A stretch of 64,000 nt of DNA from Ignavibacteriales bacterium (GTDB lineage Bacteria; Bacteroidota; Ignavibacteria; Ignavibacteriales; SURF-24), in assembly GCA_003599415.1 (NCBI GenBank), contig QZKB01000067.1, forward strand, positions 1 to 64,000, given 5' to 3'. A program made the translations under genes and the position numbers. A model generated the notes under the pieces. The model was not told the origin of the DNA, did not search any database, and saw only the letters and a program-made list of their open reading frames with translations. Positions 1 to 64,000 of this stretch are shown piece by piece; position 1 is the first letter of the stretch, and each line of letters opens with the position of its first letter.

Positions 1-1
1 T

Positions 2-211
2 TCTTTACCAGGAGCTATTGCAGCGGGACCAGTGAGTAAAAGTTCTTTTAGTAAGTATAAGATTCTGATTGAAAGTGCTGACAGGTTTAAGAGGTTCCAA
101 ACATCTGATGCCGTTTATTATGATGATAGGATGGACTATGTTACAAACGAGCCGACAATTTCTGCTAATGCCACAGGTTTATTTGTAATTGGATGGTTTT
201 CCGGAAAATAA
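2..211 (+). CDS. C-terminal fragment of a glycoside hydrolase family 9-like (endoglucanase-type) protein, truncated by window start
   Basis: Frame 2 reads SLPGAIAAGPVSKSS...YYDDRMDYVTNEPTISANATGLFVIGWFSGK*. This resembles the GH9 C-terminal signature (GGP..., Y.D...Y..NE..I..NA). Confidence 0.6.
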   Translation, partial: SLPGAIAAGPVSKSSFSKYKILIESADRFKRFQTSDAVYYDDRMDYVTNEPTISANATGLFVIGWFSGK

Positions 212-354
212 ATAGGATTGTTTTAGGATGGTACACATCTTTAAATATTCTCAGAGTGAATCATTTGTACTAATTGGCGAATTTGTTTATACACATAAAT
301 CTACCTTTTTTAAGGCACATAATTTGTCATTTTTAGACTAATTTAGGACTGTCT

Positions 355-1653
355 ATGAAAAAGAATATACAATTAATACCATCTGGTGTGACATTAGTTG
401 ATCAGACCTGGGGCGGCTTTTATAAAGGCGGTTCTTATATTTTAATCGGACCGAGGAAATCCGGGCGCACACTTTTAGGTTTGCAATACGCTTTACAATC
501 CGCCAAACAAAAAGAAGTCTGCTTGTATTTTACAACAATGCGTCCAAAGGATTTAATGATTCAGGCTGCTTCTATAGATTTTGATTTGCAGAATTATATG
601 AATCAGAATCTAATTGTTGTTGTTAGAGTTGCTCCACCGAATGATATAAATGATATAAGAAATTCTGACGATTACCTTGTTGAGTATTTCAAGGATATTG
701 TTACTGTTGTTAATCAGTTTTCTCCTAACAGGATTATTTTTGATGAATTAACTCCTTACCTGAGTTTTTCAAATCTTGATGTACTGAAAGATACTTTTTT
801 ACAAACGATTGAAACGATTGAAGAGAAGGATATAATAAGTTTGTTTATTGTTGGTGAACCTGCTACTCCGGTTGCCCAATCCATAGTTGATGTAATGGCA
901 CAGTTTGTTACCGGAAGTATTTACCTGCAGAAGAGACCAACGGTTATGGAGAATAAATATCAAGGTGGTAAGATGACCATCACTCCTAACATCGGACATA
1001 CAGAAGGTCAGTTTACTGCTAATTATTTTATTGAGCCATACAAAGGAATTGTTGTTGATTATAAACCGTCATATCCAACATCAACAGGAATTCAGGCCCC
1101 TGCCCAGAACAGCTTTTTTAATCAGCCTGCGCAAACAAATAAAAAGGATTCAAAATATCTTAGCTTATCAAGTTTCGAGGTTCAGTCCGAACCTTATTCA
1201 TTTTCGAACTTATATGATTATAACGATTTTCTTTTGTTACTGAATAACCAGATAGCGCTGTATAAAAGTACCGGCCAGGTATTTAATCTTGTAACATTCA
1301 AATTAGATCATGCAGCCGAACAGCAGGGTTTAATTACGATGAATCAGTTACAAAATGCAATCAGGCTTGGTTCCGATAAAAAAGATAAGATTTGTTTGAA
1401 AGACAATAAAGTTATTGTTTTAATTACTCGTAACGATAAGAAAATTGTCCAGGAATTAATCTCCAAAATGCAAAACAATCTGCCAAGTGTTAATCCGGAA
1501 TACATAAGGGCAGTTGTAAACAACATTTCCGTACTTTCTGTAGAAATTGATGAACACATTGAAAATGCCGAATCACTAATGGATTACATAGCTTCAGATG
1601 AAACTCATTTCCGGAATAATTACGATAGTTTCAATAATTATAATAAATTCTGA
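355..1653 (+). CDS. KaiC/RecA-superfamily ATPase-like protein with degenerate Walker A and a GGDEF-like C-terminal region
   Basis: N-terminus GGSYILIGPRKSGRTLLGLQYALQSA aligns with the KaiC P-loop region; Walker B-like RIIFDEL. The C-terminal half has GGDEF-fold-like hydrophobic spacing (FNLVTFKLDHA...LQNAIRLGSDKKDKICLKDNKVIVLITRND). Confidence 0.65.
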   Translation: MKKNIQLIPSGVTLVDQTWGGFYKGGSYILIGPRKSGRTLLGLQYALQSAKQKEVCLYFTTMRPKDLMIQAASIDFDLQNYMNQNLIVVVRVAPPNDINDIRNSDDYLVEYFKDIVTVVNQFSPNRIIFDELTPYLSFSNLDVLKDTFLQTIETIEEKDIISLFIVGEPATPVAQSIVDVMAQFVTGSIYLQKRPTVMENKYQGGKMTITPNIGHTEGQFTANYFIEPYKGIVVDYKPSYPTSTGIQAPAQNSFFNQPAQTNKKDSKYLSLSSFEVQSEPYSFSNLYDYNDFLLLLNNQIALYKSTGQVFNLVTFKLDHAAEQQGLITMNQLQNAIRLGSDKKDKICLKDNKVIVLITRNDKKIVQELISKMQNNLPSVNPEYIRAVVNNISVLSVEIDEHIENAESLMDYIASDETHFRNNYDSFNNYNKF

Positions 1654-4526
1654 TGAAGCATTTTACCAAAACAGTATTTTTTCTGTTTGTAATCTGTACC
1701 TTATCTTTTGCACAAACTGCCAACGATGCAATTAAGAGAGAAGCTCTTACCCATATGCAATATGGGCGGTACGGTGAAGCAATTGACCTTCTGAATAAAT
1801 ACATTTCTGCATTACCACACAAAGCCGAAGGTTTACATTTACGCGGTTTATGTTATGAAAAACGCGGTCAGTATGAATGGGCTGCATTGGATTTAAGACG
1901 TGCAGTTAAATTAGCTCCAGATGATCAAAAATTACGTGAAGACCTGAACAGAGTTGAAAAAATTTGGCATGAACTTCTTAATAAAAAAATTGAAGGCCAT
2001 AAACGGGAAATAGCAATCAATCCTAATGTTGCAGTAAATTATCTTGAAATTGGTAAATGCAAAAAAAATCTTGGTGAATGGAAAGAAGCTGAACAGTGGT
2101 ATGATGAATATCTGAAAAGAGATGAAAATGCTTCTTCTGATGAAGTAATACGTTATAGTGAAATTCTTTCTAAGAACGGTTCAATTGTTAAAGGAGAAAA
2201 AATATTAAAGAAGTATGTTGAAAAGTATCCCGATGATCAACGTCTTTGGAGCAGATACGGATTTTTTACAATGTGGCTTGGCAAAAACAAGATTGCAATT
2301 ATGGCTTTTGAAAATGCTCTTGCATTAAAACCTTATTTCAAAGAAGCCCAGGATGGTTTGGATCAGGCTAAAGGGAAGCCATACTTGTTTGAGTGGGTTG
2401 ATACCTTATCCCGAAGAAAAGCACAACAAGCTCCTCCGGAATTTAATATTGATAAATATTACCGGATTGTAAGAAAAAATGCTGAAGATAGTGAAACAAG
2501 ATTATTGCTCGTACAGGAACTGATAAAATATGAAAGAATGGAAGAAGCATACCAGCAACTTCAGATTTTACAAAAGAAAAATCCGGATGATCCTACTATA
2601 AGACCGTTGATGGATAGCGTTACAACATTTAGGGATGTTGTCTATAAAAAAAGGTTAGTTGATTATAACAATAAGCTTGCCTTAAATCCGAAAGATAAAG
2701 AAGCCGCGCTGAAAGTAGCTGAATATCAGGGTAACCTGACGAACTATGATAGTGCAATTGTTGTTCTCGAAAATTATCTTCAGGGTGTTCCGGATAATCA
2801 GGAGAGTGATGTTCGCTTCCGTCTTGCTCAGTATTCAGCGTGGAATTATGATTGGGAAAGGGCAATTGCCCAGTTGAATATCTTACTTATACAGGATCCA
2901 AATAATCTTGAATACCAGATGCTTAGAGGGCAAATTTCAGTTTGGAATACTTCTGACCTTGATCTTGCTGAGAAATATTTAACGAATGTTTATGATAAGC
3001 AACCGGAAAATTTCGCTGCTCTTCTTTCACTATCTACACTTTATTGCTGGAAAGATGATTTTACTACCGCGAAAAAATTCCTGGATCTTGCAGAGAAAAT
3101 AGATGCAACTGATACTTACTTTATTACAACACAGCAGTTATATGAGACTGCAAAAGCAAATGCCGAAGAGAGAAGAATATTAGATATAAGAGTTGAAGGT
3201 GGAAAATTAGCAATGGAAGGTGATTGTGAAGGAGCACTTACTAAATATGATGAGTATTTTACATACAAAACTGCGCCGGAAAAAACTGCTCTTATGGAAT
3301 ATGCAGAAGTTAATATGTGCGTAAAGAATTTTGGTAAAACGGTGGAAATCTGCAACCAGATTCTTGAACAGGAATATGATTATAATGCAGCTATGCTAAG
3401 AGCCAAAGCATACCTATGGGGTGGCGATTCTCTGACTGCAGTTTCCGAATTTCAAAAGCTGGCCGATGAAGATTCATCAAGTTGGGAAGCAAAATTCTAT
3501 CTTGCTGAAAGTTACCAGGTTACAAGGAATTATGATGAAGCAAAAGACATCTATGATCTTCTTCTTGAAAACGAAACGGATTCAACAAAGATAAAATTAA
3601 TTCAACAGAGAATTGAATGGATTCCTGTTGTTGGTATAAAAGGAATCATTTCAAGGTTTCCAAACTCTGTTGGGTTCGCTCCTATATATAATTATTACTC
3701 CGATAATTTCGACCTTATATTTAAAAGCTGGGGCGGACGTTTGGATTTAGGACTTACAAGTTTTCTGACTATCGGAACAAGTTTTAGCAGAGGTGATCTT
3801 AGCAAGGAATGGGCTCAAAGGAACTATACAATTCTGAAAGCACATTTAAACATCTGGATAACAAGCAAATTTGTTGCAAGTTTTGGCTTTGGAAATTTGA
3901 CCTACGAAGGTTACTCAAATAGGAACGTAAGTGATATCACAATGAAATATGAGAATAAAGATCATTTCTCTGTTGCAGGTATCTATGACCATACAGATGC
4001 AGCATTGGTTCTGTATTCTCCGAGTCTTGTCTTTTACGATATTGCAACCGACTACAGAATTTTATCTGATCTATACAAATTAATGTTTTACTACTATCCA
4101 AGAAAAGAATTGAAGTTTTCAGGTTATTATCAGTTTCTGGATCTGACTGATGGTAACCTTGGTAATGATCTTCAACTTAGAATTGGCAGATTGTTTGAGT
4201 GGGACATCTGGGCTGGATACGAATATTTCTATTCAAACTATGCAAGGAAATCTAAATTCTATTACTCACCTAGCGATTTTGAATCTCATAGCCTATGGCT
4301 TGACTGGATTGTTCAGAATGATGAAACGTTGGAAGTAGATATTAATGGTAAGGTTGGCTATGTACCTGCAAGCGATTTTCTTATCCGTGAAGTTGGTGCT
4401 GGTATAACCTATAAACCCATTAAGAATTTGTCCATTACTGGTAAGATTACACTCGGAAGCACTTACAGGTATGATGCAAGTTATAGATTTATTTCCAGTT
4501 CCATTTATGCGTACTGGAGTTTTTAA
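1653..4526 (+). CDS. TPR-repeat protein with C-terminal outer-membrane beta-barrel (YaiO/PgaA/BcsC-like exopolysaccharide export protein)
   Basis: Signal peptide, long TPR region (YGRYGEAIDLLNKYISALPHKAEGLHLRGLCYEKRGQYEWAALDL...), then ~270 aa of beta-barrel-like alternating strands ending in aromatic F (SIYAYWSF). Start overlaps the upstream stop (TGATG). Confidence 0.8.
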   Translation: MKHFTKTVFFLFVICTLSFAQTANDAIKREALTHMQYGRYGEAIDLLNKYISALPHKAEGLHLRGLCYEKRGQYEWAALDLRRAVKLAPDDQKLREDLNRVEKIWHELLNKKIEGHKREIAINPNVAVNYLEIGKCKKNLGEWKEAEQWYDEYLKRDENASSDEVIRYSEILSKNGSIVKGEKILKKYVEKYPDDQRLWSRYGFFTMWLGKNKIAIMAFENALALKPYFKEAQDGLDQAKGKPYLFEWVDTLSRRKAQQAPPEFNIDKYYRIVRKNAEDSETRLLLVQELIKYERMEEAYQQLQILQKKNPDDPTIRPLMDSVTTFRDVVYKKRLVDYNNKLALNPKDKEAALKVAEYQGNLTNYDSAIVVLENYLQGVPDNQESDVRFRLAQYSAWNYDWERAIAQLNILLIQDPNNLEYQMLRGQISVWNTSDLDLAEKYLTNVYDKQPENFAALLSLSTLYCWKDDFTTAKKFLDLAEKIDATDTYFITTQQLYETAKANAEERRILDIRVEGGKLAMEGDCEGALTKYDEYFTYKTAPEKTALMEYAEVNMCVKNFGKTVEICNQILEQEYDYNAAMLRAKAYLWGGDSLTAVSEFQKLADEDSSSWEAKFYLAESYQVTRNYDEAKDIYDLLLENETDSTKIKLIQQRIEWIPVVGIKGIISRFPNSVGFAPIYNYYSDNFDLIFKSWGGRLDLGLTSFLTIGTSFSRGDLSKEWAQRNYTILKAHLNIWITSKFVASFGFGNLTYEGYSNRNVSDITMKYENKDHFSVAGIYDHTDAALVLYSPSLVFYDIATDYRILSDLYKLMFYYYPRKELKFSGYYQFLDLTDGNLGNDLQLRIGRLFEWDIWAGYEYFYSNYARKSKFYYSPSDFESHSLWLDWIVQNDETLEVDINGKVGYVPASDFLIREVGAGITYKPIKNLSITGKITLGSTYRYDASYRFISSSIYAYWSF

Positions 4527-4547
4527 CATTAACAGGAGTAAATATTG

Positions 4548-5816
4548 ATGTCCCGATTAATACAATCACTTATTTTATTTGTAATGATCTTTTCTTCTAA
4601 TGGTTTTTATGCGAATACAAATACCGGTTCAAATTCCGGTAGAGATGTTTATTTGTGTGAAGAAGCCGCAAGAGACAATGTTAGTTATTATGGCTCTTCT
4701 TATGGAAAGAAAGTTCCTATTACAGGTGATGTAAGTCAGTTGAGATATTTCTTTAATGCTCTCAAGTTAAGTAAAAGCTCCAGAATAAGAGTTGCTCATT
4801 ACGGAGATTCAATTATTCTTGGTGATGTTATTTCGGAGGGATTACGTGAAAACCTTCAGGCTAAGTTTGGAGGTAACGGTGCCGGTTTTGTTGCCATTAA
4901 TACAGATGATTTTGGTATGAGAAAAACTACAACGATAAAATTCTCAAACGACTGGAACGAAGCTTCTGTTTTCAAACGCAATCCTAAAAACTGGCCGCTT
5001 GGTATAGCCGGTAACGTATTTATGCCTTCGGCAAACAGCTATGTTCAGTATGAAACTTCAAGGTTATCCAGATCATTAAAATCATTTAAGAATGTATACC
5101 TTTATTATAAAGGTTCTAATGGAATAGGCTCTGTTGATTTCTCATTTAACTCCGGTGGAACTCAAAGTAAAAAACTTGCTTCTACAGACAGGGTTAAAGA
5201 TTTGCTTGTAACATCTTCATCAGATGCAACTTCAGTCAAATTGACTTTTAAATCCTGCACCAATACTTATTTTTATGGCGTCAGTCTTGAAAATGGTAAT
5301 GGTATTTACGTTGATAATTTTCCGATGAAGGGCCAGTCGGGCATAATGTTAGTTGATCTTACACAACCTGTACTTAAAGAATTCAGCTCCTTGCTTGATT
5401 ACAAACTTATAATACTCAATTTTGGTGTTAATGTAGTATCGCCTGAATATAATGATTATGTCTGGTATGAGAAAAAAATGGAGAAAGTAATTGATCATTT
5501 TAAAAGCGCATTTCCAAATGCATCAATTCTTATTGTTAGCGCAGGTGATAAAAGTGTGAAAAAGGGAATGAGTTTTTCAACAGATCCTCAGATTGCACTT
5601 TTACTTAAATCTCAAAAATTAATTGCTGAAAAATCAAAAGTGGCATTCTGGAATTTATACGAAGCAATGGGAGGCGCAAATGCTATGGAAAGCTGGGTTA
5701 GCGCCAAACCTCAACTTGCACTAAAAGATTATTGCCATCTTACTTCTGAGGGAGGAAAAGTAGTTTCCGATTTATTATCCGAAGCATTATTGAGTGCATA
5801 TAATAAAGCTAAATAG
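4548..5816 (+). CDS. Secreted SGNH/GDSL-family hydrolase
   Basis: Signal peptide; block I-like RVAHYGDSIILGD; NFGVN; C-terminal DxxH (LKDYCHLTSEGG). Confidence 0.75.
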   Translation: MSRLIQSLILFVMIFSSNGFYANTNTGSNSGRDVYLCEEAARDNVSYYGSSYGKKVPITGDVSQLRYFFNALKLSKSSRIRVAHYGDSIILGDVISEGLRENLQAKFGGNGAGFVAINTDDFGMRKTTTIKFSNDWNEASVFKRNPKNWPLGIAGNVFMPSANSYVQYETSRLSRSLKSFKNVYLYYKGSNGIGSVDFSFNSGGTQSKKLASTDRVKDLLVTSSSDATSVKLTFKSCTNTYFYGVSLENGNGIYVDNFPMKGQSGIMLVDLTQPVLKEFSSLLDYKLIILNFGVNVVSPEYNDYVWYEKKMEKVIDHFKSAFPNASILIVSAGDKSVKKGMSFSTDPQIALLLKSQKLIAEKSKVAFWNLYEAMGGANAMESWVSAKPQLALKDYCHLTSEGGKVVSDLLSEALLSAYNKAK

Positions 5817-5910
5817 CATCATTTTACGAGTGGTTCATTTTTATACTCGTGTTTGTTTCTGAAACAACCTGCCATTATGAATTATGTAAATTCTGTGAAT
5901 TTATGTAGTT

Positions 5911-7362
5911 TTGAATGGTATGGAAATTGACCTTTTGTATTTTAAAAAAATTATTAAGGGAATGCCTAATACTAAAGACATATTAAAACGCAAGATAGTC
6001 TTAAATAACTTCGAACCTCTCAAAGATTCGAGCGGAAAGGATAGAAAGTTATTAAGATTAATATTTATTTCAGGAGCGCTTTCTGTTTTATTTCTTGCTA
6101 TAATTATATTCACATTACCTTATACTGACCTTTCATTAAGCAGCTTGTTTGTATTTTCATCCATTGTCTCACTGGTAATATTCCTTTTCGTCTTATTATT
6201 CAGATATTTCTCTATCCTGGTGATGGCCTACTTGTACATTACAAGGTACACGGTTCAACAGAAGAATACATACACTCCATTTGTTTCTATTATTGTTCCG
6301 GTTTATAATGAAGGTAAAGTTCTAACAGAATCAATTAAATCCCTGTTAAAACTAAATTATTCGAATTACGAAATAATAATTGTAAACGATGGTTCAACAG
6401 ACAATACAAAACAAGTGGCCCAATCATTAGTTGGGTTGCAGGACGGGTTAAATTCAAAAGTCAGAATATCACTTGTCAATAAAGCTAACGGTGGAAAATC
6501 CCGCGCGTTAAATGCAGGCATCCAGGTCTCCAAAGGTGATTTTGTATTGTGTATGGACGGTGATTCACAGCTTTCTCCTGATACTTTGAAATACGGCGTT
6601 TCGCACTTTATTGATCCTGCAATAGGTGCAGTTGCCGGCAATGTAAAAGTATTGAACAGGAAGAAATTTCTTACCGATCTTCAGAGTCTTGAATACCTCG
6701 AAGGTTTGAACATGCCAAGAAGCGCTCAGAGTTTTCTTAAACTTGTAAATATCATTCCTGGTCCAATTGGAATATTCAGAAAAAAAGCTATTCAGGATGC
6801 AGGGTGGTATGCAAGCGATACATTTGCTGAAGATGCTGATCTGACTCTTAAAATTTTAGCTGCCGGCTGGAAAATTTATTATGAACCAATGGCTATTTCC
6901 TGGACTGAAGCCCCGGATAAATTAAATCAGTTATTGAAGCAGCGTTACAGATGGACAAGAGGTATAATTCAGTCTATCCGTAAACATAAAAAACACTTGA
7001 TGAATCCTACTATTAATTTTAATAATTCGTTGGTTCTCTGGTCAATGTTTTATGAATCCCTGATATGGCCGATTATGAATATTTTTGCCAATGGCTACTT
7101 TATTATTGTTGCATTGTTTTTTGGAATGTCCAATCTACTCGTTTTTTGGTGGGCGGGACTTGCACTATTAGATTTAATGACTTCTCTGTATTGCATTGCT
7201 GTTGAGAAGGAGGAAGTAAGACTAATTCCTTATGCAATTGTTTACAGGTTGTTTTTTATTTTGCTGATTGATATTACAAAGTTTATGGCTACAATTGAAG
7301 AGTTCTTAGGAATGCAGATGACCTGGGGGAAACTTGAAAGAATCGGAACAGCGAAAGCATAA
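5911..7362 (+). CDS. Processive family 2 glycosyltransferase (PgaC/BcsA-like polysaccharide synthase)
   Basis: VSIIVPVYNEGKVLTESIKSLL, VNDGSTDNT, CMDGDSQLSPD, AEDADLTLK, QRYRW (QxxRW motif); TM helices flanking the catalytic domain. Confidence 0.9.
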   Translation: MNGMEIDLLYFKKIIKGMPNTKDILKRKIVLNNFEPLKDSSGKDRKLLRLIFISGALSVLFLAIIIFTLPYTDLSLSSLFVFSSIVSLVIFLFVLLFRYFSILVMAYLYITRYTVQQKNTYTPFVSIIVPVYNEGKVLTESIKSLLKLNYSNYEIIIVNDGSTDNTKQVAQSLVGLQDGLNSKVRISLVNKANGGKSRALNAGIQVSKGDFVLCMDGDSQLSPDTLKYGVSHFIDPAIGAVAGNVKVLNRKKFLTDLQSLEYLEGLNMPRSAQSFLKLVNIIPGPIGIFRKKAIQDAGWYASDTFAEDADLTLKILAAGWKIYYEPMAISWTEAPDKLNQLLKQRYRWTRGIIQSIRKHKKHLMNPTINFNNSLVLWSMFYESLIWPIMNIFANGYFIIVALFFGMSNLLVFWWAGLALLDLMTSLYCIAVEKEEVRLIPYAIVYRLFFILLIDITKFMATIEEFLGMQMTWGKLERIGTAKA

Positions 7363-7381
7363 AAGTTTATAAGAGGAAATT

Positions 7382-7870
7382 ATGGAACTTATACCTATAC
7401 TATCTTTTATCATACTGGTTGCTACAATAAGCACTTTTATTTTGGCTATTGGTGCTTATGTGCTTTATAAAATACGGGAACGCAAAGGTGCAATGCAGAC
7501 TGCTCAGCAGCCCAAATCTGTTGAAGCGGAAATTTACGCACCGGCACAAGTTCTTGCTAAACCAAGAGAAGTCAGAGTTGAACAGCAACCTGCTTATCAG
7601 CAACAGTATTATCAAAAAGTACCTTATGATGTTCAGGGAAGACCGGGTTATATACCAGTTCAGCAGGAAAATTATGAACAAAGTGAATTCCGTAAAGTAC
7701 CAGGACAAAGAGCCTACCAACAGAATGTTCAGGCCCCATTTCAACAGTATCAGAACGAAAACACAGGCGAAGATACAACTTCTACAGATAAGAAATTTAT
7801 GAAATATACTTCTGAAGGTTATATTCCGGTAAGTAAAACTAAGACCGGAGAAAATCCAAAGTGGCGGTAG
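7382..7870 (+). CDS. Small single-TM protein with Gln/Tyr-rich cytoplasmic-type tail, unknown function
   Basis: N-terminal TM (LIPILSFIILVATISTFILAIGAYVLY) then KIRERKG and a Q/Y/P-rich low-complexity tail; sits between the GT2 and deacetylase-like genes and overlaps the next ORF. Confidence 0.7.
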   Translation: MELIPILSFIILVATISTFILAIGAYVLYKIRERKGAMQTAQQPKSVEAEIYAPAQVLAKPREVRVEQQPAYQQQYYQKVPYDVQGRPGYIPVQQENYEQSEFRKVPGQRAYQQNVQAPFQQYQNENTGEDTTSTDKKFMKYTSEGYIPVSKTKTGENPKWR

Positions 7871-9759
7871 GACTTAAAAATAGGTTAAAGGTAAATCAAT
7901 TAATTATTTTTGTTAGTGGATTAGTTTTACTAACAGCCTCTGCTCTTGTCTTCCTTTTAATTCTGAAAAATGTTTACGGCAAGTACGACATTTCTGAAAT
8001 TATTCCTACAAAGAAAAATTTATACATTTTTGAAAGTCCGACTAACTTCAAGGTTGGGTTACTCTACTCAAAGTACACTGAAAATATGCTTCCCCAGGGA
8101 AGCACTTGGTTGAGTGATAACATTTCAACGTGGAAAACCTTTTTTGGAAATCTAAAAATATCTTATGAAGTAATATCCGATCAGACAATTGAACTTGGGA
8201 AGCACAAACAGTTTAATATTATTGTATTGCCGGGTACAAAATCATTAAGCGATAAAGAAATAAATCAAATAAAAAAATATGTGGAAGAAGGCGGCAGCAT
8301 ATTTTCTACCAGCGGTACTGCTTCTTATTCAAATGATGGTAAATGGCGCGGATGGGATTTCTTTTCTGAAGTGTACGGCTTAAAATTTACAACTGAAATT
8401 AAACCGGATGAACATTCTAAAATTCACACTTTAAGAGGAGGTTTACCTTTAACTGCGGGAATTCCTACCGGGTTTCCTTTAAAGATTGCAACATGGGATA
8501 GACCTGTTTCGTGTGAAGTTCTGGATCCAAGAACTATACAGGTAAGCTTCTGGTATAATTTCAGGAAGGAAGCCGGACTTGTAATTGAAGAAATAGAGAA
8601 AAGCGCGGGAATTGTTTACGGCACCTATGGAAAGGGAAGATTTGTCTGGTACGGATTTGAACTCAATTCTGTTTTAGGTGAACAGGAAGATTACGTTAAT
8701 TTTGAAAAGCTATTTAAGAATTCCATTAACTGGCTTATTCATGCACCAACAAGCCTTGTAAAGGATTGGCCTTCGCGGTATCGTGCGGCAGCAATCATTG
8801 TTCCTACTTTAACAACGCAAGTCTGGAATGTAAAAAATGTAATTAATATTGCAAGGAATGAACGTATTCCGCTGACTTTTCTTGTTGAACCAAATATTGC
8901 CGAAGAGAATAAAACTCTTTTACAGGAAATGCGCAATTACGGAGATGTGGGGAATATAATTGATATTGGTTATCTGGAATCAGTTGATGATACTGTTAAC
9001 AAATTGTTTAATTATAATTCGCAGTTTGTCCGTTTTAAGAACGGTAAGACTCTTGTTGAAAAAATTCCTACTGTAAAAGTTAAAGGTGCTGTTCCAATGT
9101 ATGGATTGTATGATGAGAACAGCTTACAGGCTTTGGTTCATTCGGATTATGAATTTGTTTTTACTGACTCGCTTACTGACAGGTCAGTTCCAAAAACAAT
9201 TATAAGAGGTGAAAAGAAAATTGTCTCATTCACAAAAACTGCAAGAGATGATTATGAAGTTATAAGAGATTATGGATTGAAAGACAAAAACTTCCAGCTC
9301 TATACATACAAGGAAGATGTAGATAGATTATTGTTTGAAGGTGGTGTATATATTTTAAAGGTTCATACAGATTATCAATGCAGACCTGAATATGCAAGCG
9401 TCATCCAGGATTTAATAAGGTACATGAAATCCCAGAATATTTGGATCACGTCTGCTTCGGAAATTAAAGATTGGTGGTTATCCAAAACCAACCTTGAACT
9501 TTCTACGGAAGCCCGCAGCAGCAGAAGAATGGCTATTGAAATTTCAAATCCCGGAAAGGTTGATGTGGAAAATGTTGACGTCCAGATAAATTTGAATAAG
9601 CCCGTAAAGAATATTCAGATTTCTTCTGAAATTTTCGGCACTAAGATTCCAAAGTATGAAATAAATCCGAGAACAAACTCCTTGCATCTGAAACTTAAAA
9701 AGATGGAAGCCGGAGAAACCGTAAGCTACTTTATTGATTATGATAATGTTACTCTATAG
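7861..9759 (+). CDS. Polysaccharide deacetylase-fold protein with beta-galactosidase-trimerisation/GATase-like N-terminal region
   Basis: GTG start overlaps the upstream stop; N-terminal TM; NIIVLPGTKSLSDKEINQIKKYVEEGGSIFSTSG; C-terminal NodB-like layout (AAIIVPTLTTQVWNVKNVINIARNERIPLTFLVEPN ... YILKVHTDYQCRPEYASVIQDLIRYMKSQNIWITSASEIKDWW). Confidence 0.7.
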   Translation: MAVGLKNRLKVNQLIIFVSGLVLLTASALVFLLILKNVYGKYDISEIIPTKKNLYIFESPTNFKVGLLYSKYTENMLPQGSTWLSDNISTWKTFFGNLKISYEVISDQTIELGKHKQFNIIVLPGTKSLSDKEINQIKKYVEEGGSIFSTSGTASYSNDGKWRGWDFFSEVYGLKFTTEIKPDEHSKIHTLRGGLPLTAGIPTGFPLKIATWDRPVSCEVLDPRTIQVSFWYNFRKEAGLVIEEIEKSAGIVYGTYGKGRFVWYGFELNSVLGEQEDYVNFEKLFKNSINWLIHAPTSLVKDWPSRYRAAAIIVPTLTTQVWNVKNVINIARNERIPLTFLVEPNIAEENKTLLQEMRNYGDVGNIIDIGYLESVDDTVNKLFNYNSQFVRFKNGKTLVEKIPTVKVKGAVPMYGLYDENSLQALVHSDYEFVFTDSLTDRSVPKTIIRGEKKIVSFTKTARDDYEVIRDYGLKDKNFQLYTYKEDVDRLLFEGGVYILKVHTDYQCRPEYASVIQDLIRYMKSQNIWITSASEIKDWWLSKTNLELSTEARSSRRMAIEISNPGKVDVENVDVQINLNKPVKNIQISSEIFGTKIPKYEINPRTNSLHLKLKKMEAGETVSYFIDYDNVTL

Positions 9760-9796
9760 GTCAATTTCGTAATGCCTAATAAGCGGAATAATAGAA

Positions 9797-11608
9797 ATGA
9801 AAAAACTGATACCAAAAACTTTTATCCTTTTAATACTAGTTGCGTTATTTTATGTAGGCTGCGTTGATCAATTAACATCTTCGGATACTCTTCCTCCTTA
9901 TATAACATTATCAAGTCCTAAATCAAACGACACTATTACGGTTGCTGAAGCAGATACTTTTATATATGCTGCTTCTGATGACCAGGAGTTATCGGCAATT
10001 CAACTTTATGTAAATGATGTTTTACAACAAAGTTTTAAGGTAGAAGATGATATTCTGCCGACTGTGTATTTTGTGCCTGATTCAGCGAAATTGAACCAGC
10101 TTGTGAAGATATATCTTAAGGCTGTTGATATTGCAGGTAATACAAATTCCAGTAACGAGGCTTTAAATGTATTCATAAGTGAAAACCGGAATCCGCCTTA
10201 TGCTCCTTCAGGTCTTTCTATTGAAATTCTTTCAACAACTTCTATTAAACTGACATGGAAAGATAACTCACTTAATGAAAGCGGTTTTGAAATTTACAGA
10301 AGAGAATCTACCGGCAGTTATTCAAAATTAAAATCAGTTGCAGCAAATGCTGTATCCTATGAAGATAATACGTTAGAAAGCAATAAGATATATTTCTACA
10401 AAATAAGGGCGGTTAATAAGTACGGTAATTCGAACTATACTTCGGAAGTAAATTCACTTGGTATCGGTGAACTGAATGCCCCTTCACAATTAACAGGGAC
10501 ACCAATAAGCACTAAGAAAATAAAACTTACGTGGAAAGATAATTCCACTGAAGAAACAAGTTTTATTATCCAAAGGAAATATGCCGGCGATATTAGCTTT
10601 TCGTTAAAGGCTACAGTTGGGGCTAATATTACAGAGTATACAGATGAAGGTTTATTTACAGGGACGACTTATGTTTACAGAATTGCAGCTAAAAAGGATA
10701 CTTCTTATTCCGATTGGTCTAATGAGGTTGAAGTTACAACATTAAGTGAAGATTATGCTGCGCCTGCAAACCTTACTGCATCATATTCAACATCCCCGTT
10801 AAGAGTAGTGCTTAACTGGACGGATACTAACCTTAATGAAGTTTATACAAGAATTTTCAGAAAGCTTGATACTGATTCAAAGTTCACTCAGATTGATTCT
10901 GTTAGCGAAGGAATTAATACTTATTCGGATTACAATGTAACTGCGGCAAATTATATTTATAAGGTGCAGGTTAGAACAACTGCCGGTTATGTTTCTGACT
11001 TTTCTAACACGGCCCAGATAACTGTTCCGATTGTACCTCCAACAGCGCCATCAGGTTTAACTTTATATAATCTTGGTAATGGTATTTACAATCTAGAGTG
11101 GACAGATAATTCAAGTGACGAAACAGGATTTGAGCTTTGGCGCAAAGACGGAACTGCTGATTATGCACTCATTAAATCGTTAGATGCAAATGTTACAAGT
11201 ACAAACGATGCGGTACAAAATGTAAATTTACTCTATCAATACAAAGTACGAGCAGTTAAAAACCTGGTAGCATCGGATTTTAGTAATGTTGTTAGTTCAA
11301 CGGGAGGAACAAGCTCATATCCAAGACCAACAAACATAAAGGCAGTATTTGTCAGTAAGGATTCAATAGGTTTTTCCTGGACAAATAATGCTACAAACGG
11401 ATTGGTAATTATAATTCAGAGAAAATGGACGTCGTGGGGATCTTATTCCGAATTGGCAAGGGTCCTGCCTAATTCAACTCAATATGTTGACAGGTTTAGT
11501 TTTACAGTTGGTACCGAATACTATTACAGGATAAAAGTAAAAAGCGTGTCAGGAGAAGAGTCCGATTGGTCTGATGAATTAATTATCACCATTCCCTCCC
11601 GAAAATAA
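9797..11608 (+). CDS. Multi-domain fibronectin type III lipoprotein
   Basis: Lipobox-like ...FYVGC; Ig-like start (PPYITLSSPKSNDTI), then repeated FN3 modules (APSGLSIEILSTTSIKLTWKDNSLNESGFEIYRR..., repeated several times). Confidence 0.8.
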   Translation: MKKLIPKTFILLILVALFYVGCVDQLTSSDTLPPYITLSSPKSNDTITVAEADTFIYAASDDQELSAIQLYVNDVLQQSFKVEDDILPTVYFVPDSAKLNQLVKIYLKAVDIAGNTNSSNEALNVFISENRNPPYAPSGLSIEILSTTSIKLTWKDNSLNESGFEIYRRESTGSYSKLKSVAANAVSYEDNTLESNKIYFYKIRAVNKYGNSNYTSEVNSLGIGELNAPSQLTGTPISTKKIKLTWKDNSTEETSFIIQRKYAGDISFSLKATVGANITEYTDEGLFTGTTYVYRIAAKKDTSYSDWSNEVEVTTLSEDYAAPANLTASYSTSPLRVVLNWTDTNLNEVYTRIFRKLDTDSKFTQIDSVSEGINTYSDYNVTAANYIYKVQVRTTAGYVSDFSNTAQITVPIVPPTAPSGLTLYNLGNGIYNLEWTDNSSDETGFELWRKDGTADYALIKSLDANVTSTNDAVQNVNLLYQYKVRAVKNLVASDFSNVVSSTGGTSSYPRPTNIKAVFVSKDSIGFSWTNNATNGLVIIIQRKWTSWGSYSELARVLPNSTQYVDRFSFTVGTEYYYRIKVKSVSGEESDWSDELIITIPSRK

Positions 11609-11661
11609 AATGTTAATGCGCTGGTTCCCGAATAACATTTGAAAAAAGATCACTGGAAAGT

Positions 11662-14600
11662 ATGATTAATAATTCTGGTTTCTTCAAGGTATTAGACAGC
11701 TTTAGAGAGTTATCATTTATTCTTGATAATAAGGGGAGAATCATATTCAGCAACCAGGCAGCTAAAGTATCAAGGTTTTTTGAAAGACAGGAAGAATTAT
11801 TCTTTAACTATTTTCCGGAAGAGAGTAAAAAAAAAGTATCTGAATTATTCTATACAACAATTACACAAAGGACTGCAATTACTGAAGTCTTAGGTATAGA
11901 GCAGAAAGAAAATAAAGCCGACATAAAATTAAATTTCACTTATTATAATATTGAATCAGATGAAATTGTAATTGCAAAGGTTACCGAGCTGGGAGCAGGT
12001 GAACCTGAAGGCAAGAAAATAAAATTCACATCCTCCAGGCTGGATCTTAATGAATTATTAAAAGACCCTATACAAATAAAAATCTTTGAACAGCTTAAAT
12101 CTGATTTCCCCTTTACTCTTATAAGTAAGAACAACTTTAAAAAAGAAATAAATAAACTTGATGATCTGTTCTGGATAAAAGATCCGCAGAGAAAATACGT
12201 GGTAGTAAATAATTCGTTTTCACATTTCCTTGGCTTACCTGCAAACCAGGTAGAAGGAAGATATGAATACGAATTTTTGCCGCCGTATCTTTCTGACTTT
12301 TCAAAGTCGATGGGCAATTATGTTAGAAATACTTCTAACGTAATTATACAGGAAGGTTTTCCCTTCCTTTATACACCGGAAGATAAAAACCTGAGGATTA
12401 TTGAAATACCAATCTGCGATCTTGATAATGAAGTGCTTGCCCTTGTTGGTATTTCCCAAAATATTCAAAAGGAACAGAATGAAAATGAATTCTTTGGTAA
12501 AAATTTAGTTAAAAACCTGGAAGTTCCTGTTCTTGTTATTGATGTGAACAACAAGTTGATATTTGTTAATTCATCATTCAAAGAAAAGTTACCGTTGACG
12601 AAATATGATACAAACGGTAAAATTATATTTAATGCGTATTCAGAGTTGTCTTTTGAGCTGAATAAGTTTCTTTATTCTGAGGAACTTGCAGAATCGGTAA
12701 AAAAAATTAATATCCCGACGAATAATTTTAGTAATACATTCTTTGATTTTCAGTTCAGAAAAATTTATAATGAAGGTACAGAATTAAAAGGATTAATGAT
12801 TACCATCATCGAAGATGATGATGACATCCTGAATAAAATATTTAAAGCCAGCAGAGGAAAAATGTACGAAGTAATAATACAAAACAGTCCCGAACCGATG
12901 TTTGTTTACGATATTGAAAATTTAAGATTCCTTGAAGTAAACCGGGCCGCATTAAATTTGTACGGTTACACAAAGGATGAATTTATGCAAATGGATTTAA
13001 CCGATCTTTATGCGCCTGAAGATATTCAGACATTACTGAATACATCTGAATCGGAAATGGGTGAAATGAAATTTACCGGCCCATGGCGTCAGAAAAAGAA
13101 AGATGGTTCTATTGTATTTGTTGAAATAAGTAAATCTAGTTTCCAGTTCAGGGAAAAGAATGCTCACTTTAACATCATTCGCGATATAACAGAGAATATT
13201 AAAATTCAAAAAGAAATCCAGCTTTACAAAGCTTCGTATGATAACTCAAATGATTTGTTATTTACTGTTGATAGTGACGGCTTTGTTGTTTCTGCCAATA
13301 AAGTTTCCCTGGATATCCTGGGTTACACTTATGTTGAACTGGATTGCAGACCATTTATTACCTTAGTTTCCGATGACAACAGATCACTAATACTTAATAA
13401 TATCTTTAACACGGAGATTTCTTCTACAATAAAATTAAGTGCTTCTCTTAAAAAGAAAAATGGAGAGTTAATTGCTATGACAATATTAGCGACTCCAATC
13501 TTCGATCTTGCAAAACAGATTGTAGCATATAGTCTAATTGCTTCGCCCGAAATTCTTACAACGCAATTGAAATCATCAGAAGCTGCTGATGCTGCGGTAA
13601 GTAAGAAGGTTGTACAGGAGAAGGGAATCGATATTGAATTCTTGTCTAATGTATTTCATGAAATTTTAACTCCTATGAATGTTATTCTTGGATTTGTTCA
13701 GGAAATTGTTGAGAATATTGAGAAACCGACATTAGAACAAAAAGAATCGATGGAAATTATTGAGCAGAACAGGGAAGTGTTGCTGCAAACAATGAACTCT
13801 TTACTTGAGTATTCTCATCTTGAACAGAATAAAATAGAGTTCATAACTAAGAAATTCCTTTTTACGGATGTTGTTGAATCGTTGCAGAAAAGAACACAGA
13901 AGATTGCTAAGACAAGAAATATTGAATTTTCCTACGGTAAAATTTCTTCATCGCTTAACATTGAAACCGATGTACAGAAGCTTGAGACTTTTCTTGTAAT
14001 GTTTATAACAATTGCTATGCATATTACTAGGGAAAAGAAGATTTTCCTTTCTGCTTACCAGTATAATGATGAACATTTTATTGTAAGCGTAAAAGACAGC
14101 CGTAAATCCGTAAGTCCTTACCTTGCAGAGAATCTTAAAAATATTCTAACCGGAGTTAGCTACAAAAAAGATTTCGGTGTTTCAAGACTTACATTAAAAT
14201 TATCCAATAAACTACGGGAAATGCTTTCAGGTGAATTCAAGTATATCGAAAGAAATAATGAAATCCTGGAAGCCGGTTTTGTATTTCCAATGGTTGTGGT
14301 TACACCGGGTATATTGGAAATTAAAGAAGCAGAAATTATTGCTCCTGAAGAAGTTGAAGAAACTCCCGCACATGAAACTGTAGAGGAATTTGAGGTTGCT
14401 GAAGAGATTATCACAACTAAATTTGAACCTCATTTGAAAACCACAAATGAATTTGAGCGTGAAGCTGCCGTAAAAGAAGAATTAGTGGAAGTTGAAATCC
14501 AATCTAAAAAGAATCTTCCCGAAGAAAAAATAGAGGTAAAACCGGAAATAATTCAGGAAGTAAAACCAAAAGAAAAATTTGATTTAACAAATGTTCATTG

Positions 14601-14955
14601 TTTATATGTGGAAGATCAGGTTGATTCCCAGATATTATTCAAAGTGCAGTTAAAGGAAGCTAAAAAAATTGATTTTGCAGTGAGCTTTGAAGCAGCACTG
14701 CCTCTGCTTCAGCAGTTCAAATATGATTTTATTGTCCTGGATATTAACCTGCAGGGAGAATATAACGGTCTTGATGCATTGAGAATAATAAGAAAATTAC
14801 CCGGTTATGAAACCTCAAAGATTATTGCTGTTACAGCTTATGTTCTTCCCGGGGATAAAGATAAATTTATTGCTGCCGGGTTTAATGATTTTATATCTAA
14901 ACCAATCTTAAGAGAAAAATTAATTGACTCATTGAATAAGATCATGAACACCTAA
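11662..14955 (+). CDS. PAS-domain hybrid histidine kinase-like protein with C-terminal receiver; ATPase domain appears degenerate
   Basis: Several PAS motifs (IIQNSPEPMFVYDIENLRFLEVNRAALNLYGYTKDEF...), H-box FHEILTPMNVILGF, C-terminal receiver (CLYVEDQ, FIVLDINLQG, AVTAY, ISKPI). Confidence 0.85.
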   Translation: MINNSGFFKVLDSFRELSFILDNKGRIIFSNQAAKVSRFFERQEELFFNYFPEESKKKVSELFYTTITQRTAITEVLGIEQKENKADIKLNFTYYNIESDEIVIAKVTELGAGEPEGKKIKFTSSRLDLNELLKDPIQIKIFEQLKSDFPFTLISKNNFKKEINKLDDLFWIKDPQRKYVVVNNSFSHFLGLPANQVEGRYEYEFLPPYLSDFSKSMGNYVRNTSNVIIQEGFPFLYTPEDKNLRIIEIPICDLDNEVLALVGISQNIQKEQNENEFFGKNLVKNLEVPVLVIDVNNKLIFVNSSFKEKLPLTKYDTNGKIIFNAYSELSFELNKFLYSEELAESVKKINIPTNNFSNTFFDFQFRKIYNEGTELKGLMITIIEDDDDILNKIFKASRGKMYEVIIQNSPEPMFVYDIENLRFLEVNRAALNLYGYTKDEFMQMDLTDLYAPEDIQTLLNTSESEMGEMKFTGPWRQKKKDGSIVFVEISKSSFQFREKNAHFNIIRDITENIKIQKEIQLYKASYDNSNDLLFTVDSDGFVVSANKVSLDILGYTYVELDCRPFITLVSDDNRSLILNNIFNTEISSTIKLSASLKKKNGELIAMTILATPIFDLAKQIVAYSLIASPEILTTQLKSSEAADAAVSKKVVQEKGIDIEFLSNVFHEILTPMNVILGFVQEIVENIEKPTLEQKESMEIIEQNREVLLQTMNSLLEYSHLEQNKIEFITKKFLFTDVVESLQKRTQKIAKTRNIEFSYGKISSSLNIETDVQKLETFLVMFITIAMHITREKKIFLSAYQYNDEHFIVSVKDSRKSVSPYLAENLKNILTGVSYKKDFGVSRLTLKLSNKLREMLSGEFKYIERNNEILEAGFVFPMVVVTPGILEIKEAEIIAPEEVEETPAHETVEEFEVAEEIITTKFEPHLKTTNEFEREAAVKEELVEVEIQSKKNLPEEKIEVKPEIIQEVKPKEKFDLTNVHCLYVEDQVDSQILFKVQLKEAKKIDFAVSFEAALPLLQQFKYDFIVLDINLQGEYNGLDALRIIRKLPGYETSKIIAVTAYVLPGDKDKFIAAGFNDFISKPILREKLIDSLNKIMNT

Positions 14956-15003
14956 AAATGAAATCATTTTAAATTTTTCTTGACAATAAATATCCTCTTT
15001 TAT

Positions 15004-15031
15004 AAATTGCCATACAAATGTATGGCAATTT
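15004..15031. promoter_or_regulatory. Perfect 28-bp inverted repeat upstream of lexA; candidate LexA operator (or hairpin)
   Basis: aaattgccataca-aa-tgtatggcaattt: 13-bp arms with a 2-bp centre, ~67 bp upstream of the lexA start and adjacent to a promoter-like TTGACA (14980) and TATAAA (15001). Confidence 0.5.
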
Positions 15032-15098
15032 CTTTTTAGTCTGACCCATCCATTTATTCCTTTTCAATATTGTAAGTAACATTACCGAAGGTTTATCT

Positions 15099-15719
15099 AT
15101 GGCACGAGATATTACTGAAATACAAAAGAAAATACTGGATTTTCTTTTAGATCATAAATTTGAAAAAGGCATGCCTCCAACCCTTGCCGAAGTAGCGCAA
15201 AAGTTTGGCTACAAAAACAGGGCCACTGTGCAGCAACATCTTGGGGCGCTTGTGAAAAAAGGATTTATTAAGAAAAATCCTAAGCTTGCCCGTGGTATTG
15301 AAATTACTATTGAGGATAAGTTTTTTATTCCTCGTCCTGTAATAGGAGAAGTTGCCGCCGGTAATCCTTTGACTATTTATCCGGATGCAATCGATACTGT
15401 AAATCTTCCAACCATTGCAAGAGTACCAAAGGATTCATTCCTTCTTAAGGTAAAAGGGGATAGCCTTAAGGATGCTTTTATTTTTAACGGTGATATTGTT
15501 ATTGTGAATCCGAATAATGAACCATCCAATGGGCAAATTGTAATTGCAATTTTAGATGATGCCGCTACCATTAAACGTTTTTATAAAAATAAAAACGGAA
15601 TTGAACTAAGACCGGAAAACCCGGAGTATAAACCTATCTTCATAAAAAAAGAGTATCCAAGGTTTAAAATTGTAGGCGTTGCAATTGGCGTTTACAGGAA
15701 TATGGAATGGAAGAATTAA
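15099..15719 (+). CDS. lexA: LexA SOS repressor / S24 autopeptidase
   Basis: Winged helix PPTLAEVAQKFGYKNRATVQQHLGALVKKGFI; Ala-Gly cleavage site GEVAAGNPL; Ser (VKGDSLKD) and Lys (DDAATIKRF) dyad. Confidence 0.92.
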   Translation: MARDITEIQKKILDFLLDHKFEKGMPPTLAEVAQKFGYKNRATVQQHLGALVKKGFIKKNPKLARGIEITIEDKFFIPRPVIGEVAAGNPLTIYPDAIDTVNLPTIARVPKDSFLLKVKGDSLKDAFIFNGDIVIVNPNNEPSNGQIVIAILDDAATIKRFYKNKNGIELRPENPEYKPIFIKKEYPRFKIVGVAIGVYRNMEWKN

Positions 15720-15734
15720 ACTGATACAACATGA

Positions 15735-15756
15735 ATCCTGAAAATAATTTCAGGAT
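15735..15756. terminator. Hairpin downstream of lexA (possible terminator, no strong T-tract)
   Basis: atcctgaaa-ataa-tttcaggat: 9-bp arms, 4-nt loop. Confidence 0.35.
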
Positions 15757-15792
15757 AAATAAATCAATCATACTAATTTAATGGAGTAACTT

Positions 15793-16086
15793 ATGGAAAT
15801 TTCTGCCTGCGGAATTGATTGTTCAAAATGTTCATATTTTAAAATAACCTGCGATGGCTGTATTGCCGTAAAGGGTTCTCCCTTTTGGGCTAAAGATTTT
15901 TTTCCTGGTAAAATTTGTTCTTTGTATGAATGCGCTATTATTAAAAATAGCTTTAAGAACTGCGGTCAATGTAATGAGCTACCTTGTAAAATGTACGTTG
16001 AACTGAAAGATCCGAACATGAGCGATGAGGAACATCAAAAGTCAATTGTTGAACGTGTACAAAGATTGAAGCAAAACTTAAATTAA
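15793..16086 (+). CDS. Small Cys-rich DUF3795-like protein
   Basis: MEISACGIDCSKCSYFKITCDGCIAVKG...CSLYECAI...CGQCNELPCKMY pattern. Confidence 0.75.
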   Translation: MEISACGIDCSKCSYFKITCDGCIAVKGSPFWAKDFFPGKICSLYECAIIKNSFKNCGQCNELPCKMYVELKDPNMSDEEHQKSIVERVQRLKQNLN

Positions 16087-16139
16087 AAAATGGTTGTTAA
16101 ATTTCCGGTAGAGATGATTCAAGTTAGATATTAGTTTTA

Positions 16140-17204
16140 ATGAAAAAGGAATTTAAAATGAATGATGATATTATGTATGAAGCATTAATTAAAAAAGATG
16201 CTTCGTTTGATGGAATTTTCTTTGCCGGAATTAAAACAACCGGGATTTTTTGCCGCCCGACATGTACTGCAAGAAAACCAAAAAAGGAAAACACAATTTT
16301 TTTTAAGACAAGTAAAGATGCAATTCTGCATGGTTACCGTCCTTGCAAGGTTTGCACTCCTTTGAACAAACCGGGTGAAACACCTGAATGGATTCAAAAT
16401 ATTTTAAGGGAAATGGATGATAACCCGGCAGCAAAGCTAAAAGATTTTCATCTACGTTCAAAGGGAGTTGAGCCAAATAAACTGAGAAGATGGTTTAAGA
16501 AAAATCATGGAATTACTTTTCACAGTTATCAGCGGATGCTTCGCATTAACAATGCATTCAAACAAATTCAAAATGGTGAGAAAATAATTTCTGCTGCTCT
16601 GGATTCGGGTTATGAATCGTTAAGCGGATTTAATGATTCGTTCAAAATGATCCTCGGAACTTCACCCTTAAATTCAAAAGATAAAAAAGTTATAAATGTA
16701 ATGAGGATTGAAACACCACTTGGACCAATGTTTGCCGGAGCAACAGATGAAGGAATTTGTTTATTTGAGTTTACCGACAGGAAAATGCTTGAGACAGAAT
16801 TAAAAACTTTATCAAGGTTATTGAGTGCTTCAATTATTCAGGGCTCTAATTCGCAATTAATTAATCTGAAGCAGCAAATTGATGAATATTTTAAAGGCAA
16901 TAGAAAAATTTTTAATCTTCCATTGATAACACCGGGTTCACAGTTTCAGAACATTGTCTGGAATGAATTGCAGAAGATACCGTATGGAACTACACGTTCA
17001 TATAAGACACAGGCAGCTTCGGTTAAAAGACCAGAGGCAGTAAGAGCAGTTGCAAACGCAAACGGGCAAAACAGGATTGCGATTATTATTCCCTGCCACA
17101 GGGTAATTGGCGAAGACGGGCATCTTACCGGTTACGGCGGGGGATTATGGAGAAAGAAATGGCTGCTTGATTTTGAAAAAGAAAATTTAAGTAAGTTGAA
17201 TTAA
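16140..17204 (+). CDS. ada: Bifunctional Ada: methylphosphotriester-sensing AraC-type regulator / O6-methylguanine-DNA methyltransferase
   Basis: Ada Zn-binding FCRPTC...RPCKVC; AraC HTH; C-terminal active site IIPCHRVIG. Confidence 0.93.
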   Translation: MKKEFKMNDDIMYEALIKKDASFDGIFFAGIKTTGIFCRPTCTARKPKKENTIFFKTSKDAILHGYRPCKVCTPLNKPGETPEWIQNILREMDDNPAAKLKDFHLRSKGVEPNKLRRWFKKNHGITFHSYQRMLRINNAFKQIQNGEKIISAALDSGYESLSGFNDSFKMILGTSPLNSKDKKVINVMRIETPLGPMFAGATDEGICLFEFTDRKMLETELKTLSRLLSASIIQGSNSQLINLKQQIDEYFKGNRKIFNLPLITPGSQFQNIVWNELQKIPYGTTRSYKTQAASVKRPEAVRAVANANGQNRIAIIIPCHRVIGEDGHLTGYGGGLWRKKWLLDFEKENLSKLN

Positions 17205-17225
17205 TGCAAAACAAGTGAATAAAGT

Positions 17226-17909
17226 TTGATGAAAAATTATTATGCCGACAAACTTTCATCCGGAAGACTGAAACAGGTTTATGAAATTGCTCCATTAAGA
17301 ATAAGGCAATACCTGGAAACCGAATTGAATTATGTGCTGCAGAAAGTCAGCAGGGATGATATTGTATTGGAATTAGGTTGCGGTTATGGAAGAATCTTTC
17401 CTGAACTATCCTTAAAAGTAAAAAGTGTTGCAGGAATTGATATTGCAATGAACAGTCTGATTCTTGGAAAAGAATTATGCTCCGATTTTTCGAACTGTTT
17501 CTTTATTCAAATGGATGCTGTTAAACTTGCATTCCTACATCATTCTTTCGATAAAGTATTATGTATTCAGAATGGAATATCAGCTTTTCATGTTAATCAA
17601 AAAGAACTTATTCTTGAGTGCGTACGGATTACAAAACCGGGAGGAACAATTTTCTTTTCAAGTTATTCGGATAAAATATGGAATGACCGCCTTGAATGGT
17701 TTGAGCTGCAATCTGAAGCCGGTCTTTTAGGTGAAATTGATTATAATAAAACCGGAAATGGAATAATTGTATGTAAAGATGGATTTACAGCTACTACAAT
17801 GGATGCCGGACATTTTAATAAGCTTACTTCCAACATAGAAGATATTACAGTGATTACCGAAGAGGTTGACGAGTCTAGTATCTTTTTCAATGTTCATTGT
17901 TCTAAGTGA
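17226..17909 (+). CDS. Class I SAM-dependent methyltransferase
   Basis: DIVLELGCGYGRIFPEL motif I; methyltransferase fold pattern (VLCIQNGISAF...CVRITKPGGTIFFSS). Confidence 0.8.
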   Translation: MMKNYYADKLSSGRLKQVYEIAPLRIRQYLETELNYVLQKVSRDDIVLELGCGYGRIFPELSLKVKSVAGIDIAMNSLILGKELCSDFSNCFFIQMDAVKLAFLHHSFDKVLCIQNGISAFHVNQKELILECVRITKPGGTIFFSSYSDKIWNDRLEWFELQSEAGLLGEIDYNKTGNGIIVCKDGFTATTMDAGHFNKLTSNIEDITVITEEVDESSIFFNVHCSK

Positions 17910-17950
17910 TTTCCTTATTTTAGCAGCATTCATTTATTGGTTATGGTGTT

Positions 17951-18847
17951 ATGTCTAATTTTCTTTTGCTTGGAATCTGCTTTGTACTGGGAATTGTTTT
18001 CAGAAGATTCAGGTTGCTACCGGAACAAACTCCATCTATTCTTAATGGTTTTATCATTTATATTTCTTTACCAGCGCTAACGCTGCTGTATATCCATAAC
18101 CTTAATTTGAACTGGCAGATAATTGTTCCTGTTTCAATGGCATGGATAACATTTAATTTAGCTTTCAGAATTTTCAGGTGGCTGGGAAAAAGACTTAACT
18201 GGACAAGAGAAACAACTGCCTGCATTATTCTTGTGTGCGGTCTTGGCAATACTTCCTTTGTCGGATTGCCGATGATTGAAGTGTTCTTTGGTAAAGAAGG
18301 AATTCCAATTGGATTAATGATTGACCAGCTTGGGTCTTTCCTTGTGCTTTCAACATTCGGAATAGTTATAGCTTCATTTTATAGCGGTATAAAAACTTCC
18401 GGAAAATATTTAATCAAGAGGATATTAACCTTTCCGCCTTTCCTTTCACTTATGATTGCTTTGATGTTATTACCGGTTGATTATCCGCCGGTTATGATAA
18501 CGGTGCTTGAAAAGCTTGGAAATATTCTGGCTCCCATCGCTTTGTTATCTGTTGGGTATCAACTCCGCTTTACAAAATTTTATGATCATAAGTTAGATAT
18601 TATTGCGGGATTGTCATTCAAACTGATTCTTTCTCCGTTGTTTTTGTTTTTTCTTTATTCACTTTTTGTTCAAAAGGATTTGAGCTTTCAAATAACAATC
18701 TTTGAAGCGGCTATGCCACCCATGATTACTGCCGCAATTGTTGCTTCCGAATATAATCTGAATAAAGAACTCGCATCTATGCTTGTTGGAATTGGAATTA
18801 TTATTTCATTCCTGACCTTAACAGGTTGGTGGTATATTTTAAGTTAA
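17951..18847 (+). CDS. AEC family permease/transporter
   Basis: ~10 hydrophobic helices; AEC-type sequence (ALLSVGYQLRF, EAAMPPMITAAIVASEYNLNKELASMLVGIGIIISFLTL). Confidence 0.82.
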   Translation: MSNFLLLGICFVLGIVFRRFRLLPEQTPSILNGFIIYISLPALTLLYIHNLNLNWQIIVPVSMAWITFNLAFRIFRWLGKRLNWTRETTACIILVCGLGNTSFVGLPMIEVFFGKEGIPIGLMIDQLGSFLVLSTFGIVIASFYSGIKTSGKYLIKRILTFPPFLSLMIALMLLPVDYPPVMITVLEKLGNILAPIALLSVGYQLRFTKFYDHKLDIIAGLSFKLILSPLFLFFLYSLFVQKDLSFQITIFEAAMPPMITAAIVASEYNLNKELASMLVGIGIIISFLTLTGWWYILS

Positions 18848-18916
18848 ACCGAATCATCCTTAATAAATTCCTTTCGAAATACAAATTCAATTATTAAATA
18901 ATTCCGGGTGAATTTA

Positions 18917-19627
18917 ATGAACAAAACAATTCAGTCTATACGCGAAGAATTAAAACGAAATGCGGATGTTAAATCTTATCAGAGTTTTCAAAGATTCTTC
19001 AAAGAAGAAGTTACTTTCTATGGTGTTAAAACCGGTGTTGTTAGTAAAATAGCTAAGAAGTACTGGTATGAGGTTGAAAAAACCGGGAAAGTAAAAATAT
19101 TTAAATTGTGTGAAGAGCTTTACAAATCGGATTATTGTGAGGAGGCTTTTATTGTTTCCTGGTGGGTTCCGAACTTAATTGATGAATTTACATTGAACGA
19201 TTTACCGTTATTCAGGAAATGGATTGAGAAATATATCAACAACTGGGCTAAATGCGATGGGTTCTGTAATCATAGCATTGGTGGAATGATTGAAAAATAT
19301 CCTGAATGTATAGATGAAATAAAAAACTGGGCAAAATCAAACAACCGGTGGATGAAAAGAGCATCGGCAGTTTCATTTATTATTCCTGCTAAAAAAGGTA
19401 AGTTCTTAAAAGATGTTTTTGAAATTTCTGATATGCTTATTCAGGAAAAGGATGATATGGTACAAAAAGGTTACGGCTGGTTATTAAAAGAAGCAAGCAG
19501 ACTTAACCAGAAAGAGGTTTTTGATTATGTGATCAGCAAAAAGAAAATTATACCGCGCACTGCTTTTCGATATGCCATTGAACTAATGCCGGAAAAATTA
19601 AAAGCTATCGCAATGAAAAAAGATTAA
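18917..19627 (+). CDS. DNA alkylation repair protein (AlkD-like HEAT repeat glycosylase)
   Basis: FFKEEVTFYGVKTGVVSKIAKKYW, CDGFCNHSIGGMIEKYP, WMKRASAVSFIIPAKKG, KGYGWLLKEASR: typical of the AlkD family. Confidence 0.85.
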   Translation: MNKTIQSIREELKRNADVKSYQSFQRFFKEEVTFYGVKTGVVSKIAKKYWYEVEKTGKVKIFKLCEELYKSDYCEEAFIVSWWVPNLIDEFTLNDLPLFRKWIEKYINNWAKCDGFCNHSIGGMIEKYPECIDEIKNWAKSNNRWMKRASAVSFIIPAKKGKFLKDVFEISDMLIQEKDDMVQKGYGWLLKEASRLNQKEVFDYVISKKKIIPRTAFRYAIELMPEKLKAIAMKKD

Positions 19628-19660
19628 TATTTTCACGAAATAAATCTGAGGGAGTTAAAA

Positions 19661-20152
19661 ATGAATCAACAAAAAAATCCAAATGAACCTTGCTGCCCAA
19701 AGTTTAATCCAGAACCATGGGATGAGAAAGAACATGTATGGAATGAAAAGTTATTTATTCAGGATGAGGTAAGACAAATCTTTCATATTCCACTAAACAT
19801 TGGGAAAGTAATAACACGGATGTGGGAAAAAATCCAGAAGGAAAATGCCGCACCGCCAAACGAAGAATTTATTATGCTTGCTTATGATCCTTCACCCTGG
19901 AAATCTGAAATCTATTTGACTGTAACAAAAGAAGTTCCCGAAGCGAAGAATGTTAAATTATCAGGTATATATCTTAGTAAAGTATTTGATGGGCCTTACA
20001 ATGCTGTTCCCAAATGGATTAAAGTGATGGATAAATTTGTTGAAGGGAAAGGAAAGAAGGTTAAGAAATATTATTTCTATTTTACTACCTGCCCAAAGTG
20101 CGCTAAGATTTACGGAAAAAATTATACAGTTGCTTTTGCAGATGTTGAATAG
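19661..20152 (+). CDS. Conserved hypothetical protein with N-terminal CC and C-terminal CxxC
   Basis: Full-length ORF with coding-like composition; NEPCCPKFNPEPWDEKEHVW and TTCPKCAKIYGKN. Confidence 0.6.
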   Translation: MNQQKNPNEPCCPKFNPEPWDEKEHVWNEKLFIQDEVRQIFHIPLNIGKVITRMWEKIQKENAAPPNEEFIMLAYDPSPWKSEIYLTVTKEVPEAKNVKLSGIYLSKVFDGPYNAVPKWIKVMDKFVEGKGKKVKKYYFYFTTCPKCAKIYGKNYTVAFADVE

Positions 20153-20166
20153 CAAATAATAAGCAA

Positions 20167-20187
20167 GGCACAATGTTAAATTGTGCC
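20167..20187. terminator. Hairpin between convergent genes; possible bidirectional terminator or REP-like remnant
   Basis: ggcacaat-gttaa-attgtgcc: 8-bp arms, 5-nt loop, between 20152 (+) and 20210 (-). Confidence 0.45.
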
Positions 20188-20209
20188 CTACTTAAATGGT
20201 TGAGATGTA

Positions 20210-21235
20210 TTAATAACTATCCGGTGTAATTACAACCTTCCCCCTGAAAATTCTGTAAATTACAATCGTATATATTACTACTATTGGTACACCGATAAGT
20301 GCGATAATAAGCATTGTAAATAATGTTTTCTCAGAAGACGATGCATTGTAAATAGTCAAACTGTTTGCAAGGTTTATGCTTGAGGGTACTAATCTTGGGA
20401 ACAGACTTAATGCTGCTAATCCAATCATAGTTGTAATTGTAACAGAAGATGCTAAAAATGCTCTACCGAACCTGGTAGCTTTTACTGCGATTGGAATATA
20501 AACAATTGAGGCGAAAAGCAAAATAAAGAGTATCCAGAAAATCGGATTTTTTAATATCCCGGTGAAAAGATATGATGCTTCAAAGAACGATGCAATTGTT
20601 GCAACAAGGTAAAGAGTTATTAGCACAATCCAGGTTTTGTTAATCCAACTGATCATTTTATCACGTTGTAAACCATCACATTTCATAGTCATATAAATTG
20701 CGCCATGCATTGTGAAGAGTACAAGGCTAATTAGTCCGATAAGAATCGAGTATGGATTTAACAGACCTAAGAATGATATCGAAGCACTAATTTTTCCGTC
20801 GACAATTTCAACCGGCAAACCTCTTAAGATATTTCCTACTGCAACTCCGTAAAGCAAAGCAGGGAGGAGACTGCCTATTGCAAAAGTGAAATCCCAGTAT
20901 TTTTTATTCTTTGGAGTTTCTGTGTATTTTCTGAATTCAAAGGAAACTGCCCTGAAGATTAAAGCAGTTAATAAAAGCATGAAAGCCAGATAAAACCCGC
21001 TGAATATGGTTGCGTATACAATTGGGAATGCAGCAAACAGAGCTCCACCACCGGTTAAAAGCCATACTTCATTCCCATCCCAGATAGGACCAATTGCATT
21101 CAGATTAATTCTTTTTTCATTTTCGTCTTTCGTAAAAAGATGAAGTACACCTACACCAAGATCAAAACCATCTAATACAGCATAACCAATTATTAGTACC
21201 ATGAATAATAAAAACCAGATTATATTTAAGTCCAT
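20210..21235 (-). CDS. cydB: Cytochrome bd ubiquinol oxidase subunit II
   Basis: YAVLDGFDLGVGVLHLF, GPIWDGNEVWLLTGGGALFAAFPIVYA. Confidence 0.95.
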   Translation of the reverse strand: MDLNIIWFLLFMVLIIGYAVLDGFDLGVGVLHLFTKDENEKRINLNAIGPIWDGNEVWLLTGGGALFAAFPIVYATIFSGFYLAFMLLLTALIFRAVSFEFRKYTETPKNKKYWDFTFAIGSLLPALLYGVAVGNILRGLPVEIVDGKISASISFLGLLNPYSILIGLISLVLFTMHGAIYMTMKCDGLQRDKMISWINKTWIVLITLYLVATIASFFEASYLFTGILKNPIFWILFILLFASIVYIPIAVKATRFGRAFLASSVTITTMIGLAALSLFPRLVPSSINLANSLTIYNASSSEKTLFTMLIIALIGVPIVVIYTIVIYRIFRGKVVITPDSY

Positions 21236-22569
21236 TATGCTAACACCTCCTTTCCTTTTATTGGATCAGGTCCGTGATTTATTTTTCGTTTCAACAGGAA
21301 AAGAAAAACAGATAAGAGAAGAATATAGATCAATCCGAAAAGTATAATTGAAAATAAAAGTTCACCTGTACCAACTGTAACTGAAACAGCGTCCCTGGTT
21401 TTCATTAATTTATATACAATCCATGGCTGGCGCCCCACTTCTGCCGCAATCCAACCTAACTGGCAGGCAATAAGCGGCAATGGTATTGACCATGCGAGTA
21501 GTTTTAAAACTTTCTTCTTTTCCCAGAGTTTGTCCTTCCTGATTAGAAACAGTGTAAGTGCCATTATAAAGATGAAGTACATTCCAAGGATTACCATATT
21601 ATGATAAGATACAAAGGTTAAAAATAATGGCGGTATTTCATCTTTTGGAAACTCATTAATGCCTTTTACTTTTGCATTAAAATCTCCAAATGCAAGCCAG
21701 CTTAGCACACCGGGTATTTCAATTTTAGCTTTTAGATCCGGAGGATGATTTGTTGGAAATGCAAACAATGCAATCGGAGCTCCTGTTTGCGTTGTATATA
21801 AACCCTGTAGCGCTGCAAATTTTTCCGGTTGTGTCTGTGCTACCTGTCTGCCGTGTTCGTGCCCAAATGGGAAAACTTCCAGAAGGGAGACAATCAAACC
21901 GAATATAACAGCAACCTTCATAGATTTTTTTGCTGTTTCAACTTCTTTGTTTTTAAGAATTAATAAAGCTGACACACCTGCCATAAGGAAAGCGCCGCTA
22001 ATTAAAGCAGCATTAAAAGTATGAAAGAAACGCACAAGCGTTGATGGATTAAAAACTGCTTCCCAGAAATTTGTTAATTCAGCTCTGCCGTTTCTGATGA
22101 CAAAGCCTGCTGGAGTTTGCTGCCATGAATTTGCCACAAGAATCCAGAATGCAGATATTGTTGCCCCGACGGCAACCATTAATATCGAGAAGAAATGAAC
22201 ACCTTTGGAAACACGTTCTCTTCCAAAGATATAAAGACCAAGGAAAGTTGATTCAAGAAAAAACGCAAAAACACCTTCTGCTGCCAATGGCGCTCCAAAA
22301 ATATCTCCGACAAATTTTGAGTATTCAGCCCAGTTTGTGCCGAATTGAAATTCCATCACAATACCAGTAGCAACGCCAACAGCAAAAATTAGGGCAAGTA
22401 TTTTGCCGAAAAATTTACCTATTGAAACATAGAACTCATTTTTCTTTTTCCAACCAAGCGCTTCAACAATTACAAGTATCCATGCTAATCCTATAGATAA
22501 AGGCGGAAAAAGGAAATGGAAACCTATGGTCATAGCAAACTGAAACCTGGCTAAGAGAACAGCATCCAT
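21235..22569 (-). CDS. cydA: Cytochrome bd ubiquinol oxidase subunit I
   Basis: LARFQFAMTIGFHFLFPPLSIGLAW, GATISAFWILVANSWQQTPAGF, EVGRQPWIVY. Confidence 0.96.
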   Translation of the reverse strand: MDAVLLARFQFAMTIGFHFLFPPLSIGLAWILVIVEALGWKKKNEFYVSIGKFFGKILALIFAVGVATGIVMEFQFGTNWAEYSKFVGDIFGAPLAAEGVFAFFLESTFLGLYIFGRERVSKGVHFFSILMVAVGATISAFWILVANSWQQTPAGFVIRNGRAELTNFWEAVFNPSTLVRFFHTFNAALISGAFLMAGVSALLILKNKEVETAKKSMKVAVIFGLIVSLLEVFPFGHEHGRQVAQTQPEKFAALQGLYTTQTGAPIALFAFPTNHPPDLKAKIEIPGVLSWLAFGDFNAKVKGINEFPKDEIPPLFLTFVSYHNMVILGMYFIFIMALTLFLIRKDKLWEKKKVLKLLAWSIPLPLIACQLGWIAAEVGRQPWIVYKLMKTRDAVSVTVGTGELLFSIILFGLIYILLLSVFLFLLKRKINHGPDPIKGKEVLA

Positions 22570-22583
22570 AAAGAGTATCTCCT

Positions 22584-23018
22584 TTAATGTGAATTAATTG
22601 ATCTATATTTTATTTTGTTTTCATCTGCAAGTTGTGCCAGTGTTTTTGCAGCCAGCATTTCTTTTAATTTCTGTTGAGCATCTGCCCATAGTACATGAAC
22701 CGGGCAACATTTTTTATTGGAACAGAAATCAGGACTTATCAAACATTTGTTTAATCCGATTTCACCTTCAACTGATTCAATTATATCAAGCGGTGTAATT
22801 ATTTCTGCGGATTTCATTAAACTTATACCACCACCAACTCCACGCTGGGATTGAAGTATACCGGATTTATTAAGCTGAGGTATAATTTTTCTAAGAAAAT
22901 TTTCAGGAATATCATTTGTCGAAGATATGTCGGAGATCTGGAAGATTGTTCCTTTTGATTTGGAGCAAATATATAACATTGCCCTCAGGGCATATTCACC
23001 GGTCATGGTTAATTGCAT
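22584..23018 (-). CDS. Rrf2 family transcriptional regulator (internal ATG chosen over the ORF-track start)
   Basis: MQLTMTGEYALRAMLYICSK, LRKIIPQLNKSGILQSQRGVGGGISL, Fe-S-type Cys cluster KCLISPDFCSNKKCCPVH. Confidence 0.9.
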   Translation of the reverse strand: MQLTMTGEYALRAMLYICSKSKGTIFQISDISSTNDIPENFLRKIIPQLNKSGILQSQRGVGGGISLMKSAEIITPLDIIESVEGEIGLNKCLISPDFCSNKKCCPVHVLWADAQQKLKEMLAAKTLAQLADENKIKYRSINSH

Positions 23019-23232
23019 AATTGATATCTCTGATTTGTTAAACGGCACAAGATAAATGCCAAATGTGACAAAAATTGTCCCATTTAAAATCATTTTATTT
23101 TTTTTCGAAAATCAAGCTATTGCTGATGCTGGTTGAAATCATTTTTAAGCGGATTATCATTCGCGGGAAAAATTTATAAATCTTTTTTCGATATTAAAAA
23201 AATCCCTGAAAAATTAATGAGGAGTTATTATT

Positions 23233-23634
23233 TTGAGTGAAGTGACAATTAAGTTGGAAATTTTATCAACCTTAAAGGATTTAAATGAATCCTGGACAAT
23301 AAGAAGTGATGTTGGTGAATTGGAAAAATATTTCCATGACAATATTGTTGTGTTTGAACCAGGCAGAAGAGAATTAAGGAACGGGAAAAAAGAATGTATT
23401 GAAGGATGGAAGTCTTTTATTGAAAAATTTAGAATTAACTACTGGAAAGAAAGTGATCATTTAGTTCAGATTTATAATGAAGGGAGAATGGCAGTTGTAA
23501 CTTATTACTGGGAAATTTCAACTGAGGATAACGGGAAGAATTTTATTTCTAAAGGAAGAGATATGTTCGTTTTTGTAAAAGAGAATGAAAAGTGGTTAGC
23601 AGTTGCCGACCAATTTTCTTCTGATCCTTTATAG
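23233..23634 (+). CDS. NTF2-like / SnoaL-DUF4440-like small protein
   Basis: WTIRSDVGELEKYFHDNIVVFEPGRRE...MAVVTYYWEIS...GKNFISKGRDMFVFVKENEKWLAVADQFS. Confidence 0.7.
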   Translation: MSEVTIKLEILSTLKDLNESWTIRSDVGELEKYFHDNIVVFEPGRRELRNGKKECIEGWKSFIEKFRINYWKESDHLVQIYNEGRMAVVTYYWEISTEDNGKNFISKGRDMFVFVKENEKWLAVADQFSSDPL

Positions 23635-23702
23635 AAATTTATTGTTTTTGCATTTTCAAAAAATTATTTTATAACTGTTCGATTATTCATAGGGAGGTTC
23701 CA

Positions 23703-23948
23703 ATGAAGATTGTTCGTATGAATCCATTAAAGAGTGATTCTAAAACCGCCGCTTTCTTTGATATCGAAACTAATGATAGAGTTATTATCAAAGGATTCAG
23801 GTTAGTAAATGGTACTAATGGCTTATTCCTCTCTGCACCTAATGAAAAGGGGAAAGATGGAAAGTACTATGAGACGGTTATCCTGCCAAAGGAAATGAAA
23901 GAGGATTTGGAAAAGAAGGCTATAGAAGAATTTAATTCAAGTAAATAG
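23703..23948 (+). CDS. SpoVG-like protein
   Basis: Pattern IIKGFRLVNGTNGLFLSAPNEKGKDGKYYETVILPKEMKEDLEKKAIEEF resembles the SpoVG core (v.d.rvi.G.nGlFvamPs....dG.y.d...p...). Confidence 0.65.
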   Translation: MKIVRMNPLKSDSKTAAFFDIETNDRVIIKGFRLVNGTNGLFLSAPNEKGKDGKYYETVILPKEMKEDLEKKAIEEFNSSK

Positions 23949-24052
23949 TTCTTCATTTTTTTTATTTCTTAATACAGCTCTTATATCATAATCGTATCTT
24001 ACTTCATGAGTTTGATACCAAAGGAAATTCCTGATTTTTTTGGAGGTTCAAT

Positions 24053-25126
24053 ATGCTAAGGAGAATGATTCCGGTCTTAGTTTTGTTTTTCTATTTTAAT
24101 ATTCTCTCTACCTGCCAGGAAAAACAAGATGCAAATCTTCTTGAAGAATTAGATAAAAAATTTGAATCCCTTAACCATCGGTTAGATCAATTAGAGAAAG
24201 CTACTGATGACATTCTATGGTATAACAAAGTTGGCGATGTTGCAAATATTGATAAAGTTTTTATTGTTGGTCCACCGGCTGCTAACATTAAAAATAAAAC
24301 TGCGATGGGCGCGAACAACCCGTTGAAATTCTGGTGCTATGTTTTTATTCCTCAAAAAATTGACAGAGATAAAAAATATCCTTTGATAATCCTTCCGCAT
24401 GGTGGAGTCCATGCTGATTTTACAACTTATCATACTCATATTATAAGAGAGTTAATGGGACAAGGTTACATTGTAGCTGCTCCTGAATACCGTGGCAGTA
24501 CAGGTTATGGTGAAGGTTTTTATAAGAAAATTGATTATGGTGGATTAGAAGTTGAAGATAATTATGCGGCGCGTAACTGGATGGTAGAAAATTATGATTT
24601 TGTTGACGGAAACAGATGCGGAATTATGGGCTGGAGTCATGGTGGATTAATTGCTTTGATGGATATATTTCAACATCCTAAAGATTATAAAGTATGTTTT
24701 GCCGGGGTTCCGGTGAGTGATCTTGTTGCACGTATGGGTTATTGGGGAGCAGAGTACCAAAAAGAATTTGCTGCGGATTATCATATTGGTAAAACTGTTA
24801 CTGAAGATGTGCAGGAATATAGGAAACGTTCACCGGTTAATTATGCGGATAAACTTGAGACTCCGCTGTTAATACATACAAATACAAATGATGACGATGT
24901 GAACGTTTTAGAAGTAGAGAATCTTATAAAAGCACTTAAAGCGGCAGGGAAGGAATTTGAGTACGAAATATTTAAAGACGCACCGGGCGGACATAGTTTT
25001 GACCGAATCGATACTAAGCTTGCAAAGGAAACAAGGATGAAGATATACCAGTTTGTTGGTAAACATCTCAATCCGCCGTTTCCATTTAAATCAATTAAAG
25101 AATTGGAGAAAGCAGGGTACAAATAA
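24053..25126 (+). CDS. S9-family prolyl oligopeptidase-like alpha/beta hydrolase, secreted
   Basis: KYPLIILPHGGVHADF, VAAPEYRGSTGYGEGF, GIMGWSHGGLIALM, C-terminal GGHSF. Confidence 0.87.
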   Translation: MLRRMIPVLVLFFYFNILSTCQEKQDANLLEELDKKFESLNHRLDQLEKATDDILWYNKVGDVANIDKVFIVGPPAANIKNKTAMGANNPLKFWCYVFIPQKIDRDKKYPLIILPHGGVHADFTTYHTHIIRELMGQGYIVAAPEYRGSTGYGEGFYKKIDYGGLEVEDNYAARNWMVENYDFVDGNRCGIMGWSHGGLIALMDIFQHPKDYKVCFAGVPVSDLVARMGYWGAEYQKEFAADYHIGKTVTEDVQEYRKRSPVNYADKLETPLLIHTNTNDDDVNVLEVENLIKALKAAGKEFEYEIFKDAPGGHSFDRIDTKLAKETRMKIYQFVGKHLNPPFPFKSIKELEKAGYK

Positions 25127-25134
25127 ATGATTTT

Positions 25135-25656
25135 ATGAGTTTGTATAAAAACAAATTTCGAATTGAATCTAACAGGTTAAAAGAGTGGGATTATTCTAAT
25201 CCTTGGTGGTATTACATAAGCATAAATACAAAGAATCACGTTAATTGGTTCGGGGAAATAAAAAATGATAAAGTTGTGTTAAATGAAATTGGTCTGATAG
25301 TTAAAGAAAATCTGAATTCAATACATAAACATTTTGATATGGTTGAGTTAGATTCATTTATTATTATGCCTAATCATATACATGCAATAGTAATCATCAA
25401 CGAGATTGAAAATAAAATTAAATGTTCTGGTAGAGACGGGATATATCCCGTCTCTACGAAAAAAGCAATTTCACTTTCAACTATAATTGGAACATTTAAA
25501 GCTTCTGTTACAAGGTGGTGTAATAATAATGATATCAAGGAATTTAGTTGGCAGGAAAGATTTTATGATAGAATCATCCGTAATGATAAAGAATTAGAAA
25601 GGATCAGAAAATATATTCAACTAAATCCTATTAGGTGGGTAATTAAAAATTTGTAG
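25135..25656 (+). mobile_element. REP-associated tyrosine transposase (RAYT, Y1/IS200-like HUH nuclease)
   Basis: HUH motif IIMPNHIHAIVII, catalytic-Tyr region WQERFYDRIIRNDKELERIRKYIQLNP; flanking and internal palindromes. Confidence 0.88.
25430..25457. repeat. 28-bp perfect palindrome (REP-like) inside the RAYT reading frame
   Basis: GTAGAGACGGGATATATCCCGTCTCTAC is its own reverse complement; identical copy at 25653-25680. Confidence 0.9.
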
Positions 25657-25682
25657 AGACGGGATATATCCCGTCTCTACAA
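25651..25682. repeat. 32-bp palindrome with the same 28-bp core, containing the RAYT stop codon
   Basis: TTGTAGAGACGGGATATATCCCGTCTCTACAA; TAG at 25654-25656 is the stop of the RAYT ORF. Confidence 0.9.
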
Positions 25683-25767
25683 CAATTAAATTATATTCCA
25701 GCTGTATAATTAAATATCTGATTCTCATTTTCAGGTTTCAAATTTCCAATTTCAAATTTCCAGTTGT

Positions 25768-26478
25768 TCATTTACAGCAATCGTGCTGCATTACGGCAGC
25801 AGTTTTAATTGAGAGTTTTGGGGAAATATATTTGATACCTAAATTCAATCCTCGTAAAATAAAAATAATAGCAAGCAAAGCAATAAAGACAGGGATTAGT
25901 TTTGTAAGTCTTCTTCTTAATTGCAGAGTGATAAAATTCCCAAGTAAGGCAATTATCGTCATCATAGGTAAAGTCCCTAATCCAAACAAAATCATAAACA
26001 GTGCACCGTGTTGGATTGTGCCTGTAGCTGCTGCACCGGCAATTGCTACATATACTAATCCGCAGGGAAGAAAGCCATTTAGAATTCCAATTAATAATAA
26101 TGAACTTAGAGAATCTTTTCTCCATAATGATGTAAACGATTTTTTGATAACCGAAGTAAAATTATCTACGAGTTTTATTCGCGGAAGCTTATGAAGCAAT
26201 GACTTTGGGATTATGACGTAAAGTAAAAGCAATATTCCAATTGCAAGAGAAAGAGTTTGCTGGAATCCGAACAAAGCAATCTTACTTCCAATCAATCCGA
26301 AGAAAGCACCCATTAAAGCATAAGAAATTATTCTTCCGACATTATAAAGAACTCTTCCAAGCACAAACTTAAATTTATTTTGCTGAGATGACGGAAGAGC
26401 AAGTGCGATTGGCCCGCACATTCCGACGCAATGCAAACTTCCAATTAGACCAATTATAAATGCTGAAAGAATTTCCAT
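25768..26478 (-). CDS. Sulfite exporter TauE/SafE-like membrane protein associated with cbb3 oxidase cluster
   Basis: IGLIGSLHCVGMCGPIALALP, GILNGFLPCGLVYVAIAGAAATGT; adjacent to ccoH/ccoG. Confidence 0.85.
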   Translation of the reverse strand: MEILSAFIIGLIGSLHCVGMCGPIALALPSSQQNKFKFVLGRVLYNVGRIISYALMGAFFGLIGSKIALFGFQQTLSLAIGILLLLYVIIPKSLLHKLPRIKLVDNFTSVIKKSFTSLWRKDSLSSLLLIGILNGFLPCGLVYVAIAGAAATGTIQHGALFMILFGLGTLPMMTIIALLGNFITLQLRRRLTKLIPVFIALLAIIFILRGLNLGIKYISPKLSIKTAAVMQHDCCK

Positions 26479-26493
26479 TAGATTTTTTTCATC

Positions 26494-26937
26494 CTAAATA
26501 TTTATGATTTGTTCATTATAATATTCAAGCCCATCTGAAGTCCAGAGTACTTTTATTTTCCACAAACCTGTGTTAAGCTTTCCCGGCGTAATTTGCTGCG
26601 TTCCATTTTTATCTAAGTTAATTTTGATTGAAAAATCTCTGCTTTTATCTGCAGGTCTGTAAAAATTTATTGTTCCGCTTATTTTCTTTTCAAGCAACAT
26701 CTTTGGAAAGGCAAGTTTCAATGTCTTGTTCTCAACTTCTATTTTCGGTTTCTCCTCAAGTTCATTTGTTCTCTTCATCCTTTCAATCTGTTCCTGGTAT
26801 TTTATTTCTTCGTCATAATATTTGTGAGTAACTAAATCAACATCCTGGTTCATGAAATAGATTACAGATCCAAGAATAAGTACAACAAAAAAAATATAAA
26901 CAGCCACAATTCCTTTCCCCCAGTTCATCTTAATCAT
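26494..26937 (-). CDS. ccoH: FixH/CcoH-like cbb3 oxidase accessory protein
   Basis: MNWGKGIVAVYIFFVVLILGSVIYFMNQDVDLVTHKYYDEEIKYQEQIERMKRTNEL; gene order. Confidence 0.85.
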   Translation of the reverse strand: MIKMNWGKGIVAVYIFFVVLILGSVIYFMNQDVDLVTHKYYDEEIKYQEQIERMKRTNELEEKPKIEVENKTLKLAFPKMLLEKKISGTINFYRPADKSRDFSIKINLDKNGTQQITPGKLNTGLWKIKVLWTSDGLEYYNEQIINI

Positions 26938-28350
26938 TTAATCTTCCTCTTCTTCTATTTTACCAATGAACGTGGTCTGGATTTCTTTTATTTGTTTATC
27001 TCCTGTATACACTTCAAAAGCTATATTGGAGATAGTTGATTTAATTTCCTCTTCATCCATAACTATAAGAAACTTTGTTTCCGTTATCTGCTGTCCTTTA
27101 GCTATAATTCCACCGCCAATAATTTTTATTTCGCCTTTACCTTTTTTTATTTTAATGGAAACAGGTAAATCCATGAAGGTTTTATTTGTAATCTTTATAT
27201 CAAAAAGATTACTGATTTTATTATCCGCCTGTTCCTGCGAAAGCAAACCCGGTGTACGCAAAATAGTTACGTCAATGTCAGTTCTTGTTAATGCAAGAAA
27301 TGACAGTACGGATAACAGCACAAAAAGAACAATAGAATAACCGATCATCCTTGGAGTGATTCTAAATTTTGACCGCTCTTTAATCTGGTTTAAAGATGCA
27401 TACCTGATTAAACCTTTTGGTCTGTTCACCTTATTCATCACGAAGTTACAGGCATCAATACAGGCAGTACAATTGATGCATTCCAATTGTGTTCCGTTTC
27501 TTATATCAATTCCAGTGGGGCAAACTTCAACACATTGGTTACAATCAATACAATCACCAATATTCTGCTGCTCATTCTTTTTTATTTTTCCTCTCGGTTC
27601 ACCTCTGATAAAATCATAAGCAATCACAATTGAATTTGCATCAAGTAAAACACCCTGTAATCTTCCGTAAGGACAAACATAAATGCAGGCATATTCCCTG
27701 AACCATGAAAAGATTCCATAAAATATGAAAGAGAAGGAGAGCATTGCAATAAAACCAGCAAAGTGTACAGAAGGGGATTGTGTAATTACAAGGTATAATT
27801 TATCAACCCCGATTAGCCATGCGATAAGTACATTTGCAATGATGATTGATATTGCGAAAAAAATAATTTGCTTGGAAAACTTCTTTATTATCTTTTCAAA
27901 TGTCCAGGATGACTTTTTTAGTAATTGTTGTTGTTTAGAATCTCCTTCAATCCAGTATTCCACTTTGCGGAAAACCATTTCCATAAAAACTGTTTGCGGA
28001 CAAATCCAGCCGCAAAATACTCTTCCATAAACAGCTGTAAACAACAGGATAAAAACTACAAGCGTTATCATACCTAACAGAAGAATGTAAAAATCATGCG
28101 GACCGAAAATTGCTCCAAGTATAATAAATTTTCTTCCAAATACATCGAAAAGAAATATTGGTTCATTATCAATTTTTATAAACGGAGTTATAAAAAGAAA
28201 TGCAAATAAAATCCAGCTAACTATAACTCTGGATTTATGCAGGCTTCCCTTTGGTTTTTTGGGAAATATCCATTTACGTTTTCCTTTCTTGTCTACAATT
28301 CCAAGTGAATCACGGAAAACATCTTTCGGTTTTTGAAAAGTCTCTTCCAT
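26938..28350 (-). CDS. ccoG: Cytochrome c oxidase accessory protein CcoG (FixG/RdxA) with ferredoxin-type clusters
   Basis: GRVFCGWICPQTVFMEMVFRKVEYWIEGD, CIDCNQCVEVCPTGIDIRNGTQLECINCTACIDAC. Confidence 0.95.
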   Translation of the reverse strand: MEETFQKPKDVFRDSLGIVDKKGKRKWIFPKKPKGSLHKSRVIVSWILFAFLFITPFIKIDNEPIFLFDVFGRKFIILGAIFGPHDFYILLLGMITLVVFILLFTAVYGRVFCGWICPQTVFMEMVFRKVEYWIEGDSKQQQLLKKSSWTFEKIIKKFSKQIIFFAISIIIANVLIAWLIGVDKLYLVITQSPSVHFAGFIAMLSFSFIFYGIFSWFREYACIYVCPYGRLQGVLLDANSIVIAYDFIRGEPRGKIKKNEQQNIGDCIDCNQCVEVCPTGIDIRNGTQLECINCTACIDACNFVMNKVNRPKGLIRYASLNQIKERSKFRITPRMIGYSIVLFVLLSVLSFLALTRTDIDVTILRTPGLLSQEQADNKISNLFDIKITNKTFMDLPVSIKIKKGKGEIKIIGGGIIAKGQQITETKFLIVMDEEEIKSTISNIAFEVYTGDKQIKEIQTTFIGKIEEEED

Positions 28351-28359
28351 CTGCTTCTG

Positions 28360-29208
28360 TTAAATAGTAACCTTTAGTGAATCTGACCCGCTTTTAATTT
28401 CCTGTCCTTCCGGTTTCTTACCATTTGGCGGATTAGTACCTTGCAAACTTATTACATAACTTGCAACTTCCTGTATTTGCTGAGGGCTTAACTGGCTCTC
28501 CCAGCTTATCATTCCTTTTGCCGGAACACCAACACGAATTACTTTAAAAACATTCTGAATAGAATTCCCATGTATCCAGTAGTTATCCGTCAGGTTGGGT
28601 CCTACTAAACCTTCACCAAGTCTTCCATGGCAAACAGAGCATTTGGAAATAAAAGTCTCCTTACCGCTGCTTAATGCACCAACATCTTTAAGTTGAATGA
28701 CGGTAGCTTCTGTTAGCAGCTTACCGCTTTTAATCAGAAGTTCTTTTTCGTAATTAGCAGTGCTTACTTCGGTTTTAAATTCATCTTCCTGCAAAGGACT
28801 GGTTTTAAGTACATGAAAATCAAACATATAAATTATCGCGAATATGACTGTACCGTAAAATAAAATATTGAACCATGGCGGAATACTGTTATTAAGTTCT
28901 TTTATCCCATCATAATTTTCTTTCATCATTAATTCATTTTCTTTTTCCAATGGCGCTAAACCGCTTATTTTATTTTTTATCCAATTCAAACTGAATAGTA
29001 TTGCGCAATAGAATTTCTTTTCCTTTTCTTTATCCGTTGCAAAACTTAAAACAAACCATGAGCCTATTGCAAGTAAGACAGCAAATATTATTATTGCTGT
29101 TTCAATATAACCTTTAAGGTTAAATTCATCTGTTGCTGGTGTTGTAGTTTGTGCAAGTAATAATCCGTTGTTTATTGCAGCAATTGTTATAGTAAAAAAG
29201 CTTTTCAT
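28360..29208 (-). CDS. ccoP: cbb3-type cytochrome c oxidase subunit III (CcoP), one haem c motif visible
   Basis: YDGIKELNNSIPPWFNILFYGTVIFAIIY (CcoP N-terminal domain) and a single CSVCH. Confidence 0.9.
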   Translation of the reverse strand: MKSFFTITIAAINNGLLLAQTTTPATDEFNLKGYIETAIIIFAVLLAIGSWFVLSFATDKEKEKKFYCAILFSLNWIKNKISGLAPLEKENELMMKENYDGIKELNNSIPPWFNILFYGTVIFAIIYMFDFHVLKTSPLQEDEFKTEVSTANYEKELLIKSGKLLTEATVIQLKDVGALSSGKETFISKCSVCHGRLGEGLVGPNLTDNYWIHGNSIQNVFKVIRVGVPAKGMISWESQLSPQQIQEVASYVISLQGTNPPNGKKPEGQEIKSGSDSLKVTI

Positions 29209-29211
29209 AAT

Positions 29212-29400
29212 TCACATTCCTGAATTAGGTTTTTCATTAGTTTCATTTTCAAAAGGAAGACGCGCTAACCTGTTAAGTAATTTTTTATCGGTTCTAAGCA
29301 GTCTTATTACTATTACAATAAATAAACCAATAAAAATTAAAAGTGAGATTACCGGATAAATCCAGATTCCGTCAATGCTTGATAAAAACTTTGATAACAT
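29212..29400 (-). CDS. ccoQ: cbb3 oxidase CcoQ-like small subunit (internal ATG chosen)
   Basis: Small single-TM ORF (WIYPVISLLIFIGLFIVIVIRLLRTDKKLLNRLARLPFENE) between ccoP and ccoNO. Confidence 0.7.
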   Translation of the reverse strand: MLSKFLSSIDGIWIYPVISLLIFIGLFIVIVIRLLRTDKKLLNRLARLPFENETNEKPNSGM

Positions 29401-29401
29401 T

Positions 29402-31519
29402 TCATCTCTCCTGATTTTGTACACCGGCTTTAATATCGGTTCCAAGTCTTTGCAGATAAGCAATCAATGCAATAATTTCTTTATCATGGGTAACAACTGC
29501 ACCTTGCTTAAGTAAGCCTTTGGATATTTTTTCTGCCTGAAGCATCAATTCGGCATTCGCAGCTTTTTCATATCCTTTGGGATAAGGAACACCGATACTT
29601 CTTAAAGTATTTATCTTTGCTTCTGTTTCAGAGGTATTAATTGTTTGTGAATAAAGCCAAGGATATGGCGGCATTATTGATCCCGGTGACATTGATGTCG
29701 GTTCAAACATATGGTAAAAGTGCCATACATCAGAATATTTGCCGCCTTGGCGATGCAAATCCGGTCCGATTCTTCTTGAGCCCCAAAGGAATGGATGATC
29801 ATATACAAATTCTCCGGCTTTGGAATATTCACCATATCTCTCGGTTTCAGATCTGAATGGTCTTATCATTTGCGAATGACAATTTACACATCCTTCACGT
29901 TGATAAATATCTCTGCCATGAAGTTCCAATGCAGTTAATGGTTTAACACTTGATATTGTTGGTACATTTGACTGAATTAGAAATGTCGGGATAAATTCAA
30001 TTATACCACCGATTAATATTGCAATGGTAGCTAAAACAGTAAATTGAATTGGTTTGCTTTCTAACCACCTGTGACCTTTTTCTTTTTGAAGATGCAAAAG
30101 TGCCGGGGCTTCTGCTGCTTCATTAAATTCAATTTTACCTTGCTTTGCTGTTTTTAGGAGATTATAAATACCAACACAAATTCCAATAATATATAAAGTA
30201 CCACCGACTGCACGAATGATATACATGGGGATAATCTGCGTAACTGATTCAAGGAAATTCGGGTATTGTAAAATTCCGAGCGGAGTAAATTGCTTCCACA
30301 TTAATGATTCTGTTACAGCTGCCCAGTATAGTGAAAGAACATAGAATACCATTCCTAACGTACCAAGCCAGAAGTGAAGATTAGCCGCTTTTACAGAATG
30401 AAGTTTTGTATTGTAAAGTTTAGGTACAAGCCAGTACAGCATTCCGAATGTCAGAAATCCGTTCCAGCCTAAAGCACCAATATGAACGTGACCGATAATC
30501 CAGTTTGTATAGTGAAGCTGAGCGTTGACATTTTTTAGTGAAAGCATTGGTCCTTCAAGAGTTGCCATACCGTAAGCAGTTACTGCAACAACCATGAATT
30601 TTAGAATCGGATCTTCGCGGACTTTATCCCATGCACCACGTAAGGTTAACAAACCATTAATCATTCCGCCCCAGGAAGGAGCAATTAGCATAATTGAAAA
30701 TACAGTTCCAAGGGATTGTGCCCAGTCAGGTAATGCAGTATACAATAGATGATGAGGTCCTGCCCAGATGTAAATAAATATTAATGTCCAGAAGTGTAGA
30801 ATTGAAAGCCTGTAAGAGTAAACAGGTCTGTTGGCAGCTTTTGGCAGGAAGTAATACATCAAGCCAAGAAATGGTGTTGTAAGAAAGAAAGCCACAGCAT
30901 TGTGCCCGTACCACCACTGTACCAATGCATCCTGCACACCGGCATAAAGTGAATAGCTCTTTAATAGTGTAGCGGGAACTTCAAGAGAATTAACAATATG
31001 AAGAACTGCAACAGTTACCCAACCGGAAATATAAAACCAGATTGCAACATACATATGCTCTTCACGGCGTTTGATGATTGTACCAAGCATATTTAATCCA
31101 AAGACGACCCAAACTAATGTAATAGCTATATCAATCGGCCATTCAAGTTCGGCGTACTCCTTAGATGTTGTCAATCCTGCCGGTAATGAAATTGCTGCGA
31201 GAACAATAATAAATTGCCATCCCCAGAAGTTTATTTTACTCAGAATGTCACTGTACATTCTTGCTTTGCAAAGCCGCTGAAGCGAATAATACAATCCTGT
31301 AAAAATTGCATTACCCACAAAGGCAAAGATGACTGCGTTGGTATGTAAAGGACGCAGCCTTCCAAATGTTAAGTAGGGAATACCAAAATTTAATTGCGGT
31401 AAAAACAATTGACATGCAATCAGCAAGCCGACAAGCATTCCGACTACGCCCCAAAGTAACGTAGCCATTGCGAAATTGCGGACAATCTTGTTATCGTAAC
31501 TGAATTTTTCCACTTCCAT
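29402..31519 (-). CDS. ccoNO: Fused cbb3-type cytochrome c oxidase subunits I and II (CcoNO)
   Basis: CcoN part (LRPLHTNAVIFAFVGNAIF, WWYGHNAVAFFLTTPFLG) followed in one ORF by CcoO part (GRDIYQREGCVNCHSQMIRPFRSETERYGEYSKAGEFVYDHPFLWGSRRIGPDLHR). Confidence 0.95.
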   Translation of the reverse strand: MEVEKFSYDNKIVRNFAMATLLWGVVGMLVGLLIACQLFLPQLNFGIPYLTFGRLRPLHTNAVIFAFVGNAIFTGLYYSLQRLCKARMYSDILSKINFWGWQFIIVLAAISLPAGLTTSKEYAELEWPIDIAITLVWVVFGLNMLGTIIKRREEHMYVAIWFYISGWVTVAVLHIVNSLEVPATLLKSYSLYAGVQDALVQWWYGHNAVAFFLTTPFLGLMYYFLPKAANRPVYSYRLSILHFWTLIFIYIWAGPHHLLYTALPDWAQSLGTVFSIMLIAPSWGGMINGLLTLRGAWDKVREDPILKFMVVAVTAYGMATLEGPMLSLKNVNAQLHYTNWIIGHVHIGALGWNGFLTFGMLYWLVPKLYNTKLHSVKAANLHFWLGTLGMVFYVLSLYWAAVTESLMWKQFTPLGILQYPNFLESVTQIIPMYIIRAVGGTLYIIGICVGIYNLLKTAKQGKIEFNEAAEAPALLHLQKEKGHRWLESKPIQFTVLATIAILIGGIIEFIPTFLIQSNVPTISSVKPLTALELHGRDIYQREGCVNCHSQMIRPFRSETERYGEYSKAGEFVYDHPFLWGSRRIGPDLHRQGGKYSDVWHFYHMFEPTSMSPGSIMPPYPWLYSQTINTSETEAKINTLRSIGVPYPKGYEKAANAELMLQAEKISKGLLKQGAVVTHDKEIIALIAYLQRLGTDIKAGVQNQER

Positions 31520-31544
31520 AGAACCCTGCAGATTTTATAATGAA

Positions 31545-31727
31545 TTATTTATTTAGCTGTTGTTTTCCTTTCTTGTCTGAATCCGGTTTATCTTCATCAA
31601 ATAAAATTCTGACCGAAGGAGTATATGTATCCTTAAACTGATTATGCTTTACTGCCCAGATAAATGCGACTAAAAAACCACCAGCAACAAGCAGACTGAA
31701 AAACATAAGTATTACCATTACGTACAT
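31545..31727 (-). CDS. ccoS: cbb3 oxidase assembly protein CcoS (internal ATG chosen)
   Basis: MYVMVILMFFSLLVAGGFLVAFIWAVKHNQFKDTYTPSVRILFDED. Confidence 0.85.
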   Translation of the reverse strand: MYVMVILMFFSLLVAGGFLVAFIWAVKHNQFKDTYTPSVRILFDEDKPDSDKKGKQQLNK

Positions 31728-31728
31728 T

Positions 31729-34164
31729 TTATAAAAGTCCTCTTCTTTTGGCAAACAGAGCAGTAGTAGCCGTTGCAAATAAAACAACAGAGATCGAGCT
31801 GACAGGCATAAGTATAGCTGCAATCAATGGAGTAAGATTACCTGTAACAGCAAAGTATAAACCAAGAACATTGTAAGATACAGATAAAACAAAACTTGTA
31901 CTTATTATTTTAATATTTGTTTTACTAAACTCAATGAATTTCCCTAATTTGCCAAACGAATCTGCATCAAGAATTGCATCGCTGGCAGGTGTAAAATTAT
32001 TAGTGTTTTCAGTAATTGAAATGCCGGCATCACTTGCTTTTAGTGCACCCGCATCATTAAGACCGTCGCCTATCATCAATATGCTTTTATCTTTTTCCTG
32101 CAATTGTCTTACGAAATCAAGTTTATCAGAAGGAGTCTGGAAGAATTTTAATTCTGCAGAATCCCCGAAATATGAAATCAGGTTGTTCTTTTCATTATCA
32201 TTATCACCTGACAGAACTGATAATTCATAATTCTTCAGCGAAGAAATAACTTCTTTTAATTCATCCCTGTACAGATTTGAAAATTTGTAACTTCCTTTCG
32301 GCTCATTATTAATTGATAAATAAACTGTAGTATCAAACGATTTTTGTTGCTGAGCTAAATCCTCATCTTCAATTTTAGAAAAAGGATTTACGAATGAACC
32401 GGAACCGAGTTTAACTGAATTATTATTAACAGTTCCTTCAAGTCCCTGCCCGATTATTTCACTGAAAGATTTTACTTCAAAATGATTTCCTTCCGGCAGA
32501 TAATCATAAATTATTCTGCTTAACGGATGAGAAGAATTTCTAACCAGAGATTTAACAGCCATGGTTTCATCTTTGGAAAGTGCATTACCTTCAAAATGAA
32601 TTCTTGAAGATTCCGGTTTTGTTATCGTTCCGGTCTTATCAAAAATAATTGAATTTATTTTTGCTAATTTCTCAACAAGAAAAATATTCCGGAGATAAAA
32701 TTTATTCCTTCCGAAAATTCTCATTGTATTTCCAAAAGTAAATGGAATTGACAATGCCAATGCGCAGGGACATGCTACTATTAATATTGCGGTAACAATA
32801 TTTACTGCCTGTACAAGGCTTATTTGTATCCAGTATATAAACGCAATCATGGAAATAATCAGAATTCCGGATGTGAAATATTTAGCTATAACATCACTTC
32901 TATGTGAAAAAGTTTTCTTTTCCATTTTTTTATTGAAGTGATCATTCCAAAGTTGCGTAATGTAGCTCTGAGATACCTTTTTGATTACCTCAAGTTCAAT
33001 TGCAGTTCCTGTCTGTTTGCCACCCGCATAAATAATTTCACCCGGCTTTTTTTCAATTGGTCTTGATTCACCCGTAACAAAACTATAATCGATAAAGCCA
33101 TTCCCGTTTAAGAGATATGAATCAGCAGGAATCAATTCATTATTTCTGACTAAAAATTTATCCCCGGTTTGCAGATTTGCAACAGGAACAGAAGTTTCTT
33201 TGCCTGCTTTTCTTGTAGTAACTGACAGTGGGAAAAATGATTTATAATCGCGTTCAAAGTTTAATAAGTCGTAAGTTTTTGTCTGAAATAATTTTCCGAC
33301 CAGCAAAAAGAAAACGAGTCCGCTCATAGAATCCATATAACCGGAACCGGCGCCGGTTATTATTTCGTACAAACTTCTTATAAACTGGATTGCAATTCCA
33401 AGCGATATAGGTACATCAATGTTTAATACTTTTTCTTTCAGTCCACCAAAAGCTGATTTAAAATAATCTGAGCTGCTGAAAAAGAAAACCGGAAGCGAGA
33501 GAAGGATTATTAAAAAGCCAAACACTCTGTCAAGAAAAGGATCTACCTTATTAATGAAAGATAAATACTCCGGAAAGCTTAAAAGCATTATGTTTCCAAA
33601 GGCAAATCCCGCTACACCAATTTTGTAATATAATCTTTTATTGATGCCTTCATTTTTTTTCTTACCTGAATTTGCAAGGTCAAGCAATGGCTCATAACCA
33701 AGTGATGACAATAACTCAACAATTGCTTTTAAGGATGTGTCGCTCTCTTTGAATTGAACTGATAATTTTTTTTCAAGAAAATTAACACGGGAATATTTAA
33801 TTCCGCTGTTAATTTTATAAAGATTTTCAAGCAACCAAATACATGAACTGCAATGCATTTGCGGAATGAAGAAAGTGACAGTTGAAATTTCACCATCCGT
33901 AAAATCAATTAATTCTTTTTTTAGAGTGGCGCTGTCAAGGAAATCAAATTTGCCATTATTGCTTATAGGGGTGGGTGAAATTCCGGGTTTATCGTTTAAA
34001 GTATAATAACTGCACAGTTTATTGTTATCAAGTAATTCATAAACTGTTTTGCAGCCGTTACAGCAAAATATTTTTTCACCAATACTAATCGAATCATCGG
34101 AGCAATAATCTCCGCAATGAAAGCATATCAATTTTTCCAAAGTGTCAGTTTCAACTTTGTTCAT
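31729..34164 (-). CDS. ccoI: Copper-translocating P-type ATPase CcoI/FixI
   Basis: N-terminal Cys-rich metal-binding region, MHCSSCIWLLENL, ACPCALALSIPF (CPC), FDKTGTIT, GDGLNDAGALKASDAGI. Confidence 0.95.
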   Translation of the reverse strand: MNKVETDTLEKLICFHCGDYCSDDSISIGEKIFCCNGCKTVYELLDNNKLCSYYTLNDKPGISPTPISNNGKFDFLDSATLKKELIDFTDGEISTVTFFIPQMHCSSCIWLLENLYKINSGIKYSRVNFLEKKLSVQFKESDTSLKAIVELLSSLGYEPLLDLANSGKKKNEGINKRLYYKIGVAGFAFGNIMLLSFPEYLSFINKVDPFLDRVFGFLIILLSLPVFFFSSSDYFKSAFGGLKEKVLNIDVPISLGIAIQFIRSLYEIITGAGSGYMDSMSGLVFFLLVGKLFQTKTYDLLNFERDYKSFFPLSVTTRKAGKETSVPVANLQTGDKFLVRNNELIPADSYLLNGNGFIDYSFVTGESRPIEKKPGEIIYAGGKQTGTAIELEVIKKVSQSYITQLWNDHFNKKMEKKTFSHRSDVIAKYFTSGILIISMIAFIYWIQISLVQAVNIVTAILIVACPCALALSIPFTFGNTMRIFGRNKFYLRNIFLVEKLAKINSIIFDKTGTITKPESSRIHFEGNALSKDETMAVKSLVRNSSHPLSRIIYDYLPEGNHFEVKSFSEIIGQGLEGTVNNNSVKLGSGSFVNPFSKIEDEDLAQQQKSFDTTVYLSINNEPKGSYKFSNLYRDELKEVISSLKNYELSVLSGDNDNEKNNLISYFGDSAELKFFQTPSDKLDFVRQLQEKDKSILMIGDGLNDAGALKASDAGISITENTNNFTPASDAILDADSFGKLGKFIEFSKTNIKIISTSFVLSVSYNVLGLYFAVTGNLTPLIAAILMPVSSISVVLFATATTALFAKRRGLL

Positions 34165-34436
34165 TAGTAAAACGAAGTCCCTCTTTGTTTTGCCCTGATA
34201 AGAAGAATTTTAATAAGTGAATATATCTTATTTAGTTTAAAACAGCAACGGCATTCGTTGAAGTTTATGATTTGACCATCCTTAAGATTTCCGAAACAAA
34301 TTGTCTATAGTCTTGAATTTCTATATTAAAAAAATCACTTTATCAAAGAATTCAGAAAGAAAATGAAATTGCTAATAAACCCTTTTCTTTTTAACTTGCG
34401 TTACAAAAAAAATTTTTAAACCAAATCAGATTTACA

Positions 34437-35558
34437 ATGAGAATAGGAATTCCCAAAGAGAACCGTTTGGAAGAAAAAAGAGTGGCATTAGCCCCGGCCG
34501 GAGTGGATGCCCTTGTAAAATCCGGGCACAGTGTATTTATTGAAAGCGGTGCTGGTGTCGGTAGCCATTTTTCTGATGAAGAATACAGGAAATTCGGAGC
34601 CAATATTGTTTATCATGGAGAAGAAGTCTACCAGCGTTCTGAATTAATTACGAAAATACACCCGATATCAGAAAGTGAAGTTGAACTTCTTCAGGAAGAG
34701 CAAATAGTTTTTGCATTCCATCACCTTGAAATTCAAAAGAAAAAAATAGTCGACGCACTTCTTGATAAGAAAATAACTTCTTTAAGTTATGAACTTGTTG
34801 AGAAGGATAACAGCTTGACTGTTCTTCAAACAATGAGCGAAATAGCTGGACAGATTGCTGTAGAAGTCGGCGAAAGATATCTTCAGTCAAGATTAAATGT
34901 AAGCCGTGGTATTTTAATGGGTGGAATTACCGGTGTTGCTCCTTCTGCTGTTGTTATACTTGGCGCCGGTGTTGTAGGCAGGAATGCTGCAAGATCCGCT
35001 TTGGGAAGAGGCGCTCATGTAATTATGCTTGATAAAGATGTTAACAGGTTAAAGAATATAGATTTTCTTTTTAACAAACAGGTAACTACTGTTGTTGCAA
35101 ATCCTTTGACAATTGCAAGAGGTGTTAAATTTGCAGATGTTCTTATCGGGGCTATTCTTATTCGTGGTGAAAAGACCCCGCATGTAGTTTCTGAAGAAAT
35201 GGTAAAAACCATGAAGAAGGGTGCTGTTATTGTTGATGTGTCGATTGACCAGGGTGGATGTGTTGCAACAAGCCACCCGACAACAATATCGGATCCCATT
35301 TTTGTTCAGCACGATGTAATACATTATTGTATATCCAATTTACCTGCATTGGTTCCGCGCACTGCAAGTTTTGGATTAACAAATGTTTCTATTGAATATT
35401 TAATGAATATTGCTGACAACGGGCTTGGTAATGCTTTATTACATGATCCCGGTCTTGCAAAAGGCGTTTGTACTTATAACGGTTTTTGCTCAAACGAACA
35501 GATAGCGGAAGTATTTGGTCTTGAATACAGACGATTAAGAATTTTTTCTACAAACTAA
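34437..35558 (+). CDS. ald: Alanine dehydrogenase
   Basis: MRIGIPKENRLEEKRVALAPAGVDALV, VVILGAGVVGRNAARSALGRGAHVIMLD, NLPALVPRTASFGLTN. Confidence 0.9.
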   Translation: MRIGIPKENRLEEKRVALAPAGVDALVKSGHSVFIESGAGVGSHFSDEEYRKFGANIVYHGEEVYQRSELITKIHPISESEVELLQEEQIVFAFHHLEIQKKKIVDALLDKKITSLSYELVEKDNSLTVLQTMSEIAGQIAVEVGERYLQSRLNVSRGILMGGITGVAPSAVVILGAGVVGRNAARSALGRGAHVIMLDKDVNRLKNIDFLFNKQVTTVVANPLTIARGVKFADVLIGAILIRGEKTPHVVSEEMVKTMKKGAVIVDVSIDQGGCVATSHPTTISDPIFVQHDVIHYCISNLPALVPRTASFGLTNVSIEYLMNIADNGLGNALLHDPGLAKGVCTYNGFCSNEQIAEVFGLEYRRLRIFSTN

Positions 35559-35576
35559 AATAGGACAAATATTTTT

Positions 35577-36929
35577 ATGTTGATGGATAAAGTTGGTCCT
35601 GTTAAAAGTAAAACAGCTGCATGGTTAAATAATTACCAGTCAAAAATTGTATCATCGGATGAAGCGCTGAAAATATTAAAGTCCGGTGATAATGTTGTTG
35701 TACAACCCGGCTGCGCTGCTCCAATGGAATTGATACGGGCAATGGTAAGACGTAAAGATGAATTGGAAGATATTAATCTATATCATATTCTAACTGTTGG
35801 ACCTCTTCCATACGTTGAACCTGGTATGGAAAAACATTTTAAACATAGTGCATTTTTTATTGGAGCTAATACAAGAAAAGCTGTTAACGAAGGTCGCGCA
35901 GATTTTATTCCGATATTTTTATCGGAGGTTCCGCTTCTATTTAAAAATGGAATTATTAAATCGGATGTAGCCCTTATAAATGTTTCGCCTCCTGATGAAC
36001 ATGGTTTTTGCAGTTACGGAATAGATGTAGGAACTATCAAAACCCCTGCGGAAAAATCAAAAACTATAATTGCCCAGGTGAACAATTGTATGCCCAGGAC
36101 TCTTGGTGATAGTTTCATTCATGTAAATAAACTGAAATATATTATTGAGTATGATGAACCAATGCAGGAACTTCCGCAGGTAGATCCTGACATTACTCCT
36201 GATATGCTTGAAATTTATAATCAAATTGGCCGACATATTGCAACTTTAATTGAAGACGGTTCAACCCTTCAAATGGGAATTGGTGCCATTCCGGATGCAG
36301 TACTTAAATATTTAAAAGACAAACGTGATCTTGGTATTCACACAGAGATGTTCTCCGATGGTATTATTGAACTTATTGAATCCGGCATTGTTAATAATGA
36401 AAAGAAAACTCTGCATCCCGGAAAAATTATTGCGGGATTTATTCTTGGTACAAAACGGAGTTTTGATTTTATTGATAACAATCCTATTGCGGAATTCCAT
36501 CCGCAGGAATATGTAAATGATCCGTTTGTGGTAGCAAAAAATTATAAAATGGTTGCAATAAATTCCGCAATTGAAGTCGATCTTACAGGGCAGGTTTGTG
36601 CTGATTCGATAGGTACAAAATTTTTCAGCGGTATTGGTGGCCAGGTTGATTTCATTAGGGGCGCTGCCAGATCTGAAGGTGGCAAACCGATTATTGCCTT
36701 ACCTTCTACAACAAAGGATTTTAAAATTTCCAGGATTGTTCCTGCTTTAAAACCAAGTGCTGGTGTTGTTACTTCGCGCGGAGATGTTCATTATATTGTA
36801 ACTGAATATGGCGTTGCTCATCTTTACGGCAAATCAATAAGAGAAAGAGCAAAAGCATTAATAAATATTGCGCATCCTTCTTTCAGAGAATCACTTGAGA
36901 TTTTTGCTAAAGAGAATTTTAATATCTGA
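35577..36929 (+). CDS. Acetyl-CoA hydrolase/transferase (4-hydroxybutyrate CoA-transferase-like)
   Basis: LQMGIGAIPDAVLKYL, GIHTEMFSDGIIELIESG, GGQVDFIRGAARSEGGKPIIALPST, VVTSRGDVHYIVTEYGVAHLYGKSIRERA. Confidence 0.92.
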   Translation: MLMDKVGPVKSKTAAWLNNYQSKIVSSDEALKILKSGDNVVVQPGCAAPMELIRAMVRRKDELEDINLYHILTVGPLPYVEPGMEKHFKHSAFFIGANTRKAVNEGRADFIPIFLSEVPLLFKNGIIKSDVALINVSPPDEHGFCSYGIDVGTIKTPAEKSKTIIAQVNNCMPRTLGDSFIHVNKLKYIIEYDEPMQELPQVDPDITPDMLEIYNQIGRHIATLIEDGSTLQMGIGAIPDAVLKYLKDKRDLGIHTEMFSDGIIELIESGIVNNEKKTLHPGKIIAGFILGTKRSFDFIDNNPIAEFHPQEYVNDPFVVAKNYKMVAINSAIEVDLTGQVCADSIGTKFFSGIGGQVDFIRGAARSEGGKPIIALPSTTKDFKISRIVPALKPSAGVVTSRGDVHYIVTEYGVAHLYGKSIRERAKALINIAHPSFRESLEIFAKENFNI

Positions 36930-36931
36930 TT

Positions 36932-37621
36932 ATGGTTGCAGTAATTGGTGATGTACACGGATGCTATAATACTTTAAAAGATCTTTTTAATAAGATAAAG
37001 AGGAAATATCCATCAATTGATATTTACTGTGTAGGAGATCTTGTTGACAGGGGATATTATTGCTACGAAGTGGTGGATTTTTTTATAAGCAATGGAATTA
37101 AATGTACGCCCGGCAACCATGATTATATGTTCTATGATTATTTTAAAAATCCTTCCAGCATATTTGCAAAAAGCTGGAGCTATAACGGAAATGAAACTAC
37201 TTTGATTTCTTATTCTCAGCATATTGATGAAATGAATTTTCATCTTGATTACATTAAAGCATTTCCGTTGTTCTTTGATTTACCTGATTGCTTTATTTCT
37301 CATGCCGGAATTTCCAGCAGCTATAATAAAATATTTACACCTGAAATGATGAGTGATAAAGAACTGTTAAGTGGTTTTTTATTAAACAAGATTAATGATG
37401 ATGCAGGAATACTCTGGAACAGAGATACACTTTTGAATATTAATAAGCTTCAGGTAGTAGGGCACACAAAACAGCCTGAAGTAAGAATGGATAAGAAATC
37501 AAATGGAATTTATATTGATACCGGCGCTTACAGCGGTAACATGCTAAGCAGTGTTATACTTGAAAACAATAATGTGCTTGACGTAATATTTGAATATACT
37601 CATAGCGACGATATCTCTTAA
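36932..37621 (+). CDS. Serine/threonine-type metallophosphatase (PPP family)
   Basis: VIGDVHGCYNTL, YCVGDLVDRGYY, PGNHDYM, HAGI. Confidence 0.9.
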   Translation: MVAVIGDVHGCYNTLKDLFNKIKRKYPSIDIYCVGDLVDRGYYCYEVVDFFISNGIKCTPGNHDYMFYDYFKNPSSIFAKSWSYNGNETTLISYSQHIDEMNFHLDYIKAFPLFFDLPDCFISHAGISSSYNKIFTPEMMSDKELLSGFLLNKINDDAGILWNRDTLLNINKLQVVGHTKQPEVRMDKKSNGIYIDTGAYSGNMLSSVILENNNVLDVIFEYTHSDDIS

Positions 37622-37633
37622 TAAATAAATCTG

Positions 37634-37662
37634 TTCTCTTCAGATGAGAATTATTTTTTTTA
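37634..37662 (+). terminator. Possible intrinsic terminator
   Basis: ttctc-ttcagat-gagaa stem followed by a T-rich tract (ttattttttttaattc). Confidence 0.4.
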
Positions 37663-37981
37663 ATTCTTTTTTTTTACCCCAAAAAAAATTTGATATTCTC
37701 TTGTGAAATAAATAATTTTTCAAACAAAATTGGAGAACTAAAGCGAATAAAGTCTACAGTGTTTAACAATTGGTCGGGTTCAAAGAATTAAAGCGAGATT
37801 ATTAAAAGTTCTCCGTGAGAGTGCACAGCTTTGTGCAATCGTATCTATTACTGTATACGGTTTCCTCTCAATAGGATTTACCAATCATATTAACCAGGTA
37901 AATGACTCTTATCTTTTTTTAAGCTGCCTGAATTACATCCAGAATAGTAATTTCTTAAATCCACAAGGGAAGGTACCCGGT

Positions 37982-40900
37982 TTGGAAAATGGTGAAGACA
38001 ATTCTGCGGATTCAGCACTTACTTTACCCTCTGATAAAAATTTAACGCTTGACAAATCTAAAATAACCGGTTTTAGTATTCTGTTTGCACCGGATTCTGT
38101 ATTACCTAAAAGATTAAATGATTCTTTAGCCATCGATTCATCCGATACTTCAAAAATTTTGTTAAGCGATTCTGCTCTTGCAAAAATCAAACAGGATTCC
38201 ACTCTTAAAGCAGATACACTCTTCTGGGATTCTACTGCACGTATGGAACAATTTCATTACCAAAGAAAGGATCCTGTTTATACCGAGTTCAGACCTAAGA
38301 AAAAATCCAAGTTCTTCGCTAATCCTTCTCAGGCATTTTATACAAGAACTATAACGTTGGATTCAACAGGAAACTTTGTTGAGGTAAAAGAGAAGATAGC
38401 TAATGAAGAAACAAAAATTCTTATAAGAATTCCTATTGATGAATTTATACAGGCGAAAATTAAAGCAAACCAACGCGATCTCTGGGAACAGGAAGCGTAT
38501 AAGTATGAACTGAAATCCGGTAAGAAAGATTTGAGTGAATTAATTTCCGACATAACAAATATAGAAATTCCATTACCAAGCGCCGGCTTCCTGAGCATTT
38601 TCGGTCCGCCTGTAATTAATTTAAGAATTGGTGGTGCAGTAGATATTCATGGTGCATGGAGGAGTGAAACTACAGAAGGTGTTACTGCTTCTTTAACCGG
38701 TAATACAAGGAATGAACCGGACTTTAAACAACAGGTTCAGATAAACGTAAACGGTACTATTGGGGATAAGCTTACAATTGGCGCCGACTGGAATACAGAG
38801 CGTACATTTGAATATGAAAACCAGTTGAAAATAAAGTACAAAGGTTATGAAGATGAAATTGTACAAAGCGTTGAAGCCGGTAACGTTTCACTTCAGACTT
38901 CTTCTTTGGTTGGCGGTAGTGAGGCTTTGTTTGGTGTAAAGGCTCAATTTCAGTTAGGTCCGTTAAATTTAACTGCTCTCGCTTCCCAGAAAAAAGGTGA
39001 AGTAAAAGAAGTATCAATAAGCGGCGGCTCTACTTCCAACGAGTTTGAACTTCACGCATATAATTATTCAACCAATCACTATTTTGTTGATGAAGTTTAC
39101 GCAGATCCTGAAAGAAATTTATTCAATAAATACTATCGAACAGCTACACCAGAGATAGAAACCAGATTTATGATTAAGGATCTTGAGGTTTGGAAATCAA
39201 AAACAGGACAAAGAGACAGGGCGACTGAAAGACAGGTAAACGCTTATATTGATTTAGGACCAAGAACTAAAGATAATTTAAGTTATGAAGACAGTCTTAG
39301 AAGTGAAAATGTTAAACCTGTTCCCGGTCGGGTTGTTGTTGATAGATTTGTGAAACTTCAGGAGGGAACCGATTATACATATAATCGTTATGCTGGTTAT
39401 ATTACTTTCAAGACTCAAATTCAAGAAACGGATGCGATAGCTGTTGCCTATATAACTGAAGGATCTGAGCAGACGAATAATAAGGAAGATGATGCGTATT
39501 ACGGTGAATTAATCGGAAATGATACAACAACCGCTAAAAGGTTAGTGCTCAAACTTGTTAAACCGGCATATTTACTTTCAACTTATCATCCGGCATGGGA
39601 GTTGCAATTAAGAAATATTTATTCTGTTGGCGGAAGAGATGTAAATGAAGAAGGTTTCAATCTTGATATAGTATATGCAGAACCGGGCAACGAAGATGTC
39701 AATGCCCTTAATGGTCAACCATTATTAAATGCTTTTGGCCTTGATAAAGTAAGTGAAGGAGGACTTGATGGAAGAGACGGCAAATTCGATTTTTACGAGA
39801 ACAGAACAATTAATACCACAACCGGTGAAATCATCTTTCCTGTGCTGCAGCCTTTCAATGATAATTTTCCAGATGTTTTAAGTGCAGATCTAAAATATCC
39901 GGAAATTTATGATACAACCGTTACCGGCGCTAAAAATAAAACTTTAAAAGACAGGTTTCTTATTAAAGGTAAATACTCTGCTTCTTCAACGTCTGTATTC
40001 AACCTTGGTTTTATTGGAGTGGTTGAAAATTCCGTTAAAGTCAGGTTGGCAGGACGTGAATTAGTTGAAGGAACTGATTTCGTAGTTGATTACAATGTTG
40101 GACAGGTAACTATAAAAAATTCTGCTGCTTTGGTTCCTGGTGCGGATCTGAAAATATCTTATGAGCAGAATGACCTTTTCCAGATGGCTTCCAAGACTTT
40201 GCTTGGCTTGCGCGGTGAAATTAATTTCTCGCCAAAGACATCTCTTGGTTTTTCTATGCTTAATCTTAACCAGCAGACTTTAAGTGATAAGGTAAGAATT
40301 GGTGAAGAACCGTTGGACAACTCAATCTACGGATTAGATTTCGGTACTTCTCTTGACTTACCTTTTGTTACAAAAGGACTAAGTGAAATTATACCGACAA
40401 GAACAATGTCTAACCTGCAGGTTAAAGGAGAATTTGCTTATATCAATCCGGATCCTAATACAAAGAAGAGTACAATTTTCGGTGATCAGGGTGAAAGCAT
40501 TGCCTACATAGATGATTTTGAAGGTTCAAAACGTACTATACCGGTCGGTCTTTCATATCCTTCCTGGCATGAACCAAGTCCGCCTGATGAATTGCCTCTA
40601 CTCTCAGGTTCTCTTGAGCCAAATGAACTAATGGCATACAAAGCAAAGAGTATGTGGTATACAATAATTGGACAAGGAGCTGATGTAAATGAAATCTGGC
40701 CTGAAAAGCAGGCTTCACGCCAGGATCAGCAAGTAACAGTGCTTGACTATGAATACTGGCCGAGAAGCCGTGGTCAATTTAATCCGCATCCGACTTTGCA
40801 GAATCCAGAACAAAACTGGGGTGGAATGATGAAATTACTTTCATCCACAGCTTCCAATCTTATTGAAGAAAATATTGAGTTTCTCGAATTCTGGGTGAAA

Positions 40901-43900
40901 CTTAACAGAGCTCCTGCTAATGCTAAGATTTATATCGATCTTGGAAAAATTACCGAAGATGCTATCCCCAATAATCTTCTTAATTCAGAAGATAAAAATG
41001 AAAATGACCTTATTGATGAAGGTGAAGATACCGGTCTTGATATGTTTTTTAATTCGCAGGAACAGACAGATTATCAATCAACTCTTTCTGATCCAAGTGG
41101 TGACGATTATTCTTTTTCATTAGGTAATGCCGATTTTTCAAGAATCAACGGAACAGAAGGTAATGCTGTTTCTATTGATGTTGGCAAATACCCTGATACG
41201 GAAGACTTAAACAGGAATCTTAACCTTGACCAGTTGAACAGTTATTTCCGCTATGAAATATCGTTGGATACTACTAAATATGAAGGCACAGACGTATTCC
41301 AAAATCCGCTTATTACAGGTGGTGGTATTAGGGTTCCTTGGTATCAGTTCAGAATTCCACTTAAAGATTTTCAAAAAGCGATTGGTGATCCTAGCTTTTC
41401 ACTTGTTGAATATATAAGATTATTCGCAACCGGATTGAATGATAGCCTCCATCTTCGCTTTGCAGAATTCAATCTTGTTGGCAACCAATGGCAGAAAGTA
41501 TTAAAGGAAAACCAAACTGAAGATGATGTGCTTACTTTATCGGTTGTTAATATCGAAGAGAATGACACCTACTATGATAGTCCACCCGGTGTTCAACGTG
41601 AAAAGGATAGGACTAAGGCTGATGAAGATGTTCTTAGAAACGAACAATCCTTATCTATGATTGTTAACGGACTGAATGACGGTGATAAAAGAGAGGTTGT
41701 TAAAAATCTTAGGGCGATGGACTTATTCAACTACAATGAGATGAAATTGTTTATACACGTTGATGATAATCCTGCAAATAATATATCGAGATATGTTGAT
41801 TCAACAAACTACGCTGCAGAAGTCTTTTTCAGGTTCGGTTCCGATACAACAAATTATTATGAATACCGGATGCCTATAAAACCAATAACCGATGCAGCCG
41901 CATTAAACTGGTACGACTTATCAATCAAGTTTGATGAACTTACTGCCTTTAAGCAAATGAGGGGAGATTCAGTTTCGGCAACTTCAGTATTCAAGGTTAA
42001 AGTGCCGGGTACTGATGGACATTATTATTGCTTCAAAGGTAAACCGGCTTTAACCAAAGTTGCATTCTTTATGATTGGTATTGAAAATCCTAAGGGCAAA
42101 GGTATGGATTTACCTGTGTCCGGTGAAATATGGGTGAATGAACTTAGAGTTATTGGTGCTGATGATACGCCGGGCTGGGCTTACAGCGCCTCTGCAAAAT
42201 TAAATGTAGGCGATTTATTTACCGTTAATTATAATACAAGTCAGACAGATGCAAACTTCCATAAACTGTCGGATAGATTTGGATCAAGAACGGATGCAAA
42301 GAATTGGGGTGTTAGTGTTGACTTTGATGTTTTAAAAGTTCTGCCGATTAATTTACCGGGCAGCAATTTAAGATTGAATTATTCGCATAATGAACAAAAC
42401 TCAGCCCCACTTTACCAGCCGGGGACGGATATTAAAGTTGAAGAAGTAGCTAACCAGTACAGAGCAAAAGGTGTTTCTGAAGACAGTATTAAGAAATTTA
42501 CAGAAAGTACAAAAACTGTAAGTGTTAATGAATCCTGGTCTGTTTCTAATTTTAAAGTGAAGATACCTTCAAGTAACTGGTTCCTTAAAGATTTTGTAAA
42601 CAACCTGCAGCTTGGTTTTAATTACAATAAATCGTTCAGCCGTAATCCTACTACAGAAGTGTCCAAAACATGGGCATGGAATGGTAATGCGTCATACTCA
42701 TTAAACTTTAGCCAGAATAATTTCTTTTATCCTGCTAATATTCCTGTTCTTGGTTCTGTAATTGAATTGTTTACTGATTACAGGAATGTAAAGATTTATT
42801 TTACACCGCAATCTTTTAACTGGGCTTTAACAGCTTCAAGGAATTATTCTTTCAGCCTTGCAAGAGCTAAAAGTTCAATTCCTACAGAAAGCCGTGATTT
42901 TAAAACTACAAGAAACCTTGGATTCCAATGGAAGATAACAGATGGTGGATTATTAAATTTAAGCACAAGTTATTCGTTTAGTTTCTCTTCATCGCTTGCA
43001 CATTTACTTGCAATTAAAGATGAAACCGGTAAAGTAATAAGGGTTAGAAGTGAAGCCGAAATATGGAAAGATATTTTCACAAAGGATTTCTTCGGAAAAA
43101 ATACACAGTTCCAGCAAAGTTTTGACCTGAAGACTTCTCCTAAACTTCCTTCACTTTGGGATATAGGGAAATATCTTACCTTGAACTTTGGCTATGGTGC
43201 AACATATAACTGGCAAAACAATCTTACACAAAAAGATCTTGGCAGAAGTGCGGGTGTTACAAGCAAAGTAAATGCTTCAATGCAGTTTAAACTGAAATCT
43301 TTGTTCGCTCCCTGGTTCAAGGAAGATGATATTGAAAAAGAAACTTCTACCAAGAAAACTACTACCGGAAGACAGACTGATACAAAACAAAAGCAGACAA
43401 CCGATTCTAAAGATAAGAATAAGCAGCAAGGCAGAAACAAAAGAACTAACGATCAAAAAGTTAATAAACCAGTGGATGATAAAGGTCCAAAGACAGATTC
43501 GCTTTCCATTGCTAATAATCTGCAGACAGATTCACTTTCGGTTGCAAAGAATCAGCAGGCAGATTCATTATCTCAATTTGAATCCGCTAAAATTGATTCA
43601 ATAAAAAAAGCTGAAGCATTAAAAGATTCACTTGCGAGAGAGCAAGCTATTGCTGATTCTATTGAAAATGCAGAACCTAAAGTTTCACCTTTTAAAGTAG
43701 CTTATCAGTATATAAAAGCTTCAGTCCGCTGGCTGCTTTTTGATTATGAAAATATTCAGATTAATTTTTCACAGGATAACCAGTTTCAGGGTTCAGGTTT
43801 AAGAGGTGGTGGTTCAGGACTCGTAAATTTCTGGGGAATATTCCAGAAAAGCGATTACGGTCCAAACAGGTTATTTATGCTGGGTCTTAGCAGTAATATT

Positions 43901-44941
43901 GGTCCCCGTGCTATTGCAAAAGGTACAATTACGGACAACTCTTCACAGAGAAACAGCATAGATCTTAAAACTCAGAGACCTCTCTGGGAAGGTGCAAACC
44001 TTGAATTAAAATGGAAGGTTGGCTGGCAAAACAGTAAAAGTGTTTCCATATCCATTGACAGTACAACCGGAACTTTAACTGCAAATACTCCAACATCAAC
44101 AGGAAGTATTACCCGTTCGTTTGTAGCTCTGCCACCTGTGTTTTTCCTGCCATTTGTAAAAGATGGTATTGAGAACATAAAATCTAAATATAAACCAGAG
44201 AAGGATAATCTCTCAGAAGCATTTAGTGAAGGATTTGAATCTATTTCACTTGTATCAAAAATTCCATTCCTGGAAAAACTTATCAAGTATATTCCGAAAC
44301 CAAACTGGAGCATTAACTGGGACGGGCTTGAGAAGATTAGTGTTTTCAAATCCTGGGCAAAAAGAGTATCAATAAGTCATTCCTACACATCTGAATATAC
44401 GGAAGGGTGGAAGACCGACGTGGACGGTAAAGAGGTGATGCAATCACAAAAGGTTAACTATGGCTTTACACCGCTTGTAGGTTTGAACGTTACGTTTAAT
44501 CAAATATGGACAGGTAACCTTACAGGTAATATCAAATACGGAACAAAAACGAGTTACGATCTTGGTGCAACTACAAAGAATATTACTGAAACAGCTTCTA
44601 AAGATATTGGTATATCGGCAAGTTATTCCAAATCAGGATTTGAAATTCCTTTGTTTGGTGTATCGCTTAAAAATGATATTGAAGTTTCGTTCTCATATAC
44701 TTACGCAAGAAATTCAATTGTAAACCATATTATGAGAGACTCACAAAGAGAGTATCAAAAGGTACCGCAGGATGGAACGATAAGAACGACAATGGAACCA
44801 AGAATAAAATATGTTATTAGTTCAAAAGTAACTTTGTCGGTATTCTATAAAAAATCATCCGTTACACCGGAAGGCGCTTCTAAAATTTCTGCAACATCTA
44901 CAAACGAAGCTGGTCTGGATGTTCATATTACAATTCAGTAA
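37982..44941 (+). CDS. sprA: Cell-surface/T9SS translocon protein SprA (Sov); true N-terminus probably upstream near 37769-37787
   Basis: 2319 aa with SprA signatures (IAYIDDFEGSKRTIPVGLSYPSWH, ELLEFWVKLNR-like segments, GWAYSASAKLNVGDLFTVNYN). Open frame with signal-like sequence continues upstream to 37751. Confidence 0.92.
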   Translation: MENGEDNSADSALTLPSDKNLTLDKSKITGFSILFAPDSVLPKRLNDSLAIDSSDTSKILLSDSALAKIKQDSTLKADTLFWDSTARMEQFHYQRKDPVYTEFRPKKKSKFFANPSQAFYTRTITLDSTGNFVEVKEKIANEETKILIRIPIDEFIQAKIKANQRDLWEQEAYKYELKSGKKDLSELISDITNIEIPLPSAGFLSIFGPPVINLRIGGAVDIHGAWRSETTEGVTASLTGNTRNEPDFKQQVQINVNGTIGDKLTIGADWNTERTFEYENQLKIKYKGYEDEIVQSVEAGNVSLQTSSLVGGSEALFGVKAQFQLGPLNLTALASQKKGEVKEVSISGGSTSNEFELHAYNYSTNHYFVDEVYADPERNLFNKYYRTATPEIETRFMIKDLEVWKSKTGQRDRATERQVNAYIDLGPRTKDNLSYEDSLRSENVKPVPGRVVVDRFVKLQEGTDYTYNRYAGYITFKTQIQETDAIAVAYITEGSEQTNNKEDDAYYGELIGNDTTTAKRLVLKLVKPAYLLSTYHPAWELQLRNIYSVGGRDVNEEGFNLDIVYAEPGNEDVNALNGQPLLNAFGLDKVSEGGLDGRDGKFDFYENRTINTTTGEIIFPVLQPFNDNFPDVLSADLKYPEIYDTTVTGAKNKTLKDRFLIKGKYSASSTSVFNLGFIGVVENSVKVRLAGRELVEGTDFVVDYNVGQVTIKNSAALVPGADLKISYEQNDLFQMASKTLLGLRGEINFSPKTSLGFSMLNLNQQTLSDKVRIGEEPLDNSIYGLDFGTSLDLPFVTKGLSEIIPTRTMSNLQVKGEFAYINPDPNTKKSTIFGDQGESIAYIDDFEGSKRTIPVGLSYPSWHEPSPPDELPLLSGSLEPNELMAYKAKSMWYTIIGQGADVNEIWPEKQASRQDQQVTVLDYEYWPRSRGQFNPHPTLQNPEQNWGGMMKLLSSTASNLIEENIEFLEFWVKLNRAPANAKIYIDLGKITEDAIPNNLLNSEDKNENDLIDEGEDTGLDMFFNSQEQTDYQSTLSDPSGDDYSFSLGNADFSRINGTEGNAVSIDVGKYPDTEDLNRNLNLDQLNSYFRYEISLDTTKYEGTDVFQNPLITGGGIRVPWYQFRIPLKDFQKAIGDPSFSLVEYIRLFATGLNDSLHLRFAEFNLVGNQWQKVLKENQTEDDVLTLSVVNIEENDTYYDSPPGVQREKDRTKADEDVLRNEQSLSMIVNGLNDGDKREVVKNLRAMDLFNYNEMKLFIHVDDNPANNISRYVDSTNYAAEVFFRFGSDTTNYYEYRMPIKPITDAAALNWYDLSIKFDELTAFKQMRGDSVSATSVFKVKVPGTDGHYYCFKGKPALTKVAFFMIGIENPKGKGMDLPVSGEIWVNELRVIGADDTPGWAYSASAKLNVGDLFTVNYNTSQTDANFHKLSDRFGSRTDAKNWGVSVDFDVLKVLPINLPGSNLRLNYSHNEQNSAPLYQPGTDIKVEEVANQYRAKGVSEDSIKKFTESTKTVSVNESWSVSNFKVKIPSSNWFLKDFVNNLQLGFNYNKSFSRNPTTEVSKTWAWNGNASYSLNFSQNNFFYPANIPVLGSVIELFTDYRNVKIYFTPQSFNWALTASRNYSFSLARAKSSIPTESRDFKTTRNLGFQWKITDGGLLNLSTSYSFSFSSSLAHLLAIKDETGKVIRVRSEAEIWKDIFTKDFFGKNTQFQQSFDLKTSPKLPSLWDIGKYLTLNFGYGATYNWQNNLTQKDLGRSAGVTSKVNASMQFKLKSLFAPWFKEDDIEKETSTKKTTTGRQTDTKQKQTTDSKDKNKQQGRNKRTNDQKVNKPVDDKGPKTDSLSIANNLQTDSLSVAKNQQADSLSQFESAKIDSIKKAEALKDSLAREQAIADSIENAEPKVSPFKVAYQYIKASVRWLLFDYENIQINFSQDNQFQGSGLRGGGSGLVNFWGIFQKSDYGPNRLFMLGLSSNIGPRAIAKGTITDNSSQRNSIDLKTQRPLWEGANLELKWKVGWQNSKSVSISIDSTTGTLTANTPTSTGSITRSFVALPPVFFLPFVKDGIENIKSKYKPEKDNLSEAFSEGFESISLVSKIPFLEKLIKYIPKPNWSINWDGLEKISVFKSWAKRVSISHSYTSEYTEGWKTDVDGKEVMQSQKVNYGFTPLVGLNVTFNQIWTGNLTGNIKYGTKTSYDLGATTKNITETASKDIGISASYSKSGFEIPLFGVSLKNDIEVSFSYTYARNSIVNHIMRDSQREYQKVPQDGTIRTTMEPRIKYVISSKVTLSVFYKKSSVTPEGASKISATSTNEAGLDVHITIQ

Positions 44942-45011
44942 AACTGTATTATAGTCTACTTTTTTAATTGACTGGAATTTATTAAACTTATTTCAAACAG
45001 ACAGGTAATTA

Positions 45012-46583
45012 ATGAAAAATAACAAAATCCTTTGGGTAGATGACGAGATTGAATTGCTTCGTTCACATATTTTCTTCCTTACAGAAAAAGGTTACGAAGT
45101 TGAAACTGTTACAAATGGTGATGATGCGATAAGCGAGGTTAAAGAAAAGAATTTTGATCTTATCTTTCTTGATGAAATGATGGCCGGTAAAGGCGGACTT
45201 GAAACGCTTGCAGAAATAAAAGAGATTAATCCGAACATACCTGTAATTATGGTTACAAAGAACGAAGAAGAATCTCTGATGCACGATGCTATTGGAAGTA
45301 AGATAACAGATTACCTTATCAAACCGGTACATCCAAGCCAGGTGCTTATGGTTTGTAAAAAAGTTCTGGAAGCTAAGAAGATTTCAAGTGAATATGTCGC
45401 TAAAGATTATCTTGTGGATTTCAATGAGATATCCCGAGAGATTATGTACGGCCCCGATTTTGATGAATGGATTGAGATATATTTAAAACTTGTTAACTGG
45501 GATATGGAATTAGATATTCATCCTGAACTGGGATTACGGCAAACACTTATCGATCAATGGAGAGAATGCAACCAGGAATTTAGCAAGTATGTTGAAAAAA
45601 ATTATCTGAAGTGGATTAATTCAGAGAAAAGCATAGACAATCCTACGCTTACTACATCCGTTGTAAATGATTATGTAGTTCCACTTATCAAAGATGAAAA
45701 GAATGTTGTGTTCTTCTTTGTACTTGATTGCCTTCGTATTGATCAATGGCTGATGATGGAAAAACATTTAATTGATCTGTTCAACATTGAGAAGAGTTAT
45801 TATTATTCAATTTTGCCAACAGCAACTCCATACGCAAGAAATTCTTTGTTTGCCGGTTTATATCCGTCTGAAATAGAGAAATATTATCCTATTTTATGGC
45901 AGGGTAAAGATGACGATGAAAGAAGCCAGAATAAATATGAAAAGGAACTGCTTCAGTTACTTTTGGACAGAAGAAGACTGAAACTTAAAAATGAACTCAA
46001 GTACATTAAGATTATTGATCCTGAAGTGGGAAGAAATTTTGAACAGAATATTCTTTCTTACCAGAACTCCCAGCTAACAGCGGTAGTAGTAAATTTTCTT
46101 GATATGATTGCCCATGGAAGATCGGATTCTGAACTTCTAAAGGAAATAGCACCAGATGAACCCGCTTACAGATCATTAACAAACAGCTGGTTTACACATT
46201 CATCATTACTTGCAACATTCAGGCAGATAGCAAAAATTAAAAATGCCAAGGTAATTATAACAACAGACCATGGCAGCATAAGAACTTTGAGAGGTGCAAA
46301 AGTATTAGGTGATAAAGAAGCTTCTACAAACCTGAGATTTAAATTCGGAAGAAACCTTAAGGTTGATGATAAGCATGCAATTTACATTACAAATCCTGCT
46401 GAATACAAACTGCCAAAACGCGGGGTAACAATAAATTATATTATTGCCAAAGAAGATTATTACTTTGTCTATCCAACTGATTATCATAAGTATTTAAGCT
46501 ATTATAAAGATACTTTTCAGCATGGCGGAATTTCAATGGAAGAAATGATTTTGCCGGTTATTAAAATGGAGAATAAAGTTTAA
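45012..46583 (+). CDS. porX: PorX: response regulator fused to PglZ/alkaline phosphatase-like domain
   Basis: Receiver KILWVDDEIELLRSHIFFLTEKGYEV...LIFLDEMMAGKGG...DYLIKPVHPSQVL; PglZ VVFFFVLDCLRIDQWLMM...TPYARNSLFAGLYP...ITTDHGSIR. Confidence 0.93.
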   Translation: MKNNKILWVDDEIELLRSHIFFLTEKGYEVETVTNGDDAISEVKEKNFDLIFLDEMMAGKGGLETLAEIKEINPNIPVIMVTKNEEESLMHDAIGSKITDYLIKPVHPSQVLMVCKKVLEAKKISSEYVAKDYLVDFNEISREIMYGPDFDEWIEIYLKLVNWDMELDIHPELGLRQTLIDQWRECNQEFSKYVEKNYLKWINSEKSIDNPTLTTSVVNDYVVPLIKDEKNVVFFFVLDCLRIDQWLMMEKHLIDLFNIEKSYYYSILPTATPYARNSLFAGLYPSEIEKYYPILWQGKDDDERSQNKYEKELLQLLLDRRRLKLKNELKYIKIIDPEVGRNFEQNILSYQNSQLTAVVVNFLDMIAHGRSDSELLKEIAPDEPAYRSLTNSWFTHSSLLATFRQIAKIKNAKVIITTDHGSIRTLRGAKVLGDKEASTNLRFKFGRNLKVDDKHAIYITNPAEYKLPKRGVTINYIIAKEDYYFVYPTDYHKYLSYYKDTFQHGGISMEEMILPVIKMENKV

Positions 46584-47014
46584 TGCAGCTTCCGGTAACA
46601 AAAAAGGCAAATTCACCGGAAGAGACTTTTAAATTAGCATCTGAGTTTGCCGCATCACTTAAAGCAGGAGATGTTATTGCGTTAAACGGAGAACTTGGTG
46701 CAGGTAAAACATTCTTCGTCAAAAGTGTGCTTCAGTATTTTGAAATCGGAAATGTTAACAGTCCTACCTTCGCAATTGTTAACCAGTTTGAGGGGAAGGT
46801 AAAAGTAAATCATTTTGACTTTTACAGGGTGAACGCAATTAACGAGCTTCATGATATTGGGTTTGAAGATTACCTTGATGATGAATCCATTACATTTATT
46901 GAGTGGGCCAATCTGGCCAGGGAAATCCTTCCTCATAAAAGAATTGAAGTTGATATAAAAATAATTGATGAATTTGTACGCGAATTTACTTTTATTGAAT
47001 TGAATTACAATTAG
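46583..47014 (+). CDS. tsaE: tRNA threonylcarbamoyladenosine biosynthesis protein TsaE
   Basis: LNGELGAGKTFFVKSVL, VNSPTFAIVNQF, HFDFYRV, ITFIEWANLA. Confidence 0.92.
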   Translation: MQLPVTKKANSPEETFKLASEFAASLKAGDVIALNGELGAGKTFFVKSVLQYFEIGNVNSPTFAIVNQFEGKVKVNHFDFYRVNAINELHDIGFEDYLDDESITFIEWANLAREILPHKRIEVDIKIIDEFVREFTFIELNYN

Positions 47015-47136
47015 CTTTATTTCGCAGATTGTAATCAGTTAAAACCTGATTTGCTTATCGGTAGAGTTTATTTTTCTCCGTAATTTTTCTTATTCTCTGT
47101 TAGAAATATTTTGAATTATTCCTCAATGGTGAAACA

Positions 47137-48240
47137 ATGAAATCATTTTACTCACTACTTATTTTATTTCTAATGATTATGAAAATATCTGCACAAAAAG
47201 AAAATAACCAGCTTGATTCGCTTTTATCCTCTGTTTATAAAATTAACGAACCGGGTGCTGCAGTTGCTGTTGTAAATGATGGTAATCTGATATTCGAAAA
47301 AGGATATGGAATAGCTGACCTTGATTCTAAAAGTATCATTAGCGCTTCTACCAATTTCAATATCTGTTCGATGACAAAGCAGTTTACCGCATACGGAATT
47401 CTGTTGCTTCAAAAGCAGAAAAAAATATCTCTGGATGATAAATTGAATAAGTATTTCCCGGATTTTAATCCAAAGGTTGCGGAAAAGGTTTCCATCCGTA
47501 ATTTACTAACACACAGTTCGGGAATAGTTGATCATTATTCTTATGTTGATAAAAAACAGTTTACGCAGTTTTGGGATAAGGATGTTTATAATGCGGTTAG
47601 ATCAGTAGATTCATCTTACTCTACCGCCGGTTCAAAATATCAGTACAGTAATACTGCATTTTGTTTGCTTGCTAGGGTTATTGAAAAAGTCTCCGGTAAA
47701 TCTTTCTCGGATTTTGTTAAAGAAAATATTTACAACCCGTTAAAAATGAATGCAAGTGATGTGATTAAACCTGACTTTAATATTTCAAACCGTGCTTATG
47801 GCTACGAATTTGAAAATGACACATTTAAAATTGCAGATGCAAAACAAAGCCTCTTCTTTTCTACGCAGGGTGATGGCGGAATTTATACTTCAATAAATGA
47901 TTACCTTAAATGGATTACTGCAATTCAAACAGGCAAAGGAATTGACGCTGATTTAATTAAAGAAGCACAATCAAAACAATTTACCATTGATGCTGCAAAA
48001 GATATTTCTTACGGTTATGGCTGGTTTGTTGCCGGCAATAGCAAAAATATTGTAGTATATCATACTGGTTCTAACGGCGGGTTCAGAACTATAGTGGTTA
48101 TGCATCCGGCAAAAAAATATTCTGTTGTAATTTTCTCAAACCGGACGGGAATTGATTTGGAAGATTTAGTCAGGAAGATAAATAAAATTTACGGAATTGA
48201 TGATGCAGCATTTGTTAAGCTTGATTCATTAATATCCTGA
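47137..48240 (+). CDS. Serine hydrolase of the beta-lactamase/class C family, secreted
   Basis: CSMTKQFTAYGILLL (SxxK), YQYSNTAFCLLARVIEKVSG (YxN), HTGSNGGFRT. Confidence 0.88.
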   Translation: MKSFYSLLILFLMIMKISAQKENNQLDSLLSSVYKINEPGAAVAVVNDGNLIFEKGYGIADLDSKSIISASTNFNICSMTKQFTAYGILLLQKQKKISLDDKLNKYFPDFNPKVAEKVSIRNLLTHSSGIVDHYSYVDKKQFTQFWDKDVYNAVRSVDSSYSTAGSKYQYSNTAFCLLARVIEKVSGKSFSDFVKENIYNPLKMNASDVIKPDFNISNRAYGYEFENDTFKIADAKQSLFFSTQGDGGIYTSINDYLKWITAIQTGKGIDADLIKEAQSKQFTIDAAKDISYGYGWFVAGNSKNIVVYHTGSNGGFRTIVVMHPAKKYSVVIFSNRTGIDLEDLVRKINKIYGIDDAAFVKLDSLIS

Positions 48241-48302
48241 AGCAGCTAAAATTCATTTTGAAAATCATCCGCTAAAAGATAAGTTTACTTCACCTAAAAA
48301 GA

Positions 48303-49541
48303 ATGAATAAGATGACATACAAAGAAAAATCTAAAATTCTGTCAGAGCATTTTAATCTTTTGGATGAAATAATAGAGATACCCGGAAGTGAAATTGAAAT
48401 AAGGAATATTAAATTCAGTTCGGATAGCTGGAAACTGCTTCCTGGTGCGAATGAATATTATTGTGAAAAGCACAATTTAAAATTTACTGAATCAAATAAT
48501 TTCCGGGATGAAATAACCTTTCAACAATATCCTGAATTTCTGAAACATGACGATATTAACATTCAGGAAAACAATGAATTTGTTTATACAATTTTCAGAA
48601 AGGTAAATGATAAGAAAGCAGACAGTGTAATTTTTTTATTCCATGGCCTAAACGAAAAACACTGGAATAAATATCTTCTCTGGGCAGAAAAGCTGGTTGA
48701 AGAAACAGGGAAGACTGTAATTCTTTTCCCAATCGCTTATCACATGAACCGCTCACCGCAGGAGTGGAGCAATTCAAGGTTGATGAACAATGTAAAAAAT
48801 CTCAGGCGACAGCATTCGCCATCAATCACTAATTCAACTTTTGCCAATGCAGCAATTAGCGCAAGAATTCAGATGATTCCGCAAAGATTTTTCTGGTCCG
48901 GTCTGCAAACTTTTTATGATGTAGTAAAACTTGTTCAGCAAATAAGAGCAAATGAAAATTACCTGGTTGAGGCAAATGCATCGATTGATTTCTTTTCATA
49001 TTCAATTGGCTCTTTTCTTGGCGAGATTTTAATGATGACTAATCCTAAAGATTTATTTAAAGATTCACGGTTATTTATGTTTTGCGGCGGGCCAACACTT
49101 GACCGGATGTCTCCAAATTCAAAATTTATTCTTGACAGCGATGCGACAATTGCGATTTATTCTTTTTATACCGAGCGGCTTGAAAGCGAATTGAAAATGG
49201 ATAAACGAATAGCTCATTATTTTAATGGAGATCATAAGAGCGGTAGTTATTTCAGATCGATGTTAAGTTATAAAAAACTGAAGGAGTTAAGGGAAAAAAG
49301 ATTTAATGAACTAAGCGATAGAATTTATGCCGTCGCATTAAAAAATGATGAAGTGATTCCATCGAATGAAGTTGTTAATACGTTAAAAGGCGATTACCGC
49401 GATATTCCTGTTCAGGTTGATATACTTGATTTCCCATACGATTATTCACATATAAATCTTTTCCCGGATGACCAGGATGCAGTACTTGTAGATAAGGCTT
49501 TCAACAAAGTCTTTGGAACTGCAACTGAATTTCTTAAATAA
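48303..49541 (+). CDS. Alpha/beta-hydrolase-like conserved protein (DUF6051-like)
   Basis: VIFLFHGLNEKHWNKYLLWAEKLVEETGKTVILFPIAYHMNRSP; IDFFSYSIGSFLGEIL nucleophile-like motif. Confidence 0.65.
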   Translation: MNKMTYKEKSKILSEHFNLLDEIIEIPGSEIEIRNIKFSSDSWKLLPGANEYYCEKHNLKFTESNNFRDEITFQQYPEFLKHDDINIQENNEFVYTIFRKVNDKKADSVIFLFHGLNEKHWNKYLLWAEKLVEETGKTVILFPIAYHMNRSPQEWSNSRLMNNVKNLRRQHSPSITNSTFANAAISARIQMIPQRFFWSGLQTFYDVVKLVQQIRANENYLVEANASIDFFSYSIGSFLGEILMMTNPKDLFKDSRLFMFCGGPTLDRMSPNSKFILDSDATIAIYSFYTERLESELKMDKRIAHYFNGDHKSGSYFRSMLSYKKLKELREKRFNELSDRIYAVALKNDEVIPSNEVVNTLKGDYRDIPVQVDILDFPYDYSHINLFPDDQDAVLVDKAFNKVFGTATEFLK

Positions 49542-49559
49542 TTTTTTAGGAGAACAAAA

Positions 49560-50465
49560 ATGCGTTTTATCAGCAGGTTAGCTTTTTATTTATCAGCAAT
49601 TGCGTTTTTCTCAATAATTTCTTTTGCTCAACAAAATGATGTTGATAAGCTTCCTGTAAATTATGAAGAGCTTACTTCACCTGATTTTATTAAAGCAGTC
49701 GAGAAATCAAATGGTACGTGTATTATTCCATTTGGAATATTAGAAAAACACGGTCCTCATCTTCCGCTTGGCACTGACCTGCTTGATGCAAGGGAAAAAT
49801 CAATACGAGCTGCACAAAATGAATACGTTTTAGTCTTTCCGCAATATTATTTCGGACAGATATATGAAGCTAAACATCAGCCGGGAACAATTGCTTACAG
49901 CTCAGATATAATCTGGAAGATGCTGCAGGAAACCTGCGATGAGCTTTCAAGAAACGGAATAAAGAAAATTATTATCGTGAACGGACACGGAGGCAATAAT
50001 AATTTTATAAAATATTTTTGCCAGGCGCAGCTTGAAAAAAGAAAAGACTATGTTGTAATAATGTATACTCCGGTCGGAAATCCTGAGGTTCAGAAAGAAA
50101 TTCTAAAACTTCGGAAGACTGTTGATGATGACCATGCAGGTGAAACAGAAACTTCTTCCATATTAGCTTTCAGACCAGATTTGGTAAAGCTTGATAAAAC
50201 ATCTACACAAAGCGGTGAAGACAAAAAACAATTAGATGGATTGCATGACTTTTTCGCGGGAATTTGGTGGTATGCTAAATTTCCTAATCATTATGCAGGA
50301 GACGGAAGCCCGGCGAACAAAACATTAGGAGACCTGATTCTTAATTCTGACGTTGATCAGCTAACTAAATTTATTAAGTCAATTAAGAAAGAAAACAGGT
50401 TGATTGACTTGCAAAACAAATTCTTTGATGAAGCTGATGAACCATTAAAAACCAAGGTAAAATAG
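49560..50465 (+). CDS. Creatininase family protein, secreted
   Basis: CIIPFGILEKHGPHLPLGTDLLDA, IIIVNGHGGNNNFIKYF, DDHAGETETSSILAF. Confidence 0.9.
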   Translation: MRFISRLAFYLSAIAFFSIISFAQQNDVDKLPVNYEELTSPDFIKAVEKSNGTCIIPFGILEKHGPHLPLGTDLLDAREKSIRAAQNEYVLVFPQYYFGQIYEAKHQPGTIAYSSDIIWKMLQETCDELSRNGIKKIIIVNGHGGNNNFIKYFCQAQLEKRKDYVVIMYTPVGNPEVQKEILKLRKTVDDDHAGETETSSILAFRPDLVKLDKTSTQSGEDKKQLDGLHDFFAGIWWYAKFPNHYAGDGSPANKTLGDLILNSDVDQLTKFIKSIKKENRLIDLQNKFFDEADEPLKTKVK

Positions 50466-50595
50466 AAAACAAGTTTTGTCTTTGCGGAAATAAATTTTTG
50501 CTTAAGTGCATCATGCAGGCATACAAATGGGATGTAATTCTCTCTCATTATCCCTATCTTTACACAGTTTATTTTCATAATAATCCAGTTGATAG

Positions 50596-51627
50596 ATGAA
50601 TGTATTAGGAATTGAAAGCTCCTGCGATGAAACTTCTGTAGCTGTAATTTCAGAAGGAAAGCTGAAAGCAAATCTGATTTCATCCCAGGATTTTCATACA
50701 AAGTATGGCGGTGTTGTTCCGGAATTATCAAGCCGTGCACATCTTCAGATTATTGTTCCATTGGTAAAAGATGCACTTTCAAAAGCTGAATTGAATTTAG
50801 ACAATATAGATTTGATTTGTGCAACTGCAGGTCCCGGTTTGATAGGAGCTTTGCTTGTTGGTTTAACCTTTGGCAAGTCGTTGGCCTTTTCACTTAATAA
50901 ACCTTTTGTTCCGGTTAATCATATAGAAGGACATATTTTTTCCGGTTTCCTAATGGAAGATAAGCCGGAGTTTCCTATTCTTGTTCTTGTTGTTTCTGGA
51001 GGTCATACTTTACTGCTCCTTGTTAAAAGTGATGAGGAAATTATTAAACTAGGAACAACTGTAGATGATGCGGCAGGTGAAGCATTTGATAAAGTATCCA
51101 AGTTGCTTGGCCTTGGTTATCCGGGCGGACCAAAAATTCAGAACATGGCGAAAGATGGCGATCCCGAAAAGATTAAATTTCCTGTTTCAACTTTAAAAAA
51201 CCCTTACGGTTTTTCTTTCAGCGGATTGAAAACAGCAGTCTTAAGGTATGTTCAAAAAAAATATGGTGAAGGCACTTCCATTCCGCAAAATGATTTGCCC
51301 GATCTGACTGCTTCTTTTCAGGCGACAGTTGTGAAGACATTAATCAGAAATGCTGAAAAAGCTTTAAAGGAATTCGATGTAAAATCTCTTTCTTTGGTTG
51401 GTGGTGTTGCTGCAAATAAAGCATTGCGAAATGCATACGAAAATCTGGCAATTAAATATCACAAGAAAATTGTAATTCCGGATTTTGTTTTTTGTGGAGA
51501 TAATGCTGCTATGATTGCATACAGAGGGATGAAACTTTATCAACTTGGCAGAAGGTATTCTCTCAACTCAAATGCTTACCCAGGATTAAGCAGCGATTCG
51601 TTTATTACTAATGCATTAACAAAATAA
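50596..51627 (+). CDS. tsaD: tRNA N6-adenosine threonylcarbamoyltransferase TsaD
   Basis: MNVLGIESSCDETSVAVI, YGGVVPELSSRAHL, VNHIEGHIFSGF, VVSGGHTLLL, GGVAANKALR. Confidence 0.96.
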   Translation: MNVLGIESSCDETSVAVISEGKLKANLISSQDFHTKYGGVVPELSSRAHLQIIVPLVKDALSKAELNLDNIDLICATAGPGLIGALLVGLTFGKSLAFSLNKPFVPVNHIEGHIFSGFLMEDKPEFPILVLVVSGGHTLLLLVKSDEEIIKLGTTVDDAAGEAFDKVSKLLGLGYPGGPKIQNMAKDGDPEKIKFPVSTLKNPYGFSFSGLKTAVLRYVQKKYGEGTSIPQNDLPDLTASFQATVVKTLIRNAEKALKEFDVKSLSLVGGVAANKALRNAYENLAIKYHKKIVIPDFVFCGDNAAMIAYRGMKLYQLGRRYSLNSNAYPGLSSDSFITNALTK

Positions 51628-51660
51628 ATTACAGATTGGAACAATTAGTTTTCGGGACAA

Positions 51661-52005
51661 ATGATGCTTGATAAAGAAATAGATAACCTTTCAAAAGCAG
51701 AAAAGGAAGCATTGCTTTCTAAGCTTAGGAAACGTGTAGATTTATTTGACAGGATACTTGTTTATCTGCTAAATAAAAGAACAAAAACAACAGTACAGAT
51801 TGGCAGAGTAAAAATATCCCTGAATCAACCGACTTATAATCCTGAACGTGAACGCGACGTTATGCAAAAAATCTATTCGCATAACAAAGGTCCATTGACC
51901 GAAGAATCTCTCGAGAGAATTTACGAAAGGATTCTTGATGAATCCCGTGCAACACAGAAATCTGAATCGCCAAAATTGTTTAGTAATGACAAAGACAAAA
52001 AGTAA
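51661..52005 (+). CDS. Chorismate mutase (type II-like)
   Basis: LSKLRKRVDLFDRILVYLLNKRTKTTVQIGRVKISLNQPTYNPERERDVMQKI...LTEESLERIYERILDESRA. Confidence 0.8.
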   Translation: MMLDKEIDNLSKAEKEALLSKLRKRVDLFDRILVYLLNKRTKTTVQIGRVKISLNQPTYNPERERDVMQKIYSHNKGPLTEESLERIYERILDESRATQKSESPKLFSNDKDKK

Positions 52006-53065
52006 AATATCACTTAAAAAATTATTGACGCCAAAGCAATGGTTAATTGTGATTGTTGTGTTTGCTGCTATGCTTGGTCTGTTCACTTATACTTTCTTCT
52101 GGCCGAACCGGATAGAAGGAAAACCATTTGTAAAAATTGTTATAAAGAAGGGGCACACGTTAAACCAGGTTATCGATACTTTATACTCAAAAGGAATAAT
52201 TCCTAGTAAGAGAAATATGAAAATAGCCGCTTATTTACTTGGAGCGGAAAAAAATATTGTCGCTGGTAGATATGAAATTCCTAACAGCATTAGTTATGTT
52301 AATCTTGTACTTATGTTTAAGGAAGGGAAATGTGAACAGCCGGTTTACGTTCACTTGTATGATGGAATAACATTACGGGCATTAGGCAAAGTACTGAATG
52401 ATAAACTATTTATTGATTCATCTGATGTGGTAAGGTTGGCGACTGACCAGATATTTATCGATTCGCTTGCATTTGAACAGCGGAATAATCTTTCGCTTAC
52501 ACTGAATTCGTTGGAAGGTTACCTGCTCCCTGGTGATTATTATTTTTATAAGGATACTTCACCAAATGAAGTCCTGAGAAAGTTGAACGCAAAATTTGTC
52601 AGTTTCTTTTCTGAAAATTTAAAGGGCAGTTCGGTCATTCCAAAATATAATTCTAACCAGATAATTACGATGGCTTCAATCATTCAGGGAGAATCAAAAA
52701 AATCTGAAGAGCATAAAACTATTGCCGGTGTATATTATAACAGGTTAAGACTTGGGATGAAACTTCAGGCCGATCCGACAATTCAATATGCACTAAATGG
52801 TAAGTGGCGAAGATTGCTGTACAGCGATTTGCAAATTGAAAGCCCGTATAATACATATAAACATTTTGGGCTGCCGCCGGGACCAATTAATAATCCGGGT
52901 CAAAGCGCTATACTTGCTGCTCTTAATCCTGAGGAGCATAATTATATTTTTTTCGTTGCTGACGGAACGGGCGGACATACATTTTCTGAGAATTACAGGC
53001 AGCATCTTTTAGCTGTAAAAGATTACAAATCAAAAATTGAAACTTCAGTTACAAAGACAAATTAA
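51986..53065 (+). CDS. mltG: Endolytic murein transglycosylase MltG (YceG-like); overlaps the 3' end of the chorismate mutase
   Basis: VKIVIKKGHTLNQVIDTLYSKGII, TMASIIQGESKKSEEHKTIAGVYYNRLRLGMKLQADPTIQYAL, SPYNTYKHFGLPPGPINNPG. Confidence 0.93.
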   Translation: MTKTKSKISLKKLLTPKQWLIVIVVFAAMLGLFTYTFFWPNRIEGKPFVKIVIKKGHTLNQVIDTLYSKGIIPSKRNMKIAAYLLGAEKNIVAGRYEIPNSISYVNLVLMFKEGKCEQPVYVHLYDGITLRALGKVLNDKLFIDSSDVVRLATDQIFIDSLAFEQRNNLSLTLNSLEGYLLPGDYYFYKDTSPNEVLRKLNAKFVSFFSENLKGSSVIPKYNSNQIITMASIIQGESKKSEEHKTIAGVYYNRLRLGMKLQADPTIQYALNGKWRRLLYSDLQIESPYNTYKHFGLPPGPINNPGQSAILAALNPEEHNYIFFVADGTGGHTFSENYRQHLLAVKDYKSKIETSVTKTN

Positions 53066-53068
53066 GTA

Positions 53069-54769
53069 ATGAAAAATCTCCGGATAAATAATAAAATTAT
53101 TCTTCAGTCACTTTTAGTAAGTTTGATTTCACTGATTCTAACCGGTTGTGCTAATCAATTGCCTCCCGGTGGCGGGCCGCAGGATAAAACTCCTCCTGAG
53201 ATAACATTTGTTTATCCTTCAAACGGAACAGTAAATTTTAGTGATGATCATTTTGAAATAGAATTCTCCGAGTATGTTACTAAGAGTACAGTTCAGGAAG
53301 CAGTTTTTATTTCACCTGCAATTGAAAGTACACTTGACTACGACTGGAGTGGTACTTCAGTAAAAATCATGCTGCCGGGCAAGTTGAAGGATAATGTAAC
53401 TTATATTGTTACAATCGGGACGAACGTTGAGGATATAAATAACAGGAATAAAATCTCGCAGTCTTATTCATTCGCTTTTTCAACCGGACCAAAGATTGAC
53501 CGCGGTATTGTACAGGGTAAAGTTTATGCAGATAAACCACAGGGAATAATGTTGTTTGCTTATCCTGTTGCAGATACAGTTATTAATCCTATCATTCATA
53601 AACCAAAATATATTTCCCAGGCTGGGGTTAACGGAGAATTTAAATTATTAGGTTTGGCTTTTGATACTTACAGGATATTTGCGGTAAAGGACGAATTTAA
53701 TGACCTTGTTTATAATGTCGGAGATGATTCATACGGCTGTCCTTATGCGGATATATCTGTTGATGAAGCCGATTCTGTTTTTCATGGATTGAATTTCTTT
53801 ATGTCCAAGGAAGATACTGCAAAGCCAAGACTACTTAGCGCTACAATGACAGACCGCTTTCATATCCTTATCGAATTCAGTGAACCATTTGACAGCTCAA
53901 TTGTAAGTGCAAAGAATTTTGTTGTAATTGATTCAACGGAAAATAAAATTTATAACCCGGTGTTTGCTTTTACAGGCAAAGCAAAAGAGAATTCCATGGT
54001 GCTTTCAATTAAAGATAGTATGAAGAAGGATAACAATAATTTCCTGCAGGTTTCAGGATTGAAAGATAAAAATGGCAACACAACACCAAAAGATTTTTCA
54101 CAGATTGTTGTGAGTGAGAAAGCTGATACCTCAGCCCCGAACACAATGCAAACCAAAGTTGTTAATGTAGAATCTCTTAAAGGATTTCAACAGGAATTTA
54201 TTTTTACCTTTGATGACGGGTTCGATTCTCTTAAAGCAAAAGCAGGAATTACAGCAGGTGAGAGAAGAGGGAAGGATATTAAATGTTCGGTAAGTTTTAT
54301 AGATGATGCTTCATTCAAGGTTAAGATTTTGGATGAATTGAATCAAAAGGAAAATTATATTATCAAAATAAATCTGAATAATATTATTGACGCAGCAGGA
54401 AACAGGAGAGACTCTGTTTATACATATGGTTTTAAACCGGTTTCTCAGACTGATATTACAGGCGCTTCGGGTTCAGTTCAATTAACTGCCGGGTTAGAAA
54501 AAGAAAAAGTAATTGTTGTATTGAACGGTACTGATGGTTCAAAGAAGAATTATCAAAAGAAGATAGATATTAAAAAAGAATTTAAATTTGACAAGGTTGC
54601 ACCCGGTAAATATCTTCTTTGGAGTTATGTAGATAAAGACAGCAGCAATACTTTTAACTACGGCAAACCGTTTCCTTTTTTGAATTCAGAGAAGTTTATC
54701 TATTATCCTGATACACTACGTTTACGCGCAAGATGGCCGGTTGAAGATATTAAACTGGAATACAAATAA
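53069..54769 (+). CDS. Ig-like (Big_5/SbsA) domain lipoprotein
   Basis: Lipobox LILTGC; PPGGGPQDKTPPEITFVYPSNGTVNFSDDHFEIEFSEYV. Confidence 0.85.
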   Translation: MKNLRINNKIILQSLLVSLISLILTGCANQLPPGGGPQDKTPPEITFVYPSNGTVNFSDDHFEIEFSEYVTKSTVQEAVFISPAIESTLDYDWSGTSVKIMLPGKLKDNVTYIVTIGTNVEDINNRNKISQSYSFAFSTGPKIDRGIVQGKVYADKPQGIMLFAYPVADTVINPIIHKPKYISQAGVNGEFKLLGLAFDTYRIFAVKDEFNDLVYNVGDDSYGCPYADISVDEADSVFHGLNFFMSKEDTAKPRLLSATMTDRFHILIEFSEPFDSSIVSAKNFVVIDSTENKIYNPVFAFTGKAKENSMVLSIKDSMKKDNNNFLQVSGLKDKNGNTTPKDFSQIVVSEKADTSAPNTMQTKVVNVESLKGFQQEFIFTFDDGFDSLKAKAGITAGERRGKDIKCSVSFIDDASFKVKILDELNQKENYIIKINLNNIIDAAGNRRDSVYTYGFKPVSQTDITGASGSVQLTAGLEKEKVIVVLNGTDGSKKNYQKKIDIKKEFKFDKVAPGKYLLWSYVDKDSSNTFNYGKPFPFLNSEKFIYYPDTLRLRARWPVEDIKLEYK

Positions 54770-54770
54770 A

Positions 54771-55994
54771 CTATTTTAATATCATCAGCTTCTTTGTTTG
54801 AGAGAAGTAATCCGATTGAATCTTGTAATAATAAATACCTGATGCAAGGTTTGCTGCATTAAAGTTTAGTTTGTTAATTCCCGTTGAACCACTGCCTGTG
54901 AAGAGATTCAAAATTTCATTCCCAAGAATGTCATAAAGTTTTATTGTTACACTTCCAGATTTTGGAGCCTGCCAGGATATAATCGTTTCCGCATTAAAAG
55001 GATTAGGATAGTTCTGGAAAAGAACAAAATCTTCGGGAATGCTTTCATCAGTATGAACATCGGAAGGTGATGCGAATATTGTTCCATATACGAAATCGCT
55101 CATCCCGGCAACTAAAGTATCGTACCGCGCTTTTGATAAATTAAAGTCATTATCGTATAAACCGTGCTCCAATCCTTCCCATAATCTTAATTTATTTTTT
55201 ATTCCAAGTCTTTCAACTGTATTGTGGATAGGTACACTTCCGAAACAATGAACGGTTCCCATGGCGTTTCCTTCATAACAGGGAACAATACTGTCATCAG
55301 TTCCGTGCTCGCTCATTATCGGGATATCATCAGGTTGAATCCAGTTCGTATCTCCAATTGCTCCCCAGCAGTTTAGAACAAGATTAAACTTTGTTGAATA
55401 ACCGGGATTGCCCGAGTTGCCTTCTAGTCCTCCTAATTGAGTTGTATCCACCAACGAAGGAATCTCATTAGAATTCAAATATGCAGCGTGAAGGGCTGTA
55501 AATGCACCGGCTGAGGTTCCTCCCACTATAATTAAATTATCATCAATTTTATATTGAGATTTGTTCGCTCTGAAAAATCGTATTGCAGCTTTCAAATCCT
55601 GGACAGCTCTTATAACAGCTTTATAATATTCGCTTGTTCCAAATGGAAGAAGCCCTAAACGGTAATTGATGGAAGAAGTTACATAACCTTTCTTTGCAAA
55701 GTCAATGCAGAATTTGGAAACATCAGTATCCTCTTTGGAACCTAACAGAAAGCTTCCGCCGTGAACCCATATCATTAATGGTCTTTCCGGAAGAGTATCA
55801 TTTTCCGGTTCATAAAAATCAAGCAATAAGGATTTAGTTACACCAAGGTAATTTTTATTCTCACCAAATTTTACATCCTTGGTAATTTTAACAGAGTTGA
55901 AGAGTGAATCTTTAAAACGAATCTGTGAAGTACAAATTGATTGAACCAAGCAGGTTATTAAAAAAGCTGCAGTAAATAGTTTAATTTTACCCAA
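54771..55994 (-). CDS. Secreted carboxylesterase-like alpha/beta hydrolase with C-terminal T9SS sorting domain
   Basis: MIWVHGGSFLLGSKEDT, IVGGTSAGAFTALHAAYLN; C-term FVLFQNYPNPFNAETIISWQ...GSVTIKLYDILGNEI...LASGIYYYKIQSDYFSQTKKLMILK (Por secretion tail). Confidence 0.9.
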   Translation of the reverse strand: MGKIKLFTAAFLITCLVQSICTSQIRFKDSLFNSVKITKDVKFGENKNYLGVTKSLLLDFYEPENDTLPERPLMIWVHGGSFLLGSKEDTDVSKFCIDFAKKGYVTSSINYRLGLLPFGTSEYYKAVIRAVQDLKAAIRFFRANKSQYKIDDNLIIVGGTSAGAFTALHAAYLNSNEIPSLVDTTQLGGLEGNSGNPGYSTKFNLVLNCWGAIGDTNWIQPDDIPIMSEHGTDDSIVPCYEGNAMGTVHCFGSVPIHNTVERLGIKNKLRLWEGLEHGLYDNDFNLSKARYDTLVAGMSDFVYGTIFASPSDVHTDESIPEDFVLFQNYPNPFNAETIISWQAPKSGSVTIKLYDILGNEILNLFTGSGSTGINKLNFNAANLASGIYYYKIQSDYFSQTKKLMILK

Positions 55995-56031
55995 AGCTTT
56001 ACTCCGAAAAAATAATTTATTAGGTATTAAC

Positions 56032-57087
56032 CTATTTCATTTTTCCAAGTCTTTCTGAAACAGGTTTTATAGTAGGATGATTTGCGAACTCACCTGCAAC
56101 CGGTTTTTTCCAGGTGGTTAACAAATGTCCTAACATATTTTGATTTTTATGTTTCAGTGAATACTCAAGCAAAGCATTCGCTGCGTCAACATCTTTCCAG
56201 CTTGAAGGTAAAATTCTGAATCCTTTTTTAAGAAATATTGGGATTGATGGATACTGATCCAACTTTGCATAATGCCAGTCGCAGATTATAATATCTTTTG
56301 GGATGCTGTCTATTGCAAGGTGAGTTCTGCTGTTGGAAGCTTCCCAGTGACTATATCCTGTTGAAGCAGTATCGATAAGGCGATCACCCCACATCATCAT
56401 TTCTAATCCACGTTTCCTGACAAGATGATTGTAGTAATCATTAACAGCTTTAGAGAATAAAAAGGCGGGATCTTTCCCGTTGCAGCGGGGGCAGAATTCC
56501 GATCCGATTAAAAATACTTCGTCCATACCAACATGAAATATTTTTGCATCAAATGCATCAACCAGCTCATCCATCAAATCAAAAATGATAGGATTTATTT
56601 CCGGATGTAGCGGACACCAGCTTCTGCAATAAATGTTTTCGTTGTTCGGATATTGTCCGGGGGTCTCATCAAATTCAGGATAAACAGTAAGAAGTGTAAA
56701 TGTTTCGGATGCCCAGGATTGATGACCAAGACATTGAAATTGCGGAATCAATTCAATGTTATATTCCTTACAGGTTTCAAGCAGGTTCCTGATTTCTTCT
56801 TTTGTTATATGTCCGTAACCCCGCAATTCAGGATGAGATTGATATTCATAGTGATAATTGATTTCTGTAATAATAAAATCAATTCCGGATTGACTTAGTT
56901 TTGGGATATCATTTTTAACTGCGTCAAGTGATTCTTTTGAATCCATCAGGACATGGATTCCAAGTTTAAATCCTTGTTCAGAATCCTTAAATAGTTCTGA
57001 TGAGGTGGCACAACTACTGAATAAAGCAAACATCATAGTTGATATTAAAACTATTATTATGTTTCTGATTATATATGACTTAAGCAC
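56032..57087 (-). CDS. Glycoside hydrolase family 20-like lipoprotein
   Basis: Lipobox ALFSSC; SQSGIDFIITEINYHYEY, IPQFQCLGHQSW, KIFHVGMDEVFLIG (D-E pair). Confidence 0.75.
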   Translation of the reverse strand: MLKSYIIRNIIIVLISTMMFALFSSCATSSELFKDSEQGFKLGIHVLMDSKESLDAVKNDIPKLSQSGIDFIITEINYHYEYQSHPELRGYGHITKEEIRNLLETCKEYNIELIPQFQCLGHQSWASETFTLLTVYPEFDETPGQYPNNENIYCRSWCPLHPEINPIIFDLMDELVDAFDAKIFHVGMDEVFLIGSEFCPRCNGKDPAFLFSKAVNDYYNHLVRKRGLEMMMWGDRLIDTASTGYSHWEASNSRTHLAIDSIPKDIIICDWHYAKLDQYPSIPIFLKKGFRILPSSWKDVDAANALLEYSLKHKNQNMLGHLLTTWKKPVAGEFANHPTIKPVSERLGKMK

Positions 57088-57174
57088 AGTATTTTCCTTT
57101 TAATGAAACGGTTATAATAAAGCGGAGTCTTTCTACAACTCAGTACAAAATTACTCTAATTCAAATAAAATAAA

Positions 57175-57197
57175 AATGCCGCTGTTCAGGCGGCATT
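57175..57197 (-). terminator. Intrinsic terminator for the minus-strand gene at 57212-57589
   Basis: aatgccgc-tgttcag-gcggcatt 8-bp stem; on the minus strand followed by TTTTATTTTATTTG. Confidence 0.7.
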
Positions 57198-57211
57198 ATA
57201 TTCTGTAAAGA

Positions 57212-57589
57212 CTATTTATCTGCGGGTTGGAAACCTGCAGGCGGTTCGGCAAGTTTATTATCTGCTGTGAATGTTATTGTATGAAGTTCGCAAAGATTAA
57301 AATCTTCCCACCAGAAATAATTTCCTTCGGTATCACCAATTAAAATATCAAACAGACATTCGTTATCACCGTATCCCGAAAAATTTATTTCCAATTCCTC
57401 ACCATCGTTAAGGATCTGGTCACCCAGAATATCTTCACCCCATTGAACAGAATCTGCTTCAGCAACATATAAATCATAAATTGTAATACCTGTATTGTTC
57501 ACAAGTACAAAATCCTGTGCCTGCGAATACAGATTAGTTGAGAATAAAGCTAAAATAACAGTCACGAAAAGGAAAATAGATTTTTTCAT
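57212..57589 (-). CDS. Small secreted protein of unknown function
   Basis: Signal peptide MKKSIFLFVTVILALFSTNLYSQA; FVLVNNTGITIYDLYVAEADSVQWGEDILG. Confidence 0.7.
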   Translation of the reverse strand: MKKSIFLFVTVILALFSTNLYSQAQDFVLVNNTGITIYDLYVAEADSVQWGEDILGDQILNDGEELEINFSGYGDNECLFDILIGDTEGNYFWWEDFNLCELHTITFTADNKLAEPPAGFQPADK

Positions 57590-57691
57590 AGCGCCCTCAG
57601 GTTAGTTAATAGTTTAGAACAATTGATTCTACAGGCAAACATATTACATTCCTGAAAAAGTTCAAAACTAAAATTGTCAGACTAAAAACTG

Positions 57692-59041
57692 TTATAACTC
57701 TTTCTTTATATCACCAAAATATTTATCGATATACTGCTCAGCTTTATCCTGTGTTTCAGCTTCTGTTATGCAGCGAATAATTGGTTCAGTATTGGATTTT
57801 CTGAAATGAACCCAATGATCAGGAAAATCAATTCTTAAACCATCTTCGGTATTAATCTTTTCGTTGCCGTATTTATTTTTAAGGCTATGCAATATCGCAT
57901 CGGGATTAGCATTCTTCAATTCGATTTTTCTTTTGGCAATAAAATATTTGGGCAGCGAATCTTTCAATTCACTTATTGTCCCTCCGAATTCAAGCAGGTG
58001 CTGTAAAGTGATTGCAATACCTACAAGTGCATCCCTTCCGAAATGAAGTGCCGGGTAAATAACTCCTCCACTTCCTTCACCACCAATAATTGCGTCAACT
58101 TCTTTCATCTTCTTTACAACGTTTGCTTCTCCAACAGGCGAACGAAATACTTTGCAGCCGGCAGCATTTGCAACATCATCTACCGCGCGTGTAGTTGAAA
58201 GATTAACTGCGACATTTCCTTTCTCTTTTGACAAGATAAATTTAACTGCCTGGGTAATAGTATTTTCTTCACTAAACGGTTGGCCTTTATCGGTTATTAA
58301 TACAAGACGATCAACATCAGGATCAACAACAATTCCAATATCGGCTTTTTCTTCTTTTACTTTTTCCATTGTGCCGGTTAAGTTTTCCGGGATTGGTTCA
58401 GGTAAACGTGGAAAGATTCCGGAACGTTCACAATTCATTTCAATTACTTCACAACCAAACTCTCTTAACAAATCAGGAATTACATACACGCCAGCGCCGT
58501 TTACACAATCAGCAACTACTCTGAATTTTCTTTTTCTTATTTTTTCTTTATCGATGTATTTGAGTTTCAGAACATCTTCTACATGTTTTTTAAGTCCATC
58601 CTCGTAGAAAGATATTTTACCAATAGATTCCCAGTCAACATACTTTGGTACATTTTCCAATATTTTAAGAAGCTGAACATTTTCTTCGGGAGTCATAAAC
58701 TGCCCCGTTGAATTAAGAAGCTTGAGTGCATTCCATTCATTTGGATTATGACTGGCAGAGATTGCTATTCCTCCGGCTGCTTTTAGGTTTTTAACCGTAT
58801 ATTGAACGGTAGGTGTTGGAACTATACCAATGTCAACTACATTGAAACCTTTTGCAGCTAATGTACCTGAGACGATATTTTTAACTAACTCTCCGGTAAT
58901 GCGGGCATCTCTTCCAATAACAATTGTTCCTTTGCCGCAAAACTCAGCATAGGCAGATGTAAATTTAACTAGCACTTCCGGTTCAAGGCCATCGCCAATA
59001 ATGCCTCTTATTCCTGAAACACTTACCATTAGTGTGGGCAT
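57692..59041 (-). CDS. glmM: Phosphoglucosamine mutase / phosphohexomutase
   Basis: SVSGIRGIIGDGLEPEV, GGIAISASHNPNEWNALKLL, VVDPDVDRLVLIT, GGEGSGGVIYP, RKSNTEPIIR. Confidence 0.82.
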   Translation of the reverse strand: MPTLMVSVSGIRGIIGDGLEPEVLVKFTSAYAEFCGKGTIVIGRDARITGELVKNIVSGTLAAKGFNVVDIGIVPTPTVQYTVKNLKAAGGIAISASHNPNEWNALKLLNSTGQFMTPEENVQLLKILENVPKYVDWESIGKISFYEDGLKKHVEDVLKLKYIDKEKIRKRKFRVVADCVNGAGVYVIPDLLREFGCEVIEMNCERSGIFPRLPEPIPENLTGTMEKVKEEKADIGIVVDPDVDRLVLITDKGQPFSEENTITQAVKFILSKEKGNVAVNLSTTRAVDDVANAAGCKVFRSPVGEANVVKKMKEVDAIIGGEGSGGVIYPALHFGRDALVGIAITLQHLLEFGGTISELKDSLPKYFIAKRKIELKNANPDAILHSLKNKYGNEKINTEDGLRIDFPDHWVHFRKSNTEPIIRCITEAETQDKAEQYIDKYFGDIKKEL

Positions 59042-59223
59042 AATTCCTCCTCAAATGAGATTTTATTCACAATGAAAGAAAAAAATAAAATTATAGAACT
59101 AAAGTAGAATTTTTCTTTAATTTAATTATACTACAAGTTGACATATAAATTCAATACTTGTATATTCGCAACAAAAATTGCCAATCATTACAAATATTTT
59201 ATAAAATATCTGAGAGGCTCTTG

Positions 59224-62088
59224 ATGAGAGTTAAATTGTTACCTTTCTATTTTTTTCTAATAGTTCTTTCTTTAAAATTATTTGCAGGTACTACTGGTAA
59301 AATATCTGGAATAGTTACAGATAAAGAAACCGGTGAAGGAATACCTTTGGCAAATGTTTATATTGAAGGCACTACTTTAGGAGCAGCGGCTGATGTTGAT
59401 GGTAATTATACTATTCTTAACGTGCCGCCTGGAGTGTACACTGTAACAGCATCTGTAATAGGATATCAGAAACTAAGCGTTACTGATGTTAGAGTTAATG
59501 TTGATTTTACAACAAGACTTAATTTTCAGTTAAGCTCAGGTTCAATTGATTTACCTGCTGTTCTTGTTCAGGGTGAAAGAAATCCCTTGATAAGACAGGA
59601 TCTGACTAATCCTACTGTCGCAATAACTACGGAAACAATACAGGAATTACCGGTAGATCAGCTTTCTGATGTAATCAAATTACAGGCAGGCGTTGTAGTT
59701 GGAAATGATGGTGACCTGCATATCCGTGGTGGTTATGGGAACGAAATAGCTTATACACTTAACGGTATTACTTTAAATGATCCGTACGGCAACAGGAGTT
59801 CTTTAGGATTGGCTACAAATGCTGTTCAGGAAGTATCTGTCTCAAGCGGAACGTTTAGTGCAGAATATGGTAACGCCTTAAGCGGCGTTGTTAATTATGT
59901 TACAAAGGAAGGCGGAAATAATTATACTTTCAGCGTCAGAAGCTATGTGGGAGATTATCTTACCTCCCGTGATGATTTATTTGATAACATCGATGAAATT
60001 GATCCTTTGAACAGAGGCAGAATTGAAGCTACGATCGGTGGCGCTGTTCCGTTACTTCCAAAAGTTAATTTCTATGTGTCTGGTGTCTATGAAAATTTTA
60101 AAGGATCACTCTACGGTAAGAAATTATACAATACAACAGATTCGTATTTAACTCCTGAGTCTTTCAAATCAACTGATCCCCGGTTAGCACTTTACTCGGC
60201 AAACTTAAGGAATTCATCTGGAATGTATTTCTTTAATCCATACGATACTTTAAATACTACCGGTTTACCGACAGGTGACGGAAGTACAGTAGCAATGAAC
60301 TGGTCCAAGAGCATGAACATCCAGGGAAATATAAGTTACAGACCATTTGAGCTTTTAAAAATAAAATATGAGGCAGTCTTTAATAAAAGTGAATCAAAGG
60401 GATATAGCTTTTCATTTAAATATAATCCCGATGGTGTTGGAACAAACTATAGTAACGGATTTATTCAATCGATAGATATAACACATACATTAAGTGATAA
60501 AGTATTCTATACGTTGAAAGCTTCATATGGTTATAACGAGAATAAATATTATCTGTTTGAAGATATTAATGATCCCGGTTATCTGCCTTCACTATATTTA
60601 AGAACAATTACTAACACAACCTTTTATGCAGGCGGTACAGACAATACAAGAACCTATCGGAAAACAACAACAAGCGGTGTAAAAGGTGATCTTGTTGCCC
60701 AGGTATTTGGCAATCACGAAATTAAAACCGGATTTGAATTCAGGTATCATGATCTTCAGTATGAAGGCTACGATGTTGAAGTTGGCATTCTGAATAACGA
60801 CGGCTCTTTTGACGCCAATATTACGAATGATGATTTATTGTACGGAAATGTTACGCTTGCAAGACGTATACCTACGAGCCCATCGCTGTATACTTCTTAC
60901 AGGTATTATCCTTCAGAATTTACTTACTATGTTCTCGATAAGATTGAATTGGCATCTTCACTTGTATTGAATTTTGGATTACGTTATGAATGGTTCAATC
61001 CGAACGCACAATATAATCCTTTCCTATCGGCGGATTTGAAATCACTTAAAGCCGGCAGCATTTCAACGAGTAATGAAAAAGCCTCAATCAAACAAAATAT
61101 ATCACCAAGGTTGAGTGTTTCCTATCCAATAACTGACAGAGGTGTAATCAGATTTTCATACGGACATTTTTATCAGAACGGTTCATTAGGTACGCTTTAC
61201 AGAAACCCGAATTTCTATGTAGCGAACGTTGGCTCTACTCCAACTTTCGGAAATGCAAATGTTGAACCTCAGAAATCAGTCCAGTATGAGCTTGGTTTGC
61301 AGCAGCAGTTAACTGAAGATTTGAAATTTGATCTTACCGGCTTTTATAAGGATGTAACTAATTACATTTATACACAAACAGTTTATACAACAGAAGGTAG
61401 GCAGTATTACAGCCTTACAAATTTAGCTTATGCAAATACAAGAGGAATAACGTTATCATTCATTAAAAGAAGATCACCCGGAAGTTTGTTCTATGCAAGC
61501 CTGGATTACACGTTTTCACTTGCAGAAGGAAACAGAACATATCCATCGGAAGAAATTTTCTTTAGTGAACAATCCGGTAAACAGACGGAGACTTATTTAG
61601 TCGCTCTTGATTTCGACAGGCGGCATGTTATTAATGCGACCGTCGGTCTTACTGACCCTGATAACTTTACAATTGGTTTAATCGGAAATATTCAAACTGG
61701 TTCTCCATACACACCTGAATTACCTTCTGAACTTTCTCCGATTTTATATTTGCAGAATTCTGCTTACCAGAAAATCCAATGGAACGTTGATCTTAAAATG
61801 GAAAAGTTCTTTAAGATTGGAAATTTAAGTTACTCTGTATTCCTGCAGGTTGAAAATCTTTTTGATGTAGAAAATGAATATGCTGTTTATGCAAGTTCAG
61901 GAAGAGCTTTATCAAACGTTGAGCAGGTTATTGATGCTATTGAATTCAATGATATTCGAAAAAGAATAAACAGAGGTGACCCAGGACTTTTCGGAATTGA
62001 TCAGGTTAATAATTATTACTCTCAAAGACCCGAGCGTGTTAGCCGGCCAAGAGAAGTAAGGCTTGGACTTTCAATTATTTTTAATTAA
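59224..62088 (+). CDS. TonB-dependent receptor with N-terminal carboxypeptidase-regulatory-like domain (internal ATG chosen)
   Basis: GKISGIVTDKETGEGIPLANVYIEGTTLGAAADVDGNYTILNVPPGVYTV; plug LPVDQLSDVIKLQAGVVVGNDGDLHIRGGYGNEIAYTLNGI; barrel to C-term. Confidence 0.92.
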   Translation: MRVKLLPFYFFLIVLSLKLFAGTTGKISGIVTDKETGEGIPLANVYIEGTTLGAAADVDGNYTILNVPPGVYTVTASVIGYQKLSVTDVRVNVDFTTRLNFQLSSGSIDLPAVLVQGERNPLIRQDLTNPTVAITTETIQELPVDQLSDVIKLQAGVVVGNDGDLHIRGGYGNEIAYTLNGITLNDPYGNRSSLGLATNAVQEVSVSSGTFSAEYGNALSGVVNYVTKEGGNNYTFSVRSYVGDYLTSRDDLFDNIDEIDPLNRGRIEATIGGAVPLLPKVNFYVSGVYENFKGSLYGKKLYNTTDSYLTPESFKSTDPRLALYSANLRNSSGMYFFNPYDTLNTTGLPTGDGSTVAMNWSKSMNIQGNISYRPFELLKIKYEAVFNKSESKGYSFSFKYNPDGVGTNYSNGFIQSIDITHTLSDKVFYTLKASYGYNENKYYLFEDINDPGYLPSLYLRTITNTTFYAGGTDNTRTYRKTTTSGVKGDLVAQVFGNHEIKTGFEFRYHDLQYEGYDVEVGILNNDGSFDANITNDDLLYGNVTLARRIPTSPSLYTSYRYYPSEFTYYVLDKIELASSLVLNFGLRYEWFNPNAQYNPFLSADLKSLKAGSISTSNEKASIKQNISPRLSVSYPITDRGVIRFSYGHFYQNGSLGTLYRNPNFYVANVGSTPTFGNANVEPQKSVQYELGLQQQLTEDLKFDLTGFYKDVTNYIYTQTVYTTEGRQYYSLTNLAYANTRGITLSFIKRRSPGSLFYASLDYTFSLAEGNRTYPSEEIFFSEQSGKQTETYLVALDFDRRHVINATVGLTDPDNFTIGLIGNIQTGSPYTPELPSELSPILYLQNSAYQKIQWNVDLKMEKFFKIGNLSYSVFLQVENLFDVENEYAVYASSGRALSNVEQVIDAIEFNDIRKRINRGDPGLFGIDQVNNYYSQRPERVSRPREVRLGLSIIFN

Positions 62089-62129
62089 TTGCAAGAAAAA
62101 ATTGTAATAAAGAATTAAGGAATTTTTAT

Positions 62130-64000
62130 ATGAAAAGAATTTTTACTCTTGTGCTTCTTCTTGTAATTATTGCCGGTTCGGCTTTACCTCAGGAAGTTGA
62201 CAAGTATGGTTATCCGATTTATAAAAAACTGAGCGAAGCGGATTTAACCAGGCTGCTGGGTGATCAATTCAATCCTCAGCTTAGAAAAACAAACGGAGAT
62301 TATAATCTTATTAAACAAATCATAGTAAGCGGAAATAAAATTACTACTGTAATTTATAATTATGGTTCAATCTGTAAACCAAATACTTTAGGAAATATCG
62401 CAGACCTCGTTTGGCAAAACCTAGGGTACGGTTTTGAATTTGGTCCCTTGGTTGCTGCAGAAGTTGTTGATGATTCCGGGAACACAGTTAATATTGTTGA
62501 TGATTCGTTTATATTAACCGGGCAGGGTGATTATTCACCTGATGGTACAATTAAATGGGGTTGGCTACCAAAAGCTGGCTATGTTGATCCTGCACAGGAT
62601 GAAATAGCAAGCCTTAATGCACCAGATGCAGATGGCGACGGCAAACCTGATTCCTGGCCGGAAAGATGGTATAATGCTGGTGCAGACAAATATATTTGGC
62701 CGGCATTTCTTGGTGATCAGGCTACTGCTCCAGATGAGGAAGTCTACTTTGTTGTTGATGATTACACCAACGCTGAATTTGATTACTTCCCGTTTATTAA
62801 TGATAACACTAAAAGAGGACTCGGGCTTGATATGGAAGTCCGTATACTTCAGTTTAATAATGCTCTTGCCGAAGATATAATGTTTCTTGTTTATAATGTT
62901 GTTAATAGAAGTGATAAAAATCTTGATAAAGTCTATTTTGGTATGCATGGTGATCCGCACGTAGGTGGTCCAGATAATTATTCTGATGACAGGGCTGGTT
63001 TTATTGATCCTGAAGGTAAATCACTTCAAAGTTCAATAGCTTTTCCTTTCAGAGCAAGAAACATGGTTTTCTCCTGGGATGATGATATGGAAGGAATGTA
63101 CTCAAGAACCTGCGGTTACTTTGGATGGAAATTTCTTGAATCACCTACCAATTCATCCAACAGCGAGGATGATGATGTTGATGGTTTAACTGATGAATCC
63201 CCATATAACAGTTCAGGACCTTACATTGATGGAATTACTACTCCATTAACGACCGGCATTACTAATTTAACTTGGTTCACTTCTGTCTACGGAGCACCAA
63301 AAGCTCGTTTTTCCGGTGATGAAGATGGTGATTGGGATCCGCTTAAAGATGATATTGGAATTGATGGTATTGCCCCTACTTCAGTTAATTATCCAGGACC
63401 GGATTATGGTGAAGCAGATGGTAAACCAAGCCAGGGATGGTTCAGTGATTTGAATGTAAATGAAAAATATGATACTGGTGAACCGTTAAGTGAAGAAAGA
63501 ATACCGGGTTACGTTTGGGCTGGTTCCGAACCGGGATTTGGTTACAGGGATATTTCTGAATCAGACCAGATCGGTTTAACAAGTTTTCATCCTGCAACAT
63601 ATACAAACTCACTTCCTAATGTACCTAAAAATGATCCATTGATGTGGGAATGGTTATCCTCCGATACAATTGATACAGGACAGGAATTATTAACAGCAGC
63701 AGGCGATAATATTTTCAATTTTGGTTCCGGCCCGTTAAAACTTGAGAAAGGTGAGAGCCAGAGATTTTCTATGGCAATCTTATTTGGCGATAACCTTGAT
63801 GACTTGATATTAAATGCGGAAACTTCAACACGTATATTGGAATCTGATTACAGATTTGCTAAACCACCTGAAAAACCTAAAGTTAAAGCTGTTGCCGGTA
63901 AAGATAGAGTTACTTTATACTGGGATAATACAAGCGAGCTTTCGTTTGATCCTTTCTTAAGAGCAAACGATTTTCAGGGGTATAAAATTTACAGAAGCCG
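62130..64000 (+). CDS. Large secreted protein, open at the window end; possibly FN3-containing surface protein
   Basis: ATG at 62130: MKRIFTLVLLLVIIAGSALPQEVDKYGYPIYKK..., no stop to 64000, so absent from the ORF track; ends with KPKVKAVAGKDRVTLYWDNTSELS..FQGYKIYRS (FN3-like). Confidence 0.8.
   Translation, partial: MKRIFTLVLLLVIIAGSALPQEVDKYGYPIYKKLSEADLTRLLGDQFNPQLRKTNGDYNLIKQIIVSGNKITTVIYNYGSICKPNTLGNIADLVWQNLGYGFEFGPLVAAEVVDDSGNTVNIVDDSFILTGQGDYSPDGTIKWGWLPKAGYVDPAQDEIASLNAPDADGDGKPDSWPERWYNAGADKYIWPAFLGDQATAPDEEVYFVVDDYTNAEFDYFPFINDNTKRGLGLDMEVRILQFNNALAEDIMFLVYNVVNRSDKNLDKVYFGMHGDPHVGGPDNYSDDRAGFIDPEGKSLQSSIAFPFRARNMVFSWDDDMEGMYSRTCGYFGWKFLESPTNSSNSEDDDVDGLTDESPYNSSGPYIDGITTPLTTGITNLTWFTSVYGAPKARFSGDEDGDWDPLKDDIGIDGIAPTSVNYPGPDYGEADGKPSQGWFSDLNVNEKYDTGEPLSEERIPGYVWAGSEPGFGYRDISESDQIGLTSFHPATYTNSLPNVPKNDPLMWEWLSSDTIDTGQELLTAAGDNIFNFGSGPLKLEKGESQRFSMAILFGDNLDDLILNAETSTRILESDYRFAKPPEKPKVKAVAGKDRVTLYWDNTSELSFDPFLRANDFQGYKIYRS

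What the first reader, a model, noticed from the sequence alone, without database searches (positions are those of the whole stretch)
2..14955. Candidate undescribed synthase-dependent exopolysaccharide system with degenerate regulators
Eight co-directional ORFs from 355 to 14955 have short gaps or overlaps (TGATG at 1651-1655; GTG overlap at 7861-7870; other gaps ~17-95 bp), consistent with one transcription unit. Components match the architecture of Pga/Bcs/Pel/Alg-type systems: TPR plus OM barrel exporter, processive GT2 with QRYRW, deacetylase-fold protein, SGNH hydrolase, possible upstream GH9. The complement and order match none of the named operons I know: no BcsB/PilZ, no PelG, no PgaB-type fused hydrolase. 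A KaiC/RecA-like protein and a PAS hybrid kinase sit at either end, suggesting dedicated control. That this is a novel pathway is inference.
Basis: partly seen in the sequence, partly recalled or inferred. Interest (0 to 1): 0.8.

Follow-up and report, generated by a model that had tools for sequence, protein, structure and literature searches.

The report
Order-wide sugar-polymer secretion system, pseudoenzyme regulators
The finding is a real, previously unnamed gene cluster, kept in the same order in nearly every Ignavibacteriales genome examined, that most likely makes and exports a sugar polymer much as cellulose and PNAG machines do, but with regulatory proteins that look like dead enzymes and with no sign of the usual messenger c-di-GMP.

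Summary
All eight ORFs and junctions are real. The set recurs in fixed order across Ignavibacteriales: the GT2 in 37 of 40 order genomes sampled, co-directional clusters in 80 named loci (24), the E-F 10-bp overlap in 77 of 79 (84). A truncated GH9 belongs upstream. A core A-B-D-E-F also occurs in a few families of other classes. The GT2 has QRYRW and falls on the PgaC/NodC/Listeria-PssC side, away from BcsA (99/98). Best reading: a synthase-dependent polysaccharide secretion system of a new operon type. New points: A is a degenerate KaiC fused to a degenerate GGDEF, a layout like E. coli BcsE; F is a membrane-anchored pseudo-deacetylase (Agd3/PelA/NDST fold); kinase H keeps its His and Asp but has lost its ATP-binding boxes; E is a conserved single-pass protein placed like BcsF. 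EAL was found in one carrier only, BcsB and PelG in none searched, PilZ not in this genome, and the only GGDEF ORF lacks its motif: c-di-GMP control is unlikely here. The SGNH protein co-occurs with an unlinked MBOAT (20 both, 3 neither), implying O-acylation. Polymer identity, transcription and function are untested.

The parts
2..208 (+). Z: 3' end of a GH9 glycoside hydrolase gene (cut by the contig start)
   Evidence: last 68 aa 46-62% identical to upstream GH9 proteins in relatives; PF00759 in the full-length relative; the conserved NEPTI segment is present (sequence)
355..1653 (+). A: degenerate KaiC/RecA-like domain plus C-terminal degenerate GGDEF-like domain (about residues 284-415)
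   Evidence: PF06745 75 bits; Walker A GPRKSGRT; fold model, KaiC by Foldseek; hhalign to GGDEF P = 7e-4
1653..4526 (+). B: signal peptide, TPR array and C-terminal outer-membrane-barrel-like domain (about the last 300 aa); exporter
   Evidence: TPR families; barrel alignment with mostly aromatic C-termini; no solved relative by sequence
4545..5816 (+). C: SGNH hydrolase/acyltransferase-like protein, optional
   Evidence: invariant GDS, GxN and DxxH residues; below Pfam cut-off; co-occurs with MBOAT
5962..7362 (+). D: processive GT2 polysaccharide synthase (listed ORF from TTG 5911)
   Evidence: TIGR03937 209.9 bits, below cut-off 422; tree; alignment
7382..7870 (+). E: single-pass membrane protein with near-invariant TM helix and a cytosolic-type tail ending in a conserved W
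   Evidence: no Pfam or NCBIfam family above cut-off
7861..9759 (+). F: membrane-anchored GATase-like (GH42-M) plus NodB-fold pseudo-deacetylase plus C-terminal beta domain
   Evidence: model pLDDT 87; Foldseek Agd3, NDST1, PelA
9797..11608 (+). G: Big_7/fibronectin type III protein with a lipoprotein-like signal
   Evidence: sequence LFYVGCVD at the N terminus
11662..14955 (+). H: PAS-rich soluble hybrid histidine pseudokinase (HisKA His and REC Asp kept, ATP-binding boxes lost)
15004..15031 (+). terminator-like hairpin (12-bp stem, T-rich tail) after H

Best explanation
The cluster encodes a synthase-dependent exopolysaccharide secretion system. SHOWN by sequence or model: D is a membrane GT2 of the processive kind; B is a TPR protein with a barrel-like C-terminus; F is a membrane-anchored periplasmic-type protein with a NodB fold lacking the metal and catalytic motifs; E is a single-pass membrane protein; A is a degenerate KaiC fused to a degenerate GGDEF; H is a hybrid kinase without ATP-binding boxes. 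INFERRED: D polymerises a UDP-hexose, more likely an N-acetylated amino sugar than glucose, and extrudes it through the inner membrane; F binds and guides the chain as BcsB or PgaB do rather than deacetylating it; B carries it over the periplasm and the outer membrane; C, with an MBOAT encoded elsewhere, O-acylates it; GH9 trims or releases it. A docks on the synthase through E, as BcsE docks through BcsF, and gates or assembles it by conformation or protein binding, not by c-di-GMP in this order. H passes phosphoryl groups from other kinases or acts as a scaffold.
For: Order-wide conservation; 10-bp E-F overlap in 77/79 loci; QRYRW, DxD and ED motifs conserved; GT2 tree splits PgaC/NodC/PssC plus this family from BcsA/NdvB at 99/98 (82); profile matches across the membrane-synthase core to hyaluronan synthases, and to cellulose synthases; F fold like Agd3, PelA, NDST1 and CE4 pseudoenzymes and sequence profile to PdaA (27); A as KaiC* plus GGDEF* (33, 36, 39, 102), a layout like that described for BcsE (41, 58); degenerate sole GGDEF ORF and no EAL in the order; MBOAT-SGNH co-occurrence and an unlinked SGNH-AMP ligase-MBOAT-exporter paralog locus.
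Against: No polymer, transcript or mutant data. Sequence profiles do not establish homology of A to BcsE or E to BcsF (hhalign P 0.023 and 0.014). GH9 is usually a beta-1,4-glucanase, which sits better with a glucan than with an amino-sugar polymer. F lacks deacetylase motifs, so PNAG/Pel-like chemistry is not shown. The outer-membrane barrel matched no solved structure by sequence and was not folded. NodC and other references have long branches in the tree.
Confidence: 0.72

Rival explanations
1. A glucan (cellulose-like) secretion system: D makes beta-1,4-glucan and the conserved GH9 plays the part of BcsZ.
For: GH9 lies directly upstream in most intact loci; in Bcs systems an endoglucanase is part of the operon; O-acetylated cellulose uses an SGNH-type enzyme (WssI paper listed).
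Against: GT2 is separated from BcsA at 99/98 and closest in NCBIfam to PgaC/IcaA; no BcsB or PilZ; GH9 is 101-642 bp away with no overlap in any locus.
Confidence: 0.18
2. The GT2 acts on a lipid or protein acceptor (glycolipid or surface-protein glycosylation) and B exports or assembles something else.
For: GT2 enzymes are versatile; ceramide glucosyltransferase also matches the profile; the NodB-fold protein has no catalytic motif.
Against: QRYRW motif plus several C-terminal TM segments, a TPR-barrel exporter next to it in every lineage, and an exporter paralog beside an MBOAT.
Confidence: 0.07
3. A is a true c-di-GMP receptor (GGDEF I-site) as in BcsE, PelD or Listeria PssE, and c-di-GMP switches the synthase on. 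(This concerns the control step; it is compatible with the secretion reading.)
For: RxxD lies at the I-site position in relatives of other classes (RRGD, RPQD, RNTD); the domain is GGDEF-like.
Against: In Ignavibacteriales the site mostly reads xKKD or similar; each order genome searched has one GGDEF ORF, without GG[DE][DE]F in the 11 inspected, and no EAL; 6 of 7 carriers outside the order have no GGDEF at all.
Confidence: 0.12

Closest known systems
E. coli Type II cellulose secretion (BcsRQABEFG-C)
   Same: IM synthase, TPR-barrel OM protein, cytosolic degenerate NTPase-GGDEF protein (BcsE) and a small single-pass membrane protein (BcsF)
   Different: synthase is of PgaC/NodC type without PilZ; no BcsB; A lacks the REC* domain and, in this order, the RxxD site; NodB-fold pseudo-deacetylase where Bcs has BcsB; no significant sequence homology of A/E to BcsE/BcsF
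PNAG system PgaABCD
   Same: TPR-barrel exporter, PgaC-related GT2, small membrane partner, NodB-fold protein
   Different: GT2 is far below the PgaC cut-off; E has one TM helix and a long tail; F is membrane-anchored, has a GATase-like domain, lacks catalytic motifs and has no C-terminal hydrolase
Listeria PssA-E / Bacillus YdaJKLMN
   Same: GT2 plus degenerate GGDEF protein plus NodB-like protein plus glycoside hydrolase (partly own knowledge; DUF2334-GT2-BcsB-GGDEF order seen)
   Different: monoderm, uses a BcsB-like protein; the GGDEF protein has no KaiC part; F showed no profile match to PssB
Pel system (PelA deacetylase, PelD degenerate GGDEF)
   Same: degenerate GGDEF control and a PelA-fold modification protein
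   Different: no PelG; the synthase here is a membrane GT2; F catalytically dead

Membership tests
PNAG (Pga/Ica) | GT2 scoring as PgaC/IcaA (TIGR03937 cut-off 422 bits) | tested here: not met
   209.9 bits
PNAG (Pga/Ica) | active CE4 deacetylase (PgaB/IcaB) | tested here: not met
   no metal/catalytic motif in F; only one genome's second copy has CDVE, HGDDH, RPP
PNAG (Pga/Ica) | TPR-barrel OM exporter | tested here: inconclusive
   TPRs clear; barrel inferred from alignment and C-termini; no PDB match
Cellulose (Bcs) | BcsA-type GT2 with PilZ | tested here: not met
   D 483 aa without PilZ; tree excludes BcsA; no PilZ in the genome
Cellulose (Bcs) | BcsB co-polymerase | tested here: not met
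   no BcsB in 14 genomes
BcsE-like regulators | RecA/KaiC-like degenerate NTPase plus GGDEF* | tested here: met
   BcsE description
BcsE-like regulators | REC* domain and RxxD c-di-GMP site | tested here: not met
   only a disordered linker between the two domains in the model; site is not RxxD in this order, RxxD only in other classes
BcsE-like regulators | detectable sequence homology to BcsE | tested here: inconclusive
   hhalign P 0.023, colinear over the NTPase domain only
Pel | PelG | tested here: not met
   none in 12 genomes
Synthase-dependent EPS system (kind) | processive IM GT2 with partner and OM exporter in one gene cluster | tested here: met
   the exporter's barrel is inferred
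Synthase-dependent EPS system (kind) | extracellular polymer made | not testable with these tools
   needs a mutant and sugar analysis
MBOAT-SGNH acylation pair | SGNH catalytic residues and an MBOAT in the genome | tested here: met
   the MBOAT is unlinked to the window cluster

The most novel reading that the evidence does not exclude
A separate class of synthase-dependent system in which the synthase is controlled by a c-di-GMP-free stack of pseudoenzymes: KaiC*-GGDEF* protein A held on the synthase by E, pseudo-deacetylase F as chain guide, and pseudokinase H as phosphotransfer hub, making an O-acylated polymer not known from other systems.
Probability: 0.35. Interest if true: 0.78.

Novelty: new variant of a known kind. 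Interest (0 to 1): 0.6.

Why it matters
Ignavibacteriales are common in sediments, hot springs and microbial mats, yet no matrix polysaccharide system was found described for them in the papers searched. A near-universal cluster with a BcsE-like layout but without c-di-GMP machinery would test whether the NTPase*-GGDEF* fold is a synthase-binding scaffold first and a c-di-GMP sensor second, and it gives targets in cultured species (Melioribacter, Ignavibacterium, Stygiobacter).

Tried and rejected
Sequence homology of A to BcsE (single sequence and 7-sequence profile) and of E to BcsF: weak, not claimed. F versus Listeria PssB/DUF2334: no match. F in plasmid records: none. C-di-GMP sensing by A: considered because of RxxD in other classes, then judged unlikely from the lack of cyclases. 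Barrel profile against PDB gave nothing. Sigma-70 promoter scan was no better than shuffles (57 found, 57.8 expected). A regular-expression check of the Walker B motif failed to match and is not used.

Full report
OBSERVATION. The eight ORFs, their strand, the TGATG at 1651-1655 and the 10-bp overlap at 7861-7870 are as described. The window is the first 64 kb of a 69-kb contig of a draft genome (88.5% complete, 7.3% contamination), so the upstream gene is cut at base 1. Its remaining 68 codons are the end of a GH9 protein: relatives carry an intact GH9 of about 550 aa (PF00759, 249.9 bits) at the same place. The named loci that match best place the genome in Ignavibacteriales.

CONSERVATION. 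Protein F was found in all 21 other genomes of the same order in a 198-genome phylum sample at 43-57% identity. Neighbourhoods of those genomes show GH9-A-B-(C)-D-E-F-(F2)-G-H in one direction, with occasional losses. A scan of named genomes gave 80 loci, all Ignavibacteriales by title or MAGs with coarser names (Melioribacter, Stygiobacter, Ignavibacterium), with the same order wherever the contig is long enough, again with occasional losses of Z or G. The GT2 profile separates cleanly: 37 of 40 order genomes match at E < 1e-200, none of the listed genomes of other orders of the class passes 1e-100, and 13 genomes of four families outside the class do. Those others keep A-B-D-E-F, often with a second F, without C, G or H recognised. 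The nearest relative (G268, same family) has the full set at 46-79% identity. E and F overlap by exactly 10 bp in 77 of 79 loci, A and B overlap or lie within 26 bp in 59 of 59, while Z-A (median 151 bp) and the gap before D (median 219-246 bp) are wide. A 12-bp terminator-like hairpin follows H at 15004-15031. So D-H and A-B-(C) are likely units; a single transcript is possible but not shown.

WHAT THE PARTS ARE. D: GT2 with conserved DGS, DxD, ED and QRYRW, TIGR03937 (PgaC/IcaA) best at 209.9 bits against a cut-off of 422. In a maximum-likelihood tree with E. coli PgaC and BcsA, Acinetobacter PgaC, NodC, Listeria PssC and others, the BcsA/NdvB/CesA side is split off at 99/98 and the window family is a clade (94/100) on the PgaC side; some reference branches are long. 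This favours an N-acetylated amino sugar but does not prove it.

A: KaiC family, but the Walker A lysine is Arg in 70 of 86 homologs. The AlphaFold model has a second domain at about 284-415 with GGDEF-like order of strands and helices; hhalign of that region to 15 GGDEF domains gives P = 7e-4, colinear, with the GG[DE]EF hairpin replaced; two relatives hit Pfam GGDEF_2 and one hits CBP_BcsE weakly. E. coli BcsE is described as a catalytically dead RecA/KaiC-like domain, REC* and GGDEF* that docks on the membrane through the small protein BcsF (PMC7439463; PMC11470070). A lacks REC*, and sequence comparison to BcsE is not significant, so this is likeness of layout.

C-di-GMP: the I-site position mostly reads xKKD in this order and RxxD in other classes. 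Every order genome searched has one weak GGDEF ORF (37-59 bits); none of 11 inspected has a GG[DE][DE]F motif (in three the segment itself was not displayed). EAL was found in 1 of 29 carriers and PilZ not at all in this genome. C-di-GMP control is therefore unlikely here; other cyclic dinucleotides were not examined.

E: one near-invariant TM helix and a tail with an invariant W at its end, encoded right after the synthase in all lineages. Similarity to BcsF is positional.

F: confident model (pLDDT 87, pTM 0.86). Foldseek's best hits are the carbohydrate deacetylase Agd3, human NDST1, PelA, CE4 pseudoenzymes and GH42 enzymes; profile hits to PdaA-type deacetylases and beta-galactosidases agree. 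The catalytic motif is missing in F; one genome's second copy has it. B: TPRs and a barrel-like end. H: across 77 orthologs the displayed variants keep the HisKA histidine and REC aspartate and lack the N and G1 boxes.

ACYLATION. C has the SGNH residues invariant and is present in the cluster in about a third of loci. Across 23 genomes a C-like SGNH and an MBOAT are both present in 20 and both absent in 3 (the genomes are related, so no probability is given). In many genomes an unlinked locus holds SGNH, an AMP-forming ligase-like protein, MBOAT and, in several, a full-length paralog of B at about 40-45% identity. MBOAT-SGNH pairs are a known way to acylate envelope polymers (PMC12148441). 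It is inference that they act on this polymer.

LITERATURE. No paper found links Ignavibacteria with such a system; the operon survey PMC7112194 does not mention the group in its main text, and the Melioribacter genome paper counts GH9 proteins as cellulases for growth.

VERDICT. Real, conserved, most likely a synthase-dependent exopolysaccharide system of an unnamed operon type; interest rests on the pseudoenzyme regulators and the missing c-di-GMP machinery.

Noticed in passing
L240-L259, e.g. L243:996-9896 (G019) and L244 (G188): Unlinked locus SGNH - acetyl/acyl-CoA-ligase-like - MBOAT - TPR-barrel exporter paralog of B; probable O-acylation module.
   Followed up: partly
L154:124-1980 (G000 contig C162) and orthologs L230-L239: Each Ignavibacteriales genome searched has a single GGDEF-like ORF, in this genome next to a phosphopentomutase-like gene, with the GGDEF motif absent in all inspected; a conserved dead cyclase outside the cluster.
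   Followed up: partly
L055:5087-6904 (same genome as L140): Second F copy that keeps deacetylase motifs (CDVE, HGDDH, RPP), unlike all other copies seen.
   Followed up: partly
L091, L129, L130, L132: Tandem duplication of the KaiC-like gene A in some loci.
   Followed up: no
window 29402-31519: Cytochrome cbb3 oxidase subunits FixN-like (COX1) and FixO fused in one 705-aa ORF, beside FixG-like and metal-ATPase-like genes.
   Followed up: no
window 37982-44941: 2319-aa ORF, not examined.
   Followed up: no
window 15099-15719: LexA gene follows the cluster, as it does in 29 of the named loci.
   Followed up: no
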